Of a stretch of 64,000 bases of DNA, positions 1 through 64,000 are shown piece by piece (positions within the stretch are counted from its first letter, which is position 1; every line of letters starts with the position of its first letter). The notes beneath the pieces were generated by a model that worked only from the letters and a program-made list of their open reading frames with translations, was not told the origin of the DNA and ran no database searches. Source of the stretch: Nevskia sp. (lineage in GTDB: Bacteria > Pseudomonadota > Gammaproteobacteria > Nevskiales > Nevskiaceae); NCBI RefSeq assembly GCF_021732705.1, contig NZ_JAKFUM010000003.1:310001-374000 (forward strand), given 5' to 3'. Position numbers and translations under genes: made by a program.

Positions 1-699
1 GCTCAGGCCCGGCCGGCCCTCGTGGTGTGCAAGCAGTGCGCTCACCACGGCATCCAGGCTGTGGAACGACGAATAGGCCGCGCCCGAGGGCGACTTGCCC
101 AGCAGCAGCGTCAGCAGCCCGCCGATGATGTTGAGATAGGTCGTTTCGCTGCGCAGTCCCGGCCCGCGCGAGGTGCCGTTGGCATCGCCGCGCGCCGCCT
201 GCTCCTTCGCCAGGGCTTCATGCGCGGCGCGCAGCGCCTCGTGCACCTGCAAGAGTTCGGCGAGTTGCACCTTCGCCGCTTCGCGGTCGGCCAGCAGGAT
301 GTTGAGCGTGTCCACGCTCACCAACGGATGCACCGCGCGTTCAATCTCGTCAAACAAAAACCCCGGCCGCTCGCCGGGGTAGTAGTGGGTCATCCACGCT
401 TTGAGGTCCACATGGCGCACGGTCAGTTGCGGATCATCCAGCGCCGGCCGTTGACCGTCCATTACGATACCGTCCCTGCCGCCGGCCAGCTCGCCATGCG
501 TCAGCGCGTCGAAGATGCGGTCGGCATATAGGCGCAGCAGTGGCCAGCGCGGAAACTCGCCGGGCTCCGGCATCGCGCGCTGCCTCAGCGTTTGCAGAAT
601 GCGTTGCTCGAATCGCAGCAGCCCGCACCAGCGGATCGCCGCTTCCATCGGGCGGTAGTAGGTCTTAGCACCAAAGGCAAGGCTACTCGATTTCGTCAT
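1..699 (-). CDS. ICE-associated hypothetical protein, C-terminus cut by window edge
   Basis: An open frame of at least 233 codons starts at ATG 699 and is still open at position 1. It begins MTKSSSLAFGAKTYYRPMEA. It has no signal peptide. A stretch around residues 135-175 is rich in Ala, Glu and Leu and looks helical, and a segment near residues 190-205 (IIGGLLTLLLGK) is hydrophobic but short. I associate proteins of this style with integrative elements of beta- and gammaproteobacteria, but I cannot name a family or give a function. Confidence 0.7.
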   Translation of the reverse strand, partial: MTKSSSLAFGAKTYYRPMEAAIRWCGLLRFEQRILQTLRQRAMPEPGEFPRWPLLRLYADRIFDALTHGELAGGRDGIVMDGQRPALDDPQLTVRHVDLKAWMTHYYPGERPGFLFDEIERAVHPLVSVDTLNILLADREAAKVQLAELLQVHEALRAAHEALAKEQAARGDANGTSRGPGLRSETTYLNIIGGLLTLLLGKSPSGAAYSSFHSLDAVVSALLAHHEGRPGLS

Positions 700-1227
700 C
701 GCGCTCTTCCCATCGTCGGATCGACAACTGGCAAGCGCGCACGGCCCACGTGGGCGCGGCGATTGCCCTGAACCCGATCGAGCGCGGGCCGGCCGGCACA
801 TGGTGAGCGTTGGGTTCGGCGCTGAAGCCGAGCGTCGCACAAGGGGCAAACACTTCTTGCGATGCCCGATACGCCCCACCATAATGCGCCTGCGAAAAAT
901 CTTGTTACCGGCGCAACGATTTGAAATGTCGCGCGTCCATCGACGGTGCCGCGCTCAACCGGAAAACCAGGGCAAATCTTTCGTAGGAAATGGGGGAAGG
1001 TAAAGCGTCAATGCGTCTGCCGGATGAGCTGGTTTGCATCCATGCAAAGCTCATGCGTTCTGCGTCAGCGCGCTGACCTCGCCAGTTCACAGGCATCAGC
1101 CTCTGGTGCCATGCGGATCGCCCTAGTCCTTAGCCGTCTACCGCAGTGACGCATGAGTGTCGGATAACGATGCAGGTCGGGTCTCGCGTCAGACCGAAAT
1201 TGCATCATCCGATCTAAAGCCCCTATG
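700..1227. other. 528-bp intergenic region without a convincing gene
   Basis: Only short overlapping frames without ribosome binding sites or family resemblance occur here. The one clear structure is the inverted repeat at 1024-1054, listed separately. Confidence 0.5.
1024..1054. repeat. Bulged inverted repeat
   Basis: Arms ATGAGC-TGG-TTTGCAT and ATGCAAA-GCTCAT face each other across a 2-base loop, with an unpaired TGG in the left arm. That gives 13 paired positions in 31 bases. No T-run follows on either side, so it is not a typical intrinsic terminator. A protein binding site or a transcript hairpin are both possible. Confidence 0.5.
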
Positions 1228-2142
1228 TCATACCGGACGTTGATCGCCAGCATCTTGTGTGCCAGCAACCCGTTCCGCGCGGTCGATGAATTGACGCAAG
1301 GGTTCCGGTATGACGCCATGCGGCCGCAGCAGATGCGTCGTCAACGAGGCGTCCCGTTCTGCAAGCGGTCGTGCCACCACATCGGCTTGCGTGCAGCCTT
1401 CGAGATGCGCCGCGCTGGAAAAGCCCACGCCATAGCCCGCGGCCACCAGGGCCAGCATCAGCGAATGGGTGCTGACGCACTCGGTGATCGTCGGCCGCAC
1501 GCCTGCGGAGCGGAACAGATGTTCCCGCTGCTCGTGGCAACCGTCGCACACCTGCGGGTCGCACAGCACCAGCGAATACTTCACCACTTCCTGCAGCGGA
1601 ACTTCCTTGTATGCCAGCAGTGGGTGCCGCGCCGGCAAGGCCACCAGGAACGGGTCGCGCCACAGCGGCACCGCCACGATCTCGCCTTCCACGTGTCCGA
1701 CCGACGCAAGGCCGGCGTCGAAGAAGCTCGCAGCGAGCCCGTCCAGGAGTTGCGCCAACGGCACTTCGGACAGCCGGATGCAGACCTCCGGCGCCTCCTG
1801 GCGGCACAGCGCAAGCAGCGCCGCCAGACGCGTGCGCCCGATGTCGCCCGCCAGCCCGATGCGCAGCGTGCCGTGATAGCCCGCCGCGACGGCCCGCGCG
1901 CGGGCCTGCGCCTGCTCGCAGGCCAGCATCACACGCCGGGCATCTTCCAGGAATACCTGCCCGGCTGTGGTCAGACGCACGCCGCGTCCGTTGCGGTGGA
2001 GCAAGGTCACGCCAAGGTCGGCTTCCAGGCGACCGATCCGGCGCGATAGTGGCGACTGCTCGATGTGCAGGCGCTTCGCGGCCCGGCCGAAGTGCAGTTC
2101 ACCGGCCACCGCGATGAACGCCTCGATATGACGCATGTTCAT
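1228..2142 (-). CDS. LysR-family transcriptional regulator
   Basis: This is a 304-residue protein of normal LysR length. The N-terminal winged helix-turn-helix (residues about 3-62) carries the typical AFIAVAGELHFGRAAKRLH stretch and SPLSRRIGRLE recognition helix. A substrate-binding-like effector domain follows from about residue 90. I chose ATG 2142 because GGGAGAAAAC lies just upstream; the open frame itself runs back to 2268. LysR proteins normally bind a small effector and control a nearby, often divergent, operon, but here no divergent gene starts within 250 bp, so the target is unknown. It resembles regulators of aromatic or organic acid catabolism in general style only. Confidence 0.85.
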   Translation of the reverse strand: MNMRHIEAFIAVAGELHFGRAAKRLHIEQSPLSRRIGRLEADLGVTLLHRNGRGVRLTTAGQVFLEDARRVMLACEQAQARARAVAAGYHGTLRIGLAGDIGRTRLAALLALCRQEAPEVCIRLSEVPLAQLLDGLAASFFDAGLASVGHVEGEIVAVPLWRDPFLVALPARHPLLAYKEVPLQEVVKYSLVLCDPQVCDGCHEQREHLFRSAGVRPTITECVSTHSLMLALVAAGYGVGFSSAAHLEGCTQADVVARPLAERDASLTTHLLRPHGVIPEPLRQFIDRAERVAGTQDAGDQRPV

Positions 2143-2413
2143 ATTTGTTTTCTCCCATCTATCAGGCCATACACGTCCAACACGCGCAGCGCGCTGGGAG
2201 GGTGGCGCCGGTTGCCAGGCGTGCGCCCCAGTGCCAGTGCGACGGACGCGCGCGCTGGCCAGCAGCACTGAACCCGAATGCTGGCGGCCGAATCAACCTG
2301 CGGGCACTGAGGAGACAAGAGGCTAGTGCTACACCACACCAATCCCGACAGGCCGCATACGATTTCTGACAGTCGCACGCCATGCTGCTTCGGCCAAATG
2401 CTCTGTCATGTCG

Positions 2414-3949
2414 TTAGCCAGGACTGAACCTGTACGACACCAGCGACTCCCTGTCGCTGTCTGCTACCAGCAGCTTGCCCGCCGGAGGGAACGCTCGCTG
2501 TACGCAGTGCTCCCGCGGACACACGCGACAACCGGGCCCAATGAGTACAGCCTGTGCTGAGCGGCCGAAGTCCAGTCCGTCCGCATAGACAAGCTCACGC
2601 GCATGCGCGAGATCGCAGCCCAGGCCAATGGCAAAGAGCTTGCGCTGAGCCCGAAAGCCACCGCTGCCGTGCCGCTCGATGGTGCGGGCGATGCCGAAGA
2701 AGCGGCTGCCATCGGGCATCTCGGCGATCTGGGTCAGGATGCGGCCGGGCTGGGCGAAGGCCTCATGTACGTTCCACAGCGGGCAGGCGCCACCGTGGCG
2801 GGCGAAATGGAAGCTCGTGGCACTCTGGCGCTTGGAGATATTGCCCGCCTGGTCGACTCGCACGAAGTAGAACGGTACGCCGCGAGCCCCATTGCGCTGC
2901 AGCGTGGACAGTCGGTGGCAGATGGTCTCGAAGCTGACGTGGAAGCGCTGCTGCAGCAACTCCACGTCATAGCGGCAGCCGCGCGCGGCGTCGAGGAAGG
3001 CCCCGTAGGGCAGCAGCACCGCACCAGCGAAGTAGTGGGCCAGGCCCTGGCGGGCCAGCGCGCGCGTTGCATCATCGGAGAAGCCAGCTTCGCGAACTTC
3101 GGCGGCGAAGGCGTCGGCCGCAGCCAGCAGCGCGTACTGCGTGGCCATCTGGAAGGCTTGTTGTGCATCAGTCAGATGCGACGGCAGGCTTAGGCGTCGG
3201 CGGCGGGCATCGTAGTGACGCAGCAGGCCAGCGTCGCCTGGGTCAGTTAGCGGCTCGACGGTCACGCCGCAGCGTTGCAGCAGGGCCTCGCGTAGCGACG
3301 CGGCACGCTCGGCTGGCTGTAGCACCAGATCCTGCGCGAGCGCTTCGGCCAAGCGATCCAACCCGTCAATGTAGTTGTTGCGCCGGTTGAAGAAGTCGCG
3401 CACTTCTTCGTGCGGCAGCGGCGCCGTCCACGCGGGAGGCTGGCCGGTACCGAGATCCTGTCCCTGCTCGCCGTAGAAGCGGTCGATGAGTTGGGCGTGC
3501 TCATCCTGCAGGCGCTGATGGCGCTGGTACAGCGCCACATAAGCCTCGGCCAGTTCGGGCGCCTGCTCAACGAGGCGGGCAAGCTGAGCGGCATGAGGAG
3601 GGTCGTGGCCGAGCGTGCGGTCGTTCAGCGCGGCATCCAGCTCGGTGAGCAGCCGCTTGTCCTGCTCCTCAGAGAACTGCGCGACGTCGCCGCCGAAGAC
3701 CTCGGCCAGCTTGAGCAGCACGCCGGCCGTGACGGGTCGTTGGTTGGTCTCGATCTGGGAGATGTAGCTCAGCGACAGCTCCAGCCGGGCCGCGAGTTGG
3801 CTCTGGTTCCAGCCCAGTTGTTCGCGCAGCCGGCGCAGGCGCGGGCCGACGAAGAGCTTTCGGCCGGGTGCATCCGACTTTGCAAAGTTCGCAGCTTTCA
3901 CGGATTGATTGCGAAGTGATTTGCAGTTTTTCCTTTTCACATCAACCAC
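2414..3949 (-). CDS. XRE-family regulator of RamB/ScfR type (short-chain acyl metabolism)
   Basis: The 511-residue frame has an N-terminal XRE helix-turn-helix (about residues 34-92, with QSQLAARLELSLSYISQIET), a middle IrrE/ImmA-like region (about 255-350) and a C-terminal DUF2083-type domain containing GCRVCPREHCVQRAFP. This order is that of RamB and ScfR, which regulate acetate, propionate or other short-chain acyl-CoA metabolism. It is divergent from the valine catabolic genes, so it probably controls them. The real start may be GTG at residue 18, because the family usually begins just before the FVGPRLRRLRE motif. A perfect palindrome lies over the first codons of that shorter form (3877-3888), suggesting autoregulation. 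Confidence 0.8.
   Translation of the reverse strand: MVDVKRKNCKSLRNQSVKAANFAKSDAPGRKLFVGPRLRRLREQLGWNQSQLAARLELSLSYISQIETNQRPVTAGVLLKLAEVFGGDVAQFSEEQDKRLLTELDAALNDRTLGHDPPHAAQLARLVEQAPELAEAYVALYQRHQRLQDEHAQLIDRFYGEQGQDLGTGQPPAWTAPLPHEEVRDFFNRRNNYIDGLDRLAEALAQDLVLQPAERAASLREALLQRCGVTVEPLTDPGDAGLLRHYDARRRRLSLPSHLTDAQQAFQMATQYALLAAADAFAAEVREAGFSDDATRALARQGLAHYFAGAVLLPYGAFLDAARGCRYDVELLQQRFHVSFETICHRLSTLQRNGARGVPFYFVRVDQAGNISKRQSATSFHFARHGGACPLWNVHEAFAQPGRILTQIAEMPDGSRFFGIARTIERHGSGGFRAQRKLFAIGLGCDLAHARELVYADGLDFGRSAQAVLIGPGCRVCPREHCVQRAFPPAGKLLVADSDRESLVSYRFSPG
3877..3888. promoter_or_regulatory. ACTTTGCAAAGT palindrome, candidate operator
   Basis: This is a perfect 12-base palindrome with the TTTGCAAA core described for RamB sites. 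A weaker half-like copy (GATTTGCAGTTT) lies at 3918-3929. Both lie at the 5' end of the regulator gene, between it and the divergent mmsA. Assignment as the regulator's own site is inferred from the match and position. Confidence 0.5.
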
Positions 3950-3964
3950 TTGTTGATCGATGTG
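3938..3964. promoter_or_regulatory. Nested inverted repeats in the divergent promoter region
   Basis: CACATC (3938-3943) pairs with GATGTG (3959-3964), and ATCAAC (3941-3946) can alternatively pair with GTTGAT (3952-3957). The dyad lies about 55 bp before the mmsA start, where an operator or activator site would be expected. Confidence 0.35.
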
Positions 3965-4016
3965 AAGCGTGTGGATAGATTCTGTGTGAAATCAATTGAC
4001 CTGTCTAGGAGACTTC

Positions 4017-5525
4017 ATGAGCCGCGATAACCTGCCCCATGTTCCGTTGCTAATCAACGGCGAATTCGTGCAATCCAAGAGCACCGAATGGCGCGAGGTG
4101 GTCAACCCGGCCACCCAGGAACGCCTGGCGCGCGTGCCCATGGCCACGGCCGATGAGGTCGCAGCGGCCATCGCGTCGGCCCAGGCCGCTTTCAAGACCT
4201 GGCGTAAGACGCCCATCGGCCAGCGCGCGCGCATCTTCCTGAAGCTGCAGCAACTCATCCGCGACAACATCAAATCCCTCGCCGCAACGCTGACCGCCGA
4301 GCAGGGCAAGACGCTGGCTGATGCCGAGGGCGACGTGTTCCGCGGCCTCGAAGTGGTGGAGCACGCCGCCAACATCGGCAGCTTGTAGATGGGCGAGCGC
4401 GCCCACAACGTGGCCGGCGGGGTAGACACCTACACGCTGCTGCAGCCCCTGGGTGTGTGCGCCGGCATCACACCATTCAACTTTCCAGCCATGATCCCGC
4501 TGTGGATGTTTCCGATGGCCATCGCCACCGGCAACACCTTCGTGCTCAAGCCCTCGGAGCAGGACCCGCTGGTGACGATGCGCCTTGTGGAACTGGCGCT
4601 GGAAGCCGGCGTCCCGCCCGGCGTACTGAACGTGGTGCACGGTGGCGAGCACGTCGTCAACGCGCTGTGCGACCACCCGGACGTGAAAGCGATCTCCTTC
4701 GTCGGCTCCACCCGTGTGGGCACGCACGTCTACGAGCGCGCCAGCCTGGCCGGCAAGCGTGTGCAGTGCATGATGGGCGCGAAAAACCACGCCATCGTGC
4801 TGCCGGACGCACACAAGGAGCAGACGCTCAACGCGCTTGCCGGTGCTGCTTTCGGCGCTGCCGGCCAGCGCTGCATGGCGGTTTCGGTGGCCGTGCTGGT
4901 GGGCGAAGCCCGCAAGTGGGTGCCTGACCTGGTGGCGCGCGCCAAGAAGCTCAGCGTGGGTGCCGGCGACTCGGCATCAACGGACGTCGGCCCGCTGATC
5001 TCCTGTGCAGCGCGCGAGCGCGTCGAGGCGTTGATCGCCCGAGGTGTCGAGGACGGCGCCCAGCTGGAGTTAGACGGCCGCATACCGTCGCTGCCCGGCG
5101 CACTGAAGGAAGGCAACTTCGTCGGCCCGACCATCTTCAGCGGCGTGAGGCCGGGCATGTCGGTCTACGAGCAGGAAATCTTCGGCCCGGTGCTGTGCAT
5201 CGTAGAGGCCGAGACGATGGATGAGGCCATCGCGATCACCAACGCCAACCCGAACGGCAACGGCACGGCCATCTTCACGCAGTCGGGCGCGGCGGCTCGC
5301 AAGTTCGAGGAGGAGATCGAGGTGGGCCAGGTGGGCATCAACGTGCCTATCCCAGTGCCTGTGCCGCTCTTCTCGTTTACCGGCTCACGCGGCTCCAAGC
5401 TGGGCGACCTGGGCCCCTACGGCAAACAAGTGGTCCTTTTCTACACGCAGACCAAGACGGTCACCGCGCGCTGGTTCGAGGACGACGTCAGCACGGGCGT
5501 CAACACGACCATTGCGTTGAAGTAA
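4017..5525 (+). pseudogene. mmsA: Methylmalonate-semialdehyde dehydrogenase broken by an in-frame amber codon
   Basis: Read through, this is a 502-residue CoA-acylating (methyl)malonate-semialdehyde dehydrogenase, the last step of valine and isobutyrate breakdown to propionyl-CoA. The start ATG 4017 follows AGGAG. The second half has TPFNFP, the FVGSTRVG nucleotide loop and the catalytic Cys in GQRCMA (about residue 286). Codon 124 (4386-4388) is TAG where the family normally has Gln, in the sequence HAANIGSL[12 protein letters not shown]. A single C-to-T change from CAG explains it. The next codon is ATG, so a 378-residue C-terminal piece could start there, but it would lack the N-terminal part of the fold. 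A real null allele, suppression or a base-call error are all possible. Confidence 0.85.
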
Positions 5526-5543
5526 GCCCGAGCCGGCACCGCG

Positions 5544-6704
5544 ATGGAATTCGAGCTGAACGAAGAACAACGCGCCTTTGGGGAGGCTGCGCGCACGTTT
5601 GCCCGCAGCGAGCTGGCGCCGTTCGCGGCCCAGTGGGACCGCGAGCAGGCATTCCCGCGTCAGGCCATCGCGGCAGCGGGCGAGCTGGGCTTCTGCGGGC
5701 TGTACGCGCCCGAGCGCATCGGTGGCCTCGCGCTGCCGCGGCTGGATGCCACCGTCGTCTTCGAGGAACTGGCCGCGGTCGATCCATCGACGACAGCCTT
5801 CATCACCATCCACAACATGGCCACGTGGATGCTGGGTAGCTGGGGCAGCGATGCCGTTTGCGAGCGCTGGGGACACGATCTGGCCAGCGGCCGCAAACTC
5901 GCCTCCTACTGCCTGACCGAACCCGGTGCCGGCTCCGATGCTGGCGCGCTGAAGACGAAGGCGGAATGGGACGGCGAGCACTGGGTCATCAACGGGGGCA
6001 AGGCCTTCATCTCTGGCGCCGGTGTCACCGACGTGCTGGTGCTGATGGCGCGCACCGGCGGCGCCGGACCGGCCGGCATCTCGGCCTTCGCAGTGCCAGC
6101 CGATGCGCTAGGCGTCAGCTACGGCAAGAAGGAGCACAAGATGGGTTGGAACAGCCAGCCCACACGCGCCATCGCGTTCGACAACGTTCGCGTCGGCCCC
6201 GAATGCCTGCTGGGCGAGGAAGGCCAGGGCTTCCGCATTGCGATGAAGGGGCTGGACGGCGGACGCATCAACATTGCGACCTGCTCCGTTGGCGGCGCGC
6301 AGGGCGCGCTTGACGCCGCGCGGCGTTACCTGCACGAGCGCCAGCAGTTCGGCCAGCCGCTGGCCAGTCTGCAGGCGTTGCAGTTCCGCTTGGCGGACAT
6401 GGCTACCGAGCTGGTTGCCGCGCGCCAGATGGTGCGCCTGGCGGCATTCAAGTTGGATGCGTGCCACGTTGAGGCCTGCACCTACTGCGCGATGGCCAAG
6501 CGCTTCGCCACCGACATTGGTTTCGCCGTCTGCAACGAAGCCCTGCAACTGCACGGTGGCTATGGCTACCTGAATGAGTTTCCGCTGGAACGGCTGGCAC
6601 GCGACACCCGCGTGCACCAGATTCTCGAAGGCACCAACGAAATCATGCGCGTCATCGTCTCCCGCCGTGTGCTGCAGGAAGACGCGGGCGACGCGATCCG
6701 CTAA
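5544..6704 (+). CDS. Acyl-CoA dehydrogenase, probably isobutyryl-CoA dehydrogenase
   Basis: This 386-residue flavoprotein has the three acyl-CoA dehydrogenase domains: a helical N-terminus, a beta middle domain with CLTEPGAGSDAGAL (about 125-140), and a helical C-terminus with QLHGGYGYL and LEGTNEIMR. The Glu in LEGT is the expected catalytic base. It would oxidise isobutyryl-CoA to methacrylyl-CoA. The substrate is assigned from its neighbours, which supply the next steps of valine breakdown. It starts 18 bp after the mmsA reading frame ends, so it is very likely in the same transcript, and the amber codon upstream could have polar effects. Confidence 0.88.
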   Translation: MEFELNEEQRAFGEAARTFARSELAPFAAQWDREQAFPRQAIAAAGELGFCGLYAPERIGGLALPRLDATVVFEELAAVDPSTTAFITIHNMATWMLGSWGSDAVCERWGHDLASGRKLASYCLTEPGAGSDAGALKTKAEWDGEHWVINGGKAFISGAGVTDVLVLMARTGGAGPAGISAFAVPADALGVSYGKKEHKMGWNSQPTRAIAFDNVRVGPECLLGEEGQGFRIAMKGLDGGRINIATCSVGGAQGALDAARRYLHERQQFGQPLASLQALQFRLADMATELVAARQMVRLAAFKLDACHVEACTYCAMAKRFATDIGFAVCNEALQLHGGYGYLNEFPLERLARDTRVHQILEGTNEIMRVIVSRRVLQEDAGDAIR

Positions 6705-6720
6705 CCCACTCCCACCAACC

Positions 6721-7509
6721 ATGACCACCCAAGACTACCCCGGCCTGCTGCTCGAAAAGCGCGGCCATACGGCTCTCATCACGCTGCACAACCCGCCTGC
6801 CCATACCTGGACGGCCGAGAGCCTGACCGGGCTCGCGCGTCTCGTGCGCGACCTCGACGCCGACCGCGACATCTATGCGTTGGTTGTCACTGGCGACGGC
6901 GAAAAGTTCTTCAGCGCCGGTGCTGACCTGAAGCTCTTCGCCGATGGCGACAAGGGACGCGCCGCGACGATGGCCCAGCGCTTCGGAGAAGCCTTCGAGA
7001 CGCTGGCCGCCTTCCGGGGCGTCAGCATCGCCGCCATCAACGGCTATGCGATGGGTGGTGGGCTGGAATGCGCGTTGGCCTGCGACTTGCGCGTCGTCGA
7101 ATCGCATGCGCAGCTCGCGCTGCCCGAAGCCAGCGTGGGTCTACTGCCTTGCGCGGGCGGCACGCAGTGGTTGTCCTGGACCATCGGCGAGAGCTGGGCC
7201 AAGCGCATGGTGCTGCTCGGTGAACGCGTAGACGCCGCCACGGCGCTGCGAATTGGCCTGGCCGATGAACTGGCCGAGAAGGGTCAGGGCCTGGCTACCG
7301 CACTCGCGCTGGCCGACAAGGTTGCCAAGCAGAGCCCCAGCGCCGTGCGCGCCTGCAAGCGCCTAATCCAGGGAGCACGCTACGCTGGCCCGCATGGCCA
7401 GTTGCCATCTGAGCGTGAGGCGTTCGTCGCTCTCTTCGATACCGAGGATCAGCGTGAAGGCGTGGGCGCCTTCCTCTCCAAGCGCGCACCACAGTGGAAG
7501 AACGGCTAA
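6721..7509 (+). CDS. Enoyl-CoA hydratase, probable methacrylyl-CoA hydratase
   Basis: This is a crotonase-fold protein of 262 residues, the usual length. It has the oxyanion-hole segment KFFSAGADLKLFA (about 61-73) and the GYAMGGGLECALACD active-site stretch (about 105-119). In this operon the expected reaction is hydration of methacrylyl-CoA to 3-hydroxyisobutyryl-CoA. The frame is open further upstream, but ATG 6721 lies 16 bp after the dehydrogenase stop and matches the family start. Its stop codon overlaps the next start by one base. Confidence 0.85.
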   Translation: MTTQDYPGLLLEKRGHTALITLHNPPAHTWTAESLTGLARLVRDLDADRDIYALVVTGDGEKFFSAGADLKLFADGDKGRAATMAQRFGEAFETLAAFRGVSIAAINGYAMGGGLECALACDLRVVESHAQLALPEASVGLLPCAGGTQWLSWTIGESWAKRMVLLGERVDAATALRIGLADELAEKGQGLATALALADKVAKQSPSAVRACKRLIQGARYAGPHGQLPSEREAFVALFDTEDQREGVGAFLSKRAPQWKNG

Positions 7510-8642
7510 TGAGCGACGCGCCTGTCTTGTTTTCCGAGATCGCGACCGCTGGCAGCCACTGCTTCGGTCGCGCGACACTGAATGCGCCGGCTAGCCTCAA
7601 TGCACTGTCGCTGCCGATGGTGGATCTCCTGGATGCACAGTTGCGCGCCTGGGCGGTCGACCCTCAAATTGCCGGCGTCTGGCTCGACGCGGCGGGTGAC
7701 AAGGCCTTCTGCGCCGGTGGCGACGTGGTGGGCCTCTATGGCGCCATCAAGGCCACGCCGCGAGGCGAGGTGCCGGCCGAGCCCGCGGCCTTCTTCGAGC
7801 GCGAGTACCGGCTGGACTATCTCATCCACACCTATCCCAAGCCCATTGTGTGCTGGGGCCACGGCATCGTGATGGGCGGTGGTATTGGGCTGATGGCTGG
7901 CGCCTCTCACCGAGTTGCGACGTTGAAGACGCGGCTGGCGATGCCTGAGATCACCATCGGCCTCTACCCGGATGTGGGCGGCAGTTGGTTCCTCGCGCGC
8001 CTGCCCGGTGGCCTGGGCGAGTTCTTGGCGCTGACCGGTGTTTCGCTGAACGCCGCCGACGCGCTGGAGGTCCAATTGGCCGACTTCGTGCTGCGGCACG
8101 AAGACCAGGGTGCCGTGCTGAAAGCCATCGCAGCCGCCCTTTGGCAAGGCGATGCCGAAACCGATCGTGCCGCGCTGAGCCGGCTCTTGCAGGCCAAAGC
8201 GCTTCGGCCGACCGAACTTCCGGCGTCGCCGGTCCGCGAGCACCGTGATCGTATTCGCGAGCTGGTTGGTCAGCACCAGCGCTTGCAGGATCTGGCGCCA
8301 CGCCTTACCGCCTTGACGGCGGATGCCGATCCTTGGTTGGCCCAGGCCGGCACCGCCTTCACCAAAGGCTCCCCAAGCTCGGCCGAGCTGGCGCTGGCGT
8401 TGCAGCGACGGCTGCGCCACGGCTCCCTGGCCGAGGTTTTTCGTCTCGAATGGCAAGCCTCGGTGGGTTGCTGCATGCACGCGGACTTCGCCGAGGGCGT
8501 GCGCGCATTGCTGGTCGACAAGGACAAGCAGCCACGCTGGCAGCCAGCCACCCTTGACGCATTGGATGAAGTGGGCTGGCGTGCACACGTCGCTGCCCAT
8601 CTGCAGCCGCGCGGCACTAACCCGCTCGCGGACTTGTTCTGA
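7509..8642 (+). CDS. 3-hydroxyisobutyryl-CoA hydrolase (HIBCH type)
   Basis: A 377-residue member of the long crotonase subfamily that hydrolyses 3-hydroxyisobutyryl-CoA to free 3-hydroxyisobutyrate. The signs are FCAGGDVVGLYGA (about 70-82), HGIVMGGGIGLMAGASHRV (about 118-136) and MPEITIGLYPDVGGSWFL. The extra C-terminal region separates HIBCH from ordinary hydratases. ATG 7509 overlaps the stop of the hydratase gene by one base, implying translational coupling and keeping this toxic-intermediate step tightly linked to the previous enzyme. Confidence 0.9.
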   Translation: MSDAPVLFSEIATAGSHCFGRATLNAPASLNALSLPMVDLLDAQLRAWAVDPQIAGVWLDAAGDKAFCAGGDVVGLYGAIKATPRGEVPAEPAAFFEREYRLDYLIHTYPKPIVCWGHGIVMGGGIGLMAGASHRVATLKTRLAMPEITIGLYPDVGGSWFLARLPGGLGEFLALTGVSLNAADALEVQLADFVLRHEDQGAVLKAIAAALWQGDAETDRAALSRLLQAKALRPTELPASPVREHRDRIRELVGQHQRLQDLAPRLTALTADADPWLAQAGTAFTKGSPSSAELALALQRRLRHGSLAEVFRLEWQASVGCCMHADFAEGVRALLVDKDKQPRWQPATLDALDEVGWRAHVAAHLQPRGTNPLADLF

Positions 8643-8668
8643 ACGACACCACATACGGAGACAAGACC

Positions 8669-9568
8669 ATGACGACACCTCACATCGCCTTTTTGGGCCT
8701 GGGCAACATGGGCGGCCCGATGGCCGTGAACCTCGCCAAGGCCGGCTACGCGATCCATGCCTTCGACCTCAGCTCTGAGGCCTGCGCGAAGGCCGCAGGG
8801 CAGCCGGGCGTCACCATCGCCGCATCGGCCGCCGCGGCCGTGGACGCAGCCGAGATCGTCATCTCTATGCTGCCGGCCAGCAGACATGTGGAGTCGCTGT
8901 ACTTGGGCGACGATGGCCTGCTCACCATACTGTCCCACGGCACGCTGGTTATTGACTGCAGCACCATTGCACCAGCGTCGGCGTTCAAGGTGTCGCAGGC
9001 CGCTGCCGCGCGCGGCGTGGCGATGCTGGACGCCCCAGTCTCCGGTGGTACGGCCGGAGCCGCCGCTGGCACGCTGACCTTCATCGTCGGCGGAGAAGCC
9101 CAGGTTCTGGAGCGCGCGCGGCCAGTTCTCCTGGCCATGGGCAAGAACATCTTCCATATGGGCAGCAACAGCGCCGGCCAAGTCGCCAAGCTGTGCAACA
9201 ACATGGCGCTGGGCGTCATCATGGCCGTCACTGGCGAGGCGCTCGCGCTGGGTGTCGCGCATGGACTGGACGCCAAAGTGCTGTCGCAGATGATGGCCGT
9301 CAGCACCGGCCGCAGTTGGGCCACCGAGGTCTGCAACCCCTGGCCCGGCGTGCTGGAGAACGCGCCAGCGTCGCGCGGCTACACGGGCGGCTTCGGCAAC
9401 GACCTGATGCTGAAAGACCTGGGCTTGGCGGTCGAGGCGGCGATGGGCGTCGGTGCGACGATCCCGCTGGGCGAGCTGGCACGCAACCTCTACGCACTGA
9501 ACAAACAGGCTGGCCGCGGCAGCCTGGACTTCTCCAGCGTGGTCAAACTTGTCAGCGAGAAGGTCTAA
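8669..9568 (+). CDS. mmsB: 3-hydroxyisobutyrate dehydrogenase
   Basis: This 299-residue NAD-dependent dehydrogenase of the beta-hydroxyacid family makes methylmalonate semialdehyde, the substrate of MmsA. It has the Rossmann motif GLGNMGGPMAVNL near the N-terminus (about 10-22), the substrate-binding DAPVSGGTAGAAAGTL (about 121-136) and the catalytic Lys region GQVAKLCNNM (about 170-179). It is the last gene of the valine operon, preceded by GGAGACAAGACC. With the neighbours it completes the route from isobutyryl-CoA, except for the interrupted mmsA. Confidence 0.93.
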   Translation: MTTPHIAFLGLGNMGGPMAVNLAKAGYAIHAFDLSSEACAKAAGQPGVTIAASAAAAVDAAEIVISMLPASRHVESLYLGDDGLLTILSHGTLVIDCSTIAPASAFKVSQAAAARGVAMLDAPVSGGTAGAAAGTLTFIVGGEAQVLERARPVLLAMGKNIFHMGSNSAGQVAKLCNNMALGVIMAVTGEALALGVAHGLDAKVLSQMMAVSTGRSWATEVCNPWPGVLENAPASRGYTGGFGNDLMLKDLGLAVEAAMGVGATIPLGELARNLYALNKQAGRGSLDFSSVVKLVSEKV

Positions 9569-9605
9569 TCTGCTTCGCCACGGCAGGGGCCGTCACAATG
9601 AATAG

Positions 9606-10262
9606 ATGACTTCCAGCACCTCGCTTTCACGCGCCTGGATGCGTCTGCCCTCCGGTGCACACCTCGATCTGATCAATCCGAGTCCTGACACATGGACCGA
9701 CATGGACTTGGCGGTGCGCCTGTCGCGCACGGCGCGCTGGGGCGGCGAATCCGCCTGGCCGCTGCCCCTGTCAGTCGCGCAGCATTCGCTGCTGGTGTTG
9801 GAACTGCGGCGCATGGCCGCATCAGGCCCGCTGAGCCCCGAGGAAGAACTGTTGGAAGTGCTGCACGACGCGGAAGAGGGGTTTCTGGGGTTCGACTGCA
9901 TATCGCCGCTCAAGGCAGTTCTGGGTGAGCCCTTCCGCGCGGTTGCCAACCGCCTTATGCAGGTCGTTGCACAGCGCTACGAACTGCCGCCCTGGACACC
10001 CGAACGCTACCGGCTGCACAAGCAGGCCGATCTGGCGGCGGCGGCCAGCGAAGCGGTGCATTGCGTGGGCTGGACTCACGGGGAGGTTCGCGACATCCTG
10101 CGAATCGAAGCGCCCATCATCGACGCTGATCCGCTGGCCGCCCGGTATGGCGGTGTGCCATGGGCGCCGTGGCGTCTCGACGTGGCGGCGCAACGGTTCC
10201 ATGATGTGCTGCAAGACGCGTGTGCCCGTCGCAGCACCCCGCAAGCCTCCGATCCTCAGTGA
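9606..10262 (+). CDS. HD-domain (YfbR-like) phosphohydrolase
   Basis: This 218-residue soluble protein has the HD-superfamily metal motif spread over AQHSLL (about 59-64) and EVLHDAEEGFLG (about 82-93). Such proteins often hydrolyse deoxynucleotides or other phosphoesters; I associate similar ones with plasmids and ICEs. It starts 37 bp after mmsB in the same direction but has no obvious link to valine breakdown. Its 3' end overlaps the tail of the convergent gene by 7 bp. The substrate cannot be predicted. Confidence 0.75.
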   Translation: MTSSTSLSRAWMRLPSGAHLDLINPSPDTWTDMDLAVRLSRTARWGGESAWPLPLSVAQHSLLVLELRRMAASGPLSPEEELLEVLHDAEEGFLGFDCISPLKAVLGEPFRAVANRLMQVVAQRYELPPWTPERYRLHKQADLAAAASEAVHCVGWTHGEVRDILRIEAPIIDADPLAARYGGVPWAPWRLDVAAQRFHDVLQDACARRSTPQASDPQ

Positions 10263-10864
10263 CGCGACGATGCTGGCTGCAACAGCCGCACACCATCAAG
10301 CAGCCGGCAGGCTTGGCATCGACAAGCGTCAGGCAGGCGCGGCAGCGCGGGCTCCAGCATCTCGCACACCACCGCCAGCAATCGGAGGTGCATAGTCCAC
10401 GCACCGTTGCGCCCATGGGGCAGGCGCATGCGCTTGGCAAGCGCCATGACCCGGTGCGATGCGTCGAGGCGGTGTAGGGCGCTGGCGCCGGGGTCGGTGG
10501 CTGCGAGCCACCTGCACAGCAGGAGAGTGGATTCTGCTTGCCGCATCTCCACTGCCATCGTGATCGCGTGCGCCAACTCATCCGGCCGAAGCGCTTCTGG
10601 CCGCTGCGCGAGCCGCTCCATCCACGGACGCGCTGCCCGCTTGCTGCCCAGTTGCGCGCAGACGATCAGGATACCTAGTTGCAACTGGGCTGCGTTCGCA
10701 TACCTCTTGCGCAGAGCATCCCGGTAGATCCGCTCGATCTGGTTCGGCTGGCCTGATCCGAGCGCATGTGCCACCTCGGCGCGAAAGGCCGCGCTCCAGT
10801 CCACCGCGGCTACGCGCCCCGCATACTTGGCTGCATCATGTTGGCTGGCGCGACCGGCAAGCAT
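10256..10864 (-). CDS. Hypothetical protein downstream of the glyA remnant
   Basis: A 202-residue frame rich in Ala, Arg and Leu, with helical-repeat-like spacing of hydrophobic residues and two Cys near the C-terminus (CRCQAC). There is no signal peptide. ATG 10864 lies 4 bp after the glyA stop on the same strand, so it was probably co-transcribed with glyA before that gene was broken. I do not recognise the family. No strong ribosome binding site is visible, so the start is uncertain. Confidence 0.5.
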   Translation of the reverse strand: MLAGRASQHDAAKYAGRVAAVDWSAAFRAEVAHALGSGQPNQIERIYRDALRKRYANAAQLQLGILIVCAQLGSKRAARPWMERLAQRPEALRPDELAHAITMAVEMRQAESTLLLCRWLAATDPGASALHRLDASHRVMALAKRMRLPHGRNGAWTMHLRLLAVVCEMLEPALPRLPDACRCQACRLLDGVRLLQPASSRH

Positions 10865-10868
10865 CGAC

Positions 10869-11229
10869 TCATTTATAGACAGGGAAGCGCCTCGTCAGCG
10901 CAGCAACTTGTTCCCGCACGCGCTGGATTCTGTCAGCATTATGCGGTGCATCCAGTACGTCGGCCACGAGGTTGCCTACCAAGCGTGCCTCATCCTCGCA
11001 GAAACCGCGTGTCGTCATGGCGGGCGTGCCCAAGCGGATGCCCGAGGTCACGAACGGCTTCTCTGGGTCGCTCGGGATCGCATTCTTGTTGCCCGTGATG
11101 CGCGCCTCGCCGAATGCCTTCTCTGCCTCCATGCCGGCAATCTTCTTGGCACGCAAGTCCAGCATGACGTGGCTTTCCGTGCGGCCGGAGATGATGCGCA
11201 AACCGCGCGCGATCAGCGTCTTGGCTAGA
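10869..11229 (-). pseudogene. glyA: Serine hydroxymethyltransferase, C-terminal fragment
   Basis: About 120 codons match the C-terminus of serine hydroxymethyltransferase: [51 protein letters not shown], then RRFPVYK and a stop. The upstream part of the gene is interrupted at about 11230 by the IS element and resumes at about 12732. The enzyme would make glycine and 5,10-methylene-tetrahydrofolate, the source of methyl groups for the adjacent metE. Together the two pieces cover less than half of a normal GlyA of about 415 residues, so no function remains. Confidence 0.9.
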
Positions 11230-11348
11230 CATCATGGTCGCTCGCCGGCTGCGGCGAAGGCTCGTCTCCAGTATCGTGGGTTGCGCACCGAGGTGTGCCG
11301 AGCCACATGCGGCAGGGCGGGCCAGCCGCAGCGTTAAGGAGACGAGCC

Positions 11349-12467
11349 ATGGACGAGCGTATCAAGTTCTTCGTCGGTCTGGACGCCCACAAGGACACGA
11401 TTGCGGTGGCGGCTTGCGAAGCCGGACGTGAACCGGCTCGCTTTGCCGGCACGCTGGGGCCGGATGTGCGGGCACTGCTGAAGGTACTGGGCAAGGCAGG
11501 AGATCCTGCTGCGGTGAGTGTGGTGTACGAAGCCGGCCCGACGGGCTACGGGCTGTACCGCGAGCTGAGCCGGCGCGGCTACCACTGCGAGATCATCGCG
11601 CCCACCCTGATCCCACGGCGAGCCGGCGAGCGCATCAAGACCGACCGGCGCGACTGCCTGCGGCTGGCGGAGTTGTCGCGCTCAGGCGAACTCAAGCCGA
11701 TCTGGGTGCCCGACGAAGCGCATGAGGCCATGCGCAACCTGTGGCGTGCCCGCGAGGATGCAGTGGGCATGCGGCTGAAGGCGCGTCAGCAGCTCAAGGC
11801 CTTCTTGCTACGTCATGGCCGGCGCTATCCGGGCAAGACCTCGTGGACCAAGAGCCACGAGCGCTGGATCAGCGATCAACGCTTCGACCACCAAGGTGAC
11901 CGCATTGCCCTGGGGGAGTATCAGTTGGCGCAGCAGTCGGCTGAACAACGCGTGCAGCGGTTGACCACTGCGCTGACCGAGGCGGCTGCAGGCTGGCGGC
12001 TGGAGCCGGTCGTGGCGGCGCTGCGTGCCCTGCGTGGCATCGACACGGTCAGCGCCATCGGCCTGGTGGCCGAGATCGGGGATTTCCGCCGCTTCGGCAC
12101 GGCACGCCAGTTCATGGGAGACCTCGGGCTCGTGCCATCAGAGCACTCCAGCGGCAACAGCATTCGTCGCGGCTCGATCACCAAGACCGGCAACGCTCAC
12201 GCCAGGCGGCTGCTGACCGAGGCGGCTTGGAACTACCGGTTCCCAGCGCGCCTGAGCCAAGCGCTGCGCGAACGCAGCAATGCCCTGCCCGAGGCGGTGT
12301 GTCGACACGCCTGGAAGGCTCAACTGCGTCTATGCGGACGGTTCGCACGTCTGTCTTCGCGGGGCGTGCAGACCAACAAGGTCTGTGTCGCGGTGGCACG
12401 CGAGCTGGCCGGCTTCGTTTGGGCCATCGCCCAACAGGCATCGTTGCCCACAACCCCGCCGCATTGA
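11349..12467 (+). CDS. IS110/IS1111-family DEDD transposase
   Basis: The protein is 372 residues from ATG 11349, which follows AAGGAG; the frame is open further upstream. The N-terminal RuvC-like DEDD domain begins FVGLDAHKDTIAVA and continues with VYEAGPTGYGLYR and KTDRRDCLRLAELSR. The C-terminal Transposase_20 domain has LRGIDTVSAIGLVAEIGDF and GLVPSEHSSGNSIRRG, which contains the expected catalytic serine. It is intact, so the element may still be active. Members of this family are guided by an RNA made from the element's own non-coding end. Confidence 0.93.
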   Translation: MDERIKFFVGLDAHKDTIAVAACEAGREPARFAGTLGPDVRALLKVLGKAGDPAAVSVVYEAGPTGYGLYRELSRRGYHCEIIAPTLIPRRAGERIKTDRRDCLRLAELSRSGELKPIWVPDEAHEAMRNLWRAREDAVGMRLKARQQLKAFLLRHGRRYPGKTSWTKSHERWISDQRFDHQGDRIALGEYQLAQQSAEQRVQRLTTALTEAAAGWRLEPVVAALRALRGIDTVSAIGLVAEIGDFRRFGTARQFMGDLGLVPSEHSSGNSIRRGSITKTGNAHARRLLTEAAWNYRFPARLSQALRERSNALPEAVCRHAWKAQLRLCGRFARLSSRGVQTNKVCVAVARELAGFVWAIAQQASLPTTPPH

Positions 12468-12718
12468 GCGGCGTCCCTGTAGCAAGCGGCCTGCGGTGAT
12501 GCGGCACGCATCACGACGGGAAGAACCCTCGCCGGCACTATCCACAGAAAGGCCTTCGGGCAACCTGCGCTGCTAGACGGAGGTAGCTTCCATGACGGAT
12601 CGATGCTGGGCGGTAACCAACCCGCGGATATCAGACTGATCCATCGTCGCTGCAACCGACTCGTGCCGCATCACCCCAAGCCGCTTGTCCAAAGGATCAA
12701 ACAGCCAGCATTGACGAA
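12468..12718 (+). ncRNA. Candidate guide (seek/bridge) RNA region of the IS element
   Basis: This is the non-coding 3' end between the transposase stop and the right inverted repeat. In IS1111-group elements the guide RNA that recognises target and donor DNA is encoded downstream of the transposase, and this 250-bp stretch has the right place and size. No fold was computed, so the RNA boundaries and guide loops are unknown. It is inferred from element architecture only. Confidence 0.4.
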
Positions 12719-12731
12719 AGCGACCATATCA

Positions 12732-12865
12732 GTACCTTGGCGTTCTTGATAACCTGTTCCTGGTAGATATTGAACTCGGGCGCTAATGCCTCCTTGAAGG
12801 CTACGGCCTTGCCAGCGATGACGTGCATCGGCGGTCCGCCCTGGATACCGGGGAAGATGGGCTCC
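12732..12865 (-). pseudogene. glyA: Serine hydroxymethyltransferase, internal fragment
   Basis: About 45 codons match the central part of Gly[21 protein letters not shown], then AFKEALAP and [10 protein letters not shown], at which point the IS element interrupts. The 5' part of glyA (roughly 250 codons with the PLP lysine) is absent and the remnant abuts the metE stop region. So glyA first lost its 5' end, or was captured incomplete, independently of the IS insertion. Confidence 0.88.
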
Positions 12866-12874
12866 GCGTGAGGT

Positions 12875-15166
12875 TTAGACGGACTGACGCAGCGTCTTCG
12901 CAGCCGCGACCATGTTGGTCAACGCCGGAATCACCTCGGCCCACTGGCGAGTCTTCAGGCCGCAGTCCGGGTTGACCCACAGCCGCTCAGCGGGAATGCG
13001 CTCCGCAGCTTTCTTCATGAGCTGGACGATATGCTCCTGCGTTGGAATATTGGGCGAGTGGATGTCATAGACGCCTGGACCGATCTCGTTGGGGTACTTG
13101 AAGCTGTCGAAAGCATCCAGCAACTCCATGTCCGAGCGCGAGGTCTCAATCGTGATGACGTCGGCGTCCATGTCGGCGATGGACGCGATGATGTCGTTGA
13201 ACTCCGAGTAGCACATGTGGGTGTGGATCTGGGTCTCGTCACCCACGCCGTTGGCAGTGATGCGGAAGGATTCGACGGCCCAGTCCAGGTACTCCTGCCA
13301 TTGCGACTTGCGCAGCGGCAGGCCCTCGCGCAGCGCGGCCTCGTCGATCTGGATCACGCGAACACCGGCCTGCTCAAGGTCCAGTACCTCCTGGCGGATG
13401 GCCAGCGCGAGTTGCTTGCACGACGCCGAGCGAGGCTGGTCGTCGCGCACGAAGGACCAGTTCAGTATCGTCACCGGGCCGGTCAGCATGCCCTTCATGG
13501 GCTTCTTGGTGAGCGACTGGGCATAGGTGATCCACTCCACCGTCATCGCCTTCGGGCGGCTGATGTCGCCGAACAGGATCGGCGGCTTGACGCAGCGCGA
13601 GCCGTAGGACTGCACCCAACCGAACTGGCTGAAGGCGTAGCCGTCGAGTTGCTCCCCGAAGTATTCGACCATGTCGTTACGCTCGGCCTCGCCGTGCACC
13701 AGCACGTCCAGTTCCAGCTTTTCCTGCTCGCGCACGCTGCGCTCGATCTCGGCCCGCATCGCGGCCTGGTAGCCCAGGTAGTCCAGGCAGCCGGCCTTAA
13801 ATTCGCTGCGCGCGTGGCGGATTTCGGCGGTCTGCGGGAAGGAGCCGATAGTGGTTGTCGGGTACGCCGGCAGCTTGAGGAATCCCGCCTGCTTGGCCGC
13901 ACGATTGGCGTAGGCGCTTTTGCGCTGGCCCATGTCGACGTTGACGCGGGCTACCGCGGCCTCCACCGCCGGGTTGTTCACGCGCGGCGAGGCGCGGCGG
14001 GCAGCCAGCGCAGCCTGGTTGGCTGCCAGCGCGTCCTGGACCGCAGCTCGGCCTTCGCGCAGGGCCTTGCCGAGCACGCGCAGTTCTTCGAGCTTCTGCA
14101 GCGCGAAGGCCAGCCAGGACTTGACCTCGGCGTCCAGCTTCTGCTCGCTCGCGAGGTCCACTGGCACATGCAGCAGCGAGCACGACGGCGCGATCCACAA
14201 GCGCTCACCCAGCCGCTCGACCAGCGGCTCGATCCAGTCGAGCACGGCCGCCAAGTCGGTCTTCCAGATATTGCGACCATTGATGACGCCCAGCGACAGC
14301 ACCTTGTGAGCCGGCAGAAGGTTGATCAGGGTCTGCACGCCCTCACGGTCGTTGATGGCATCAATGTGCAGTCCAGCTACCGGCAGGCCGGCCGCGAGGT
14401 AGGCGTTTTCCTGTAGCTGACCGAAATAGGTCGCCAGGAGCAGCTTGACCTTGGCGTCCTTGAGCTGGTGGTAAGCCGTGTTGAGGGCGTGCTGCCAGTC
14501 GGCATCGAGTTCCGTCACAAGGATGGGTTCGTCGACCTGCACCCATTCGACGCCCTGCGCCGCCAGCGTGTCCAGCAGCTCGGCGTACACGGGGAGCAGG
14601 CGCTCCAGCAGGGCCAGCTTGTTCGAGTCGTCCTTAGCCTTGCCGATCGCCAGATAGGTCACTGGTCCAATGATCACCGGCTTTGCCTTCAACCCCTGCG
14701 CCCTGGTTTCGGCTAACTGCTCCAGCAGGCGCGAAGCGTCGAGCATGAACGCTGTGGCGGCGGTGAACTCGGGGACGATGTAGTGGTAGTTGGTGTCAAA
14801 CCACTTGGTCATCTCGCCAGCGGCCACGCTGCCGCAGCATGCCGCATGGTCGTCGATACCCTTAGCCGAGCGGCCGCGCGCCACGCGGAAGTAGTTGTCC
14901 AGCGGATCGCCGTGGAAGCCCTGCACCCGCTCGGGCAGGTTGCCCAGTGTGAAGCTCATATCCAGCACCTGGTCGTAAAAGGCGAAATCGCCCACAGGCA
15001 CCAGGTCCAGGCCGGTCTGGTTCTCCCAGTTGCGCTGGCGTAGCTGCGCACCCAGGGCCTTGAGTTCGTCGAGCGAGGACTCGCCATTCCAGTAAGACTC
15101 CAGCGCGAACTTCAGTTCGCGCTTGGCGCCGATGCGGGGGAAACCGAGGTTATGGATCGTCGTCAT
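12875..15166 (-). CDS. metE: Cobalamin-independent methionine synthase
   Basis: The protein has 763 residues, full length for MetE, and transfers the methyl group of 5-methyltetrahydropteroyl-triglutamate to homocysteine. The N-terminal half begins [20 protein letters not shown]. The C-terminal catalytic half has [30 protein letters not shown] and the zinc ligands in HTHMCYS (His about 650, Cys about 652) and NPDCGLKTR (Cys about 735). A MetR-type operator candidate lies 55 bp upstream. It is ICE-borne, next to a second, folate-independent methionine synthase system. Confidence 0.96.
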
Positions 15167-15220
15167 GGTCTGCTCTCAAAACAGGAAACGTGGAATGACG
15201 CAAATCCTAGGGAAGCCAGG

Positions 15221-15257
15221 CAATGAAGTAAAATGGTCTTATCTCACATATCCATGA
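15221..15257. promoter_or_regulatory. Operator-like sequence before metE, copy 1
   Basis: A 22-base stretch from 15221 (CAATGAAGTAAAATGGTCTT, then AT) is identical to one at 18260-18281 before metR and the mesDX operon. Similarity continues to 15257, with about 33 of 37 bases shared. As the sequence precedes both methionine transcription units and metR itself, it is probably the MetR binding and promoter region. It does not match the E. coli TGAA-N5-TTCA consensus exactly. Confidence 0.65.
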
Positions 15258-15261
15258 ATTC

Positions 15262-15372
15262 TGCTCAATTGTTCTGGAGCACATCCATCGGGCCATCGGG
15301 CCATCGGGCCATCGGGCACGAGGTCGAGAAACAAGGTGTTGAGTTCCAGGCAATCCTGAGCCAGGGGCCTTG
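15262..15372 (+). pseudogene. Decayed 5' piece of a second metR
   Basis: This stretch aligns with the start of the intact metR (18306-18425): GGAGCACATCCATC with GAGCGCATCCACC, GAGGTCGAGAAACAAGG with CAGGTCGAAAAGCAAGG, then GTGTTGA and CCTGAG segments in the same order. There are small deletions, and an 8-base tandem repeat inserted in the middle. It sits at the same distance from its operator copy as real metR does. It is a relic of a metR-metE divergent pair. Confidence 0.6.
15286..15317. repeat. Four tandem copies of CATCGGGC
   Basis: Four perfect 8-base units lie inside the metR relic. The intact metR has a single related segment (CATCCACCTCAGCATCG) here, so the repeat expanded after the copy stopped coding. 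Confidence 0.9.
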
Positions 15373-15426
15373 CCCGGTCACTCCGGATGGAATCAAAAGT
15401 TTGGGCGTGACGAGACCGGGCCTGCG

Positions 15427-16452
15427 TCACATCCCAGTGAACCGCTCCTTTGCCAGCCTCGTGCCTTCTGCCAGCGCTTTCAGCTTGCGCCACGCCACGT
15501 CCCGCCCCATAGGCGCCAGGCCGCAATTCGTGCATGGGAACAGCCGCTCCTTCGGCACGAACTCCAGCGCCCGGCCGATGGTGTCAGCAACTTCCTCGGG
15601 TGTCTCGACCACGTCGCTGGCCACATCGATCACGCCTACCAGCACGTCCTTGCCTGCCAGCAGCTTCATCAGGTCGGGCGGCACATGGGAGTGGATGCAT
15701 TCCAGGCTCACCTGGTCGATGCGGCTGCGGGCAAGCGCGGGGAACACCGCCTCATATTGGCGCCATTCGTCGCCCAGGGTGCTCTTCCAGTCGGTATTGG
15801 CCTTGATGCCGTAGCCATAGCAGATGTGCACCGCCGTCGTACAGGTCAAGCCCTCCGCCGCGCGCTCGACCGCCTGCACGCCCCAGTCGGCGGCATCTTG
15901 CATGTAGACATTGAAGGCGGGCTCGTCGAACTGGATGATGTCCACTCCGTCGGCCTGCAGCGCGAGCGCCTCCTGGTTGAGCAGTTCTGCAAACGCGAAG
16001 GCCATCTTGACCTTGTCGCCGTAGAAGCGGTCCGCCACGGTGTCGACGATGGTCATCGGGCCGGGCAAGGTGAACTTCAGCTTCTTCTTCGTGTGCGCGC
16101 GCGCCAGTTGCGCTTCGAAGGCATGCACGCGACCCTTCAGGCGCAGGGCCGACACCACCTGCGGGACCATCGCGTCGTAGCGGTTGTCGCGGATGCCCAT
16201 CTTCACCTTGTGCTCGAAGTCGATGCCCTCGATCTGCTCCAGGAAGCCGTGCACGAAGTGCTGTCGCGACTGCTCGCCGTCGCACACGATGTCCAGGCCT
16301 GCGTCTTCCTGGGCCTTGATCCACAGCAGGGTCGCATCGGCCTTGGCTTGCACAAGCGCATCGCCTTCGGCCCGCCACTGGGGCCAGAGCTTGTTGGTTT
16401 CGGCCAGCCAGGCGGGTTTTGGCAGGCTGCCGACGATGGAGGTTTCAAACAT
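15427..16452 (-). CDS. mesD: Folate-independent core methionine synthase (MesD type)
   Basis: The 341-residue protein corresponds to the C-terminal catalytic half of MetE without the folate-binding N-terminal half. It starts MFETSIVGSLPKPAWLAE and has ICYGYGIKANTDW, SLECIHSHVPPDLM and FPCTNCGLAPM, supplying the zinc and homocysteine site. It lies in one operon with a DUF1852 protein, the partner shown to be needed, with oxygen, for MesD activity. The methyl donor of the MesD family is not known. ATG 16452 was chosen by homology; the frame is open further upstream. Confidence 0.85.
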   Translation of the reverse strand: MFETSIVGSLPKPAWLAETNKLWPQWRAEGDALVQAKADATLLWIKAQEDAGLDIVCDGEQSRQHFVHGFLEQIEGIDFEHKVKMGIRDNRYDAMVPQVVSALRLKGRVHAFEAQLARAHTKKKLKFTLPGPMTIVDTVADRFYGDKVKMAFAFAELLNQEALALQADGVDIIQFDEPAFNVYMQDAADWGVQAVERAAEGLTCTTAVHICYGYGIKANTDWKSTLGDEWRQYEAVFPALARSRIDQVSLECIHSHVPPDLMKLLAGKDVLVGVIDVASDVVETPEEVADTIGRALEFVPKERLFPCTNCGLAPMGRDVAWRKLKALAEGTRLAKERFTGM

Positions 16453-16537
16453 CTGAGGATTTCTTTCTAACAAGGATGAGGGTGGCGGGCGTACTTTGGG
16501 GACCGTTTTGCCCGATTTGCGAAGCAATGCGGTGGTG

Positions 16538-17521
16538 TCAGAGCGCGCAACTGGCAGCCCATTGTTCAAGAACGTTCTTGTACGGCTTGATGAAGTGCTC
16601 TTCCGCGAACTTCCCCTGCTTGACTGCCAGCTGGCTGCGTTCTTCCCGGTCGTAGACGATCTGCGTCAGCGAGTAGTCCTGGTTCTTCAGGCTCGGCTGG
16701 TAGAAGATGCCCGCCGCGGAGTTGGCGTTGTAGATCTCGGGGCGGTAGATCTTCTGAAAGGTCTCCATCGTGCTGATGGTGCCGATCAGCTCCAGATTCG
16801 TGTAGTCGTTCAGCAGGTCGCCGTGGAAGTAGAACGCCAACGGCGCGACGCCATTGGGCGGCATGAAGAAGCGGACCTGCATCCCCATCTTCGCGAAGTA
16901 CTGGTCGGTGGAGGACAGTTCGTTCTGCTGGTACTCGGCGCCCAGGATGGGGTGCTGGTTGCCGGTCCGTCGGTAGGTCTTGCTGGTCGAGGCACTGATG
17001 CAGATGACGGGCGGCTTGTGGAAGCGCTCCTTGTAGGTGCGCGAGTTGGCGAATTGCTTGAACAGCTTGCCATGCAGGTCGCCAAAATCGTCCGGGGTAC
17101 TGAATTCCGCGCGATCGGCGTTGTACCCCGGAAGCAGGACGCTGAAGTCGTAGTCGCGCACGTAGGAGGAGAAATTGTTTCCCACGATGCCGTCGATGCG
17201 TCGGTTCGTCTTCTTGTCGATGATGTAGGTCTTCAGGATCTCGATCAATGGAAATGCACCATGGCTGCTCTCGGCGTCCATGTTCATCTCGACGGACACG
17301 ATCTCAAGCTCGACCGAGTAGCGGTCTCCCGTCGGATTGTCCCAATGCGCCAGGTCGTTAAAGCGATGGTCGATCATCCTCAGCGTGTTGCGCAGGTTCT
17401 GTTGCCGACTCGTCCCCCGGGCCAGGTTGGCAAAGTTGGTGGTGATGCGTGTGCTGTCCGAAGGGTGGTAGTTCTCATCGAAACAAATGCTTTTGAGGCT
17501 GAAAGTAAATTCTTCGTTCAT
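16538..17521 (-). CDS. mesX: DUF1852 protein, partner of MesD
   Basis: This 327-residue soluble protein begins MNEEFTFSLKSICFDENYHP, as in the DUF1852 family. DUF1852 proteins are required, together with oxygen, for MesD-dependent methionine synthesis in aerobic bacteria and may be oxygenases that deliver the methyl group. No signal peptide or membrane segment is present. The gene lies 85 bp upstream of mesD and 45 bp downstream of an FMN reductase on the same strand, which fits a flavin-dependent reaction. The chemistry remains inference. Confidence 0.85.
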   Translation of the reverse strand: MNEEFTFSLKSICFDENYHPSDSTRITTNFANLARGTSRQQNLRNTLRMIDHRFNDLAHWDNPTGDRYSVELEIVSVEMNMDAESSHGAFPLIEILKTYIIDKKTNRRIDGIVGNNFSSYVRDYDFSVLLPGYNADRAEFSTPDDFGDLHGKLFKQFANSRTYKERFHKPPVICISASTSKTYRRTGNQHPILGAEYQQNELSSTDQYFAKMGMQVRFFMPPNGVAPLAFYFHGDLLNDYTNLELIGTISTMETFQKIYRPEIYNANSAAGIFYQPSLKNQDYSLTQIVYDREERSQLAVKQGKFAEEHFIKPYKNVLEQWAASCAL

Positions 17522-17566
17522 GACGATCTGCTGCGCGGATGGTGGAGATGAAGGTCGATGCGTGCC

Positions 17567-18148
17567 TCAGGCCGCAAGCACTTCCTCGATCGGAGATGGC
17601 TTGGCATGGCGCGCCAGTTCGACCAGCGGCAATGCCCGTTGGACCGCCAGTCCGGCCCGGGCGATCAAGGCCTCGTCCCGCAGGCGGTAGTCGAAGAAAT
17701 CCTTGTCGGTCGCGTAGACGCCCAGCGGCAATGTGCGTGCTTGGAAAAAGCTGAACAGCGGCCGCAGCTGGTGGTCGATCACCAGGGCATGACGCTCGCT
17801 GCCGCCTGTGGCCGCCAACAGGACGGGCTTGTCCACCAAGGCGTCCTGGTCGATGAAGTCGAAGAAGTGCTTGAACAAGCCCGTGTAGGAGCCGCGGAAG
17901 ACCGGTGTCGCCACCACCAGAACATCGGCGCGCTCGACCGCCGCCAGTTCCCGCTCCACTGTATCGGGCAGTTGGGAGCGCCAGACGGCACCGGCGAGCT
18001 GCGGTGCGAGCTGACCCAGTTCGACCAGGCGCTGTTCGCACGGGACTTCTTCGGCGATCAGGTCCAGCAGGTGCTCTGCCAAGGCTGCCGACCTGGAGGG
18101 GCGTTGCAGCCCGCCGGACACCGCGACCAAGCGGAGTGGACGTGTCAT
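17567..18148 (-). CDS. NADPH-dependent FMN reductase (MsuE-like)
   Basis: A flavodoxin-fold protein of 193 residues beginning MTRPLRLVAVSGGLQRPSRS; the SGGLQRPSRS loop binds the FMN phosphate. Further motifs are VVATPVFRGSYTGLFKHFFD (about 88-107) and LLAATGGSERHALV. MsuE-type enzymes supply reduced FMN to a partner monooxygenase. As the first gene of the operon with mesX and mesD, it probably feeds reduced flavin to MesX. An alternative start four codons upstream (18160) is possible; neither has a good ribosome binding site. Confidence 0.82.
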   Translation of the reverse strand: MTRPLRLVAVSGGLQRPSRSAALAEHLLDLIAEEVPCEQRLVELGQLAPQLAGAVWRSQLPDTVERELAAVERADVLVVATPVFRGSYTGLFKHFFDFIDQDALVDKPVLLAATGGSERHALVIDHQLRPLFSFFQARTLPLGVYATDKDFFDYRLRDEALIARAGLAVQRALPLVELARHAKPSPIEEVLAA

Positions 18149-18259
18149 CTTTGCTTTCATGAGGATGGGTTCGCGCCGCGCCGGGAAATTCGCCCGGCCT
18201 TGCCATGGCCGCTCCCAGAGTGCAAACGAACAATGGGAACGGATGGTATTGATGTGAGT

Positions 18260-18296
18260 CAATGAAGTAAAATGGTCTTATTTCAACAATCCATGA
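18260..18296. promoter_or_regulatory. Operator-like sequence between metR and the mesDX operon, copy 2
   Basis: This carries the same 22-base block as at 15221, followed by a near-identical tail ending ATCCATGA. It lies between the divergent FMN reductase-mesX-mesD operon and metR, the classic place for a LysR-type regulator to bind. Confidence 0.65.
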
Positions 18297-18311
18297 GCAC
18301 GAGTCATTTGA

Positions 18312-19223
18312 ATGCTTGAGCGCATCCACCTCAGCATCGTCCAGCAGGTCGAAAAGCAAGGGTCGTTGACGGCTGCCTCGGGCGTGTTGAACCTCACCCA
18401 GTCGGCCCTGAGTCACAGCATGAAGAAGCTGGAGCAACAATTGGGCACCGACATCTGGCTGCGCGAAGGCCGAAGCCTGCGCCTGACACAAGCCGGGCAG
18501 TACCTGCTGGCGGTGGCGAACCGTGTGCTGCCGCAACTGGACCTGGCCGAAGAGCGCCTAGGCCAGTTCGCGCAGGGCGAGCGCGGTGCGCTGCGCATCG
18601 GCATGGAATGCCACCCTTGCTACCAGTGGTTGCTCAAGGTGGTGTCGCCCTACTTGGCCGCATGGCCCGACGTGGATGTGGACGTCAAGCAGAAGTTCCA
18701 GTTCGGCGGGATCGGCGCGCTGTTCGGCTACGAGATCGACCTGCTGGTCACGCCTGATCCGCTCTACAAGCCGGGCCTGAAGTTCGAGCCGGTGTTCGAC
18801 TACGAACAGGTATTGGTCGTGGCCAAGGGCCATGCCCTGGCTTCGGCGGCTTACGTGAAGCCCCAGCAGCTGACCCAAGAGGTGCTCATCAGCTATCCCG
18901 TGGACATCGAGCGCCTGGACATCTACAACCAGTTCCTGCTGCCGGCCGGTGTCACGCCCAAGCGCCACAAGGCCATCGAAACCACCGACATCATGCTGCA
19001 GATGGTGGCCAGCGGCCGCGGGGTGGCCGCCCTGCCGCGCTGGCTGGTCGAGGAGTACGCGGCCAAGATGGACGTGGTGCCCGTGCGGCTGGGTGCGCGC
19101 GGCATTGCCAAGCAGATCTTCCTGGGCGCGCGCGAGGCGGACACGGCCATCGACTACGTGCGGGCCTTCATCGAACTGGCCCGCCAGCCAGCCACCGCCA
19201 CCGCGCGAGGAGCCAAAAGATGA
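18312..19223 (+). CDS. metR: LysR-type methionine regulator
   Basis: The 303-residue protein follows MetR closely: an N-terminal helix-turn-helix with [18 protein letters not shown], then [12 protein letters not shown] (about 97-108), [34 protein letters not shown] and [13 protein letters not shown]. MetR uses homocysteine as co-effector and activates metE. Here it is divergent from the FMN reductase-mesX-mesD operon, and a copy of its operator region precedes metE, so it probably controls both methionine synthases. Its stop overlaps the queH start by 4 bases (ATGA). Confidence 0.9.
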
Positions 19224-19912
19224 ACACCACCATCGAACGCAAACCGCTTGCGCTGCCCGGCGGCCATGACAAGGTGCTGCTGCATTCCTGCTGCGCGCCG
19301 TGCTCGGGCGAGGTCATGGAGGCCATGCTGGCCTCTGGCATCGACTACACCATCTTCTTCTACAACCCCAACATCCATCCGCTCAAGGAATACGAGCTGC
19401 GCAAGAACGAGAACATCCGCTTCGCCGAGCAGTTCGGCGTGCCCTTCATCGATGCCGACTACGATCGGGACAACTGGTTCGAGCGGGCCCGGGGGATGGA
19501 GCACGAGCCCGAGCGCGGCGTGCGCTGCACCATGTGCTTCGACATGCGCTTCGAGCGCACGGCGCTGTATGCGCATGAGCATGGCTTTCCGGTGATCACC
19601 AGTTCTCTGAGTATATCGCGTTGGAAGAACATGCAGCAGATCAACGACTGCGGCGTGCGTGCGGCGGCCAAGTACCCAGGTGTGATGTACTGGGAATACA
19701 ACTGGCGCAAGGGTGGCGGCTCGGCGCGCATGATCGAGATCAGCAAGCGCGAGAACTTCTACCAGCAGGAATACTGCGGCTGTGTTTACTCGCTGCGGGA
19801 CACCAACCGTCATCGCATCGCCTCGGGCCGACCACGCATCGAACTCGGCGTGCAGTTCTACGGCGAAGGAGCGACCACGGGCGAAAAGCCCAAAGACCCT
19901 GAAGCAGGTTGA
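19220..19912 (+). CDS. queH: Epoxyqueuosine reductase QueH
   Basis: This 230-residue protein of the DUF208 family carries out the last step of queuosine synthesis, reducing epoxyqueuosine in tRNA. The metal and Fe-S ligand motifs HSCCAPCSG (about 23-31), RCTMCFDMR (about 98-106) and EYCGCVYS (about 191-198) are present. It is translationally coupled to metR, an unusual partner, and is the last cargo gene before the integrase. QueH is a non-homologous replacement of QueG. Queuosine precursor genes are not nearby. Confidence 0.92.
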
Positions 19913-19985
19913 CGCTGGGCTGGATCACTCGCTATGTCTCCTATGAAGCGCCGCACCGTATCGAGGTACGGCCCAGTCTTGTGCC

Positions 19986-21911
19986 TCATGGCGCTACCAG
20001 GTCATCCGACACATCTGCCGTAATGGCGTCACGCACCAGCCGCTGCACGCGCTGCCGCACTTCCACCGGGATGTTGGAAGCCTCTGCGGGGTCGTCCACC
20101 GCGACGCTCCGCGCCGCGACCAGCCGCGCGGCCAGATGCAGGTTCTTCGGGCTGACGGCCTCGATGGCTGAGCGTCCGCCCAGCGCGTCATAGGACTGCA
20201 GGAGCGAGTGGTAGATGGACCAAGTGTCGAGACCCCGCGGCACCTGCTTGAGCACGGACTGCACGAGCCTGCGCTTGAGCGGATCGAGCTGCCAGTCCGG
20301 CACCCGCTGCCCCCGATGGCCCATGTGGATGGACAGCAGGTTGCCGGCCTGGATCTCATAGGTGATCCAGCGGCGCGACTTGCCCGCGAGCTTGGCGTAG
20401 TTCGCCACCGAAAGGTTGTGCGGCGCCTCGAAGGTCTCCAGCACCTGCAGGCGTTCGCGCTGCGCGTCCGACAGCCGCGGCCGGGCGTATTCGGGCATGC
20501 GCACGGCCGACAACCGCTGCACCGATGCCGGCGCTGTGGGCATATTGGGCGTCGGCGCGGTCACGATCAACTGCGGCGCGGTGAGGTCGACAACCGGCGG
20601 CTGCACGGCCGCCTGGCCGGCGATGGTCGGCAGACCTTGCAGCGTGATGGTCAGGTGGCGGCTGGCGATCTCGACCTGGTTCTGCTCGAACAGGTCCAGG
20701 CGATCCGCCCAATCCTGCATCATCACGCGGCGCTGCTCGACGTACTCGGCGTGGTTGTAGGTCGCGCTGATCTTGTCCGGGTCGGCGTGCGAGAGCTGGG
20801 CATCCACCCACTTCTTCGGGTAGCCGAGTTCGTTGAGCGCGGTCGAAATCGTCGCGCGGATGCCGTGCCCCGTGAGCTGGTCCTCGTAGCCCATGCGCTT
20901 GAGCGCGCCGTTGAACGTGTTCTCGCTGACGGTGTGCTTCAAGCACCAGTCGCCCGGGATGAGGTAGGCCTGGGCCGGCTTGCACTGGTCCAGCAGGTGG
21001 CGAACGATTTCCTGGGCCTGCACCGACAGTGGCACGATGTAGGGCGGGATGTCCACCAGGCGCTTGCGCTTCTTCTTCGTGAGTAGCGCGCGCTGCTTGA
21101 GCCTGGCCACCGGGATGATCCACAGGCCTTGCTCAAGGTCGAACTGGTCGGGCGTGGCGAAACGCAGCTCGCCGGTGCGCACGCCGGTGAGCATCAGCAG
21201 CCGAATGCCCAACTGCGTGTTCAGGCGCCCGCGGTACTTGCGCAGCGTCTGCAACATGATCGGCAGCTCTGGCATGCGTAGGAACGGGTTGTGTTCGACC
21301 GGCGGCAGCGGCAGCGCGACGACCTCCAAGTCCTTGGAGGGGTTGTCGTGCATGTTCGGGATCGCCACCGTGGCATAGGTGAACAGTTGGGTGAACCACG
21401 TCCTGAGCTTCTCGGCCACCGACAGCGAGCCGCGCTTTTCCACCTTGCCGATGATGTCCAGCAGGTGCGCGCGCGTGATGTCGTAGATCGTCAGGTGGTG
21501 CAGCACCGGGAACACGTCTTTCTTGAAGACGCGGGCGATCTGCTCCAGGCTGGTCTGCCGTCCTTCCTCCAACGACAGCTTGCGATGTGCCAGCCACTGG
21601 TCATAGACCGCTTTGAACGTGTGTTCGCCCGCCAACACGATGGCGTGGCGCTTGCGCTTGCGTTCGGTGTGCGGGTTGACGCCCTTGGCGAGCAGCGTGC
21701 GGGCTCCATCACGAAGCTCGCGCGCCTCCTTCAGGGAGAGGGCCGGGTAGCTGCCGAAGGACATGCGATCGCGCTTGCCGCCCCACGTGAAGCGGAAGTG
21801 CCAAGCCTTGGCGCCGTTGGCGGAAACGAAGAGGGAGAGGCCGTCGGCATCGGCCAGCGTGTACGGTTTGCCGGTCGTCTTGGCCTGACGAACCATGAGG
21901 TCTGAGAGCAT
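19986..21911 (-). CDS. ICE tyrosine integrase (IntB13-like)
   Basis: ATG 21911 follows AGGAG and gives 641 residues, close to the IntB13 class of long integrases. The start MLSDLMVRQAKTTGKPYTLA is the DUF4102-type arm-binding domain. The catalytic domain shows Arg about 245 (TGVRTGELRF), His 349-x-x-Arg 352 (TGHGIRATIS) and Tyr about 385 (ISATYNHAEY). A C-terminal extension of more than 200 residues follows, as in ICEclc-type integrases. It lies next to tRNA-Gly, its presumed attachment site, and points away from it. It appears intact. Confidence 0.93.
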   Translation of the reverse strand: MLSDLMVRQAKTTGKPYTLADADGLSLFVSANGAKAWHFRFTWGGKRDRMSFGSYPALSLKEARELRDGARTLLAKGVNPHTERKRKRHAIVLAGEHTFKAVYDQWLAHRKLSLEEGRQTSLEQIARVFKKDVFPVLHHLTIYDITRAHLLDIIGKVEKRGSLSVAEKLRTWFTQLFTYATVAIPNMHDNPSKDLEVVALPLPPVEHNPFLRMPELPIMLQTLRKYRGRLNTQLGIRLLMLTGVRTGELRFATPDQFDLEQGLWIIPVARLKQRALLTKKKRKRLVDIPPYIVPLSVQAQEIVRHLLDQCKPAQAYLIPGDWCLKHTVSENTFNGALKRMGYEDQLTGHGIRATISTALNELGYPKKWVDAQLSHADPDKISATYNHAEYVEQRRVMMQDWADRLDLFEQNQVEIASRHLTITLQGLPTIAGQAAVQPPVVDLTAPQLIVTAPTPNMPTAPASVQRLSAVRMPEYARPRLSDAQRERLQVLETFEAPHNLSVANYAKLAGKSRRWITYEIQAGNLLSIHMGHRGQRVPDWQLDPLKRRLVQSVLKQVPRGLDTWSIYHSLLQSYDALGGRSAIEAVSPKNLHLAARLVAARSVAVDDPAEASNIPVEVRQRVQRLVRDAITADVSDDLVAP

Positions 21912-22150
21912 GAGCCCAACTCCTGAGAATCGAGTTGGCTGCATGGTCCTGTTCGTCCCCGCGCTCCTCCAGCAAGAATGCGAAAGTGGGAAGCTCCGCG
22001 TTCCGATGTACCACTTGATGTACCGCTTTGTACCGGCAGTCAGTGGTTTTCGCTGGCAGTCACTGGATTCAACGATGGCGAAAAAGCTGAACCGTGACAA
22101 TCACTTGCGACACTCCATGGTCTTTTCTGGAAGTCCGTGGAAAGTCGAAG

Positions 22151-22168
22151 TGGAGCGGGTGATGGGAA
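22151..22168. promoter_or_regulatory. Putative ICE attachment site (3' end of tRNA-Gly)
   Basis: Integrases of this kind recombine at the last roughly 18 bases of a tRNA-Gly gene. The tRNA is complete, so the element carries or restored this segment. The partner copy lies beyond the left edge, so the core length is not visible here. Confidence 0.5.
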
Positions 22169-22224
22169 TCGAACCCACGCTAGCAGCTTGGGAAGCTGCA
22201 GTTCTACCATTGAACTACACCCGC
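22151..22224 (-). tRNA. tRNA-Gly (anticodon CCC)
   Basis: On the minus strand the gene reads GCGGGTGTAGTTCAATGGTA at its 5' end and ends CCCGCTCCA. It folds into a 7-bp acceptor stem, a short D arm, an anticodon stem GCAGC/GCTGC around the loop TTCCCAA (anticodon CCC), and a T arm GTGGG-TTCGATT-CCCAT. The CCA end is encoded. It marks the border between the ICE and the chromosome. Confidence 0.95.
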
Positions 22225-22405
22225 TCGGGTGCTGCGGCGGTGCAGAGCATGCACGCGCAGGGGCTTGCCCGGCAAGCCGCCGCGCCGGGCCGAGCGCGGT
22301 CGGGGCGCGATCGCGCTGCGCGCATTGCGACACGCCGCCGTCGCGAAATTGGCGTCCGCCACGCACAATATCGGTGCACGACCCCGCTGAACCGATGAGT
22401 GACCG

Positions 22406-23212
22406 ATGAAAAGCCTGATCCGCGTGCTGATGACCCTGCTGCTGCCGGCCTTGCTGCTGGCCCCGCCACCGGCCTCCGCGACCGACGCGCTGGCCGACGA
22501 CGATGTCGACGCCGATGCCCGGCGTCCGGTTCCCGCCATCCGGCAAGTCGTGTCGATCGATACCGAGAGCAACTTCGGCACGCAGGTGCTGAAGCTGCGT
22601 TTCCAGCAGCCGACGCTGGCCGGCAGCGCCATCTTCCTTTGGAGCCAGGCGTCGATCGACGGACAGACGCAGAACCTGCCGACGTTCACCGATGACCGCG
22701 GCAATCGCTACATCGCCACCGGCAACAATCAGTCCGACACCGACGGCCGGGTCAACGCCGCGCAAGGCACGGCCTACGCGCCGAACATTGCCGCCGGCAC
22801 GCAGGAAATCACCGCGACCTGGACGCCGTTTGGCGACTACCGCTCGGTCATCGCAGTCGAGATCACCGGCGTGTCGGAAGCGCCATTCCTCGGCGGCGCG
22901 TCGAGCATCGTGTTCACGTCGGGACCGGGGGTCGACGACATCAGCTCCGGCCGCCTCCGCGTCAACCGCCGCAACGCGCTGCTCGCCGCGGTCTCCTGCA
23001 ACGTCTCGCAGCGCAACCCGCAGCAGACCGTCCCGTTCGTGCCGAATGCCGGCACTGGCATGACGTCGACCTACACGTTCGGCAACTATGGCGAGCGCTT
23101 CGACTATTGCCGGTTCGCGTCGAGTCTCACCGGACGCGTCGGCTTCAAGGAAGCGCTGTTCAGTTCCAATGCCGCCGACCAGTACTTCACGTTCATGGCG
23201 GTCTTTCGCTGA
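22406..23212 (+). CDS. Secreted hypothetical protein
   Basis: A 268-residue protein with a clear Sec signal peptide: KSL/IRV at the N-terminus, the hydrophobic core LMTLLLPALLLA, and a likely cut after ASA around residue 26. The mature part is beta-rich with many Thr, Ser, Asn and Gly residues and two Cys (SCNVS, DYCRF) that could form a disulfide. I recognise no family. It may be a periplasmic or extracellular beta-sandwich protein. It is the first chromosomal gene after the tRNA. Confidence 0.75.
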   Translation: MKSLIRVLMTLLLPALLLAPPPASATDALADDDVDADARRPVPAIRQVVSIDTESNFGTQVLKLRFQQPTLAGSAIFLWSQASIDGQTQNLPTFTDDRGNRYIATGNNQSDTDGRVNAAQGTAYAPNIAAGTQEITATWTPFGDYRSVIAVEITGVSEAPFLGGASSIVFTSGPGVDDISSGRLRVNRRNALLAAVSCNVSQRNPQQTVPFVPNAGTGMTSTYTFGNYGERFDYCRFASSLTGRVGFKEALFSSNAADQYFTFMAVFR

Positions 23213-23339
23213 CCGCTCCGCAGCGTCGCGCGCGCTGACGCCTCCGCCGGATGCCCGCCGAGCGGCACCCGTAGCGAAGGGCGGGGCCGCGAGTGCCATC
23301 GGGTAAACTCAGCGCCCCGCGACTCCACCCCCGGCTGCC

Positions 23340-23540
23340 ATGCAGATACTCGTCAACGGCGACGCGTTCGAAGCGCCCGAAGCCTGCTTCGTCGCCGACC
23401 TGCTGCGCGCCATGGGGCTGGAAGGCCAGCGCTGCGCCGTGGAGCTGAACGGCGACATCGTGCCGCGCGGCAGTTGGTCCGAGCGCCGGATCGCCCCGGG
23501 CGACCGCCTCGAAATCGTCCGCGCGATCGGTGGTGGGTGA
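23340..23540 (+). CDS. thiS: Sulfur carrier protein ThiS
   Basis: This 66-residue ubiquitin-like protein ends in the required Gly-Gly (RAIGGG). The C-terminus is adenylated and thiocarboxylated, then donates sulfur to ThiG for the thiazole ring of thiamine. It starts MQILVNGDAFEA and contains VELNGDIVPRGSW. thiG follows, but the two are separated by about 430 bp of repeats instead of the usual few bases. No TPP riboswitch elements are recognisable upstream. Confidence 0.95.
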   Translation: MQILVNGDAFEAPEACFVADLLRAMGLEGQRCAVELNGDIVPRGSWSERRIAPGDRLEIVRAIGGG

Positions 23541-23568
23541 GACCGTTCCGAGCATGCTCGGAACGGTC
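23541..23568. repeat. Perfect 28-base palindrome at the head of the thi repeat array
   Basis: GACCGTTCCGAGCA and TGCTCGGAACGGTC are exact reverse complements, centred on GAGCATGCTC. It starts one base after the thiS stop codon. The same decamer with different but equally self-complementary arms occurs after pstB at 51309-51342. Confidence 0.9.
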
Positions 23569-23893
23569 GAACGCCGCGCCATGGATGGCGCGGCCGGCCC
23601 CCGCCGAACGAGGACGCGATCTCGCCATGGATGGCAGGGAACACATTCCAACGAGACCGGAACGGTCGAACGCCGCGCCATGGATGGCGCGGCCGGCCCC
23701 CGCCGAACGAGGACGCGATCTCGCCATGGATGGCAGGGAACACATTCCAACGAGACCGGAACGGTCGAACGCCGCGCCATGGATGGCGCGGCCGGGCTCG
23801 GCCGAACGAGGACGCGATCTCGCCATGGATGGCAGGGAACACATTCCAACGAGACCGGAACGGTCGAACGCCGCGCCATGGATGGCGCGGCAG
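23560..23893. repeat. Tandem 99-bp structured repeats, three full units and one partial
   Basis: Units start at 23560, 23659, 23758 and 23857 (the last is cut at about 23893). Units 1 and 2 are identical; unit 3 differs at three bases. Each unit contains an inverted repeat GCCGCGCCAT-GG-ATGGCGCGGC and a second hairpin GCCATGGATGGC. A related repeat lies after pstB (51309-51620). No frame across it looks like a real protein, so it is a non-coding repeat separating thiS and thiG. Confidence 0.9.
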
Positions 23894-23973
23894 AGTCGAG
23901 CCACGACGTTCGGGAGCATGACGCTACGTCGGTCCCCGAACCCGCCACGAATTCGCATTGATCGAGCATCCCG

Positions 23974-24792
23974 ATGACCCCAGTCGAACCGCTGTCCCCG
24001 CCCGCCGCACCCGCCGATGACGGCCTGATCATCGCCGGCAAGCGCTATCGCTCGCGGCTGCTGGTCGGCAGCGGCAAGTACAAGAGCCTCGAGGAAACGC
24101 GCCTGGCAACCGAGGCCAGCGGTGCCGAGATCATCACCGTCGCCATCCGCCGCGTGAACATTGGCCAGAACCCGAACGAGCCGAGCCTGCTCGATGTCGT
24201 GCCGCCAAGCCGCTACACCATCCTGCCGAACACCGCCGGCTGCTACACCGCCGAAGATGCCGTGCGCACCTGCCGCCTCGCGCGCGAATTGCTCGATGGC
24301 CACAAGCTGGTCAAGCTCGAAGTGCTGGCCGATCCCAAGACCCTGTTCCCGGACGTGATCGGCACGCTCGCCGCCGCCGAAACGCTGGTCAAGGACGGTT
24401 TCGACGTGATGGTCTACTGCTCCGATGACCCGGTGCTGGCCAAGCGCCTCGAAGAAATCGGCTGCGTCGCCGTGATGCCGCTGGCCGCGCCGATCGGCTC
24501 CGGCCTCGGCATCCAGAACCGGTACAACATCCTCACCATCGTCGAGAACGCCAGGGTGCCGATCATCGTCGACGCCGGCGTCGGCACCGCCAGCGACGCC
24601 GCCATCGCGATGGAACTCGGCTGCGATGGTGTGTTGATGAACACCGCCATCGCCGAAGCCCGCGACCCGGTGCTGATGGCGAGTGCCATGAAGCACGCGA
24701 TCATCGCCGGGCGCCAGGCCAAGCTCGCGGGTCGCATGCCGATGCGGCGCTACGCCTCGGCGTCGTCCCCGATCGTCGGCGTCATCGGCTGA
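23974..24792 (+). CDS. thiG: Thiazole synthase ThiG
   Basis: This 272-residue TIM-barrel enzyme condenses 1-deoxyxylulose 5-phosphate, dehydroglycine and ThiS-borne sulfur into the thiamine thiazole. Motifs include [15 protein letters not shown] (about 29-43), [29 protein letters not shown] with the Schiff-base Lys region, and [13 protein letters not shown] near the phosphate site. Use of deoxyxylulose phosphate implies that the cell has Dxs even though isoprenoids are made here by the mevalonate route. The trmB start follows after 8 bp. Confidence 0.96.
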
Positions 24793-24800
24793 GGCTGAAC

Positions 24801-25538
24801 ATGTCGGACACGCCCGAACTCCCGGTGCCGGATGGCGACCGCCGCGCCCGCGCCATCCGCAGCTTCGTGCGCCGCGAAGGGCGCATCACCGACGCGCAGG
24901 CCGATGCACTGGCGCGGCTGTGGCCGAAGTACGGCCTTGGTCCGATGCCGGATGGCGAGCATGTGCACCCGTTGCCGGAACTCGACTTCGCCGTCGCCTT
25001 TGGCCGTGCCGCACCGCTATCGCTGGAAGTCGGCTTCGGCAACGGCGAACGTCTGGCGCAGGCGGCGGAGCGCCATCCGGAGGTCAATCACATCGGTGCC
25101 GAAGTCCATCGCCCCGGCGTTGGCCGCGTGCTGCAGGAAGTCGAAAAGCGCGGCCTCGCCAATGTCCGCGTCATGTGCTCGGACGCCGCCGAATTCCTGC
25201 GGACGACGGCACCGAAAGGTGCGTTCTGCGAAGTCGTCGTCCAGTTCCCGGACCCTTGGCACAAGACCCGCCACCACAAGCGCCGCATTATCCAGCCCGC
25301 GTTCGTCGCCACCGTGGCGGACGCCCTGATGATCGGCGGCCGCTTCAGGCTGGCAACGGATTGGGCGCCTTACGCCGAATACATGCTCGAAGCCATCGCC
25401 ACCGAGCCGCGTCTGAAAAACCTCAGCCCGGACGGCCGCTTCGTCCCGCGCCCGGAAGACCGCCCGTTGACCCGCTTCGAGAACCGCGGTCTGAGGTTGG
25501 GCCATGAAGTGGCGGATCTGGAGTTTGTGCGGGTTTGA
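24801..25538 (+). CDS. trmB: tRNA (guanine-N7-)-methyltransferase
   Basis: The protein has 245 residues and uses S-adenosylmethionine to make m7G46 in tRNA. It has the SAM-binding LEVGFGNGERLAQA (about 74-87), IGAEVHRPGVGRVL, and the substrate motif FPDPWHKTRHHKRRI (about 150-164) typical of TrmB. It starts 8 bp after thiG, so the two are probably co-transcribed; trmB next to thiG is common in gammaproteobacteria. Confidence 0.95.
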   Translation: MSDTPELPVPDGDRRARAIRSFVRREGRITDAQADALARLWPKYGLGPMPDGEHVHPLPELDFAVAFGRAAPLSLEVGFGNGERLAQAAERHPEVNHIGAEVHRPGVGRVLQEVEKRGLANVRVMCSDAAEFLRTTAPKGAFCEVVVQFPDPWHKTRHHKRRIIQPAFVATVADALMIGGRFRLATDWAPYAEYMLEAIATEPRLKNLSPDGRFVPRPEDRPLTRFENRGLRLGHEVADLEFVRV

Positions 25539-25767
25539 GAAGCCCTTGACCCGAGTAATGGACACTCTTGGGGCGAGCGGCGACCCGGCGTTGACGCAGC
25601 GATTCGGACAGCCACTCGCTGGGCTGGGCGTTGAGGATTTTCGGCAGCACAGCTTCTTCGGAAGCGGCAGGTCGAGATCCGTTCCCCAACGGCCTGCGAA
25701 TGAATGCCCATCGCGCCCGCTTCCCGCTACGCTGTCCGTCCACTTTCAACAAGCCCAGTAACGGACC

Positions 25768-26802
25768 ATGGAAACACGCACGCTCGGCCGTACCGATCTG
25801 AAGGTTTCGGCCATCTGTCTCGGCACGATGACCTGGGGTGAGCAGAACAGCGAAGCGCAGGCGCACGAGCAGATGGATTTCGCGCTGGCGCAGGGCGTGA
25901 ACTTCTTCGATGTGGCGGAGATGTATCCGGTGCCGCCGAAGCCGGAGACGCAGGGGCGCACCGAGCAGTACATCGGCACCTGGTTCAAGGCGCGCGGCAA
26001 GCGCCATGCGGTGGTGCTGGCGACGAAGATCACCGGCCCGGGCGAGATGAGCTGGATTCGCGGCGGTCCGCGGCTGGATCGCGCCAGCGTGCTGGCGGCC
26101 TGCGATGCCTCGCTGGCGCGGCTGCAGACCGACTACATCGACCTGTATCAGGTGCATTGGCCGGCACGCGGCACGAACTACTTCGGCCAACTGGGCTTCA
26201 AGCCGACCGAGGACAGCCGCTCGGTGCCGATCGAGGAGACATATTCGGCGCTGGCGGAGCTGGTGAAGGCCGGCAAGATTCGCCACATCGGCCTGTCGAA
26301 CGAGACGCCGTGGGGTGTTTCCGAATACCTGCGCCTGAGCCGAGAGCTCGGCCTGCCGCGACCTGTGTCGATCCAGAATCCGTACAGCCTGCTGAACCGC
26401 AGTTTCGAGGTCGGCCTCGCCGAGTTCGCGCATCGCGAGCAGATCGGCCTGCTGGCGTATTCGCCGCTGGCGTTCGGCGTGCTGGCCGGCAAGTACCTGA
26501 ATGGCGCGAAGCCGGCCGATGGCCGCCTGACCCTGTTCAGCCGCTTCCAGCGCTACAACGGCGAGCATGCCGATGCCGCGACCCAGGCCTACGCGAAGGT
26601 GGCGAGCGAGCACGGGCTGAGCCTGAGCCAGATGGCGCTGGCGTTCGTCACGTCACGGCATTTCGTGACGTCGAACATCATCGGCGCGACGACGATGGCG
26701 CAGCTGGAATCGAACATCGCGTCGCACGGCATCAAGCTGAGCCGGGACGTGCTGACCGCATTGGAAGCGGTGCACAAGCGCTACACGATTCCATGCCCGT
26801 GA
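25768..26802 (+). CDS. NADP(H)-dependent aldo/keto reductase (Tas-like)
   Basis: A 344-residue (beta/alpha)8 reductase. The catalytic tetrad is visible: Asp and Tyr in FDVAEMYPVP (about 47-56), Lys in LATKITG and His in YQVHWPA. The longer loops and FSRFQRYN near the cofactor site match the Tas/YghZ side of the family. It acts in the cytoplasm; the substrate is unknown. It stands alone, followed by the convergent phosphatase gene. Confidence 0.9.
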   Translation: METRTLGRTDLKVSAICLGTMTWGEQNSEAQAHEQMDFALAQGVNFFDVAEMYPVPPKPETQGRTEQYIGTWFKARGKRHAVVLATKITGPGEMSWIRGGPRLDRASVLAACDASLARLQTDYIDLYQVHWPARGTNYFGQLGFKPTEDSRSVPIEETYSALAELVKAGKIRHIGLSNETPWGVSEYLRLSRELGLPRPVSIQNPYSLLNRSFEVGLAEFAHREQIGLLAYSPLAFGVLAGKYLNGAKPADGRLTLFSRFQRYNGEHADAATQAYAKVASEHGLSLSQMALAFVTSRHFVTSNIIGATTMAQLESNIASHGIKLSRDVLTALEAVHKRYTIPCP

Positions 26803-26890
26803 CGAAGCGGCCACCCGCAGGGCCGGCTTCAGCCGGAAGCCGCTGGGGCTGACCGCATCAAGGACGGTACGCCCGTGAAGGCGGCACCGG

Positions 26891-28543
26891 CTACGGCGCA
26901 GGTGGTGGCGCGTCCGCCATCGGCGCGGACGCGCCATCGCCGCGCGACAACCGCTGGCTGCCATCGAGCGTTAGCCACACCGCGTCGAGCGCCTGCTCGC
27001 GGCTCGGCCGCGACACCAGCGGCACGGTCCAGAACTCGGTTTGCCAGCGGGCGGGCGTGATGTCGGCCAGCGCGTAGCCGTTGAGGCGGTTGTTGAAGTG
27101 CTTCAAGTGCGGATTGGTCAGCCGCAGCAGGTTCTCGGCACCGGACTGCAGCCGTTCGAGCAGGCCGCTGATCGAATCGCCGACCGGCGCGTCGCCGCGC
27201 GACGTGGTCGAGGTCACGACGAATTCGACCGCGCGCGAGCCGTCGCCGGTCAGCGCGTCGTAGTTCGGGCTGTTCGGGTCCGGCGTGATGTCGAAGGCGT
27301 AGGTTTCGTGGGCATCGCCGGTCATCACCACGACGTTGCCGCGCGAGGCCTCGATCATCGCCAGCACCCGGTCGCGCGCCGGTTCGTAGCCATCCCACTT
27401 GTCGTTCGACACGAACAGGCTGAGGTTCGTCGCGCGCGGCGCGCCGAGCAGTTTCAGCGGCGAGAAATAAACCTGATTGCCGATGCCGCGCCAGCGCGCC
27501 GTGCTCGTCGCCAGTTGCTCGCCGAGCCAGCGTTCCTGCTCGGCACCCAGCATCTGCCGTGCCGGATCGGCATAGGCGCCGGTCTGGCGGAAGCCGGCGC
27601 CGGTGCCGCCGAGCGAGTCGGCCGGCTGATCGCGGCCGACCTGCCGGGCATCGATCATCAGCAGGTCCAGCAGATCGCCGTAGCGGAAGCGGCGATAGAT
27701 GCGCGACAGGTCGCGCGCATCCGGCGTGCGGATCGGCAGCCATTCGTGCGCGGCCTGAAACGCCGCAGCGCGGCGGGCGCGGTAGTCGCCCTCGGTGGCC
27801 GGATCATGGGCTTCGGCGCCATCGCGCCAGGCGTTGTTGGCGACTTCGTGATCGTCCCAGACCCAGATCATCGGATGCTGGCGATGCAGTTCCTGCAGAT
27901 CGCCATCGCGGCGCAAGGTGGCGTAGCGCGTGCGGTAGTCGCCGAGGCTCACCGTTTCGCGCGGCGGGTTCTGCGGCCGCACGCCGTCCTGCCGGCCGTT
28001 CTCGTAGAGGTAGTCGCCGAGGTGGACGACGGCCTGCAGATCGCGTCGCTCGGCCACGCGGCGATAGACGTTGTAGTAGCCGCGGCTGTAGTCGCTGCAG
28101 GTGACGAAGGCGAAGCGCAGCCGATCGACCGTGCCGACCGGCGCCGTGCGGGTGCGGCCGACCGGCGAGGCGACCTCGCCGCTGGCGAAGCGATACCAGT
28201 ACGTGGTGCCCGGCGCGAGACCGGCGACATCGACCTTCACCGTGTAGTCGCGCGCCGCATCGGCCGTCGCGCGGCCGCGGGCCACGACCTCGCGCAGCGC
28301 CGGATCGCTCGTGATCAGCCAGTCGACCGGCAGGCGGGTCTCGCCGGCATCGCGCGGCGTGGCACGCGTCCACAGGATCACGGCGTCGGCAGTGGGATCG
28401 CCGCTGGCGACACCGTGATCGAAGCGGGCGAGAGCCGCGCCACCGACGGTGCCATCGCCGGGGTCGTCAGCACAGCCGCCGAGGCTGGCGGGCACCAGCG
28501 CGGCGGCGGTTTTCAGCAGATCACGGCGACTGAGCGGCGGCAT
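26891..28543 (-). CDS. PhoD-family alkaline phosphatase/phosphodiesterase
   Basis: The protein has 550 residues with a Tat-type signal (SRRDLLKTAAALVPA) and a Cys in SLGGCADD that could also be a lipobox. Metal-binding motifs of the PhoD phosphoesterases follow: FAFVTCSDYSRGYYN (about 144-158), AVVHLGDYLYENGR, MIWVWDDHEVANNAW and VVVMTGDAHETYAFD. An N-terminal Ig-like PhoD_N domain spans about 40-135. It is probably exported folded to the periplasm and releases phosphate from diesters. No Pho box was found before it. Confidence 0.88.
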   Translation of the reverse strand: MPPLSRRDLLKTAAALVPASLGGCADDPGDGTVGGAALARFDHGVASGDPTADAVILWTRATPRDAGETRLPVDWLITSDPALREVVARGRATADAARDYTVKVDVAGLAPGTTYWYRFASGEVASPVGRTRTAPVGTVDRLRFAFVTCSDYSRGYYNVYRRVAERRDLQAVVHLGDYLYENGRQDGVRPQNPPRETVSLGDYRTRYATLRRDGDLQELHRQHPMIWVWDDHEVANNAWRDGAEAHDPATEGDYRARRAAAFQAAHEWLPIRTPDARDLSRIYRRFRYGDLLDLLMIDARQVGRDQPADSLGGTGAGFRQTGAYADPARQMLGAEQERWLGEQLATSTARWRGIGNQVYFSPLKLLGAPRATNLSLFVSNDKWDGYEPARDRVLAMIEASRGNVVVMTGDAHETYAFDITPDPNSPNYDALTGDGSRAVEFVVTSTTSRGDAPVGDSISGLLERLQSGAENLLRLTNPHLKHFNNRLNGYALADITPARWQTEFWTVPLVSRPSREQALDAVWLTLDGSQRLSRGDGASAPMADAPPPAP

Positions 28544-28629
28544 TGTTCAAGCTCCGGGCACGGCGGGTTGTCGCCATGCTCGGGACCGGTGATGACAGCC
28601 CGGTGACGATGGCCGCCATCGCGCGGGCC

Positions 28630-29427
28630 TCAGTAGGTCGCCGCATCCGGCGCATCGAAGCCGGCGGCCGCGAGGATGGCGCGGGCCTCGGGCGATGCGA
28701 GAAACGCGAGATAGGCCTTGGCCGCGGGGTTGGCGTTGCCGCTGCGGGTGACGATGGCGGTGTGGCGCGCCGGTTCGTAGGTGCCGCCGGGCAGCAGGAT
28801 GTAGATGCCGACGCCGTCGAAGCCTGGCGCCTTCATCAGCGCGAACGGCACGAGGCCGATATCCGCGGCCTTGTCCTGCACGGCTTTCGCAGCGGCCACG
28901 TCGTCGGGATAGGCCTTGAGCTTCGGCTTCGCACCTTCGCTGACGCCGAGGCCATCGAGCGCACTCAGCGCGATCTGGCCGTAGGGAGAGGTGGCGGCAT
29001 CCGCCATCGCGATCTGGTTGACGTACTGCGCGGCGAACACCGAACGCCCGCGCCCCGGATTGATGCCCGGCGTGTTGGTCCACAGCGCGAGCCGGCCAAG
29101 GCCGAGGCGGGTCAGCGTCGCGCCATCGGCAAGGCCGGCCGATGCCAGACGCTTCGGCAGCGCTTCGTCGTCGGCCAGCAGCAGGTCGATCGCGTCGCCT
29201 TTTTCGATCGCCGCGCCGAGATCGGCCGAGGTGCCGCCGACGATCTCGATCGTCGAACCCGGATGGGCTTTCGCGAACGCCGCGTTCAGCGTGACGGCGG
29301 CCGGCGCCATGCTCGGCACGGCGGCGATCCGGAGGCGGTCGGCGGCGTGCGCGGTCGTGGCGAGCAAGGTCGTTGCAAACACGGTGATCAGGAACAGCAG
29401 GCCCAGCAGGGCGCGGCGCAGCGGCAT
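28630..29427 (-). CDS. ModA-like molybdate-type substrate-binding protein
   Basis: A 265-residue periplasmic binding protein with a signal peptide (hydrophobic LLGLLFLITVFATTLLATT, cut after AHA). The mature part starts ADRLRIAAVPSMAPAA and contains DLLLADDEALPKRLA and IGLVPFAL, as in the ModA family. No modB or modC permease genes are near, so it is an orphan; the ligand could be molybdate, tungstate or another oxyanion. Confidence 0.8.
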   Translation of the reverse strand: MPLRRALLGLLFLITVFATTLLATTAHAADRLRIAAVPSMAPAAVTLNAAFAKAHPGSTIEIVGGTSADLGAAIEKGDAIDLLLADDEALPKRLASAGLADGATLTRLGLGRLALWTNTPGINPGRGRSVFAAQYVNQIAMADAATSPYGQIALSALDGLGVSEGAKPKLKAYPDDVAAAKAVQDKAADIGLVPFALMKAPGFDGVGIYILLPGGTYEPARHTAIVTRSGNANPAAKAYLAFLASPEARAILAAAGFDAPDAATY

Positions 29428-29585
29428 CGATGTCTCCTCGGAATGCGGATGTTTTTCTGGTCTGTTGCGCGCTTGGACCGCGCATCATCCGCTCGCGTTC
29501 GAGTCTGCCAGCGAGGTCGTCGCGCGTCACCGGCAGCCCGCTACACTCGCGGCTCTGCTCCCGCCCTCTCCCCGGAAGGTTTGCC

Positions 29586-30221
29586 ATGCGTCGCCTGCTT
29601 GCCGTGCTGCTGTCCTGTGTCGTCGTCTCGATGGCTGCGGTGTCCGCCCAGGCGGCGGAGGGCGACGCGAAGCTTGAACCGGGCACCGCCCGCGCAACCT
29701 TCGCCGGCGGCTGCTTCTGGTGCATGGAAGCGCCATTCCGCAAGCTCGATGGCGTGGTGGCCGTCACCTCCGGCTACACCGGCGGCCACGTGCCGAACCC
29801 GACCTACCGGCAGGTATCGAGCGGACAGACCGGCCACGCCGAAGCGATCGAGGTGATCTACAAGCCGGCCAAGATCAGCTACGACAAGCTGCTCGACGTG
29901 TTCTGGCACAACATCGACCCGACCACGCCGGAGCGGCAGTTCTGCGACAGCGGCAACCAGTACCGCACCGAAATCTTCGTGCACGACGCCACGCAGAAGA
30001 AACTGGCCGAGGCCTCGCGCGCCGCGCTGCAGAAATCCGGCGTGCTCGGCAACGCCCAGATCGCCACCGCGATTTCCGACGCCAAGCCGTTCTACGCCGC
30101 CGAGGAATACCACCAGTACTACTACCGCAAGCAGGAACTGCGCTATCGCCTGTATCGCGAGCAGTGCGGACGCGATCAGCGGCTGCAGCAGCTGTACGGC
30201 AAGAAGGCGGGCGGGGAGTAG
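29586..30221 (+). CDS. msrA: Exported peptide-methionine (S)-S-oxide reductase
   Basis: The protein has 211 residues including an N-terminal signal peptide (LLAVLLSCVVVSMAAVSAQA), so this MsrA works in the periplasm. The catalytic core starts ATFAGGCFWCMEAPFRKLDG with the active Cys in GCFW; GYTGGHVPNPTY and YHQYYYRKQ follow. It repairs oxidised methionine in exported proteins. The frame is open upstream, but ATG 29586 gives the proper signal peptide. Confidence 0.92.
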   Translation: MRRLLAVLLSCVVVSMAAVSAQAAEGDAKLEPGTARATFAGGCFWCMEAPFRKLDGVVAVTSGYTGGHVPNPTYRQVSSGQTGHAEAIEVIYKPAKISYDKLLDVFWHNIDPTTPERQFCDSGNQYRTEIFVHDATQKKLAEASRAALQKSGVLGNAQIATAISDAKPFYAAEEYHQYYYRKQELRYRLYREQCGRDQRLQQLYGKKAGGE

Positions 30222-30290
30222 GTCCGCCGCAGACAGGGCCGAGCCGTCTCGCCCGCCGCGATGCGCGGGTCGTGACGGACCAGCCCCGGG

Positions 30291-31241
30291 TCAGCAGCTG
30301 CTGGCCTTGGTCGACGCGGCGTCGAAGATCTTCTCGGCGTTCGCGGCGAGAAAGTTGCGGAAGATCAGCGGCGAGCCGTCCTGCGCCCACAGCGGCGCAC
30401 CGTCCGCGTCATGCGCCTGGGCGCGCTCGATGATCTCCACGAACTGACGCTCGGTGGCGGCCGTGCCGATCGAGCCATCCGCCTCGATCACCGGCGTGGC
30501 CATGGTCGCGGCCATCGTCGCGGTCTGGCGCAGTGGCGAGTTCGGCGCGCCCTGGATCGCCGGCAGCAAGGTGAAGCCGGCGGCGAGCATGGCTTCGGCC
30601 ATCGCGTCGATGCCGCCGAAGCCGGCGCTCGGCACGTCGATGGTGACGTGGTTGAAGTCCGGGCCCAGCGCCAGCGCGCTGGCCGCTTCGCCGGAGACGG
30701 CGGCCACGGCGTCGAGTGTCGCGCGCTGCATCGGCGGACCGGGGCGGCTCATCAGCACGTCGACGAAATGCGCGACGAAGGCGCCGGCATCGGCTTCGCA
30801 CAGACCGCCCGCGGCCTCGGCCTTGTCGATCAGTGCCAGAAACGGCGCGTGATCGACGGCGGCGGCCTGCGCCGCGCAATCCTCGCGAACGCGCTGCGCG
30901 ACGTCGGGCGGAAAGGCGTCGAGATCGACCTGGCTGACGAAAATCTTGAACTGGTGCGCGTCGTCGCCGATCGCCTGCAGATCGAAGCTGACCAGCTTCT
31001 TGGCCGGAAAGCGGTAGTCCAGTTCGCGTCGCAGGCCGAGGACGCGGGCCGCGCGGACGAACAGCGCACGCACGGCAGGATCGGCCGTGCGGATCGCGCC
31101 GTGGTCATTCAGGAAGCGGCCGCCGCGTTCGGCGACGAGGGCCTGCAGGCGCACGAAATCCGGCACGTTGCGGGCGAACTTGGCGGTGGCGTACAGGACG
31201 AACAGCTCGCGCAGCGCGCGCGGATTCAGCAAGGGGAGCAT
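30291..31241 (-). CDS. DUF1338 / HglS-like non-haem iron protein
   Basis: A 316-residue member of the DUF1338 branch of the vicinal oxygen chelate fold. The HglS-type metal and substrate motif His-x3-Arg is visible as DHGAIR (His 47, Arg 51), and a second metal His in FNHVTID (about 198). HglS converts 2-oxoadipate to 2-hydroxyglutarate in lysine breakdown, but is longer (about 460 residues), so this shorter protein may have another keto-acid substrate. It is divergent from hpnA with no obvious link to hopanoids. Confidence 0.75.
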   Translation of the reverse strand: MLPLLNPRALRELFVLYATAKFARNVPDFVRLQALVAERGGRFLNDHGAIRTADPAVRALFVRAARVLGLRRELDYRFPAKKLVSFDLQAIGDDAHQFKIFVSQVDLDAFPPDVAQRVREDCAAQAAAVDHAPFLALIDKAEAAGGLCEADAGAFVAHFVDVLMSRPGPPMQRATLDAVAAVSGEAASALALGPDFNHVTIDVPSAGFGGIDAMAEAMLAAGFTLLPAIQGAPNSPLRQTATMAATMATPVIEADGSIGTAATERQFVEIIERAQAHDADGAPLWAQDGSPLIFRNFLAANAEKIFDAASTKASSC

Positions 31242-31367
31242 GGCGGTCGGGCCGATGAACGAGATGTGCCGACTTTACGCAAGCGCCGCGGCATCGTCAG
31301 GTGGTCCGCCTCAGCCACTACAATCGCGCCTCGCCGACACGACCGCCCTCCGGATTCCCGACGCCCC

Positions 31368-32402
31368 ATGCCCGCCGCTTCCCGCACCGCTGCATCCACG
31401 CCCAACGCCGCGCGCGGCACGGCGCTCGTCACCGGTGCCACCGGCTTCGTCGGCTCCGCGGTCGCCCGTCGCCTGCTGGCGGAAGGCTATGCGCTGCGGC
31501 TGCTGAGCCGCCCGAGTTCGGATCGCCGCAATCTGGCCGGGCTGGAGGCGACGGTGGTCGAAGGCGATCTGACCGATCCGGCATCGCTGGCGCGCGCGGT
31601 CGCGGGCTGCGATGCGGTGTTCCATGTCGCCGCCGACTACCGGCTGTGGGCGCCGAATCCGGACGAGCTGTATCGCTCGAATGTCGACGGCTCGCGGGCG
31701 CTGGTCGCGGCGGCGCACGCGGCCGGTGTCGCGCGCATCGTCTACACGTCCAGCGTCGCCGTGCTCGGCATTCCGAAGGATGGCCGGCCCGGCGACGAGC
31801 GCACGCCGGTGACCGTCGCCGACATGATCGGCCACTACAAGCGTTCGAAGTTCCTCGCCGAGGAAGCGGTGCGCGAGCTGGCGGACAAGGGCGCACCGGT
31901 GGTCATCGTCAACCCGTCGACACCGATCGGCCCGCGCGATGTGAAGCCGACGCCGACCGGCCGCGTCGTACGCGATGCCGCCAGCGGCAGGATGCCGGCG
32001 TTCGTCGATACCGGCCTGAACGTCGCGCACGTCGACGACGTGGCCGCAGGACACTGGTTGGCGTTCGAGCGCGGCCAGTTGGGCGAGCGCTACGTGCTCG
32101 GCGGCGAGGATATGACCCTGCGCCAGATTCTCGAAACCATCGCCGACATCACCGGCCGCCGCGCGCCGACGATCCGCCTGCCGCATGCCGCGGTGATGCC
32201 GGTGGCCTACGCCGCCGAAGCGCTGGCGCGCGTCACCGGCCGCGCGCCGGTGGCCACGGTCGAGGAAATCCGCATGTCGAAGAAGCGGATGTTCTTCAGC
32301 TGCGCGAAGGCGAAGCGCGAACTCGGCTACGCGCCGCGCCCGGCCCGAGCCGCGCTGGAAGACGCGGTGATCTGGTTCCGCGACAACGGCTACCTGCGCT
32401 GA
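31368..32402 (+). CDS. hpnA: Hopanoid-associated sugar epimerase HpnA
   Basis: The 344-residue extended short-chain dehydrogenase has the Rossmann motif VTGATGFVGSAVARRLL (about 21-37), the YxxxK catalytic pair in HYKRSK (about 163-168), NPSTPIGPRDVKPTPTG typical of HpnA, and a C-terminal substrate region. It probably acts on a hopanoid-linked or nucleotide sugar; its exact reaction is not established. ATG 31368 gives the family start. It converges on hpnL, 10 bp away. Confidence 0.9.
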   Translation: MPAASRTAASTPNAARGTALVTGATGFVGSAVARRLLAEGYALRLLSRPSSDRRNLAGLEATVVEGDLTDPASLARAVAGCDAVFHVAADYRLWAPNPDELYRSNVDGSRALVAAAHAAGVARIVYTSSVAVLGIPKDGRPGDERTPVTVADMIGHYKRSKFLAEEAVRELADKGAPVVIVNPSTPIGPRDVKPTPTGRVVRDAASGRMPAFVDTGLNVAHVDDVAAGHWLAFERGQLGERYVLGGEDMTLRQILETIADITGRRAPTIRLPHAAVMPVAYAAEALARVTGRAPVATVEEIRMSKKRMFFSCAKAKRELGYAPRPARAALEDAVIWFRDNGYLR

Positions 32403-32412
32403 CGCAAAACGC

Positions 32413-33396
32413 TCATCGCGCGGCGAGGCGCCGCGCCTCCAGCCACTGCCACGACAGCAGCGCCGGCGCGCCGAAGCCGAGCTCGCGCAGCCGCCGCGCC
32501 AGCGACAGCGCCACGGCCACCTCCGGCGGCAGGCCGACCAGCCGGCCGAAAACGACGAAGCTCGCTTCCTGCACGCCGAGCCCGCCGGGCACGAAGAACG
32601 CGAAGTGGCGCACCGCCAGGGTCAGGCTTTCGATCGCCAGTGCCGCGCCGACGCTGATTTCGTGGCCGAGCAGCTTCAGCGCCAGCCAGGTCTCGAACGC
32701 GCCGACCAGCATGCCGGCGAGCTGCCACAGCAGCGCCTGGGTCAGCACGGCGTAACGCGCGCTCAAGGCGCGGATTTCGGCATCGAGCATCGCGGCATCA
32801 CCGAGCAATGCGGAGAGGCGGCTGTCCGGCCCCAGCATCGCGATCAGGCCGCGCTCGACCTTCGCGAACAGCGCGCCACGCCGCAGCAGCAGATACAGCC
32901 CGACCGGCACCGGCAGCGACACCAGAAGCCCGAGCGCCAGCGAGCCGAGCAGGCTGTGATCCTGCGTCGCCGCCAGCAGCAGCACCAGACCGAGCGCGGT
33001 GAACAGGTACTGATTCACGAGCGTCAGCAGCACCTCGACGATCACGCTCGCCGCTACCGCCGGCCCCGGCAGCGGCCGCAGCAGCGCCAGCCGGATGCCG
33101 ACCAGCTCGCCACCGATGCTGGCCAGCGGCAGCAGGCGGCTGACCGCCTCGCGCACGGTGGCGATCCACCACAGCCATGGCAAGGTCGCGACCCGCGCCG
33201 GATCGCGCGGCCGCAGCAACTGGCGCCAGCCTTCGGCATCGAGCAGCAGCGGCAGCGCGTGGAACGGGATCAGCCACAGCAGCGGCCAGCCGGCGTGGTC
33301 GAGCAGGTTCGCGATCGCGCCGAGGTCGTTCGTGGCCACCAGCGCCACGAGCAGGCCGAAGCCGAGCAGGGCGGCGATCAACGGCCCGGCTTTCAT
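32413..33396 (-). CDS. hpnL: HpnL, UPF0104-type membrane protein
   Basis: This 327-residue integral membrane protein has about seven or eight hydrophobic helices, from LIAALLGFGLLVALVATND at the start to LAVRHFAFFVPGGLGVQE near residue 270. The latter is the signature of the lysylphosphatidylglycerol-synthase transmembrane/UPF0104 family. It is the last gene of an hpnI-J-K-L operon; HpnL is thought to help move or place hopanoids but has no proven activity. ATG 33396 overlaps the hpnK stop (ATGA). Confidence 0.88.
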   Translation of the reverse strand: MKAGPLIAALLGFGLLVALVATNDLGAIANLLDHAGWPLLWLIPFHALPLLLDAEGWRQLLRPRDPARVATLPWLWWIATVREAVSRLLPLASIGGELVGIRLALLRPLPGPAVAASVIVEVLLTLVNQYLFTALGLVLLLAATQDHSLLGSLALGLLVSLPVPVGLYLLLRRGALFAKVERGLIAMLGPDSRLSALLGDAAMLDAEIRALSARYAVLTQALLWQLAGMLVGAFETWLALKLLGHEISVGAALAIESLTLAVRHFAFFVPGGLGVQEASFVVFGRLVGLPPEVAVALSLARRLRELGFGAPALLSWQWLEARRLAAR

Positions 33397-34214
33397 CGGG
33401 CCGATGCGGCGGTCCGCTCGAAATCGACCCAGCGCCCCAGCACCGCGCCGCGCGCCGTGATCGCCGCACGCACGCGGGGCGACAGCAGCGCGGCCAGCTC
33501 GTCGTCGTGGCGGTAGGTCGGCATCGTCGGGGTCAGGCCGCGGTGCGTGGCGGGGTGCAGGTACAGCTCGGTCAGCCCGTCCGGCAAGGTCTCGATCGCG
33601 CGCAGCACGGCCATTTCGTCCATCGCGCCGCTCGCGGCGAGGCCGTGGATGCGGTCGTTGTGGCGCACGCCGGCACGATGCAGGCGGCGTTGCATCAGGG
33701 CGAGCCAAGGCTTCAGCAGCGGCGCGGTACCGGGTTCGCGCGGCAGGCGCACCGCGCGCAGGCCGTGCTCGCGGCCGATGTCGAGCAGCAGGCCGAGCAC
33801 CGTCGGGTGCAGGTGGAAATGCTTGTGCGCGTTGACGTGGTCAAGCCGCAGGCCGGTGGCGCTGAAGGCCTCGAACTGCGCGCGGATCTCGCGTTCGAGC
33901 TGGCGGCGGACCTGCGGCAGAAAGAAGAAGCGGAAGCCATCGCGCGCCATGCGATCGCCGAAGCGGCCGTGATCGTCGACCAAATCCGGAATCTCGCGTT
34001 TCGGCAGCACGGCCGGGCCATCGGCCAGCACCAGATGCAGGCCGACACCGAGCGTCGGCAGCCGCCGGGCGCGGGCGACGGCATCGGCCGCCGCAGGTGC
34101 GCCGACCATCAGGCTCGCGGTGGTCAGCACGCCGTCGACATGGGCGCGCTCGACCGCATCGTTCACCGCGACATCGAGGCCGAAGTCGTCGGCGTTGATG
34201 ATCAGCCGGCGCAT
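33393..34214 (-). CDS. hpnK: Hopanoid deacetylase HpnK (YdjC fold)
   Basis: A 273-residue YdjC-like carbohydrate deacetylase. Metal ligands are seen in INADDFGLD (about 6-14), VGLHLVLADG (about 57-66) and DHVNAHKHFHLHP (about 124-136). In bacteriohopanetetrol cyclitol ether synthesis, HpnK removes the acetyl group from the N-acetylglucosaminyl hopanoid made by HpnI, giving the substrate of HpnJ. It is transcribed after hpnJ and overlaps hpnL by 4 bases. Confidence 0.9.
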   Translation of the reverse strand: MRRLIINADDFGLDVAVNDAVERAHVDGVLTTASLMVGAPAAADAVARARRLPTLGVGLHLVLADGPAVLPKREIPDLVDDHGRFGDRMARDGFRFFFLPQVRRQLEREIRAQFEAFSATGLRLDHVNAHKHFHLHPTVLGLLLDIGREHGLRAVRLPREPGTAPLLKPWLALMQRRLHRAGVRHNDRIHGLAASGAMDEMAVLRAIETLPDGLTELYLHPATHRGLTPTMPTYRHDDELAALLSPRVRAAITARGAVLGRWVDFERTAASAR

Positions 34215-34280
34215 CGCGGCGCGGTCGCGGATCGAGCAGCGGTCACTCCGGAGGAGTCCGGACCAGCGGCGCGAGGCGCT

Positions 34281-35750
34281 TCAGGCTTCGCGCGCACGCA
34301 GGAACCGGAAGAACTCCACGCCTTCGCGCAGGCGGCGCTTCATCATGTCCCAGTCGCTGAGCATTTCGCGGACGATTTCCCAGATCTTGCTCGGCCGGAA
34401 GTAGAAGCGGCGGTAGAACACTTCCATCGAGTGGAAGATCTCGTCCTTCGACAGATGCGGATAGCTGATCGCAGCCAATTGCACGCCCTTGTCGTTGACC
34501 AGATTCACCGCGTCGTTTTCCTGCAGCCAGCCGTTGTCGACCGCCTGCTTGTACAGGGTTGTGCCCGGATACGGCGCGGCGAGGCTGACCTGGATCGTGT
34601 GCGGATTGATCTCCTTCGCGAACTCGATCGATTTCTCGATCGTTGCCAGCGTCTCGCCCGGCAGGCCGAGGATGAACGTGCCGTGGATCTTGATGCCGAG
34701 CTTGTGGCAGTCGGCATTGAAGCGCCGCGCGATGTCGGTCTTCAGGCCTTTCTTGATGTTGTGCAGGATCTGGTCATCGCCGGATTCGTAGCCGACCAGC
34801 AGCAGGCGCAGGCCGTTGTCACGCATGATCTTCAGCGATTCGTACGGCACGTTGGCCTTCGCGTTGCAGCTCCAGGTCCAGCCGAGCTTGCCCAGGCCCT
34901 TCGCGATCTCGTGCACGCGATCCATGTTCGACGAGTCGGTGAAGGTGTCGTCGTCGAACATCAGCTCCTTGACCTCGGGCATGTTGTCCTTGATCCACTT
35001 CGCTTCGGCGATGACGTTCGCCGCCGAGCGCACCCGGTAGCGATGCCCGCCGACCGTCTGCGGCCACAGGCAGAACGTGCATTTCGAGCGGCAGCCGCGG
35101 CCGGTGTACAGCGACACGTACGGGTAGTTCAGATAGCCGATGAAGTAATTCTTGATCGTCAGATCGCGCTGGTACACCGGGGCCACGAACGGCAGCGCGT
35201 CCATGTCCTCGATCGTGGCGCGCGGCGCGTTGTGCTTGATCGTGCCGTCCGGCAGGCGATAGCTGATACCGGTGATGTCGGCCCACGGCCTGTCGTTCGC
35301 GGCCAGTTCGGCGCAGGTGTAGTCGAACTCCTCGCGGGCCACGAAATCGATCGCGTGCGATGCCTTCAGCGAGCCGGCGGGATCGACCGCGACCTTCGCG
35401 CCGACCATGCCGATGACGATGTCCGGCCGCTGCGCCTTCAGCAGTTCGGCGAACTTGGCGTCGGTCGGGAACGAGGGGGTCGACGTGTGCAGGATCACCA
35501 GCGCGTAGTCGGCGGCGATCGCCAGCGTCTGCTCGACCGTCAGCTCGTCGGCCGGGGCATCGACCACGCGGCTGCCGGGCACCAGGGCAGCGGGCTGCGC
35601 CAGCCAGGTCGGGTACCAGAAGCTCTTGATCTCGCGCTTGGCCTGATAGCGGCTGCCGGCGCCGCCGTCGAAACCATCGAACGACGGGGCCTGCAGGAAC
35701 AGGGTCTTCAGCGGGTTCTGCCGCGCTGGTGGTGTATTCGCAGCATCCAT
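34281..35750 (-). CDS. hpnJ: Radical SAM protein HpnJ (hopanoid cyclitol ether formation)
   Basis: The protein has 489 residues, with an N-terminal B12-binding-like domain (about 1-180) and a radical SAM domain with the cluster motif CRSKCTFC (about 208-215). FLQAPSFDGFDGGAGSRYQA near the start is characteristic of HpnJ. It contracts the glucosamine ring of the hopanoid side chain to the cyclitol ether. ATG 35750 is the family start; the frame is open upstream. hpnK and hpnL follow and hpnI precedes it. Confidence 0.92.
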   Translation of the reverse strand: MDAANTPPARQNPLKTLFLQAPSFDGFDGGAGSRYQAKREIKSFWYPTWLAQPAALVPGSRVVDAPADELTVEQTLAIAADYALVILHTSTPSFPTDAKFAELLKAQRPDIVIGMVGAKVAVDPAGSLKASHAIDFVAREEFDYTCAELAANDRPWADITGISYRLPDGTIKHNAPRATIEDMDALPFVAPVYQRDLTIKNYFIGYLNYPYVSLYTGRGCRSKCTFCLWPQTVGGHRYRVRSAANVIAEAKWIKDNMPEVKELMFDDDTFTDSSNMDRVHEIAKGLGKLGWTWSCNAKANVPYESLKIMRDNGLRLLLVGYESGDDQILHNIKKGLKTDIARRFNADCHKLGIKIHGTFILGLPGETLATIEKSIEFAKEINPHTIQVSLAAPYPGTTLYKQAVDNGWLQENDAVNLVNDKGVQLAAISYPHLSKDEIFHSMEVFYRRFYFRPSKIWEIVREMLSDWDMMKRRLREGVEFFRFLRAREA

Positions 35751-35767
35751 GTTTCGAACAGTCTCAC

Positions 35768-37000
35768 TCAGGTCGAAGGGCGATTCGCTCGCCGGGCAAT
35801 CTTCATCGGGCGACCCCGCCAGCGCACCACGCGACCGGCCAGACCGATCACCCAGAGCCCCAGCGCGAGGCCGTCGCGCAGCGGCACGAGCAGCGTACTG
35901 GTCAACAGATTCTTCAACAAATCCAGAGACATCGCGTTTTCGCTGCGCTGCACAACCGCGAGCCAATCTAGCACGAGGCGAGCGCCGATCGAGACGCCGA
36001 CCGCAGTCAGGATCAGGCCATCCATCCCACCATTGCCGCCATTCCCGGTCAGCGCCGCCGCGCCGCTCAGAACGGCGACCGGCACCGGGAAGCAGATGAA
36101 GGCGAAGGCGTAGCTCAGCGGCGTGATCGTGCGGATCGAGCGTAGCCAGCGCAGTTCGCGCGCGGCGAGATCGCTGAGCCGGGTCTCGGTCACGTCGGTG
36201 ATCACCTGCGCTTCCGACAGCACGGTGCGGCGTCCGGTTCGCCGCGTGAGTTCGCCGAGCCAGTAATCGTCGGCGACGTGGTGGGCGATCTGGCCGAAGC
36301 CGCCGATGCCGTCCAGCGTGTCGCGACGCAGCGCGATGGTGGCGCCGAACGCGAAGTTCGTGGACCCGAGCAGCCGCGCGAAGCAGACCGAGGGCGCGAA
36401 CCAGTCGTCGATGAACTGCACGCCGAGCCGTGCCCAGAAGCCGCCGTCACGCGTCTCGCCCGTCGCTGGCGTCGACCGGCCGACGGCCCGGCCGCGATAC
36501 AGGCAGGTGACGACGCCGACCGCGTCATCGGCCAGCGGTGCAGTGACCCGGCGCAGCAGGTCGGGTGGCGCCTCGATGTCGCTGTCGGCCAGCAGCAGCC
36601 AGTCGTGGCGGGCGTGCGGCATCAGGTTCATCAGGTTCGAGACCTTGAGATTGATGCCGTGCACCGCCGGGTCGACGACGATGCCGATGTCGCGTTCGGG
36701 AAACTCGGCGCGCAGGCGCTCGGCCACGGCCAGCGCTTCGTCATCGCTCGCATGCAGGCCGAACAGCACCTGAAACTCCGGATGGTCCTGCGTGCAGAAA
36801 CTGCGCAGGTTCTGGTACAGCCGGGGCTCGCTGCCGAACAGCGGCTTCAGCACGGTGACCGGGCGCGCGACTGCCGGCGGCGGCACGCGCGCAGCCTTCG
36901 CCGTCCACCAGAGGCGGGCGATCAGGGTCAGCAGGATCGAGACCAGGCAGGCCAGCAGCACGGCGAGGCCAAGTGCCGGCACGAACGGGAAAACGGACAC
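35768..37000 (-). CDS. hpnI: Hopanoid glycosyltransferase HpnI
   Basis: A membrane-anchored family 2 glycosyltransferase with an N-terminal transmembrane helix (LGLAVLLACLVSILLTLIA), a catalytic domain with PVTVLKPLFGSEPRLYQNL and the metal motif LLADSDIEAPPDLL, then a QxxRW-like LRWLRSIRTI and C-terminal membrane helices. It adds N-acetylglucosamine to bacteriohopanetetrol. The start is uncertain: GTG 37000 (410 residues) is chosen by family length, but GTG 37087 is also in frame. It heads the hpnIJKL operon. Confidence 0.87.
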   Translation of the reverse strand: MSVFPFVPALGLAVLLACLVSILLTLIARLWWTAKAARVPPPAVARPVTVLKPLFGSEPRLYQNLRSFCTQDHPEFQVLFGLHASDDEALAVAERLRAEFPERDIGIVVDPAVHGINLKVSNLMNLMPHARHDWLLLADSDIEAPPDLLRRVTAPLADDAVGVVTCLYRGRAVGRSTPATGETRDGGFWARLGVQFIDDWFAPSVCFARLLGSTNFAFGATIALRRDTLDGIGGFGQIAHHVADDYWLGELTRRTGRRTVLSEAQVITDVTETRLSDLAARELRWLRSIRTITPLSYAFAFICFPVPVAVLSGAAALTGNGGNGGMDGLILTAVGVSIGARLVLDWLAVVQRSENAMSLDLLKNLLTSTLLVPLRDGLALGLWVIGLAGRVVRWRGRPMKIARRANRPST

Positions 37001-37152
37001 GGAGGCTGAGCGGGCCTTGGAAGATGGATCGTCTGATGCCGCAGGATGGTAGCGGCGTTGCAGCGCGGCCGTCGGGACGTGCGTCACGGCGCTGCTTTGT
37101 GTACGGTTCCGGGCAGGCTTGAGACGGGATTCGAAGGCATGCGGGAAGTCCG

Positions 37153-37659
37153 ATGAAGCGGGGTCTGTCGCTGCAGCTGGGCGGGCTGGCGCTGGCCATC
37201 GCGATGATCCCGGCGGCGATGGCCGACGCGCGGATCTGGCCGGAAGACGCGATCGTCGGGCGCTGGCTGATTGCCTCGCGCGACGCGGTGATCGACATCC
37301 ATCCCGCCCGCGACGGCGGCGGCGAATATCACGGCTCGATCGCCTGGCTGCTGGACAAGACCTACAAGGCGGAAGACGGTCCGGAGCGCGCCGGCAAGCC
37401 GCTGCTCGACGACCGCAACCCGGACCCGACGCTGCGCAGCCGGCCGTTGATCGGCCTGCCGATGCTGACCGGGCTTAAGTTCGATGGTCGCGATCACTGG
37501 CGCGACGGTCGCGTCTACAGCTCGAACGATGGCCGCACCTACACGGTGCAGGTGTCGCTGGCCGATACCGAGCATCTGAAGCTGCGCGGCTATTTCGGCA
37601 TTCCGCTGCTCGGCCTGACCTCGGTCTGGACACGGGTGCAGACGCTGCCGAACCCCTGA
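37153..37659 (+). CDS. Exported DUF2147 protein
   Basis: This 168-residue protein has a signal peptide (LSLQLGGLALAIAMIPAAMA) and a DUF2147 lipocalin-like domain. It begins IVGRWLIASRDAVIDIHPA and ends with YTVQVSLADTEHLKLRGYFG and LGLTSVWTRV, the usual pattern of the family. Its role is unknown. It stands between the hopanoid operon and the mevalonate genes, divergent from hpnI. Confidence 0.85.
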   Translation: MKRGLSLQLGGLALAIAMIPAAMADARIWPEDAIVGRWLIASRDAVIDIHPARDGGGEYHGSIAWLLDKTYKAEDGPERAGKPLLDDRNPDPTLRSRPLIGLPMLTGLKFDGRDHWRDGRVYSSNDGRTYTVQVSLADTEHLKLRGYFGIPLLGLTSVWTRVQTLPNP

Positions 37660-37967
37660 TCACGGCGGTGCCGGCCCGCCGGTCCCCCGGAATATCCGGG
37701 CGGCCGGCGAAAGGGGATGGCGCTGGAGTCGCCAGAAGTCCGCTGGCAACGAACTGCGAGCCAAAACCCGGCAAAATGGCGCGAAAATCGCAGCTTTTGA
37801 CGGACGATGGACGGATATGGGAGGTCCCATATTCGTTCTTGGTGTAAGGGTCTTGTAAACTTGGGCCTTGAAACCGTCATCTTTGACCCATTTCCGTGCG
37901 CGCCGCCGCCATCGTTCGAGCGACGCATGCCTCCTCCGTCCGCTGTATTTTCCTCCGTGCACCATTT
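37660..37967. other. 308-bp promoter region of the mevalonate operon
   Basis: The stretch contains a GC-rich hairpin-prone start, then an AT-richer part with the dyad at 37815-37832. In-frame codons extend mvaD upstream to 37896, but without family similarity. The promoter of the mevalonate genes is probably here. Confidence 0.4.
37815..37832. promoter_or_regulatory. Dyad ATATGGGA-GG-TCCCATAT
   Basis: Two perfect 8-base arms face each other across GG, about 135 bp before the mvaD start. It is the only strong dyad in this promoter region, so it is a candidate operator for the isoprenoid genes. Confidence 0.4.
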
Positions 37968-39020
37968 ATGAGCGTGATGTCCAGAACGCTTGATTCCGAC
38001 CGTTCCCCCGGCGCGCCGAACGACCGCGTGGCGGCCGCGCAGGCACAGCCGAACATCGCGCTGATCAAGTACTGGGGCAAGCGCGACGTGGCGCTGAACC
38101 TGCCGGTGGTCGGTTCGCTGTCGATCACGCTCGACACGCTCTGGACGCGCACCGAAGTGCGTTTCAGCGACGCGCTCGACGCCGATTCGATAGTGCTGAA
38201 CGGCAAGTCCGACCCGAAGCAGCTGAAGCGCACCAGCGCCTGTCTCGACCTGTTGCGCGCGCGTGCCGGCATCAGGACCCGCGCCGCCGTGGTCAGCACC
38301 AACAACTTCCCGACCGGCGCCGGGCTCGCGTCCTCGGCCTCCGGCTTCGCCGCGATGGTGCTCGCCGGCGATGCCGCGCTGGGCCTGAACCTGACGCCGG
38401 CCGAGCAGTCGGTGCTGGCGCGGCGCTGCTCCGGTTCCGCCGCGCGTTCGATCTTCGGCGGCTATGTCGAATGGGCGCACGGCAGCCGCGCCGATGGCGA
38501 AGATTCGGTCGCCACGCCGCTGCTGCCGGCCGACGCCTGGCCGCTCAGTGTCGCCGTCGCGATCACCTCGACCGCCGAAAAGGCGATCGGCTCGACCGAG
38601 GGCATGAACCGCACGGCCGATACCAGCCCGTACCAGGACGCCTGGATCGACAGCCAGGAGGCCGATCTCGCCGAAGCCCGCGCCGCGATCGCCGAGCGCG
38701 ATTTCGAGCGGCTGGCCGACATTTCCGAACACAGCTGCCTGAAGATGCACGCGCTGGCGCTCGCCGCGAAGCCGGGCCTGCTGTACTGGAACGCCGCGAC
38801 CGTCGCCGCGATGCACGTCGTGCGCAGCCTGCGCGCGCAGGGCGTGCCGGTGTTCTTCACGATCGACGCCGGCCCGCAATTGAAGGCGGTCTGCCTGCCG
38901 TCGGCAGCGAGCCGCGTGGCCGCCGCGCTGCGCGAAGTGCCGGGCGTGCTGAACGTGGTCGAAACCGGCCTCGGGGGGCCGGCGCATCTGATCCCGACCG
39001 CGGCGGCCGCTGCGGCATGA
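37968..39020 (+). CDS. mvaD: Diphosphomevalonate decarboxylase
   Basis: The 350-residue GHMP-fold enzyme makes isopentenyl diphosphate from mevalonate 5-diphosphate. It has AQAQPNIALIKYWGKRD (about 24-40, with the diphosphomevalonate-binding Tyr-Trp-Gly-Lys), LPVVGSLSITLD, NFPTGAGLASSASGFAAM (ATP loop) and the catalytic Asp in FFTIDAGPQLKAV. It is the first gene of the mevalonate operon. ATG 37968 or 37977 are equally possible starts. Confidence 0.94.
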   Translation: MSVMSRTLDSDRSPGAPNDRVAAAQAQPNIALIKYWGKRDVALNLPVVGSLSITLDTLWTRTEVRFSDALDADSIVLNGKSDPKQLKRTSACLDLLRARAGIRTRAAVVSTNNFPTGAGLASSASGFAAMVLAGDAALGLNLTPAEQSVLARRCSGSAARSIFGGYVEWAHGSRADGEDSVATPLLPADAWPLSVAVAITSTAEKAIGSTEGMNRTADTSPYQDAWIDSQEADLAEARAAIAERDFERLADISEHSCLKMHALALAAKPGLLYWNAATVAAMHVVRSLRAQGVPVFFTIDAGPQLKAVCLPSAASRVAAALREVPGVLNVVETGLGGPAHLIPTAAAAAA

Positions 39021-39027
39021 GCCGCTC

Positions 39028-40113
39028 GTGAACATCATTGCGTCCGCTCCCGGCAAGCTGGTGCTGCTTGGCGAGTACGCGGTGCTGGAAGGCGCGCCGG
39101 CCATTTCGATGGCCGTGAACCGCCGCGCGAAGGCGCGCATCGCGCCGCGCGCCGGTGCCGTCAGCGAGGCCTACGCGCCCGACGTGCTCGATGCCCGCGT
39201 GCCGTTCACGCTCGGCGCCAACGGCCTGCCGGACTGGTCCGCCGCTGCCGGCGATGCCGCCAAGCTCGGTCTGGTCGACGAAGTGCTGCGCGGGCTGGCC
39301 GACGAACAGCTGGGCCCGGATGCGGCGCAGGCATTCGGCCTGTCGCTCGATACCTCCGAATTTTTCGATGTCGCCGCGGCCGATCGTCCGAAGCTCGGAC
39401 TCGGGTCGAGTGCCGCGCTGACCGTGGCGCTGGCCTCGGGGCTGGCCGCGCGCGCGGGCCATGCCGCGGAAACCGCGGACCGTGACGCCTGGCTGACGCG
39501 CCTGCTCGGCCTGCATCGCAAGTTCCAGGGCGGGCATGGCAGCGGTGTCGATGTCGCCACGAGCCTCGTGGGCGGTGTCATCGCCTACCAGCTGTTCGAT
39601 GGCGGCCAGCGGCCGCAGGCGCGCGCGCTGGCCTGGCCAGGCACGCTGCACAAGCGTTTCGTCTGGTCCGGCTGCTCGGCATCGACGCCGAAGTTCCTGT
39701 CGATCCTGCGCGCGTGGCGGGCGACACACGAAGCCGAATACACGCGTCGGATGAACGGCCTGCACGAGACCGCAACCGCCGCGGTCGAAGCGCTGGCGAG
39801 CGCCGATGCCGCCGCGTTTCTCGACTGTGCCCGCCGCTATGCCGGCGATCTGCGTGCGCTCGGCGACGCCAGCGGCGTCAGCATCTATTCGGCCGAGCAT
39901 CTGGCGATCGCCGAACTGGCGCAGCGTCAGGCCGGCGTGGTCTACAAGCCTTGTGGTGCCGGCGGCGGTGATGTCGGCGTGTTGTTTGCAACAGACCCCG
40001 ACCGACTCGCGGCGCTCGATGCGCCGCTGGCGGCAGCCGGGTTTTCCTGCGTGGCCCTGACGGTAGATCCGAGCGGCCTGCAGCTGGAGTTCATGGAGAG
40101 CAACGAAGCATGA
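39028..40113 (+). CDS. mvaK2: Phosphomevalonate kinase
   Basis: This 361-residue GHMP kinase starts at GTG 39028 with NIIASAPGKLVLLGEYAVLE, the phosphomevalonate kinase form of motif 1. Further motifs are KLGLGSSAALTVALASG (about 122-138), GGHGSGVDVATSLVGGVI (about 168-185) and KPCGAGGGDVGVLF (motif 3). It phosphorylates mevalonate 5-phosphate, supplying MvaD. Its stop overlaps the next start (ATGA at 40110), so translation of the reductase-kinase fusion is coupled to it. Confidence 0.92.
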   Translation: MNIIASAPGKLVLLGEYAVLEGAPAISMAVNRRAKARIAPRAGAVSEAYAPDVLDARVPFTLGANGLPDWSAAAGDAAKLGLVDEVLRGLADEQLGPDAAQAFGLSLDTSEFFDVAAADRPKLGLGSSAALTVALASGLAARAGHAAETADRDAWLTRLLGLHRKFQGGHGSGVDVATSLVGGVIAYQLFDGGQRPQARALAWPGTLHKRFVWSGCSASTPKFLSILRAWRATHEAEYTRRMNGLHETATAAVEALASADAAAFLDCARRYAGDLRALGDASGVSIYSAEHLAIAELAQRQAGVVYKPCGAGGGDVGVLFATDPDRLAALDAPLAAAGFSCVALTVDPSGLQLEFMESNEA

Positions 40114-42425
40114 GTGCCGATCAACAGGTTCAGGGCGCAGCCGACGCGGCCGCCATCGACAGATCGCGGTTCCCGGAGTTCTACAAGCTGTCGCCGACCG
40201 ACCGCGTGCGGCTGATGCGCGAGCGCGGCTGGCTGTCCGAAGCCGACTACCAGCAGATGATCTCGGGCGAGCACACCTTGTCGCTGCACCGCGCCGACAA
40301 GATGATCGAGAACGTCGTCGGCGTGATGGGCCTGCCGGTCGGCCTCGGTCTGAACTTCCTGATCAACGGCAAGGACTACGTGATTCCGCTGGTGGTCGAG
40401 GAGCCGTCGATCGTCGCCGCGCTGTCGAGCGCCGCGAAGATCGTCCGCGGTGCCGGCGGCTTCACCGCCGAGATGGACGAGTCGATGCTGATCGGCCAGA
40501 TCCAGGTCGTCGACATTCCGAACGTGCCGCGTGCGCAGTCGGCACTGCTGCAGCGCAAGGCCGAGCTGCTGAATCTCGCGAATTCGCTGCACCCGCAGAT
40601 GGTCGCGCGGGGCGGCGGTGCCCGCGATGTCGAAATCCATCTGCATCCGCGGCCGGATGGCCACGGCGACATGATGATCGTGCATCTGGTCGTCGATACC
40701 TGTGACGCGATGGGCGCCAATCTGGTCAACACGATGTGCGAAGGCCTGGCCTCGCTGGTCGAGTCGATCACCGGCGGCAAGGTGTTCCTGCGCATCCTGT
40801 CGAACCTGACCGACCGCGCGCTGGTCCGTGCCAAGTGCGTGATCCCGGTCGACAAGCTCGCCGGCAAGGGGTTTTCGGGCGAGGAAGTGCGCGACGGCAT
40901 CGTGCTGGCCACCGATTTCGCGAGCGTCGACCCGTATCGCGCCGCGACCCACAACAAGGGCGTGATGAACGGTGTCGATGCCGTGGCACTGGCCACCGGC
41001 AACGACTGGCGCGCAATCGAGGCCGGTGCCCACGCCTATGCCTCGCGCTCGGGCCGGTACACCTCGCTGACGCGCTGGTACAAGGGCCCGAACGGCGAAC
41101 TGGTCGGCGAGATCGAGATTCCGATGAAGGTCGGCACCGTCGGCGGCCCGCTGCAGTCGAACCCGACCGTGGCGCTGAACCATCGCCTGCTCGGCGCGAC
41201 CTCGGCCCGGGAACTGGCGATGGTCATGGGCACGGTCGGTCTGGCCCAGAACTTCTCGGCGATCCGGGCGCTGGCGACCGAAGGCATCCAGCAGGGTCAC
41301 ATGACCCTGCATGCGCGCTCGGTGGCGCTGGCGGCCGGTGCCTCGCCGGACATCTTCGAGACCGTGGTCGAGCGCCTGATCGAAGGCGGCGACATCAAGA
41401 TCTGGAAGGCGCAGGAAATCGTCGTGCAGGTGCGCAAGGCCGCGCGCCACGAAGCCGGCGAACCGGAAACGCCGTCGAACGCACCGCGCGCGCAGGGCCA
41501 CGGCAAGATCATCCTGCTCGGCGAGCATGCGGTGGTCTACGGCAGCCATGCGATCGCCGCGCCGGTGCCGCTGGCGATCGAGGCCAGCGTGCAGGACGGC
41601 GACGGCAGCACGCGCAATCCGGGGGTCGACCTGATCATTCCGCGCTGGGGTGTCGAATCCCGGCTGCACAAGGATCCGGCGCACCGCGACTCGTTCCAGC
41701 GCAGCCTCGGCATCGTCTTCGACAAGCTTGGCCTGACCGAGAAAAGCTTGCGCATCGAAGTGTTCCCGAACGTGCCGCGCGGCATGGGCCTCGGTGGCTC
41801 GGCGGCGATGGCGGTCGCGGTGATCCGCGCGATCGACCAGCACTTCAAGCTCGGCCACACCGACGAAGAGATCAACGCGCTGGCCTTCGAATGCGAGAAG
41901 GTCGCGCACGGCACGCCGAGCGGCATCGACAACACGGTGGCGACCTACGGCCAGCCGCTGCTGTATCGCCGCGCGCATGAAGGCAAGCCGCTGAAGATGG
42001 AGCCGCTGAAGCTGTCGAAGCCGATTCCGCTGGTCGTCGGCATTTCCGGCAAGGAAAGCCTGACCGCGAAGACCGTGGGCGGCGTGCGCACGGCCTGGCA
42101 GAAGAACCCGGAGCTGTACGAGAACATCTTCCGGCAGATCGATGCGCTGACCTTGCAGGGCGTCGATGCGATCCAGAATTACCAGCTCGAGCGGCTGGGC
42201 GATCTGATGAATGTCTGCCACGGCCTGCTTAATGCGCTGCGCGTGTCGAGCTGGGAAATCGAGGAAATGGTGCAGATCTGCCGCGAGCAGGGCGCCATCG
42301 GCGCCAAGCTGACCGGCGGCGGCGGTGGCGGTTCGATCATCGCGCTGGCGCCGGAACATCCGGAACGGGTGATCGCGGCCCTGCGCGATGCCGGCTACTC
42401 CGGCATGGAGGTGCGCATTGGGTGA
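40110..42425 (+). CDS. HMG-CoA reductase-mevalonate kinase fusion protein
   Basis: A continuous 771-codon frame joins two consecutive enzymes of the pathway. Residues about 1-440 are a class II HMG-CoA reductase: SRFPEFYKLSPTDRVRLMRE, VEEPSIVAALS (catalytic Glu), DTCDAMGANLVNTM, THNKGVMNGVDAVALATGND (Lys and Asp) and QGHMTLHAR (His). After a Pro/Ala-rich linker (about 441-460), residues 461-771 are a mevalonate kinase: GKIILLGEHAVVYGSHAIA, GMGLGGSAAMAVAV, HGTPSGIDNTVATYG and KLTGGGGGGS. All key residues of both halves appear present. The fusion would make mevalonate and pass it directly to phosphorylation. No stop or frameshift separates the halves. Confidence 0.93.
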   Translation: MSADQQVQGAADAAAIDRSRFPEFYKLSPTDRVRLMRERGWLSEADYQQMISGEHTLSLHRADKMIENVVGVMGLPVGLGLNFLINGKDYVIPLVVEEPSIVAALSSAAKIVRGAGGFTAEMDESMLIGQIQVVDIPNVPRAQSALLQRKAELLNLANSLHPQMVARGGGARDVEIHLHPRPDGHGDMMIVHLVVDTCDAMGANLVNTMCEGLASLVESITGGKVFLRILSNLTDRALVRAKCVIPVDKLAGKGFSGEEVRDGIVLATDFASVDPYRAATHNKGVMNGVDAVALATGNDWRAIEAGAHAYASRSGRYTSLTRWYKGPNGELVGEIEIPMKVGTVGGPLQSNPTVALNHRLLGATSARELAMVMGTVGLAQNFSAIRALATEGIQQGHMTLHARSVALAAGASPDIFETVVERLIEGGDIKIWKAQEIVVQVRKAARHEAGEPETPSNAPRAQGHGKIILLGEHAVVYGSHAIAAPVPLAIEASVQDGDGSTRNPGVDLIIPRWGVESRLHKDPAHRDSFQRSLGIVFDKLGLTEKSLRIEVFPNVPRGMGLGGSAAMAVAVIRAIDQHFKLGHTDEEINALAFECEKVAHGTPSGIDNTVATYGQPLLYRRAHEGKPLKMEPLKLSKPIPLVVGISGKESLTAKTVGGVRTAWQKNPELYENIFRQIDALTLQGVDAIQNYQLERLGDLMNVCHGLLNALRVSSWEIEEMVQICREQGAIGAKLTGGGGGGSIIALAPEHPERVIAALRDAGYSGMEVRIG

Positions 42426-42426
42426 G

Positions 42427-43059
42427 ATGATGGCGGACCTGAATTCCCCGAAGACGGCATCCATGACGGCCCACGCCCCCGAAATTGCGCACCAGATCGT
42501 GTCGTTCGATGACGAACCGCTGATCCTGGTCGACGAGAACGACACCGAAGTCGGCTTCCTGCCGAAGGCCGAGGCCCACATGGGCGGCGGCACGCTGCAT
42601 CGCGCGTTCTCGCTGTTCGTGTTCAACAGCGATGGCGAGCTGCTGCTGCAGCAGCGCGCCGCCGGCAAGCGGCTGTGGGGCCAGTTCTGGTCCAACACCT
42701 GCTGCAGCCATCCGCGTCGCGGCGAAACGATGGACATCGCGATCCATCGCCGGCTGAAGGAAGAGCTGGGCTTCGAATGCCGCTTCGACTATCTGTTCAA
42801 GTTTCAGTATCAGGCGCAGTTCGACGCCACCGGCGCCGAGCACGAGCTGTGCTGGGTCTACGCCGGCCGCAGCGACACGCGGCCGGCCGTCAATGCCAAC
42901 GAGATTTCGGCGATCCGCTACATCGCGCCGGACGCCCTCGATGCCGAGATCGAAGCCCGTCCGGAATCGTTCACGCCGTGGTTCAAGATCGAATGGGCCC
43001 GCATCCGGGCGCAGCACGCCGGGGTCTATGCCCGGCAGACGTCGGCGTCTTTGGCATAA
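42427..43059 (+). CDS. idi: Isopentenyl-diphosphate delta-isomerase, type I
   Basis: This 210-residue Nudix-fold isomerase interconverts IPP and DMAPP. The catalytic Cys is in FWSNTCCSHPRRGE (about 92-105), with ETMDIAIHRRLKEELGFE as the modified Nudix box and the second catalytic Glu in HELCWVYAG. The N-terminus carries VDENDTEVGFLPKAEAHMG. ATG 42427 lies one base after the fusion gene stop, so it is the last gene of the mvaD-mvaK2-fusion-idi operon. It completes the mevalonate route to both C5 units. Confidence 0.93.
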   Translation: MMADLNSPKTASMTAHAPEIAHQIVSFDDEPLILVDENDTEVGFLPKAEAHMGGGTLHRAFSLFVFNSDGELLLQQRAAGKRLWGQFWSNTCCSHPRRGETMDIAIHRRLKEELGFECRFDYLFKFQYQAQFDATGAEHELCWVYAGRSDTRPAVNANEISAIRYIAPDALDAEIEARPESFTPWFKIEWARIRAQHAGVYARQTSASLA

Positions 43060-43207
43060 AATCCGCAATCCCGGTCCTATCCGGCACAGATCGTGATGCA
43101 TCACGCTGTGTGATAGGCCACGTTGCCGGCCGCGTCTCGACGTCGGCGGCAGCGTCATCGAATCAGTTTGCCGTCCCCGGCGAAGCCATCAGAGGTTTGG
43201 AGAACAC

Positions 43208-44350
43208 ATGGGCGTTCCGCTTATCCAGCAGGTCACTGTTGCTCGCTATCTTCTTACCAAGAAGCTGAAGCGCGAGAAACGTTTCCCGCTCGTGCTGATG
43301 CTGGAGCCGCTGTTCCAGTGCAATCTGGCCTGCGCCGGCTGCGGCAAGATCGACTACGAGAAGGACATCCTGCAGCAGCGCGTCAGCGTGGAGCAGGCGC
43401 TGCGGGCCGCCGAGGAATGCGGCGCGCCGATGGTCTCGATTCCGGGCGGCGAGCCGCTGATCCACAAGGAAATGCCGAAGATCGTCGCCGGTCTCGTGGA
43501 GATGAAGAAATTCGTCTACCTGTGCACCAACGCGATCCTGCTGAAGAAGCACATCCACGAGTACACGCCGAGCCCGTATCTGACGTTCTCGATCCATCTC
43601 GATGGCCTTGAAAAGCGCCACGACGAGTCGGTGTGCATGGAAGGCGTGTTCGTGAAGGCGGTCGAAGCGATCCAGCTCGCGCTGTCGAAGGGCTTCCGCG
43701 TCACCATCAACTGCACGCTGTTCTCGGGCGAAGCCCCGGAAGAGGTCGCCGACTTCTTCGATTACGCGATGAGCCTCGGCGTCGAGGGCATCACCGTGTC
43801 GCCGGGCTACAGCTACCAGCACGCGCCGCGTCAGGATGTGTTCCTCGGCCGTACCCAGTCGAAGCAGTTGTTCCGCGACGTGTTCAAGATCGGCCGCGAG
43901 CGCAAGTCGAACTGGAAGTTCAACCAGTCGCCGATGTTCCTCGACTTCATCGCCGGCAACCAGGCCTACCAGTGCGAGCCCTGGGGCACGGTGACCTACA
44001 ACGTCTTCGGCTGGCAGAAGCCGTGCTACCTGCTCGTCGACGAAGGCCATGTCAGCTCTTACAAGGAGCTGATGGAAACGACGAAGTGGGAAAACTACGG
44101 CGTCGGCCGCAACCCGAAGTGCGACAACTGCATGGCGCATTGCGGCTTTGAAGGCACGGCCGTCAACGACACGTTCTCGAACCCGCTGAAGGCCGCGAAG
44201 GTGGCCATGTTCGGCCCGGACATCGACGGCCCGATGGCGCCGGATCTGCCGATTCTCTACGGCAACCGTGCGGAAGCGGCGGCCGTGAAGATCCCGGTCA
44301 CCGCAATCAAGAAGAAAGCCAAGCCGGCCACGGAAAAGGCGGATAGCTGA
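43208..44350 (+). CDS. hpnH: Adenosyl-hopene transferase HpnH
   Basis: The 380-residue radical SAM enzyme joins the 5'-deoxyadenosyl radical to diploptene, the first step of hopanoid side-chain extension. The cluster ligands lie in LFQCNLACAGCGKIDY (about 35-50). VSIPGGEPLIHKE, YLCTNAILLKKHIH and FSIHLDGLEKRHDE follow as in HpnH, and Cys residues near the C-terminus (CDNCMAHCGFEG) may hold a further cluster. The start matches the family (MGVPLIQQ). A strong hairpin follows the gene. Confidence 0.95.
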   Translation: MGVPLIQQVTVARYLLTKKLKREKRFPLVLMLEPLFQCNLACAGCGKIDYEKDILQQRVSVEQALRAAEECGAPMVSIPGGEPLIHKEMPKIVAGLVEMKKFVYLCTNAILLKKHIHEYTPSPYLTFSIHLDGLEKRHDESVCMEGVFVKAVEAIQLALSKGFRVTINCTLFSGEAPEEVADFFDYAMSLGVEGITVSPGYSYQHAPRQDVFLGRTQSKQLFRDVFKIGRERKSNWKFNQSPMFLDFIAGNQAYQCEPWGTVTYNVFGWQKPCYLLVDEGHVSSYKELMETTKWENYGVGRNPKCDNCMAHCGFEGTAVNDTFSNPLKAAKVAMFGPDIDGPMAPDLPILYGNRAEAAAVKIPVTAIKKKAKPATEKADS

Positions 44351-44356
44351 CGCGCT

Positions 44357-44380
44357 GGCGGTGGCGTTCGCGCCACCGCC
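44357..44380 (+). terminator. Hairpin with TTCG loop between hpnH and hpnB
   Basis: GGCGGTGGCG and CGCCACCGCC form a perfect 10-bp stem closed by TTCG, 7 bp after the hpnH stop. No T-run follows, so it may stabilise or process the mRNA instead of ending it. Confidence 0.6.
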
Positions 44381-44404
44381 GGAGGCTCGGCAGTCGTCGA
44401 TCTG

Positions 44405-45529
44405 ATGGAAACCGCGTTCTGGCTGGCCGCACCCGCGGCGGTGATGTGGTTCGGACTCTGGCTGGCGCCGTGGCGTCCGTGGAGCACGCGCGAGCAGATC
44501 GAACCGACCGGTTTCGGGCACGGCGGGCATGGCGACATGAACGCCGTGACCGTGCTGATCCCGGCGCGAAACGAGGCCGAGGTCATCCAGCGGACGCTCG
44601 ACGGTCTGCAGGCGCAGAGCGAGGGCATGGCGACCGGTCTGAAGATCGTCGTGATCGACGATCAGTCCGATGACGGCACCGGCGACATCGCCCGGCGCTA
44701 TCCGAATGTCGAAGTGATCTCCGGTCAGCCGTTGCCGAAGGGCTGGGCCGGCAAGCTGTGGGCGCTGGAACAGGGCAAGGGCCGCGTGACCACGCCGATG
44801 ACCCTGCTGCTCGACGCCGACATCGCGCTGGAACCCGGTCTGCTGCCGGCGCTGCTCGCGCACAAGCGGGCGACCGGCGCGCATTTCGTCAGTCTGATGG
44901 CGGACCTGCGCCGCACCTCGTTCTGGGATCGCCTGCTGCTGCCGGCGTTCGTCTACTACTTCAAGCTGATCTACCCGTTCGCGGTGTCGAACTCGCCGTC
45001 GAAGTGGGTGGCGGCGGCGGCCGGTGGCTGCGTGCTGGTCGATACGGCCGCGCTGCACAAGGTCAACGCCTTCGAATGCCTGAAGGGTGCCCTGATCGAC
45101 GACTGCACCCTGGCCCGGCGGATCAAGGACGGCGGCCACAAGACCTGGATCGGGCTGAGTCGCGGCGTCATCTCCCTGCGGCCGTACGGCACGCTGAAGA
45201 GCGTGCACGACATGGTGGCGCGCTCGGCGTTCACGCAGCTGCGCTATTCGACGCCGCTGCTGCTCGTGGTCACCGCGCTGTTCGCGCTGGCCTACTGGCT
45301 GCCGATCGCGGCCCTGCTGCAGGGCTCGTGGCTGGCGGCTGCCGCGCTGCTGGCGATGTGTGCCGCGTATGTGCCGACGCTGCGCTACTACGGCTTGTCG
45401 CCGGTGTGGTCGCTGGCGTCGCCGCTGATCGGCGCACTGTATCTGGGCATGACCTGGAGCTCTGCCATCCGCACCTGGCGCGGCGTACGCTCCCAATGGA
45501 AAAACCGCACCTACGAAGTGGAGTCCTGA
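44405..45529 (+). CDS. hpnB: Hopene-associated glycosyltransferase HpnB
   Basis: This 374-residue family 2 glycosyltransferase with membrane segments has an N-terminal helix (FWLAAPAAVMWFGLWLAP), NAVTVLIPARNEAEVIQRTL, IVVIDDQSDDGTGDIARRY, LLLDADIALEPGLLPALLAH, and hydrophobic helices from about residue 290 (LLVVTALFALAYWLPIAALL). HpnB is found in hopanoid clusters and presumably glycosylates the side chain or a precursor; its activity is unproven. It follows hpnH in the same direction. Confidence 0.9.
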   Translation: METAFWLAAPAAVMWFGLWLAPWRPWSTREQIEPTGFGHGGHGDMNAVTVLIPARNEAEVIQRTLDGLQAQSEGMATGLKIVVIDDQSDDGTGDIARRYPNVEVISGQPLPKGWAGKLWALEQGKGRVTTPMTLLLDADIALEPGLLPALLAHKRATGAHFVSLMADLRRTSFWDRLLLPAFVYYFKLIYPFAVSNSPSKWVAAAAGGCVLVDTAALHKVNAFECLKGALIDDCTLARRIKDGGHKTWIGLSRGVISLRPYGTLKSVHDMVARSAFTQLRYSTPLLLVVTALFALAYWLPIAALLQGSWLAAAALLAMCAAYVPTLRYYGLSPVWSLASPLIGALYLGMTWSSAIRTWRGVRSQWKNRTYEVES

Positions 45530-45567
45530 GGACTCGCTGACGCAGGGCTTTCGGAATCGAGAAGACC

Positions 45568-47046
45568 ATGATGGACAACAACTCAATCGGCATCAGTGCA
45601 TTTGCGACGTCGGTCCCGCCGTATCGCGTGGATCTGCGGCAGTGGTGCGAGTGGAGCAACAACAGCTGGGACAAGACCCGCGCGGTGATCGGCGAAAGCT
45701 TCCGCGTGCCGGGTGTCGAGCAGGACGTTTACACGATGGCGGCGAATGCCGTGGTCGAACTGATCGTCCGCAATGACATCGATCCGCGCCGCATCGGCTA
45801 TCTGGCGCTCGGCACCGAATCGTCGATCGACAATGCGACCGGTGCCGTCATCGTCCGGGGGCTGGTCGATCGCGTGCTCGCCTCGCGCGGCATGGCGCGT
45901 CTCGCGCGGGACTGCGAAGTGCCGGAGTTCAAGCAGGCCTGCCTCGCCGGCGTCTACGGCCTGAAGGGCGCGCTGCGCTATCTGGCGTTCGATGGCGCCG
46001 AACGGCTGGCGATCGTGGTCGCCGCCGACATCGCCGAGTACGAGCGCGGCTCCAGCGGCGAACCGACGCAGGGTGCCGGTGCGGTCGCCATGCTGCTCGA
46101 ACGCGATCCGAAGATCCTGACTCTGGATCTGCGCGCCGCCGGCAGCGCCTCCACCTTCCGCGGCCTCGACTTCCGCAAGCCGTTCCAGCGCTTCTGCGGG
46201 CAGCAGCCGGGGCCGAGCGGCCGTCTGGCCGACTTCCCGGTGTTCAACGGCAAGTTTTCCACCGCCTGCTATGTCGACGAGACGCTGTCGGCGCTCGATC
46301 AGCTGCTGACCAAGCGCGGCGGCAGCCACAGCCGCTACTTCCACGAGATCGAAGCGGTGTTCATGCATCGCCCGTATCACAAGATGCCGGTCACGGCCTG
46401 GGCGCTCGGCTATCTGTTCGCGCTCGGCGCCGACGGTGCCGCTGGCGCCGCCGAACTCGATGGCTACTGCGCCAAGGCGGGCGTCGATCCGGTGGCACTG
46501 CACGCCGAAATGGCAACGCTGCCGACCCGCGCGTTCGAGTCGGACTTCGACGGCACGGTCGCCGAGCCGTATCCGCTGACCGCGGCACTGATGAAGTCGT
46601 TCCGCGAGGACCCGGCCTACAAGGCGGTGGTCGACGACAAGATGCGCCTCGGCTCCAAGCCGATGATGGCGATGGGCAACCTGTACTCGGCCGCGCTGCC
46701 GGCGTGGCTGGCGGCCGGGCTCGAGGAAGCGGCGAAGAGCGGCCGCGATCTGGCCGGCAAGGAAATGCTGCTGATCGGCTACGGCAGCGGCGACGCCTCC
46801 GAAGCGATTCCGGCGCGCGTGGTGCCGGGCTGGCTTGCGGCGGCGAAGCGCATCCATCTGGCCGAGGCGCTGAATCCGGTCGTTGACCTGGACAAGGAAC
46901 AGTACGAGGCGCTGCACGATGGCCTGCCGGCCCCGGGCATCACGCCGCGCGCGCCGGGCATCCGGATCACCAAGGTCGGCGATCGCCGCACCGGCGCGTT
47001 CCAGGATTACGGCATCGCGTACTACGAGTTGGGCGAACCGGTCTGA
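45568..47046 (+). CDS. mvaS: Hydroxymethylglutaryl-CoA synthase
   Basis: A 492-residue thiolase-fold enzyme that condenses acetyl-CoA and acetoacetyl-CoA to HMG-CoA, the entry to the mevalonate pathway. The acylated Cys is in EFKQACLAGVYGLKGAL (about Cys 125). The expected His is in AVFMHRPYHKMPVTAW, and LLIGYGSGDASEAIPARV is near the C-terminus. It is longer than the roughly 390 residues common in Gram-positive bacteria. It completes the pathway in this cluster; no acetoacetyl-CoA thiolase gene is nearby. Confidence 0.92.
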   Translation: MMDNNSIGISAFATSVPPYRVDLRQWCEWSNNSWDKTRAVIGESFRVPGVEQDVYTMAANAVVELIVRNDIDPRRIGYLALGTESSIDNATGAVIVRGLVDRVLASRGMARLARDCEVPEFKQACLAGVYGLKGALRYLAFDGAERLAIVVAADIAEYERGSSGEPTQGAGAVAMLLERDPKILTLDLRAAGSASTFRGLDFRKPFQRFCGQQPGPSGRLADFPVFNGKFSTACYVDETLSALDQLLTKRGGSHSRYFHEIEAVFMHRPYHKMPVTAWALGYLFALGADGAAGAAELDGYCAKAGVDPVALHAEMATLPTRAFESDFDGTVAEPYPLTAALMKSFREDPAYKAVVDDKMRLGSKPMMAMGNLYSAALPAWLAAGLEEAAKSGRDLAGKEMLLIGYGSGDASEAIPARVVPGWLAAAKRIHLAEALNPVVDLDKEQYEALHDGLPAPGITPRAPGIRITKVGDRRTGAFQDYGIAYYELGEPV

Positions 47047-47379
47047 ACGACCGTCGGCAGGTGGCGCGGCGGAGTCGATTGCCGGCGCCGCGCCGGCGGT
47101 GACGCCTCGGCGGGATGACCGTTCGGCCGAGGGCAGGCGAATTCGAAGCCCGGCACGGTGACAAACCCGGGCGGCCCGATTCCCGGGCTGATGTAGAGGG
47201 ACTCGGTGACAGCGGCTGTCACACGACTGTCATGTTGGACCTCAAAACTCTGCGGCTTGGCGCGTGGGCGGCGCGGTGAAATGCCGTGAAAATGTCAACG
47301 AGATGGTCGATTCGTGCCGCATTGCCACGATAGATTTGGCTGCCCCCTTTGCACCCCGTTTCGCTTTCAGGAGAAATTC
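47047..47379. other. 333-bp intergenic region with the pst promoter
   Basis: It holds the Pho box at 47216-47233, and a GTGACAG-CGG-CTGTCAC inverted repeat overlapping it. No gene-like frame is seen. Confidence 0.5.
47216..47233 (+). promoter_or_regulatory. Pho box before pstS
   Basis: CTGTCAC-ACGA-CTGTCAT consists of two 7-base repeats with a 4-base spacer, matching the PhoB box in sequence and geometry. It lies about 147 bp upstream of the pstS start. It predicts induction of the operon by PhoB under phosphate limitation. Confidence 0.85.
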
Positions 47380-48438
47380 GTGAGCCTTTTCAACACAGCG
47401 ATGATGCGCAAGCTGGCGTTCGGCGTGGTTGCCGCCGCGCTTGCACCTGTCGCAATGGCCGCCGACACCAGCATTACCGGTGCCGGCGCCAGCTTCCCGT
47501 ACCCGATCTACTCGAAGTGGGCGGCCACCTACAAGGAAAAGTCCGGCGTCGGCCTGAACTACCAGTCGATCGGCTCGTCCGGTGGCGTCAAGCAGATCAA
47601 GTCGAAGACGGTCACCTTTGGCGCGTCCGACAAGCCGCTGAAGATCGAAGAGCTGAACGAAGGCGGCCTGACGCAGTTCCCGGCGGTGATGGGCGGCGTC
47701 GTGCCGATCGTCAACGTCAAGGGCGTGAAGTCGGGCGATCTGACGATGGACGGCGCGCTGCTGTCCGACATTTTCCTCGGCAAGATCACCAAGTGGGACG
47801 ACAAGCGCATCAAGTCGCTGAATCCGTCCGCGACCCTGCCGTCGACCCGCATCACCGTGGTGCATCGCGCCGACGGTTCGGGCACGACCTTCCTGTTCAC
47901 CGACTATCTGGCCAAGGTCAATGGTGAGTGGCGTGAATCGGTCGGCGCCGGCAACACCGTCGAATGGCCGACCGGCATCGGTGCGAAGGGCAACGAAGGC
48001 GTGGCGGGCATTGCCAGCCAGACCGACGGCGCCATCGGCTATGTCGAATTCGCCTACGCCAAGCAGAACAAGCTGGCGTTCACCAAGATGGTCAACAAGA
48101 ACGGCGTGGCGGTCAGCCCGAGCAACGAAGCGTTCTCGGCTGCGGCCGACGGTGCCGACTGGGCCGGCACCCCGGGCTTCGCCGTCGTGCTGACCGATCA
48201 GGCCGGCGCTGCCGCCTGGCCGATCACCGGCGCCAGCTTCGTCATCGTCTACAAGAAGCCGTCCGATCCGGCTGCGCTGCGCGAAGTGCTGAAGTTCTAC
48301 GACTGGTCGTTCGGCGATGCCGGCGCCAAGATCGCCGACGAACTGGACTACGTGCCGCTGCCGAAGAAGCTGACCGATCTGATCCGCGCCAGCTGGAAGG
48401 CCAACATCTCCGACGCGGCCGGTCGGCCGCTGCTGTAA
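47380..48438 (+). CDS. pstS: Phosphate-binding protein PstS
   Basis: This 352-residue periplasmic phosphate receptor starts at GTG 47380 after AGGAGAAATTC. The signal peptide (KLAFGVVAAALAPVAMA) is followed by ADTSITGAGASFPYPIYSKW. The phosphate-contacting segments YQSIGSSGGVKQI, FGASDKPLK and RADGSGTTFLF are all present. It delivers phosphate to PstCA. A strong hairpin after the gene may keep its message more abundant than that of the permease genes. Confidence 0.96.
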   Translation: MSLFNTAMMRKLAFGVVAAALAPVAMAADTSITGAGASFPYPIYSKWAATYKEKSGVGLNYQSIGSSGGVKQIKSKTVTFGASDKPLKIEELNEGGLTQFPAVMGGVVPIVNVKGVKSGDLTMDGALLSDIFLGKITKWDDKRIKSLNPSATLPSTRITVVHRADGSGTTFLFTDYLAKVNGEWRESVGAGNTVEWPTGIGAKGNEGVAGIASQTDGAIGYVEFAYAKQNKLAFTKMVNKNGVAVSPSNEAFSAAADGADWAGTPGFAVVLTDQAGAAAWPITGASFVIVYKKPSDPAALREVLKFYDWSFGDAGAKIADELDYVPLPKKLTDLIRASWKANISDAAGRPLL

Positions 48439-48484
48439 GGCCAGACGCCGGTCCCCCGCCGGACCGGCTGGCTTCGGGATTCAC

Positions 48485-48512
48485 GAAGGCCGGCACGAAA
48501 GTGCCGGCCTTC
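48485..48512 (+). terminator. Hairpin with GAAA loop between pstS and pstC
   Basis: GAAGGCCGGCAC and GTGCCGGCCTTC form a perfect 12-bp stem closed by a GAAA tetraloop. No T-run follows, so partial termination or protection of the pstS message is more likely than a full stop. Confidence 0.65.
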
Positions 48513-48559
48513 GCGTAGGAGCCGGGAGCCCGAGTATCCTCCCGCCGGAGCGTTCGATC

Positions 48560-49549
48560 GTGAACACAACAGCGCAAGCAATGACGATGGCCGGTTCGAG
48601 TGGTATCTCGCTGTCGACCCTGCGACAGCACAATTTCTGGGATGCCGTGATGCGGCATGCCACGCGCACGGCAGCGCTGACGGTGCTGCTGGTGCTGGGC
48701 GGCGTGATCTACACGCTGGTCGTCGGTTCGCTGCCGGCGCTGAACCAGCTGGGCCTCGGCTTCTTCTCCAGCCAGCGCTGGAACCCGGTCGAAGAGAATC
48801 TCGGCGGCCTCACGGCGATCTACGGCACCCTGATCACGGCGCTGATCGCGCTGGTGATTGCCGTGCCGATCAGCCTCGGCATCGCCATCTTCATCACCGA
48901 ACTGTGCCCGCGCTGGCTGCGCCGGCCGATCGGCATCGCCATCGAGCTGCTCGCGGGCATCCCGTCGATCATCTACGGCATCTGGGGCCTGTTCGTGTTC
49001 GCCCCGGTGTTCCGCGACTGGTTCCAGATTCCGGTCAACAACGCGGTCGACGGCATTCCGATCCTGAGCACGGTGTTCGGCGGCCAGATCAACGGCTACG
49101 GCATCCTCACGGCCGGCATCATTCTCAGCATCATGATCCTGCCGTACATCACGTCGATCACCCGCGACGTGTTCGAGACGGTGCCGGCGGTGCTGAAGGA
49201 ATCGGCCTACGGGCTCGGCTCCACCACCTGGGAAGTCGTGCGCAAGGTCGTGCTGCCGTACTCCGGCGCCGGCGTCATCGGCGGCATCATGCTGGGTCTG
49301 GGCCGCGCGCTCGGCGAGACGATGGCGGTGACCTTCGTCGTCGGCAATTCGCATCGCCTGACCGGCTCGCTGTTCAGCCCCGGCACGACGATTTCCGCCA
49401 GCATCGCCAACGAGTTCGCCGAGGCCGAGAACGTCATGCACGAGTCGGCGCTGACCTTGCTCGGCCTGACGCTGTTCGTCATCACGTTCATCGTGCTCGC
49501 CGCCGCGCGCCTGATGCTGCTGCGCCTCGAACAGCGCAAGGGCAACTGA
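48560..49549 (+). CDS. pstC: Phosphate ABC transporter permease PstC
   Basis: This 329-residue inner-membrane protein has six predicted helices and the permease coupling segment [16 protein letters not shown] followed by [14 protein letters not shown] and [18 protein letters not shown]. It starts at GTG 48560. With PstA it forms the membrane channel of the high-affinity phosphate importer. The pstA start follows one base after its stop. Confidence 0.95.
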
Positions 49550-49550
49550 C

Positions 49551-50408
49551 ATGGCGCTCGACACGTCGCTGTACGCGCGTCGCCGCGTGACCAACCAGAT
49601 CGTGATGCTGCTGGCCTGGGCGGCAGCCGCCACCGGGCTGGTGATTCTGGCGTTGATCCTGTTCACGCTGTTCTACAACGGCGTGGCCGGCGTCTCGATC
49701 GCGGTGTTCACCGAGATGACGCCACCGCCGGGCTCGGAGCCGGGCGGGGGGCTGCTGAACGCGATCTACGGCACCTTGGTCATGACGATCATGGGCACCG
49801 CGATCGGCACGCCGGTCGGCATCCTCGCCGGCACCTACATGGCCGAATACGGGCTCGGCACGCGGCTCGCGACCGTGGTCCGCTTCATCAACGACATCCT
49901 GCTGTCGGCGCCGTCGATCGTCATCGGCCTGTTCGTCTACGGCATCATGGTCAAGGGCTCCGGCTTTTCCGGCTGGGCCGGCGGCGTGGCCCTGTCGCTG
50001 CTGGTGCTGCCGGTGGTGGTCCGCACCACGGAAGACATGCTGCGACTGGTGCCGAACGGGCTGCGTGAAGCGGCCTCGGCCCTCGGCTCGCCGCGTTCGC
50101 ACGTGATCGTCAAGGTCGCGTATCGCGCCGCCAAGGCCGGCATGCTGACCGGCATCCTGCTGGCCGTCGCCCGCATCACCGGCGAGACCGCGCCGCTGCT
50201 GTTCACCGCGCTGAACAACCCGAACTGGAGCACCGACATGAATGGCGCGATGGCCAATCTGCCGGTGGTGATTTTCAAGTTCGCCGGCAGTCCCTACGAA
50301 AACTGGCGTGAACTGGCGTGGACCGGCGCCTTGATCGTGACGATGGCGGTGCTGGTGCTGAACATCGGCGCGCGCATGCTGTCGGCGCAGTCCAAGGCCA
50401 ACAGCTGA
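49551..50408 (+). CDS. pstA: Phosphate ABC transporter permease PstA
   Basis: The second permease subunit has 285 residues with about six membrane helices. It includes the coupling loop [20 protein letters not shown] and [18 protein letters not shown] typical of PstA. It directly follows pstC. Together they bind the PstB ATPase. Confidence 0.95.
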
Positions 50409-50463
50409 CCCTCATTCCTTCGACGCTGAACCGCGGCCATCCCCCGAACCCCAGACGGACGTC

Positions 50464-51312
50464 ATGAACACTTCTTCCAGCTCGCTGCCGGGCGCCGTGC
50501 ACACGCAGAAGCCGTATCTCGAAGTTCGGCCGGATTCGTCGGCGTCGAAGCTGCCGATGACCGAGAAGATCTCGGTGCGCAACGTCAATTTCTTCTACGG
50601 CGACTACAAGGCGCTGAAGGACATCTCGCTGCCGATCTACGACAAGAAGGTCACCGCGCTGATCGGCCCGTCCGGCTGCGGCAAGTCGACGCTGCTGCGC
50701 ATCTTCAACCGGATGTACGACCTGTACCCGAAGCAGCGGGCCGAAGGCGAGATCGTGTTCGAGGGCAAGAACCTGCTCGATCCGAAGCAGGACCTGAACC
50801 TGCTGCGCGCCCGCATCGGCATGGTGTTCCAGAAGCCGACGCCGTTCCCGATGTCGATCTACGACAACATCGCGTTCGGCATCCGCCTGTACGAGAAGGT
50901 GCCGAAGTCGGAACTCGACGATCGGGTCGAAACGGCCCTGAAGCGCGGCGCGCTGTGGGACGAGGTCAAGGACAAGCTCGGCCAGAGCGGTCTGGGCCTG
51001 TCCGGCGGCCAGCAGCAGCGCCTGTGCATCGCCCGCTCGATCGCCGTGCGCCCGGAAGTGCTGCTGCTCGACGAGCCGACCTCCGCACTCGACCCGATCG
51101 CCACGGCGAAGGTCGAGGAGCTGATCTACCAGCTGAAGAGCGATTACACGATCTGCATCGTGACCCACAACATGCAGCAGGCCGCCCGTGTCGCCGACTT
51201 CACGGCCTTCATGTATCTCGGCGAACTGATCGAGTTTGGCGAGACCAGTCAGGTCTTCACCAAGCCGACCCAGACCCGCACCGAGGACTACATCACCGGA
51301 CGGTTTGGGTAA
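50464..51312 (+). CDS. pstB: Phosphate ABC transporter ATPase PstB
   Basis: The 282-residue ATPase has Walker [12 protein letters not shown] (about 72-82), the Q-loop [16 protein letters not shown], the signature [14 protein letters not shown], Walker [14 protein letters not shown] and the switch His in [13 protein letters not shown]. It powers phosphate import. Its stop codon lies inside a 34-base palindrome that begins a dispersed repeat. No phoU follows. Confidence 0.96.
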
Positions 51313-51342
51313 ATCATCGCGAGCATGCTCGCGATGATTTAC
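51309..51342. repeat. Perfect 34-base palindrome overlapping the pstB stop codon
   Basis: The two halves, GTAAATCATCGCGAGCA and its reverse complement, meet in GAGCATGCTC. It could end transcription of pst or act as a REP-like element. Shorter versions recur at 51431-51448 and 51595-51608. Confidence 0.9.
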
Positions 51343-51620
51343 GCCCGGCCACGGATGGCCGGGCCGGGCTCAGCCGAACAAGGACACCGTCTCGCCAGGG
51401 ATGGCGTGGAACCCGTTCCGAACAAGGGCGTCGCGAGCATGCTCGCGATGATTTACGCCCGGCCAGTGTTTGGCCATGGCGAGACGCGACTCAATGTCGC
51501 GTCGAGTTAGCCAAACACGGCCGGGCCGGGCTGAGCCGAACAAGGACACCGTCTCGCCAGCGATGGCGTGGAACCCGATCCGAACAAGGGCGTTGCGAGC
51601 ATGCTCGCGATGATGGACGC
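51311..51620. repeat. Structured repeat array after pstB, same family as the thi array
   Basis: Two units (from about 51311 and 51431) and a closing palindrome share GGCCGGGCT-NAGCCGAACAAGGAC, then TCTCGCCA-N-GATGGCGTGGAAC. The thi units (23560-23893) have the same order with about four fifths of the bases alike. In unit 1 the conserved stem is GCCCGGCCA-CGGA-TGGCCGGGC. In unit 2 a 53-base hairpin (51466-51518) is inserted in the loop of that stem. The remaining 200 bp up to 51835 show no gene. Confidence 0.85.
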
Positions 51621-51835
51621 TCGGCGTCGCAAGTCTGGTCGCAGGCCGACGAAAGCCTGACGAGCGAACTCTGTCGTCTAGGTCGGCCACACGGAGCCAC
51701 CCCATCACAAGGTCCCCACGGCAAGGCAATTGCGTGGTGCAGCGGCGATAATCCCGTGCCAGCGCGCGCTGCCCGCAGCCGCGACGACTTCGCCCGTGAG
51801 GCCATTCCGGCCGGGCCCTGAAGGATCCTGTCTTG

Positions 51836-52966
51836 ATGAACATCGCCATCATCGGCTGCGGTTTCGTGGCCGATTTCTACATGCAGTCGCTGTCCCGGTA
51901 TCCGGTGCTGAAGCTGGTCGCGATCCATGATCGCGATGGCGAGCGCCTGACGCAGTTCTCGACGCGCCACGGGCTGGATGCGCTGCGTCGCGGCCTCGAC
52001 GACATCCTGGCCGACCGCTCGATCGGCATGGTGCTGAACCTGACCAATCCGGACCAGCACTACACCGTGTCGCGCGCCGCGCTCGAAGCCGGCAAGCACG
52101 TCTATTCGGAAAAGCCGATCGCGATGTCGCTGGCCGATGCCGAAGCGCTGACCGCGCTGGCTGCGGAACGTGGGCTGATGATGGCCTCCGCGCCGTGCAG
52201 CCTGCTCGGCGAGACCGCGCAGGCGCTGTGGCGCGCGCTGCGCGAGCGCAAGGTCGGCAAGGTCGGGCTCGTCTATGCCGAACTCGACGACGGCCTCGTG
52301 CACAAGATGCCGTATCGCAAGTGGCTCAGCGACAGCGGCCGGCCGTGGCCGTGGAAGGATGAGTTCGAGGTCGGCTGCACGCTGGAGCATGCCGGCTATT
52401 ACGTCAGCTGGCTGACGGCGTTCTTCGGCCCTGCGGTATCGGTGTCGGGGCTCGCTTCGACGGTGTATCCGGACAAGGAGACCGATGGCCCGCTTGATCG
52501 CATCACGCCGGATTTCTCGTGTGCGCTGATCGCGTTCGAGAACGGCGTGGTCGCGCGTCTGACCTGCAGCATCGTGGCACCGCATGACCAGCGCCTGCGC
52601 TTCTTCGGCGACACCGGCGTGCTCGAAACCGATCACTCGTGGCATTACCGGCAGCCGGTCAAGATCCAGCGCTACCTGAACATCCGCCGCAAGATGATCC
52701 TGCACCCGATCAAGGAGAAGGTCGCGCTTGCGGACTATCCGAACCCGGCCAAGCGCCAGCGCGGCAGCCATCCGATGGAGTTCTGCCGTGGCCCGGCCGA
52801 GATGGCGGCGGCGTTCGAGGCCGGCAAGCCGTCACCATTGCCGCCGGACTGGTGCCTGCACAACAACGAAGTGGTGCTCGCGATCCAGCAGGCACTCGAA
52901 GGCGGCGGGCATCAGCCGATCAAGACCCGCTTCCAGCCGCTGGCACCGCCGGCGTGGGCCGGCTGA
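51836..52966 (+). CDS. Gfo/Idh/MocA-family oxidoreductase
   Basis: This 376-residue NAD(P)-dependent dehydrogenase has the Rossmann motif IAIIGCGFVADFYMQSL at the N-terminus, the conserved EKPIAMSLADAEAL (about 94-107, with the Glu-Lys-Pro triad), and a C-terminal beta-sheet domain with VGCTLEHAGYYVSWL. Such enzymes act on sugars, inositols or their derivatives; the substrate is not predictable here. ATG 51836 matches the family start. It stands alone between the repeat array and a convergent ATPase gene. Confidence 0.88.
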   Translation: MNIAIIGCGFVADFYMQSLSRYPVLKLVAIHDRDGERLTQFSTRHGLDALRRGLDDILADRSIGMVLNLTNPDQHYTVSRAALEAGKHVYSEKPIAMSLADAEALTALAAERGLMMASAPCSLLGETAQALWRALRERKVGKVGLVYAELDDGLVHKMPYRKWLSDSGRPWPWKDEFEVGCTLEHAGYYVSWLTAFFGPAVSVSGLASTVYPDKETDGPLDRITPDFSCALIAFENGVVARLTCSIVAPHDQRLRFFGDTGVLETDHSWHYRQPVKIQRYLNIRRKMILHPIKEKVALADYPNPAKRQRGSHPMEFCRGPAEMAAAFEAGKPSPLPPDWCLHNNEVVLAIQQALEGGGHQPIKTRFQPLAPPAWAG

Positions 52967-52985
52967 TCCGCTGGTTGCGGACGCC

Positions 52986-54797
52986 TCAGCCGCTGCGGGT
53001 GAATGCGGCAATGCCCAGCACTTCCTCGACGCTGGTGACGCCGGCCGCCACCTTCGTGCAGCCGGCGATGCGCAGCGGCATCATCCCTTCGCGCAGCGCC
53101 TGTTCGCGCAGCTGCAGCAGATCGGTCTGCTCGCCGATGCGGGCGTTCAGCGTGCCGGTCAGCGGCATGATCTCGTAGATGCCGACGCGGCCCAGATAGC
53201 CGGTCTCGCGGCATTCGAGGCAGCCGACCGGCTTCCACACCTGCTCGGGCTTCGGCAGGCCGAAGCCGCCGGTGATCTCGGTCCAGCGGCGGTCGTCGAT
53301 CGGCGCGGGTGCCTTGCAGTGCGGGCACAGCGTGCGCAGCAGGCGCTGGGCGACGACGCCGATCAGGGTCGACTTGATCAGATAGCCCGGCACGCCGAGA
53401 TCGAGCAGGCGCGTGATCGCGGACGGCGCGTCGTTCGTGTGCAGGGTCGACAGCACCAGATGGCCGGTCAGTGCCGCCTGGATCGCGATCTCCGCCGTTT
53501 CCAGATCGCGGATTTCGCCGACCATGATGATGTCCGGGTCCTGCCGCATCAGCGCGCGGATGCCTTCGGCGAAGTTCAGGTCGATGTTCGACTGCACCTG
53601 CATCTGGTTGAAGCTGCCATCGACCAGTTCGATCGGGTCCTCGATCGTGCAGACGTTGACCTCCGGGGTCGCGAGTTGCTTCAGCGACGAGTACAGCGTC
53701 GTGGTCTTGCCCGAGCCGGTCGGGCCGGTGACCAGCACGATGCCGTTCGGCTGCTCGATCATCGCGGCCCAGGCGCTGGCCTCGGCCTCGTTGAAGCCGA
53801 GCTGGCGGAAGTCCTTGACCAGCACTTCTGGGTCGAAAATGCGCATCACCAGCTTTTCGCCGAACGCCGTCGGCAGGCTCGAACAGCGCAGCTCGATCTC
53901 CTTGCCGTCCGGCGAGCGAGTCTTGATCCGGCCGTCCTGCGGCTTGCGCTTCTCGGCCACATCCATCCGCGCCAGGATCTTGATCCGGCTGGTGACCGCG
54001 ACCATCACCAGCGCCGGAATCTGGTAGACCTCGTGCAGCACGCCGTCGATGCGGAAGCGGACGTTGCCGGTGTCGCGCCGAGGCTCCAGATGGATGTCGC
54101 TGGCGCGCGATTCGAACGCGTACTGCAGCAGCCAGTCGACGATGTTGACGACGTGCTGGTCGTCCGCCGTCAGCTGGCCGCGGCGTCCGAGATCGGTCAG
54201 CTGTTCGAGCGAGCGCGTGCCGCCGAAGCCGACCAGCTTCGCGCGCTCCTCGCCGCTGGCCTTGACCGAGCGGGCGAGGGCGTAGAACTCGACCAGGTAA
54301 CGCTCGATGTCGAGCGGATTGGCGACGACGCGCTTGATCTCGACCTTCAGCACCTGTTCCAGATCGCGTACCCAGTCTCTCACCCAAGGCTCGCTGGTCG
54401 CGATCGTCACTTCGCTGGCGCTGACCTTGACCGGCAGCAGCTTGAGCCGCGCGGCATAGGCGTACGGCATCACCGTGGTGATGCGCGCAACCTCGATGCC
54501 GAGCGGATCGATCCGCAGGTACGGCAGGCCGGCGCGTTGCGCCAGCCACTGGGTCAGCGCTTCCGTGGTCAGCTTGCGGCCGGGCTGCAGCGGGTGGTCC
54601 CACTCGCAGGCGCCGATGCGTGCCAGCGGGTGCGCGTGGTCGGTGCGCGTCGGCGGCCGGGCCAGCAGTGCCTTCGCCGCCGTGGCGGTTGCCAGCCCTT
54701 CGCCGACCAGGGTCGACAGCACCGATTCCAGCGTCAGGGGCTGGTCGGCGCCGCTGTGCGGGGGTGACGGATTGCGCGCTGGATTCAGCTCGATCAT
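52986..54797 (-). CDS. GspE/PilB-type secretion ATPase
   Basis: This 603-residue hexameric ATPase belongs to the type II secretion/type IV pilus family. It has an N-terminal GspE_N-like domain (to about 190), ASDIHLEPRRDTGNVRFRID, Walker A GPTGSGKTTTLYSS, the Asp box DPIELVDGSFNQMQ, Walker B QDPDIIMVGEIRD, and a zinc site with CPHC and CLEC. ATG 54797 is chosen by family start. No other secretion or pilin genes are adjacent, so whether it serves secretion or pili is open. Confidence 0.88.
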   Translation of the reverse strand: MIELNPARNPSPPHSGADQPLTLESVLSTLVGEGLATATAAKALLARPPTRTDHAHPLARIGACEWDHPLQPGRKLTTEALTQWLAQRAGLPYLRIDPLGIEVARITTVMPYAYAARLKLLPVKVSASEVTIATSEPWVRDWVRDLEQVLKVEIKRVVANPLDIERYLVEFYALARSVKASGEERAKLVGFGGTRSLEQLTDLGRRGQLTADDQHVVNIVDWLLQYAFESRASDIHLEPRRDTGNVRFRIDGVLHEVYQIPALVMVAVTSRIKILARMDVAEKRKPQDGRIKTRSPDGKEIELRCSSLPTAFGEKLVMRIFDPEVLVKDFRQLGFNEAEASAWAAMIEQPNGIVLVTGPTGSGKTTTLYSSLKQLATPEVNVCTIEDPIELVDGSFNQMQVQSNIDLNFAEGIRALMRQDPDIIMVGEIRDLETAEIAIQAALTGHLVLSTLHTNDAPSAITRLLDLGVPGYLIKSTLIGVVAQRLLRTLCPHCKAPAPIDDRRWTEITGGFGLPKPEQVWKPVGCLECRETGYLGRVGIYEIMPLTGTLNARIGEQTDLLQLREQALREGMMPLRIAGCTKVAAGVTSVEEVLGIAAFTRSG

Positions 54798-55054
54798 GGT
54801 CAGCCTGATTCTGAGGACAATCCGGATTACGGTCCGTTTGGGGGTGTGACGGCCCGCCGTTGAATGAATAGACTGATCGTCCAATTCATTTTCCGCAGGC
54901 CACGGTACGAACGATTACGGTTCTGCCGTCCGTGCCGGAGCCTGAGCCGCAGGAGCCCGTCGATGAACGATACAAAGGTTTTCGCTGCCGTGATGTCCGC
55001 GTCGCCCGCCGGACCGACGTCCGGCAGTCGCCGCCCGTTGCCGGAGGGCCGCGC

Positions 55055-56746
55055 ATGAGCGACAGCCGCAGCTTCGACTTCATCATCGCCGGCGGAGGTT
55101 CGGCCGGCTGCGTGCTGGCCAACCGGCTCAGCGCCAGCGGCCAGTGGCAGGTCTGCCTGATCGAGGCCGGTCCGGACGACAGCAGCCCGTTCATCCACAT
55201 GCCGGCCGGCATCATCCCGGTGATCCGCTCGAAGCTCCTGAACTGGAGCTTCTGGACCACGCCGCAGCCGAACTGCGCCGGCCGCTCGATGTACTGGCCG
55301 CGCGGCCGCACGCTCGGCGGCTCGTCGTCGATCAATGGCATGTGCTACATCCGCGGCCACGCGTGGGACTACGACCACTGGGCGGCCCTCGGCAACGACG
55401 GCTGGGCCTACAAGGACGTGCTGCCGTACTTCCGGCGCATGGAGAACTTCGAGGCGATCGACAAGGTCGACGACGGCCGCTCGTACCACGGGACCGACGG
55501 CCCGCTGAACGTGGCCGAGCCGCGCTACGTCAATCCGCTGATGACCGCGTTCCTCGCCGCCGGCCGCGAAGCCGGCCACCCGGAAACCGACGATTTCAAC
55601 GGCGCACAGCAGGAAGGCGTGGGCCTGTATCACACGATGCAGAAGGGCGGTCAGCGCTGCAGCAATGCCCGCGGCTTCCTCGAACCGGCGAAGAAGCGGC
55701 CGAACCTGACCGTGCTGACGCGGACGCACGTCGAAAAGGTGCTGTTCGACGGCAAGCGCGCCGTCGGCGTGCGGGTGCAGCGCGCCGGCCGCAGCGAGGA
55801 CCTGAAGGCCCGGGTGGAGGTGATTCTCGCCGCCGGCGCGCTCGGTTCGCCGCAGATCCTGATGTTGTCCGGCGTCGGCCCGAAGGACGAGCTGGCGCGC
55901 CATCGCATCGCGCCGGTGCACGAGCTGCCGGGCGTCGGCGAGAACCTGCAGGATCATCTCGACATCCACATCACGATGCGCGAGGAGACCCGGCATTCGA
56001 TCAGCCTCCGGCCGCTCGGTCTGCTGAAGACGGTGATCAACACGTTCAGGTATCTGTTCGGCAAGCGTGGCGAGCTGACCTCGAACTTCGCGCAGGCCGG
56101 CGGGTTCCTCCGCAGCAACGACGAGCAGGCGATTCCGGACCTGCAGTGGCATCTGGTGCCGTTCGTCTACGCCAACCATGGGCAAACGCTGACGCCGCTG
56201 TTCAAGCACTACGCGTTCAGCCTGATGACCTGCTTCCTGCGGCCGGAAAGCCGCGGCCGGGTCAAGCTGATCGACGCCGATCCGCTGTCGCCGCCGATGA
56301 TCGATGCCAACTACCTGGCGACCGAGCGCGACCTGCAGGCGCTGGTCGACGGCTTCCGGAAAGCGCGCGAAATCCTCGCGCAGCCGTCGATCGCCAAGCA
56401 TGCGATCGATGAACTCGAGCCCGGCCCGGCGGTGCAGACCGACGAGCAGATTCGCGACTACATCCGCAAGAAGTCGGAGACCGTCTACCACCCCGTCGGC
56501 ACCTGCAAGATGGGCCGCGACGCGATGGCCGTCGTCGATCACCGGCTGTGCGTGCATGGCCTGCAGGGGCTGCGCGTGGTCGATGCCTCGATCATGCCGA
56601 CGCTGATCGGCGGCAACACCAATGCCCCGACGACGATGATCGCCGAGCGCGCGTCCGATCTGATCCTGCAGGATGCCGCCCTCGGACGGCTCGTGCCAAA
56701 CTACCGGCCTGCGCCGGCACCCGCCGCCGCGTTCGCTGAAAAATGA
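55055..56746 (+). CDS. GMC-family flavin oxidoreductase (choline/alcohol dehydrogenase type)
   Basis: This 563-residue FAD enzyme begins with the dinucleotide motif FDFIIAGGGSAGCVLANRLS. It has the GMC signature 1 region PRGRTLGGSSSINGMCYIRG (about 83-102), signature 2 in AAGALGSPQILMLSGVGP (about 266-283), and the C-terminal catalytic His in YHPVGTCKMG and GNTNAPTTMIAERA. It likely oxidises an alcohol; AlkJ- and BetA-like enzymes have this form. No aldehyde dehydrogenase is adjacent, so choline is not favoured. Confidence 0.88.
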   Translation: MSDSRSFDFIIAGGGSAGCVLANRLSASGQWQVCLIEAGPDDSSPFIHMPAGIIPVIRSKLLNWSFWTTPQPNCAGRSMYWPRGRTLGGSSSINGMCYIRGHAWDYDHWAALGNDGWAYKDVLPYFRRMENFEAIDKVDDGRSYHGTDGPLNVAEPRYVNPLMTAFLAAGREAGHPETDDFNGAQQEGVGLYHTMQKGGQRCSNARGFLEPAKKRPNLTVLTRTHVEKVLFDGKRAVGVRVQRAGRSEDLKARVEVILAAGALGSPQILMLSGVGPKDELARHRIAPVHELPGVGENLQDHLDIHITMREETRHSISLRPLGLLKTVINTFRYLFGKRGELTSNFAQAGGFLRSNDEQAIPDLQWHLVPFVYANHGQTLTPLFKHYAFSLMTCFLRPESRGRVKLIDADPLSPPMIDANYLATERDLQALVDGFRKAREILAQPSIAKHAIDELEPGPAVQTDEQIRDYIRKKSETVYHPVGTCKMGRDAMAVVDHRLCVHGLQGLRVVDASIMPTLIGGNTNAPTTMIAERASDLILQDAALGRLVPNYRPAPAPAAAFAEK

Positions 56747-56752
56747 ACCTGC

Positions 56753-57376
56753 ATGCCGCCGAGTCCGGTCCCGACCTCGAACCTGCTGGCCCGCTGCCGC
56801 CCCATTGCCGTCGGTAGCGCGCTGGCGGTGTCGGCCGGTCTGGTGCTGCTGCTGACCGGCTGCGGTTCGCTGCCGCAATCGGTGCCGGCGCTCGTGATTC
56901 CGGGCAGCGGCAGCGATGTCGAGGTCGCCGAGATTCGCCGGCTCGCGTTCTGCGCCAGCGCGTCGAGCGACGCTGCCGTCACCTTGCTGGCTGATGCCAC
57001 GGCCGTGCGCGACTGGCAGACCGCGCGCGGAGTCGATCTGATCGCGGTCGGGCCGCTGCCCGCGGGGCCGTTCGCGGTGGTCGAGCACGGCGTGCGGACC
57101 ACCGGCGGCTACAGCGTGGCGGTGACGCGGCGCGCCTATCTCAGTGGCGGTGTGCTGAAACTCACGGCCAGCTTTCTGGCGCCGAAGCCCGATGCGCTGC
57201 GCGGCTACGCGCTGACCAGCCCCTGCGTGCTGGTGAAGCTGCCGCCCGGCGATTACGCGCGTGTCGAAGTGCGCGATCCGTCCGGCACGCGTCGCGCGAT
57301 CTCGCCGCTGCCAGCGGCGCCGACGCCGGCACAGCCCCCGATCCCGAATCCGAACACCGCACCGACTGCGCCCTGA
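56753..57376 (+). CDS. PrcB-like lipoprotein
   Basis: The 207-residue protein has a lipoprotein signal (hydrophobic VGSALAVSAGLVLLL, lipobox LLTGC). A PrcB_C-like domain near residues 125-185 shows GGYSVAVTRRAYLSGGVL, ending in PCVLVKLPPGDYARVEV. The tail is rich in Pro and Ala. PrcB-type domains occur in proteins linked to proteases, but their role is unclear. It begins 6 bp after the GMC gene and precedes the acyltransferase. Confidence 0.75.
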   Translation: MPPSPVPTSNLLARCRPIAVGSALAVSAGLVLLLTGCGSLPQSVPALVIPGSGSDVEVAEIRRLAFCASASSDAAVTLLADATAVRDWQTARGVDLIAVGPLPAGPFAVVEHGVRTTGGYSVAVTRRAYLSGGVLKLTASFLAPKPDALRGYALTSPCVLVKLPPGDYARVEVRDPSGTRRAISPLPAAPTPAQPPIPNPNTAPTAP

Positions 57377-57408
57377 GAGTCGCAGCGTTTCAACGAGGAG
57401 AGCGTTAC

Positions 57409-58314
57409 ATGCTGCGTTTCCTGCCGGGCTGGGTCAGCGGCCTCGTGATGATGCTGCTGCTGATCGTCAACACGCTGTTCTGGGCAACACCGTTGCTGAT
57501 CTTCGCGGTGCTGAAGCTGCTGTCGCCGGTGCGCGGTCTGCGCGACCTGTTTTCCCGCGCGGCCGCCGCCAGCGGCCAGCACTGGGCGTCGGTCAATACC
57601 GTGCTCGGCGACGTGCTGTTGCCGACGCAGTGGGAAATCCGCGGCGTCGACAAGCTGAACATGAAGGGTCAGTACCTGGTCAGCTCCAACCATCAGTCGT
57701 GGAACGACATCTACGTGCTGATGAAGGCCTTCGACCGCCGCGCGCCGTTCTTCAAGTTCTTCATCAAGCAGGAACTGATCTGGGTGCCGGTGCTCGGCCT
57801 GTGCTGGTGGGCGCTGGACTACCCGTTCATGAAGCGCTACTCGTCGAAGTATCTCGCCAAGCATCCGGAACTGCGCGGCAAGGACTTCGAGACCACGAAG
57901 AAGGCCTGCGCGCGCTACGCGACGATCCCGGTGACGATCCTGAATTTCCTCGAAGGCACGCGCTTCACCCAGGCCAAGCACGACGACACCAAGTCGCCTT
58001 ACACGCATCTGCTGAAGCCCAAGGCGGGCGGCTTCGCGCTGACCATCGGCGCGCTCGGCGAGAACATCAACTCGCTGCTCGACGTCACCATCGTCTACCC
58101 GGGTGGCGCGCTCGGCTTCTGGGATTTCCTCTGCGGCCGTGTGCGTCGCGTGATCGTCGAAGTCCGGCAGATCACCATCCCGCACGAGATGTACGGCGGC
58201 GACTACGAGGGCGACAAGGTGTTCCGCAAGCACATCCAGAACTGGATCGCCGACCTGTGGGCCGAGAAGGACGCCCGGATGGCCGTGCTGCTGGCCGGGG
58301 CACCGGCGGCGTGA
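57409..58314 (+). CDS. Membrane-bound acyltransferase of the PlsC family (YihG-like)
   Basis: A 301-residue lysophospholipid-type acyltransferase. An N-terminal hydrophobic helix (LVMMLLLIVNTLFWATPLL) anchors it. The catalytic HX4D box is NHQSWND (about 94-100), the second block is FFIKQELIWVPVLG, and the phosphate-binding block is NFLEGTRFT (about 182-190). It probably acylates a lysophospholipid in the inner membrane. Its stop overlaps the start of the following hydrolase. Confidence 0.88.
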   Translation: MLRFLPGWVSGLVMMLLLIVNTLFWATPLLIFAVLKLLSPVRGLRDLFSRAAAASGQHWASVNTVLGDVLLPTQWEIRGVDKLNMKGQYLVSSNHQSWNDIYVLMKAFDRRAPFFKFFIKQELIWVPVLGLCWWALDYPFMKRYSSKYLAKHPELRGKDFETTKKACARYATIPVTILNFLEGTRFTQAKHDDTKSPYTHLLKPKAGGFALTIGALGENINSLLDVTIVYPGGALGFWDFLCGRVRRVIVEVRQITIPHEMYGGDYEGDKVFRKHIQNWIADLWAEKDARMAVLLAGAPAA

Positions 58315-59201
58315 GTCGTTGGCGGCACGCGCTGCTGGTGCTGGCGACCTTGCTCGCCACCGGCTGGGCGCAGCCACCGCCGTCCGCACAGGACACCGCG
58401 CCGATCGACGACCACATCCCTGAACTGTTTCCGCGCGGCCCGCAGCCCGAAGCGGGCGATTACGAGATCGACGGCCGGCGCGTGCATTACGTCGTGATGC
58501 CGGGCGGGCCGCAGCGGCTGATCTTCATTCACGGCACGCCGGGCAATTGGCAGGGCTGGCGCGACTACCTCGCCGACCCGCGGTTGCGTCAGCGCGCGAC
58601 GATCATCGCGGTCGACCGTCCCGGTTTCGGTAATTCCGGCCGCGGCCGGATGGTGCCGGACATCGCCGACCAGGCCCGACTGCTGGCGCCACTGCTTGAC
58701 CTCGCCGATGGCGGGCAAGGCAAGGCCTATCTGGTTGGCCATTCGCTCGGCGGGCCGATTGCCGCGAAGCTGGCGATGGATCATCCGGAACGCGTGGCCG
58801 GCGCGCTGCTGATTGCACCGAGCATCGCGCCGGATCTCGAGCACCCGCGCTGGTTCAACCACATGGCCGATACCTGGCTGGCGAAAGCGCTGGCCGGCAC
58901 CTGGGTGCAGCGCCAATTCGCCGATGACGATCTTTACAACTCCAATGCCGAGATCATGCCGCTGGCGCGAGGCCTGAAGGCGATGGAGCCCGGCTGGGCC
59001 TCACTCACGATGCCGGTGATCGTGGTGCAAGGCCTCCAGGACACGCTGGTCGATCCCGCCACGGCCGACTATGCCGAGCGCGTGCTGCCAACGCCGAACG
59101 GCCGCGTGATTCGCCTGCCGAACCACGATCACTTCCTGATCTGGAGTGATTACGAGCGCTGCGCGCGGCTCGTGGCCGAACTAATGGATCACGGCAGCTG
59201 A
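58311..59201 (+). CDS. Exported alpha/beta hydrolase
   Basis: This 296-residue protein starts at GTG 58311, overlapping the acyltransferase stop. A signal peptide (HALLVLATLLATGWA) is followed by an alpha/beta-hydrolase domain with IFIHGTPGNWQGW, VDRPGFGNSGRG, the nucleophile elbow VGHSLGGPIA (Ser about 148) and late Asp and His (LQDTLVDP; NHDHFLIW). It is probably an esterase or lipase in the periplasm. The coupling to an acyltransferase hints at lipid turnover, which is inference. Confidence 0.85.
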   Translation: MSRWRHALLVLATLLATGWAQPPPSAQDTAPIDDHIPELFPRGPQPEAGDYEIDGRRVHYVVMPGGPQRLIFIHGTPGNWQGWRDYLADPRLRQRATIIAVDRPGFGNSGRGRMVPDIADQARLLAPLLDLADGGQGKAYLVGHSLGGPIAAKLAMDHPERVAGALLIAPSIAPDLEHPRWFNHMADTWLAKALAGTWVQRQFADDDLYNSNAEIMPLARGLKAMEPGWASLTMPVIVVQGLQDTLVDPATADYAERVLPTPNGRVIRLPNHDHFLIWSDYERCARLVAELMDHGS

Positions 59202-59206
59202 GCCGA

Positions 59207-60523
59207 TCACGGCCCGGCGAAGCGCTGCGCATACAGCGTGCCGCGGGTGGCGTAGACCAGCAGTGATTCGCCATCGCCGCGCATCGCGACGCTGCACGCG
59301 TACTGCAGCGGCGATGGTGGCGGCGTCGGCCCGAGAGAAGCCGGCAGCGCGGCCGTCAGCGGCGTGCCGTTGGCCCGGAACAATTGCAGCGATACCCGCC
59401 GCTGCGCGAAGTTGCCGCCGTCCGACGAACACAGCGCGACGTTGCCGGCATCGTCGATGCCAATGCGGGGCTCGCCGCCAAGCGCGATGCTGCCGTCCGG
59501 GCGAGGTGGCGGCGTGAACGCGGCGGTCAGCGCAGCGCCGCTCGTGTCGTAATGGCGCAGGACGACATTCGCGCCATTCGCCCATGTGGCGGCATGCGCG
59601 CCATCGCGATTCATCGCGAGGGACACGAGTTGGGCGCTGACGCCGTTCGGGCCTTCGCTGACGAGGTAGCGCGGGCCACGCGCGTCGCCGACCGCGTCGA
59701 ACGCCTGGGCGAAGATTCCTTGGCCGTCGACGCGTGAGGTCCAGGCCACCACATGGCGACCGGTGCTGTCCATCGCGACGCTGGGATTGACCAGCAACGG
59801 CGGCGCGCGATCGTTCAGCAGCAGGGGCCGTCGCGGCGACCGGTCGATCTCGCGAGCCGGACCTTGCGCGGTTCCGTTGGCGAAGTAGCGGCGGGATTCG
59901 ATCCGGTCGGCGAGCGCCACCCGCGGCGTGTTGGTCGGATAGGGATAGCCGTCGGTGGCGTTCACCAGGGTGCCGTCGACCGCCCAGACCACCACCAGGT
60001 TGCCGACATCATCCACCGCCACGTGCGGTGAATTTCCGCGCAAGGCCACGATGAATTCGTTGCCCGCCGGCACGCCGTCGGGGGTGAAGCGCCGAGCGCG
60101 GATCTCCGGCGAGATTCGCAGCGTCGGCAGTTCCAGGACGAACGGCACGGACGGCAGAACGAACGGGAGCGTATGTTCCCAGACCACGACGAAGCCGCCG
60201 GACGCGTCGATCGCGACCCGGGGATTGCCGGCACCGCCACGGGCGTCGCGATCGCGGACAGCAATCACACCCCCTTGCAGGCTGCCATCGGGCGCGATCC
60301 GTTGCGCCAGAAGGGTGTCTCCGAGATTGGTGCTGCCGTCGATCAGCGGCCCGGTCCATGTCACGACGGCGGCACCGTTGCGATTGCGGGCGACATCCGG
60401 ATTGCTGTCGCTGGACGCGGCGATCACCACGGGTGCGCCCAGCCGGTCGCCGGGTGCCGCCAGCACGGTCGGTGCCAGCACGGTCAGCAGCACCAGCAGC
60501 CATCGGATCGAGGGGGTTGGCAT
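59207..60523 (-). CDS. Secreted repeat protein, beta-propeller-like
   Basis: The 438-residue protein starts at ATG 60523 after GGAGTGACGTC and has a signal peptide (WLLVLLTVLAPTVLAA). The mature part repeats a pattern of about 50 residues of the form NPRVAIDASGGFVVVWE, PHVAVDDVGNLVVVWA, PSVAMDSTGRHVVAWTS and PRIGIDDAGNVALCSSD. This suggests a propeller with six or seven blades. It is probably extracellular or on the surface. No enzymatic motif is visible. A short relative lies at 61356-61664. Confidence 0.75.
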   Translation of the reverse strand: MPTPSIRWLLVLLTVLAPTVLAAPGDRLGAPVVIAASSDSNPDVARNRNGAAVVTWTGPLIDGSTNLGDTLLAQRIAPDGSLQGGVIAVRDRDARGGAGNPRVAIDASGGFVVVWEHTLPFVLPSVPFVLELPTLRISPEIRARRFTPDGVPAGNEFIVALRGNSPHVAVDDVGNLVVVWAVDGTLVNATDGYPYPTNTPRVALADRIESRRYFANGTAQGPAREIDRSPRRPLLLNDRAPPLLVNPSVAMDSTGRHVVAWTSRVDGQGIFAQAFDAVGDARGPRYLVSEGPNGVSAQLVSLAMNRDGAHAATWANGANVVLRHYDTSGAALTAAFTPPPRPDGSIALGGEPRIGIDDAGNVALCSSDGGNFAQRRVSLQLFRANGTPLTAALPASLGPTPPPSPLQYACSVAMRGDGESLLVYATRGTLYAQRFAGP

Positions 60524-60624
60524 GACGTCACTCCTTGTTGAAAGGGCCGACAGCGGCTTCTGCGAAAAGCTTGGGCTGTCTTCGCATCCCCAGCATTGAT
60601 GGCGGTTGCCTGAGGGGTCGTCCT

Positions 60625-61215
60625 TTAGAACGAGGGTTCCAGTGCCAGCAGCGCGGCCCGCAAGGCCGGACCATCGCGGCGGACATCGGCCAGCCACGCG
60701 CGCCAGTCGCGCGCAACCGCATGCAGGCGCTCGGGCCTGCTCAGGCGCGCACCGATGCGCTCAAACGCGTGATCGATGCCGGCGGGTTCCCGATACGACA
60801 GCAACAGCGCTTCGAAGCGTTCGGCGTCCGGCGCGGCGCGATTGGCGGCGAGCTGCCAGGCCCCGGGGTCGGCCACCGCGCGTGCCGCGCGTCGAGCGAA
60901 GCGTTCCAGCGGTTCGGCGTGTGGCCCGTCCAGTGACCCGTTCAGGGACCAGTCCAGCGCCAGCGCGTGATCGTGCAGCACATCGAGCACGATGCCGGCG
61001 TAGCGCCGCGCGCCGTCACCGAACCGGGCACGCGCGGCAACGCTCAGCGGATGGGCGTCGGTAGCAACATCGACCCGGCGGTGAAAGCGGATCGAGGCTT
61101 CCAGTTGCGGCGGTAGTTGTCCGTCAAGCCGGCCACGCACGACATCGCCCAGCACCGCACCGACCAGCGGCAGGCCGGCGCGGTCGGTCAACCAGAGGTG
61201 GGCGAGGAAGTTCAT
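60625..61215 (-). CDS. AcpH-like acyl-carrier-protein phosphodiesterase
   Basis: This 196-residue HD-related protein starts MNFLAHLWLTDRAGLPLVGA, as in AcpH. Metal-ligand His/Asp residues lie in IRFHRRVDVATDAHP (about 43-57) and DVLHDHALALDWS. AcpH removes the phosphopantetheine arm from acyl carrier protein. The assignment is by family resemblance. The frame is open upstream, but ATG 61215 is the family start. Confidence 0.83.
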   Translation of the reverse strand: MNFLAHLWLTDRAGLPLVGAVLGDVVRGRLDGQLPPQLEASIRFHRRVDVATDAHPLSVAARARFGDGARRYAGIVLDVLHDHALALDWSLNGSLDGPHAEPLERFARRAARAVADPGAWQLAANRAAPDAERFEALLLSYREPAGIDHAFERIGARLSRPERLHAVARDWRAWLADVRRDGPALRAALLALEPSF

Positions 61216-61355
61216 TGCGGGCGAAAGCTTACGCCAGCAGCTTGCCTGCACCATCGATGACGATCGTCGAGCAGCCGTGCGCGTTTGCCTTGTCAAGCAG
61301 CCGACGCGGCGTCGGCCTTGCGCCGGCAGTTTCTGTCAGTGTCCGTCGTACCGCT

Positions 61356-61664
61356 TCAGCGCCCGGCAACGCGGAACGCCGGACCGGCTGCGACGCCATC
61401 GGACGAGTACAGCCGTGCAAAGACCGTGTACCGGTTCTGCTCAGTGAAGAACGGGTTGACCTCGCCTTCGATCGCGCGCCAAGTGACGACAAACCCGCCG
61501 GCAGAGTCGCGGGCAATATCGGGGCGATCGGATCTTTCCGCCTCGGCGACATAGATTTCCGGGCCGATTCTCGCGCCAGGTGTTGCTCCGATAGCCACCG
61601 GGCACGCGAACCGCGCGGCGGCGGCAAGGGTAGACAAAGGAGTTGCAGCGGTCATGGCTTTCAT
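61356..61664 (-). CDS. Short relative of the secreted repeat protein, probably truncated
   Basis: About 102 residues carry a weak signal-like start (PLSTLAAAARFACPVA) and one repeat blade similar to the 59207-60523 protein: RPDIARDSAGGFVVTWRA, then VFARLYSSDGVAAGPAFRV. A single blade cannot form a propeller, so this is probably a broken copy, or one half of a past gene whose rest is lost. Confidence 0.5.
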   Translation of the reverse strand: MKAMTAATPLSTLAAAARFACPVAIGATPGARIGPEIYVAEAERSDRPDIARDSAGGFVVTWRAIEGEVNPFFTEQNRYTVFARLYSSDGVAAGPAFRVAGR

Positions 61665-61885
61665 TGCTCGCTCCCTGGCAACGCGCATCGAGGTGTGGTT
61701 GCCTGCGCGCCGGCTGTCCCGCCGGGTTCCGATCGGCAACAAGGGGACGGTCGCAGCGGGGCGGATCGCCGTCTATCGCCACCCCGTTCGCACGCACGAT
61801 CGCGATCCTGGTTGCCTGCGCGGTCGTCGCCTGAACACCGCTTGCGCAGATGCCGCGGTGCCGGGGTCTGCGGCATCATCAGGAC

Positions 61886-62986
61886 ATGAACAAGCCCATG
61901 ACGAACGCTGACGCCGCGCTGACGCTGAGTGCCAGCACCGACCCCGGCTTCGCGGCATGGCTCGCTGCGAGCGGTGGCTCGCTGGCGATCAGCACGTATC
62001 AGGCCGGGCGGCTGTTCATGGTCGGCTGGAATGGCCAGCAGGTCAGTTTCCTGCCGCGCGCGTTCGATCGGCCGATGGGCCTCGATGTCGCGGGTGATCG
62101 CCTGGCGCTGGCGACGCGACACGCGATCTGGCTGTTCGCCAATTCGCGGCCGCTGGCACCGAACTATCTGGCGCCCGGCCGCTATGACGCGCTGTACCTG
62201 CCGCACGCGCAGTTTCACCTGCCGGATTTGCAGATCCACGATCTGGCGTTCGCCGGCGACGAGCTGTGGCTGGTCAACACGCGCCTGTCCTGCCTCGCCA
62301 CGCCGAGCCCGACGCAGACCTTCGTGCCGCGCTGGCGGCCGGCGTTCATCGACGATCTGGCGCCGGAAGACCGCTGCCATCTGAACGGGCTGGCCGTTCG
62401 CGACACGCGGCCGGCATTCGTCACCGCCCTGGGCGAGACCAACACGCCGCACGGCTGGCGCGACGGCAAGCGCGGCGGCGGCATCGTCATCGACGTCGAT
62501 TCCGGCGAGATCGCACTGCGCGGGCTGTCGATGCCGCATTCGCCACGCTGGCATGACGGCGCGCTGTGGCTGCTGAACTCCGGCGAAGGCCGGCTGCTTC
62601 GGATGACGGCCGACGGCCGCGCCGACACCGTCTGCGAACTGCCGGGTTATCTGCGCGGGCTGTGCTTCGTCGGCCACCACGCGCTGGTTGGCCTGTGCCA
62701 GATTCGCGAGAAGCAAGTGTTCGACGGCATGCCGGTGGCCGAGCGTCATGCCGACCTGCTGTGCGGCATCGCCGTGATCGATACCCGCAGCGGCCAGCGG
62801 GTGGGCCTGCTGAGCTTCACGGCCGGCTGCAGCGAGATCTACGACCTGCGCTTCCTCGCCGGCATCCGCCGTCCGAACGTGCTGAATCTCGCGAAGGACG
62901 ACGTGAAGCTCGCGATCAGCGCGCCGGACTGCTGGTACTGGCTGCCGAAGGAGGAATTGACGCCGCCTTCGACACAGGACGTTTAG
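61886..62986 (+). CDS. TIGR03032-like (DUF4915) hypothetical protein
   Basis: A 366-residue protein with the usual TIGR03032 features: STYQAGRLFMVGWNGQQVSF (about 36-55), PMGLDVAGDRLALATRHAIW, HDLAFAGDELWLVNTRLSCL, CHLNGLAVRDTRPAFVTALG and SPRWHDGALWLLNSGEGRL. The repeated beta-strand pattern suggests a propeller. There is no signal peptide. The function of the family is unknown. ATG 61886 is chosen by the family start. Confidence 0.82.
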   Translation: MNKPMTNADAALTLSASTDPGFAAWLAASGGSLAISTYQAGRLFMVGWNGQQVSFLPRAFDRPMGLDVAGDRLALATRHAIWLFANSRPLAPNYLAPGRYDALYLPHAQFHLPDLQIHDLAFAGDELWLVNTRLSCLATPSPTQTFVPRWRPAFIDDLAPEDRCHLNGLAVRDTRPAFVTALGETNTPHGWRDGKRGGGIVIDVDSGEIALRGLSMPHSPRWHDGALWLLNSGEGRLLRMTADGRADTVCELPGYLRGLCFVGHHALVGLCQIREKQVFDGMPVAERHADLLCGIAVIDTRSGQRVGLLSFTAGCSEIYDLRFLAGIRRPNVLNLAKDDVKLAISAPDCWYWLPKEELTPPSTQDV

Positions 62987-62992
62987 CCCGCG

Positions 62993-63248
62993 ATGGCCTT
63001 CTTGACAACGTTGGGCAGCGCAAACGCGGGGCATCGCGAGCCACCCGGCCCGCGCAGCGTGACCGGCAAGGCGAGCGGATGGCCGGGACGCGGAAGCGGA
63101 GCCCGCAGGATCAGGCGCTGATGGCCTTCTTGACGACGTTGGGCCGCGCAAACGCGGGGCATTGCGAGCCACCCGGCCCGCGCAGCGTGACCGGCAAGGC
63201 GAGCGGATGGCCGGGACGCGGAAGCGGAGCCCACAGGATCAGGCGCTT
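62993..63248. repeat. Two tandem 128-bp units duplicating the speE 3' end
   Basis: Units at 62993-63120 and 63121-63248 differ at about five bases. Each begins (on the minus strand, ends) with a copy of the last dozen codons of speE: PNVVKKAI, Ala or Ser, then a stop. The genuine speE end (FALPNFVKKAISA) follows from 63249. The array arose by tandem duplication of the gene tail with its downstream spacer. Confidence 0.9.
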
Positions 63249-64000
63249 ATGGCCTTCTTGACGAAGTTGGGCAAAGCAAACGCGGCCCGGTGGGTCTCGG
63301 CGTTGTAGAACTCGGTGTCGAGCTTCGCGATCGCCGCTTCGTCCAGCCGTTCGGCCAGCGGGCCGGCGGTCTTCTGCGCGATCGAGCCGCTCCACCAGCC
63401 GCTCGGGTAGATCGTCTGCGGGAAGTGGATCAGCCGGGTCTGGGCAAAGCCGGCTTCGCGCATGAACTTGTGCATGTCGCGGATCAGGTCCAGATGCAGG
63501 ATCGGGGATTCCGACTGCTGCACCAGCAGGCCGCCCGGACGCAGCGCGCGCAGGCAGTCGACGTAGAACTTGGCGCCGAACAGGCCTTCGGCCGGGCCGA
63601 CCGGGTCGGTCGAGTCGATGATGATGACATCGAGGCTTTCGGGCTTCGCGTCCTTCATCCAGGCCAGCCCGTCGCCGAAGAACAGCGTGGCGCGCGGGTC
63701 ATGATTGGCGACGCACAGCTCCGGGAAGTACTGCTCGGACAGGCGCGTCACGCGCTCGTCGATCTCGACCTGCGTCGCGGTCTTCACCTCCGGGTGCTTC
63801 AGCACTTCGCGCAAGGTGCCGCAGTCGCCGCCGCCGACGATCACGACGTGCTCCGGCGCGCAGTGCGAGTTCAGCGCCGGGTGCGACATCATCTCGTGAT
63901 ACAGGAAGTTGTCGCGGGTCGAGACCATCGTGCAGCCATCGATCGTCATCAGCCAGCCGAAGGTTTCGGTCTTGAAGATTTCGATGGTCTGGAACGGCGT
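63239..64000 (-). CDS. speE: Spermidine synthase, N-terminus beyond the window
   Basis: At least 253 residues are present of the enzyme that transfers the aminopropyl group of decarboxylated SAM to putrescine. Visible motifs are FQTIEIFKTETFGWLMTIDG, HEMMSHPAL, VVIVGGGDCGTLREVLKHP (the family more often has GGGDGG), VEIDERVTRLSEQYFPE and VIIIDSTDPVGPAEGLF with the catalytic Asp. The frame is still open at position 64000. The C-terminus ends in the segment that is copied in the downstream repeats. Confidence 0.95.
   Translation of the reverse strand, partial: TPFQTIEIFKTETFGWLMTIDGCTMVSTRDNFLYHEMMSHPALNSHCAPEHVVIVGGGDCGTLREVLKHPEVKTATQVEIDERVTRLSEQYFPELCVANHDPRATLFFGDGLAWMKDAKPESLDVIIIDSTDPVGPAEGLFGAKFYVDCLRALRPGGLLVQQSESPILHLDLIRDMHKFMREAGFAQTRLIHFPQTIYPSGWWSGSIAQKTAGPLAERLDEAAIAKLDTEFYNAETHRAAFALPNFVKKAISA

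Follow-up and report, generated by a model that had tools for sequence, protein, structure and literature searches.

A single reading frame in the DNA analysed here, a 64,000-nucleotide stretch from Nevskia sp. that we call the window, encodes a class II HMG-CoA reductase joined to a mevalonate kinase in one polypeptide. The frame occupies positions 40110 to 42425 of the + strand, starts with an ATG at 40110, ends with a TGA at 42425 and has no internal stops; its product of 771 amino acids matched profiles of both enzymes in Pfam and in NCBIfam, and the fusion is real in the window. We assign a probability of about 0.87 to the following reading as a whole: the protein is a working bifunctional enzyme, probably NADPH-using, which serves the sole recognised IPP route, goes back to a single fusion and holds its halves together by a flexible tether.

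Domains, catalytic residues and cofactor site

Pfam profiles placed HMG-CoA_red at residues 32-402 (368 bits), GHMP_kinases_N at 535-613 and GHMP_kinases_C at 687-763. The NCBIfam profile TIGR00532 matched residues 13-402 with 418.9 bits (curated cut-off 259.95), and TIGR00549 matched residues 464-746 with 238.5 bits (curated cut-off 163.05). An earlier note on this DNA had described a reductase followed by a complete mevalonate kinase in one polypeptide, and the single 771-residue frame with both halves above the NCBIfam cut-offs bears this out; as for a stop or frameshift between the halves, no stop occurs there in the window. The reductase part lies at positions 40161 to 41450 on the + strand (residues about 18-447), as judged from TIGR00532, alignment to 6dio and 1qax, and an AlphaFold2 model. 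Alignment with solved class II reductases extends to residue 443 and covers those chains almost to their last residues (6dio 4-427 of 429); the reductase is therefore complete, C-terminal flap included. In the model this flap has three helices (393-408, 416-426 and 431-448), of which the relatives L093 and L097 retain only the first. The linker proper follows at 41451 to 41489 on the + strand (approximately residues 448-460, with the model of low confidence at 447-456), and the kinase part, with K466, S564, E596 and D607, at 41490 to 42422 on the + strand (residues about 461-771), delimited by TIGR00549, conservation and the model. The kinase start near residue 461 coincides with the first GHMP motif. 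Among solved structures, 28 distinct PDB sequences matched, each on one half only, and none of these chains covers both halves. The reductases 1qax (Pseudomonas mevalonii) and 6dio align to the fusion over nearly their full length, flap and catalytic residues included, but are single enzymes; likewise, the stand-alone mevalonate kinases 2hfs, 2x7i and 4hac are complete GHMP kinases like that of the fusion, but unfused.

Residues E98, K283, D299 and H397 of the reductase half align with the catalytic Glu, Lys, Asp and flap His at positions 83, 267, 283 and 381 of 1qax. These four residues, together with K466, E472, S564, E596, H600 and D607 of the kinase half, were invariant in every row with a letter at the position, in an alignment of 98 rows that was built partly on the best 80 of at least 587 relatives and includes duplicates (the window three times, as P0001, L002 and L003; four genomes twice, one per collection, as L010/L046, L015/L047, L024/L068 and L031/L073). 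R660 of the kinase half, otherwise common, differed in 9 of the 98 rows. K466, S564, E596 and D607 presumably have the active-site roles of their counterparts in animal mevalonate kinase. When the gene was compared with seven relatives, dN/dS was 0.10-0.27 in the reductase and 0.07-0.44 in the kinase. Given the invariant active sites and the low dN/dS, both halves look selected as enzymes. It is very likely, judging from these sequence comparisons, that both activities reside in one chain: the N-terminal class II reductase would convert HMG-CoA to mevalonate, NADPH being the likeliest cofactor, and the GHMP kinase at the C-terminus would then use ATP to turn mevalonate into mevalonate 5-phosphate. 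For the P. mevalonii reductase, Glu83, Lys267 and His381 are described as catalytic (PMC10070635).

Section 9 of the same source gives Asp146, Gln147, Leu148 and Leu152 for the NADH-specific P. mevalonii reductase, and Tyr, Pro, Ser and Arg at those four sites for NADPH enzymes (PMC10070635). By alignment, residues 161, 162, 163 and 167 of the fusion correspond to these positions. Across the 98 rows, His161 was present in 94, Pro162 in 94, Asn, Lys, Gln or Arg at 163 in 91, and Arg167 in 95. In contrast to the NADH-specific enzyme with its Asp146, the fusion has His at that site, and it carries Pro and Arg as NADPH enzymes do (PMC10070635); with this Pro and Arg and no Asp, NADPH is likelier than NADH and is probably the cofactor of the fused reductase. 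His161 itself is neither the Asp of the NADH enzyme nor the Tyr of the NADPH enzymes.

Occurrence and origin of the fused gene

A set of 61 genomes (the source genome and 60 relatives) was searched with the fusion as query. Strong matches were found in 32, and the join itself was visible in 31; the 32nd, G009, has only a reductase piece, 96% identical, that breaks off at a contig end. Within the genus the join was seen in 16 of 18 genomes, the source genome included, and G010, the 18th genome of the genus (88% complete), gave no match to the fusion. Elsewhere in the family the join occurred in 1 of 19 genomes (G026), and in family f6, which includes Salinisphaera, in all 14 genomes searched. 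In G006 the gene is divided between two contigs behind the join, in G001 it ends slightly early at a contig end, and in G003 (84% complete) it has an in-frame TAG inside the reductase half. At E 1e-100, with at most two candidates scored per genome, 16 of the 369 genomes of the class set matched: nine at full length, six as lone reductases, and G239, whose match crosses from the end of the reductase to the kinase and is cut at a contig end. The phylum set gave matches in 15 of 398 genomes at E 1e-100, two at full length (the source genome and G789) and 13 to the reductase only.

A wider scan, with one genome per species, was analysed for the best 80 of at least 587 encoding relatives. Of these 80 loci, 59 were fused, 2 entered the kinase at a contig end, 12 were neighbouring reductase-kinase pairs (L095, L106, L107, L110, L111, L113, L116, L117, L120, L121, L124 and L125) and 7 were lone reductases, meaning that no kinase match was found in the DNA examined. 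The 12 unfused pairs belong to Myxococcota and Bacilli, with the reductase followed by the kinase on one strand. Fused records, including those from the best 80 of at least 587, are titled Pseudomonadota, Calditrichota, Acidobacteriota, Planctomycetota and Actinomycetota. A large number of them come from metagenome bins and could be misnamed (e.g. L060, Nakamurella), but the fused records include named strains of Dyella monticola, Rhodanobacter lindaniclasticus, Salinisphaera halophila and Cryobacterium. The domain order reductase-kinase was identical in all 97 loci tagged as fused, again including the best 80 of at least 587 (97 or 98 by count, the difference being L098, which is cut by its contig end). 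Relatives as distant as 46% identity have the same single fused frame, and this recurrence, together with dN/dS values under 0.45 for each half in comparisons with seven relatives, excludes a chance join. Conservation in related genomes, which the earlier note had expected, was thus seen in 31 of 61 genomes and in 59 of the best 80 of at least 587 loci, and close relatives do not always have two genes but carry the fused one. That an assembly or sequencing artefact joined two genes has a negligible probability: the records are mostly metagenome assemblies and one relative has an in-frame stop, but the same single frame is found in dozens of separate records, named strains among them, and we reject an assembly artefact on this ground.

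Trees of the two halves were built from 71 of the 98 fused rows, 12 neighbouring pairs and 13 lone reductases, the fused loci including those from the best 80 of at least 587, after 28 loci had been dropped as near-copies, duplicates or partial. These trees were quick and unrooted, with unfused relatives thinly sampled. In the reductase tree (96 rows) the 71 fused rows all lay on one side of one branch with support of 100, and in the kinase tree (83 rows) they likewise lay on one side of one branch with support of 82; four rows of the kinase tree (L110, L117, L103 and L113) had long branches. None of the 25 unfused reductases (6 from the class search, 19 from the best 80 of at least 587) fell inside the fused group, and no secondary splits were seen in that group among these thinly sampled relatives. 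As one fused group appears in both half-trees, the simplest history is one fusion event with later lateral transfer, and we infer a single origin from these trees. The same order and strand of the unfused pairs, taken with the single fused group, means that a fusion of neighbouring genes explains the pattern: two adjacent co-directional genes, reductase then kinase, would have been joined once, and the joined gene then inherited and passed between phyla. The Cryobacterium rows cluster with Salinisphaeraceae in both trees, and in all five of them MvaD and PMK adjoin the fusion and HMGS is also present, which points to transfer of the whole cluster.

Genomic setting and route to IPP

In the source genome (4.53 Mb, 28 contigs), the fusion gene lies among further mevalonate-route genes, all on the + strand. 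Diphosphomevalonate decarboxylase MvaD is encoded at 37896 to 39020 (TIGR01240, 292 bits, cut-off 171.35); the family match begins at residue 47, and the true start probably lies downstream of the listed GTG. A divergent phosphomevalonate kinase (PMK) follows at 39028 to 40113, with TIGR01220 as best match (89 bits, under the cut-off of 165.7) and a conserved place beside the fusion, and its stop overlaps the fusion ATG by 4 bases. Downstream lie a type 1 isopentenyl-diphosphate isomerase, Idi, at 42427 to 43059 (NF002995, 163.5 bits, cut-off 127; TIGR02150, 147.9 bits, cut-off 105.8), whose start was picked by eye and whose profile search ran from 42421, the adenosyl-hopene transferase HpnH at 43208 to 44350 (TIGR03470, 517.2 bits, cut-off 225.05), an HpnB-like glycosyltransferase at 44405 to 45529 (TIGR03469, 358.2 bits, under the cut-off of 379.25) and a divergent HMG-CoA synthase (HMGS) at 45568 to 47046 (TIGR01835, 167.2 bits, under the cut-off of 360.35, with Pfam HMG_CoA_synt_N and _C over theirs). 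With all seven genes on one strand and the gaps short, we predict one operon from MvaD to HMGS. HpnI, HpnJ, HpnK and HpnL lie upstream on the opposite strand, with an HpnA match there on the + strand, so that precursor supply and hopanoid genes share one locus. PMK, MvaD and Idi of the predicted operon would complete the synthesis of IPP and DMAPP, part of which probably feeds hopanoid synthesis. Similar neighbours were counted at 46 fused loci with more than 3 kb on both sides (of the 59 among the best 80 of at least 587, loci L046 to L125 only): PMK at 42, MvaD at 42, Idi at 34 and HMGS at 16.

Profile searches of the 61 genomes revealed Dxr (TIGR00243) and IspH (TIGR00216) together in the same 27 genomes and never alongside the fusion; both were absent from all 32 fusion-group genomes. 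Two genomes, G010 (88% complete) and G033 (76%), are without fusion, Dxr and IspH alike. Mevalonate kinase matches over the cut-off numbered 31 in the 61 genomes, all within fusion frames. The fused reductase was the sole PF00368 match in 20 of the 32 fusion-group genomes, and a further match, whole or in pieces, was present in 12, the source genome included. There, a second PF00368 reductase at C22:21613-22716 gave no match to the class II query and looks like class I; the fused reductase need not therefore be the organism's only source of mevalonate. With no Dxr or IspH match, the mevalonate route appears to be the organism's only recognised IPP route. The family TIGR00532 is named 'degradative', and the reductase half could in principle run backwards in mevalonate breakdown, in keeping with this label and with the lone class II-like reductases in 13 of 398 phylum genomes. 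We regard this as highly improbable, since biosynthetic genes surround the fusion, fusion genomes lack Dxr and IspH matches, the kinase is on the same chain and the cofactor site is NADPH-like. These results suggest that the label is a misnomer for the fused proteins.

The linker, related fusions and significance

The gap that separates residue 438 of the reductase from residue 463 of the kinase is 24 amino acids in the window and 11-81 at other loci, excluding L093 and L097, whose reductase stops early. The linker had been described as short and Pro/Ala-rich; Pro and Ala do occur in these roughly 24 residues, but relatives share no conserved linker sequence. Its dN/dS against the seven relatives was 0.34-1.55, calculated on 22-24 codons only. 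The AlphaFold2 model (70 sequences) had a mean pLDDT of 84.4, a confidence gap at 447-456 and a pTM of 0.56; with this pTM and the low-confidence linker, the two halves are not confidently placed relative to each other. A variable, unconserved linker and uncertain placement accord more with a loose tether than with a built channel, and a flexible tether is our better guess than a tunnel. It would connect the kinase to the end of the mobile reductase flap. Separately, an internal start yielding a separate kinase was ruled out as a common feature, no start codon being shared among the linker stretches of 96 fused loci (overlapping counts: GTG 59, ATG 22, TTG 16, none 17).

Mevalonate is stable, which makes channelling chemically unnecessary. 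The earlier note had suggested that mevalonate could be passed on directly; the two active sites would then be so placed that mevalonate does not mix with the bulk pool, and flap closure might set the timing. Although the steps are consecutive, the domain order is the same in the 97 fused loci (the best 80 of at least 587 included) and the kinase is attached to a flap whose movement releases product (PMC10070635), we consider direct channelling unlikely given a gap of 11-81 residues without conserved sequence, a linker dN/dS of 0.34-1.55 against 0.07-0.44 in the domains, and the poorly placed halves of the model. In every cycle this flap shuts over the active site of the reductase (PMC10070635). 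A speculative and rather improbable extension is that the flap, when it opens to free mevalonate and CoA, carries the kinase along with it, which would couple product release to phosphorylation or let the state of the kinase feed back on reductase turnover; if true, the protein would be a two-enzyme machine with its second enzyme mounted on the lid of the first. In the tethered bifunctional enzyme that we favour, the likely gains are a fixed 1:1 dosage and the nearness of the two enzymes, and we propose that this nearness, with the ATP-driven kinase step, may pull the reversible reductase step forward and limit mevalonate loss. Any benefit of the fusion beyond co-production is conjectural. Possible, if on balance doubtful, is a near-neutral join, in which independent enzymes gain nothing past co-production and are kept together because splitting is rarely favoured; Myxococcota and Bacilli manage with separate neighbouring genes and the linker is free to vary, but none of the 25 unfused reductases lies within the fused group, in a sample where unfused relatives are under-represented (best 80 of at least 587; E 1e-100).

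Among known systems, MvaE of Enterococcus faecalis is a natural acetoacetyl-CoA thiolase-HMG-CoA reductase fusion, and like the present protein it joins two mevalonate-pathway enzymes with a class II reductase (PMC10070635). In MvaE, however, the thiolase is N-terminal and the flap forms the C-terminus, whereas here the kinase is joined behind the flap. No thiolase domain of the MvaE type was found among the Pfam and NCBIfam matches, and the reductase alignment begins at residue 18; the fusion is of another kind than MvaE, as the earlier note had stated. The Myxococcota and Bacilli pairs have the same two enzymes, order and strand as the fusion, but in two separate frames. IspDF is a common bacterial fusion of two isoprenoid-precursor (MEP) enzymes (PMC13001223), but it involves other proteins and joins non-consecutive MEP steps. 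No mention of a reductase-mevalonate kinase fusion was found in the open-licence literature, including the available portions of PMC13001223, PMC9997736, PMC9803151, PMC10663253, PMC4092121, PMC13412983 and PMC10070635. This, together with the lack of a solved chain spanning both halves, agrees with the note's remark that the fusion is not known as a characterised protein, and as far as searched this is a real, conserved and seemingly undescribed architecture of known enzymes.

The fusion is a natural join, widely kept in bacteria that appear to use the mevalonate route instead of the MEP route usual in bacteria. Isoprenoid engineering could draw on it for ready-made parts, and it allows a test of how a large partner attached to the catalytic flap affects HMG-CoA reductase. 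The findings also suggest that pathway surveys should seek both enzymes within one gene.

Probable lateral transfer and variation among fused proteins

Within the Actinomycetota, a mevalonate cluster bearing the fusion was found in five Cryobacterium loci (L087, L089, L092, L096 and L102). These loci clustered with Salinisphaeraceae in both the HMGR-half and the MVK-half trees, indicating that the cluster was probably acquired by lateral transfer. The linkers of the Cryobacterium fusions were 33-81 aa long, and that of L096 contained a short repeat. In two further fused proteins (L093:6001-8118 and L097:2304-4367), only the first helix of the reductase's C-terminal three-helix flap remained, and a stretch of some 20 aa led from it to the kinase. 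This truncation is reminiscent of class I reductases, whose flap is short. In genome G003 (assembly 84% complete), an in-frame TAG lay within the reductase half of the fusion (L016), reflecting either an error or decay.

Second reductase

The genome carrying the window also encodes a second HMG-CoA reductase (contig C22:21613-22716; L142:7602-8813, minus strand). It looks like a class I enzyme, judging from motifs that we take to be characteristic of that class and from the lack of any match to the class II query. Visual inspection of its neighbours revealed no recognisable mevalonate genes. PF00368 matches also occurred in fusion-free relatives with the MEP-route markers Dxr and IspH (e.g. 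G018, G019 and G024).

Operon surroundings and divergent enzymes

Within window 30411-47046, the predicted mevalonate operon is adjoined by the hopanoid genes HpnA, HpnL, HpnK, HpnJ and HpnI, and itself contains HpnH and an HpnB-like gene; HpnH was present in 5 of the 46 fused loci with more than 3 kb on each side. An upstream integrase-domain match (NF007246, 19986-22100; 197 bits, under the cut-off of 434) is separated from the fusion by about 18 kb. Phosphomevalonate kinase (39028-40113) and HMG-CoA synthase (45568-47046) both scored well under their families' curated cut-offs, suggesting that parts of this mevalonate pathway may escape standard annotation.
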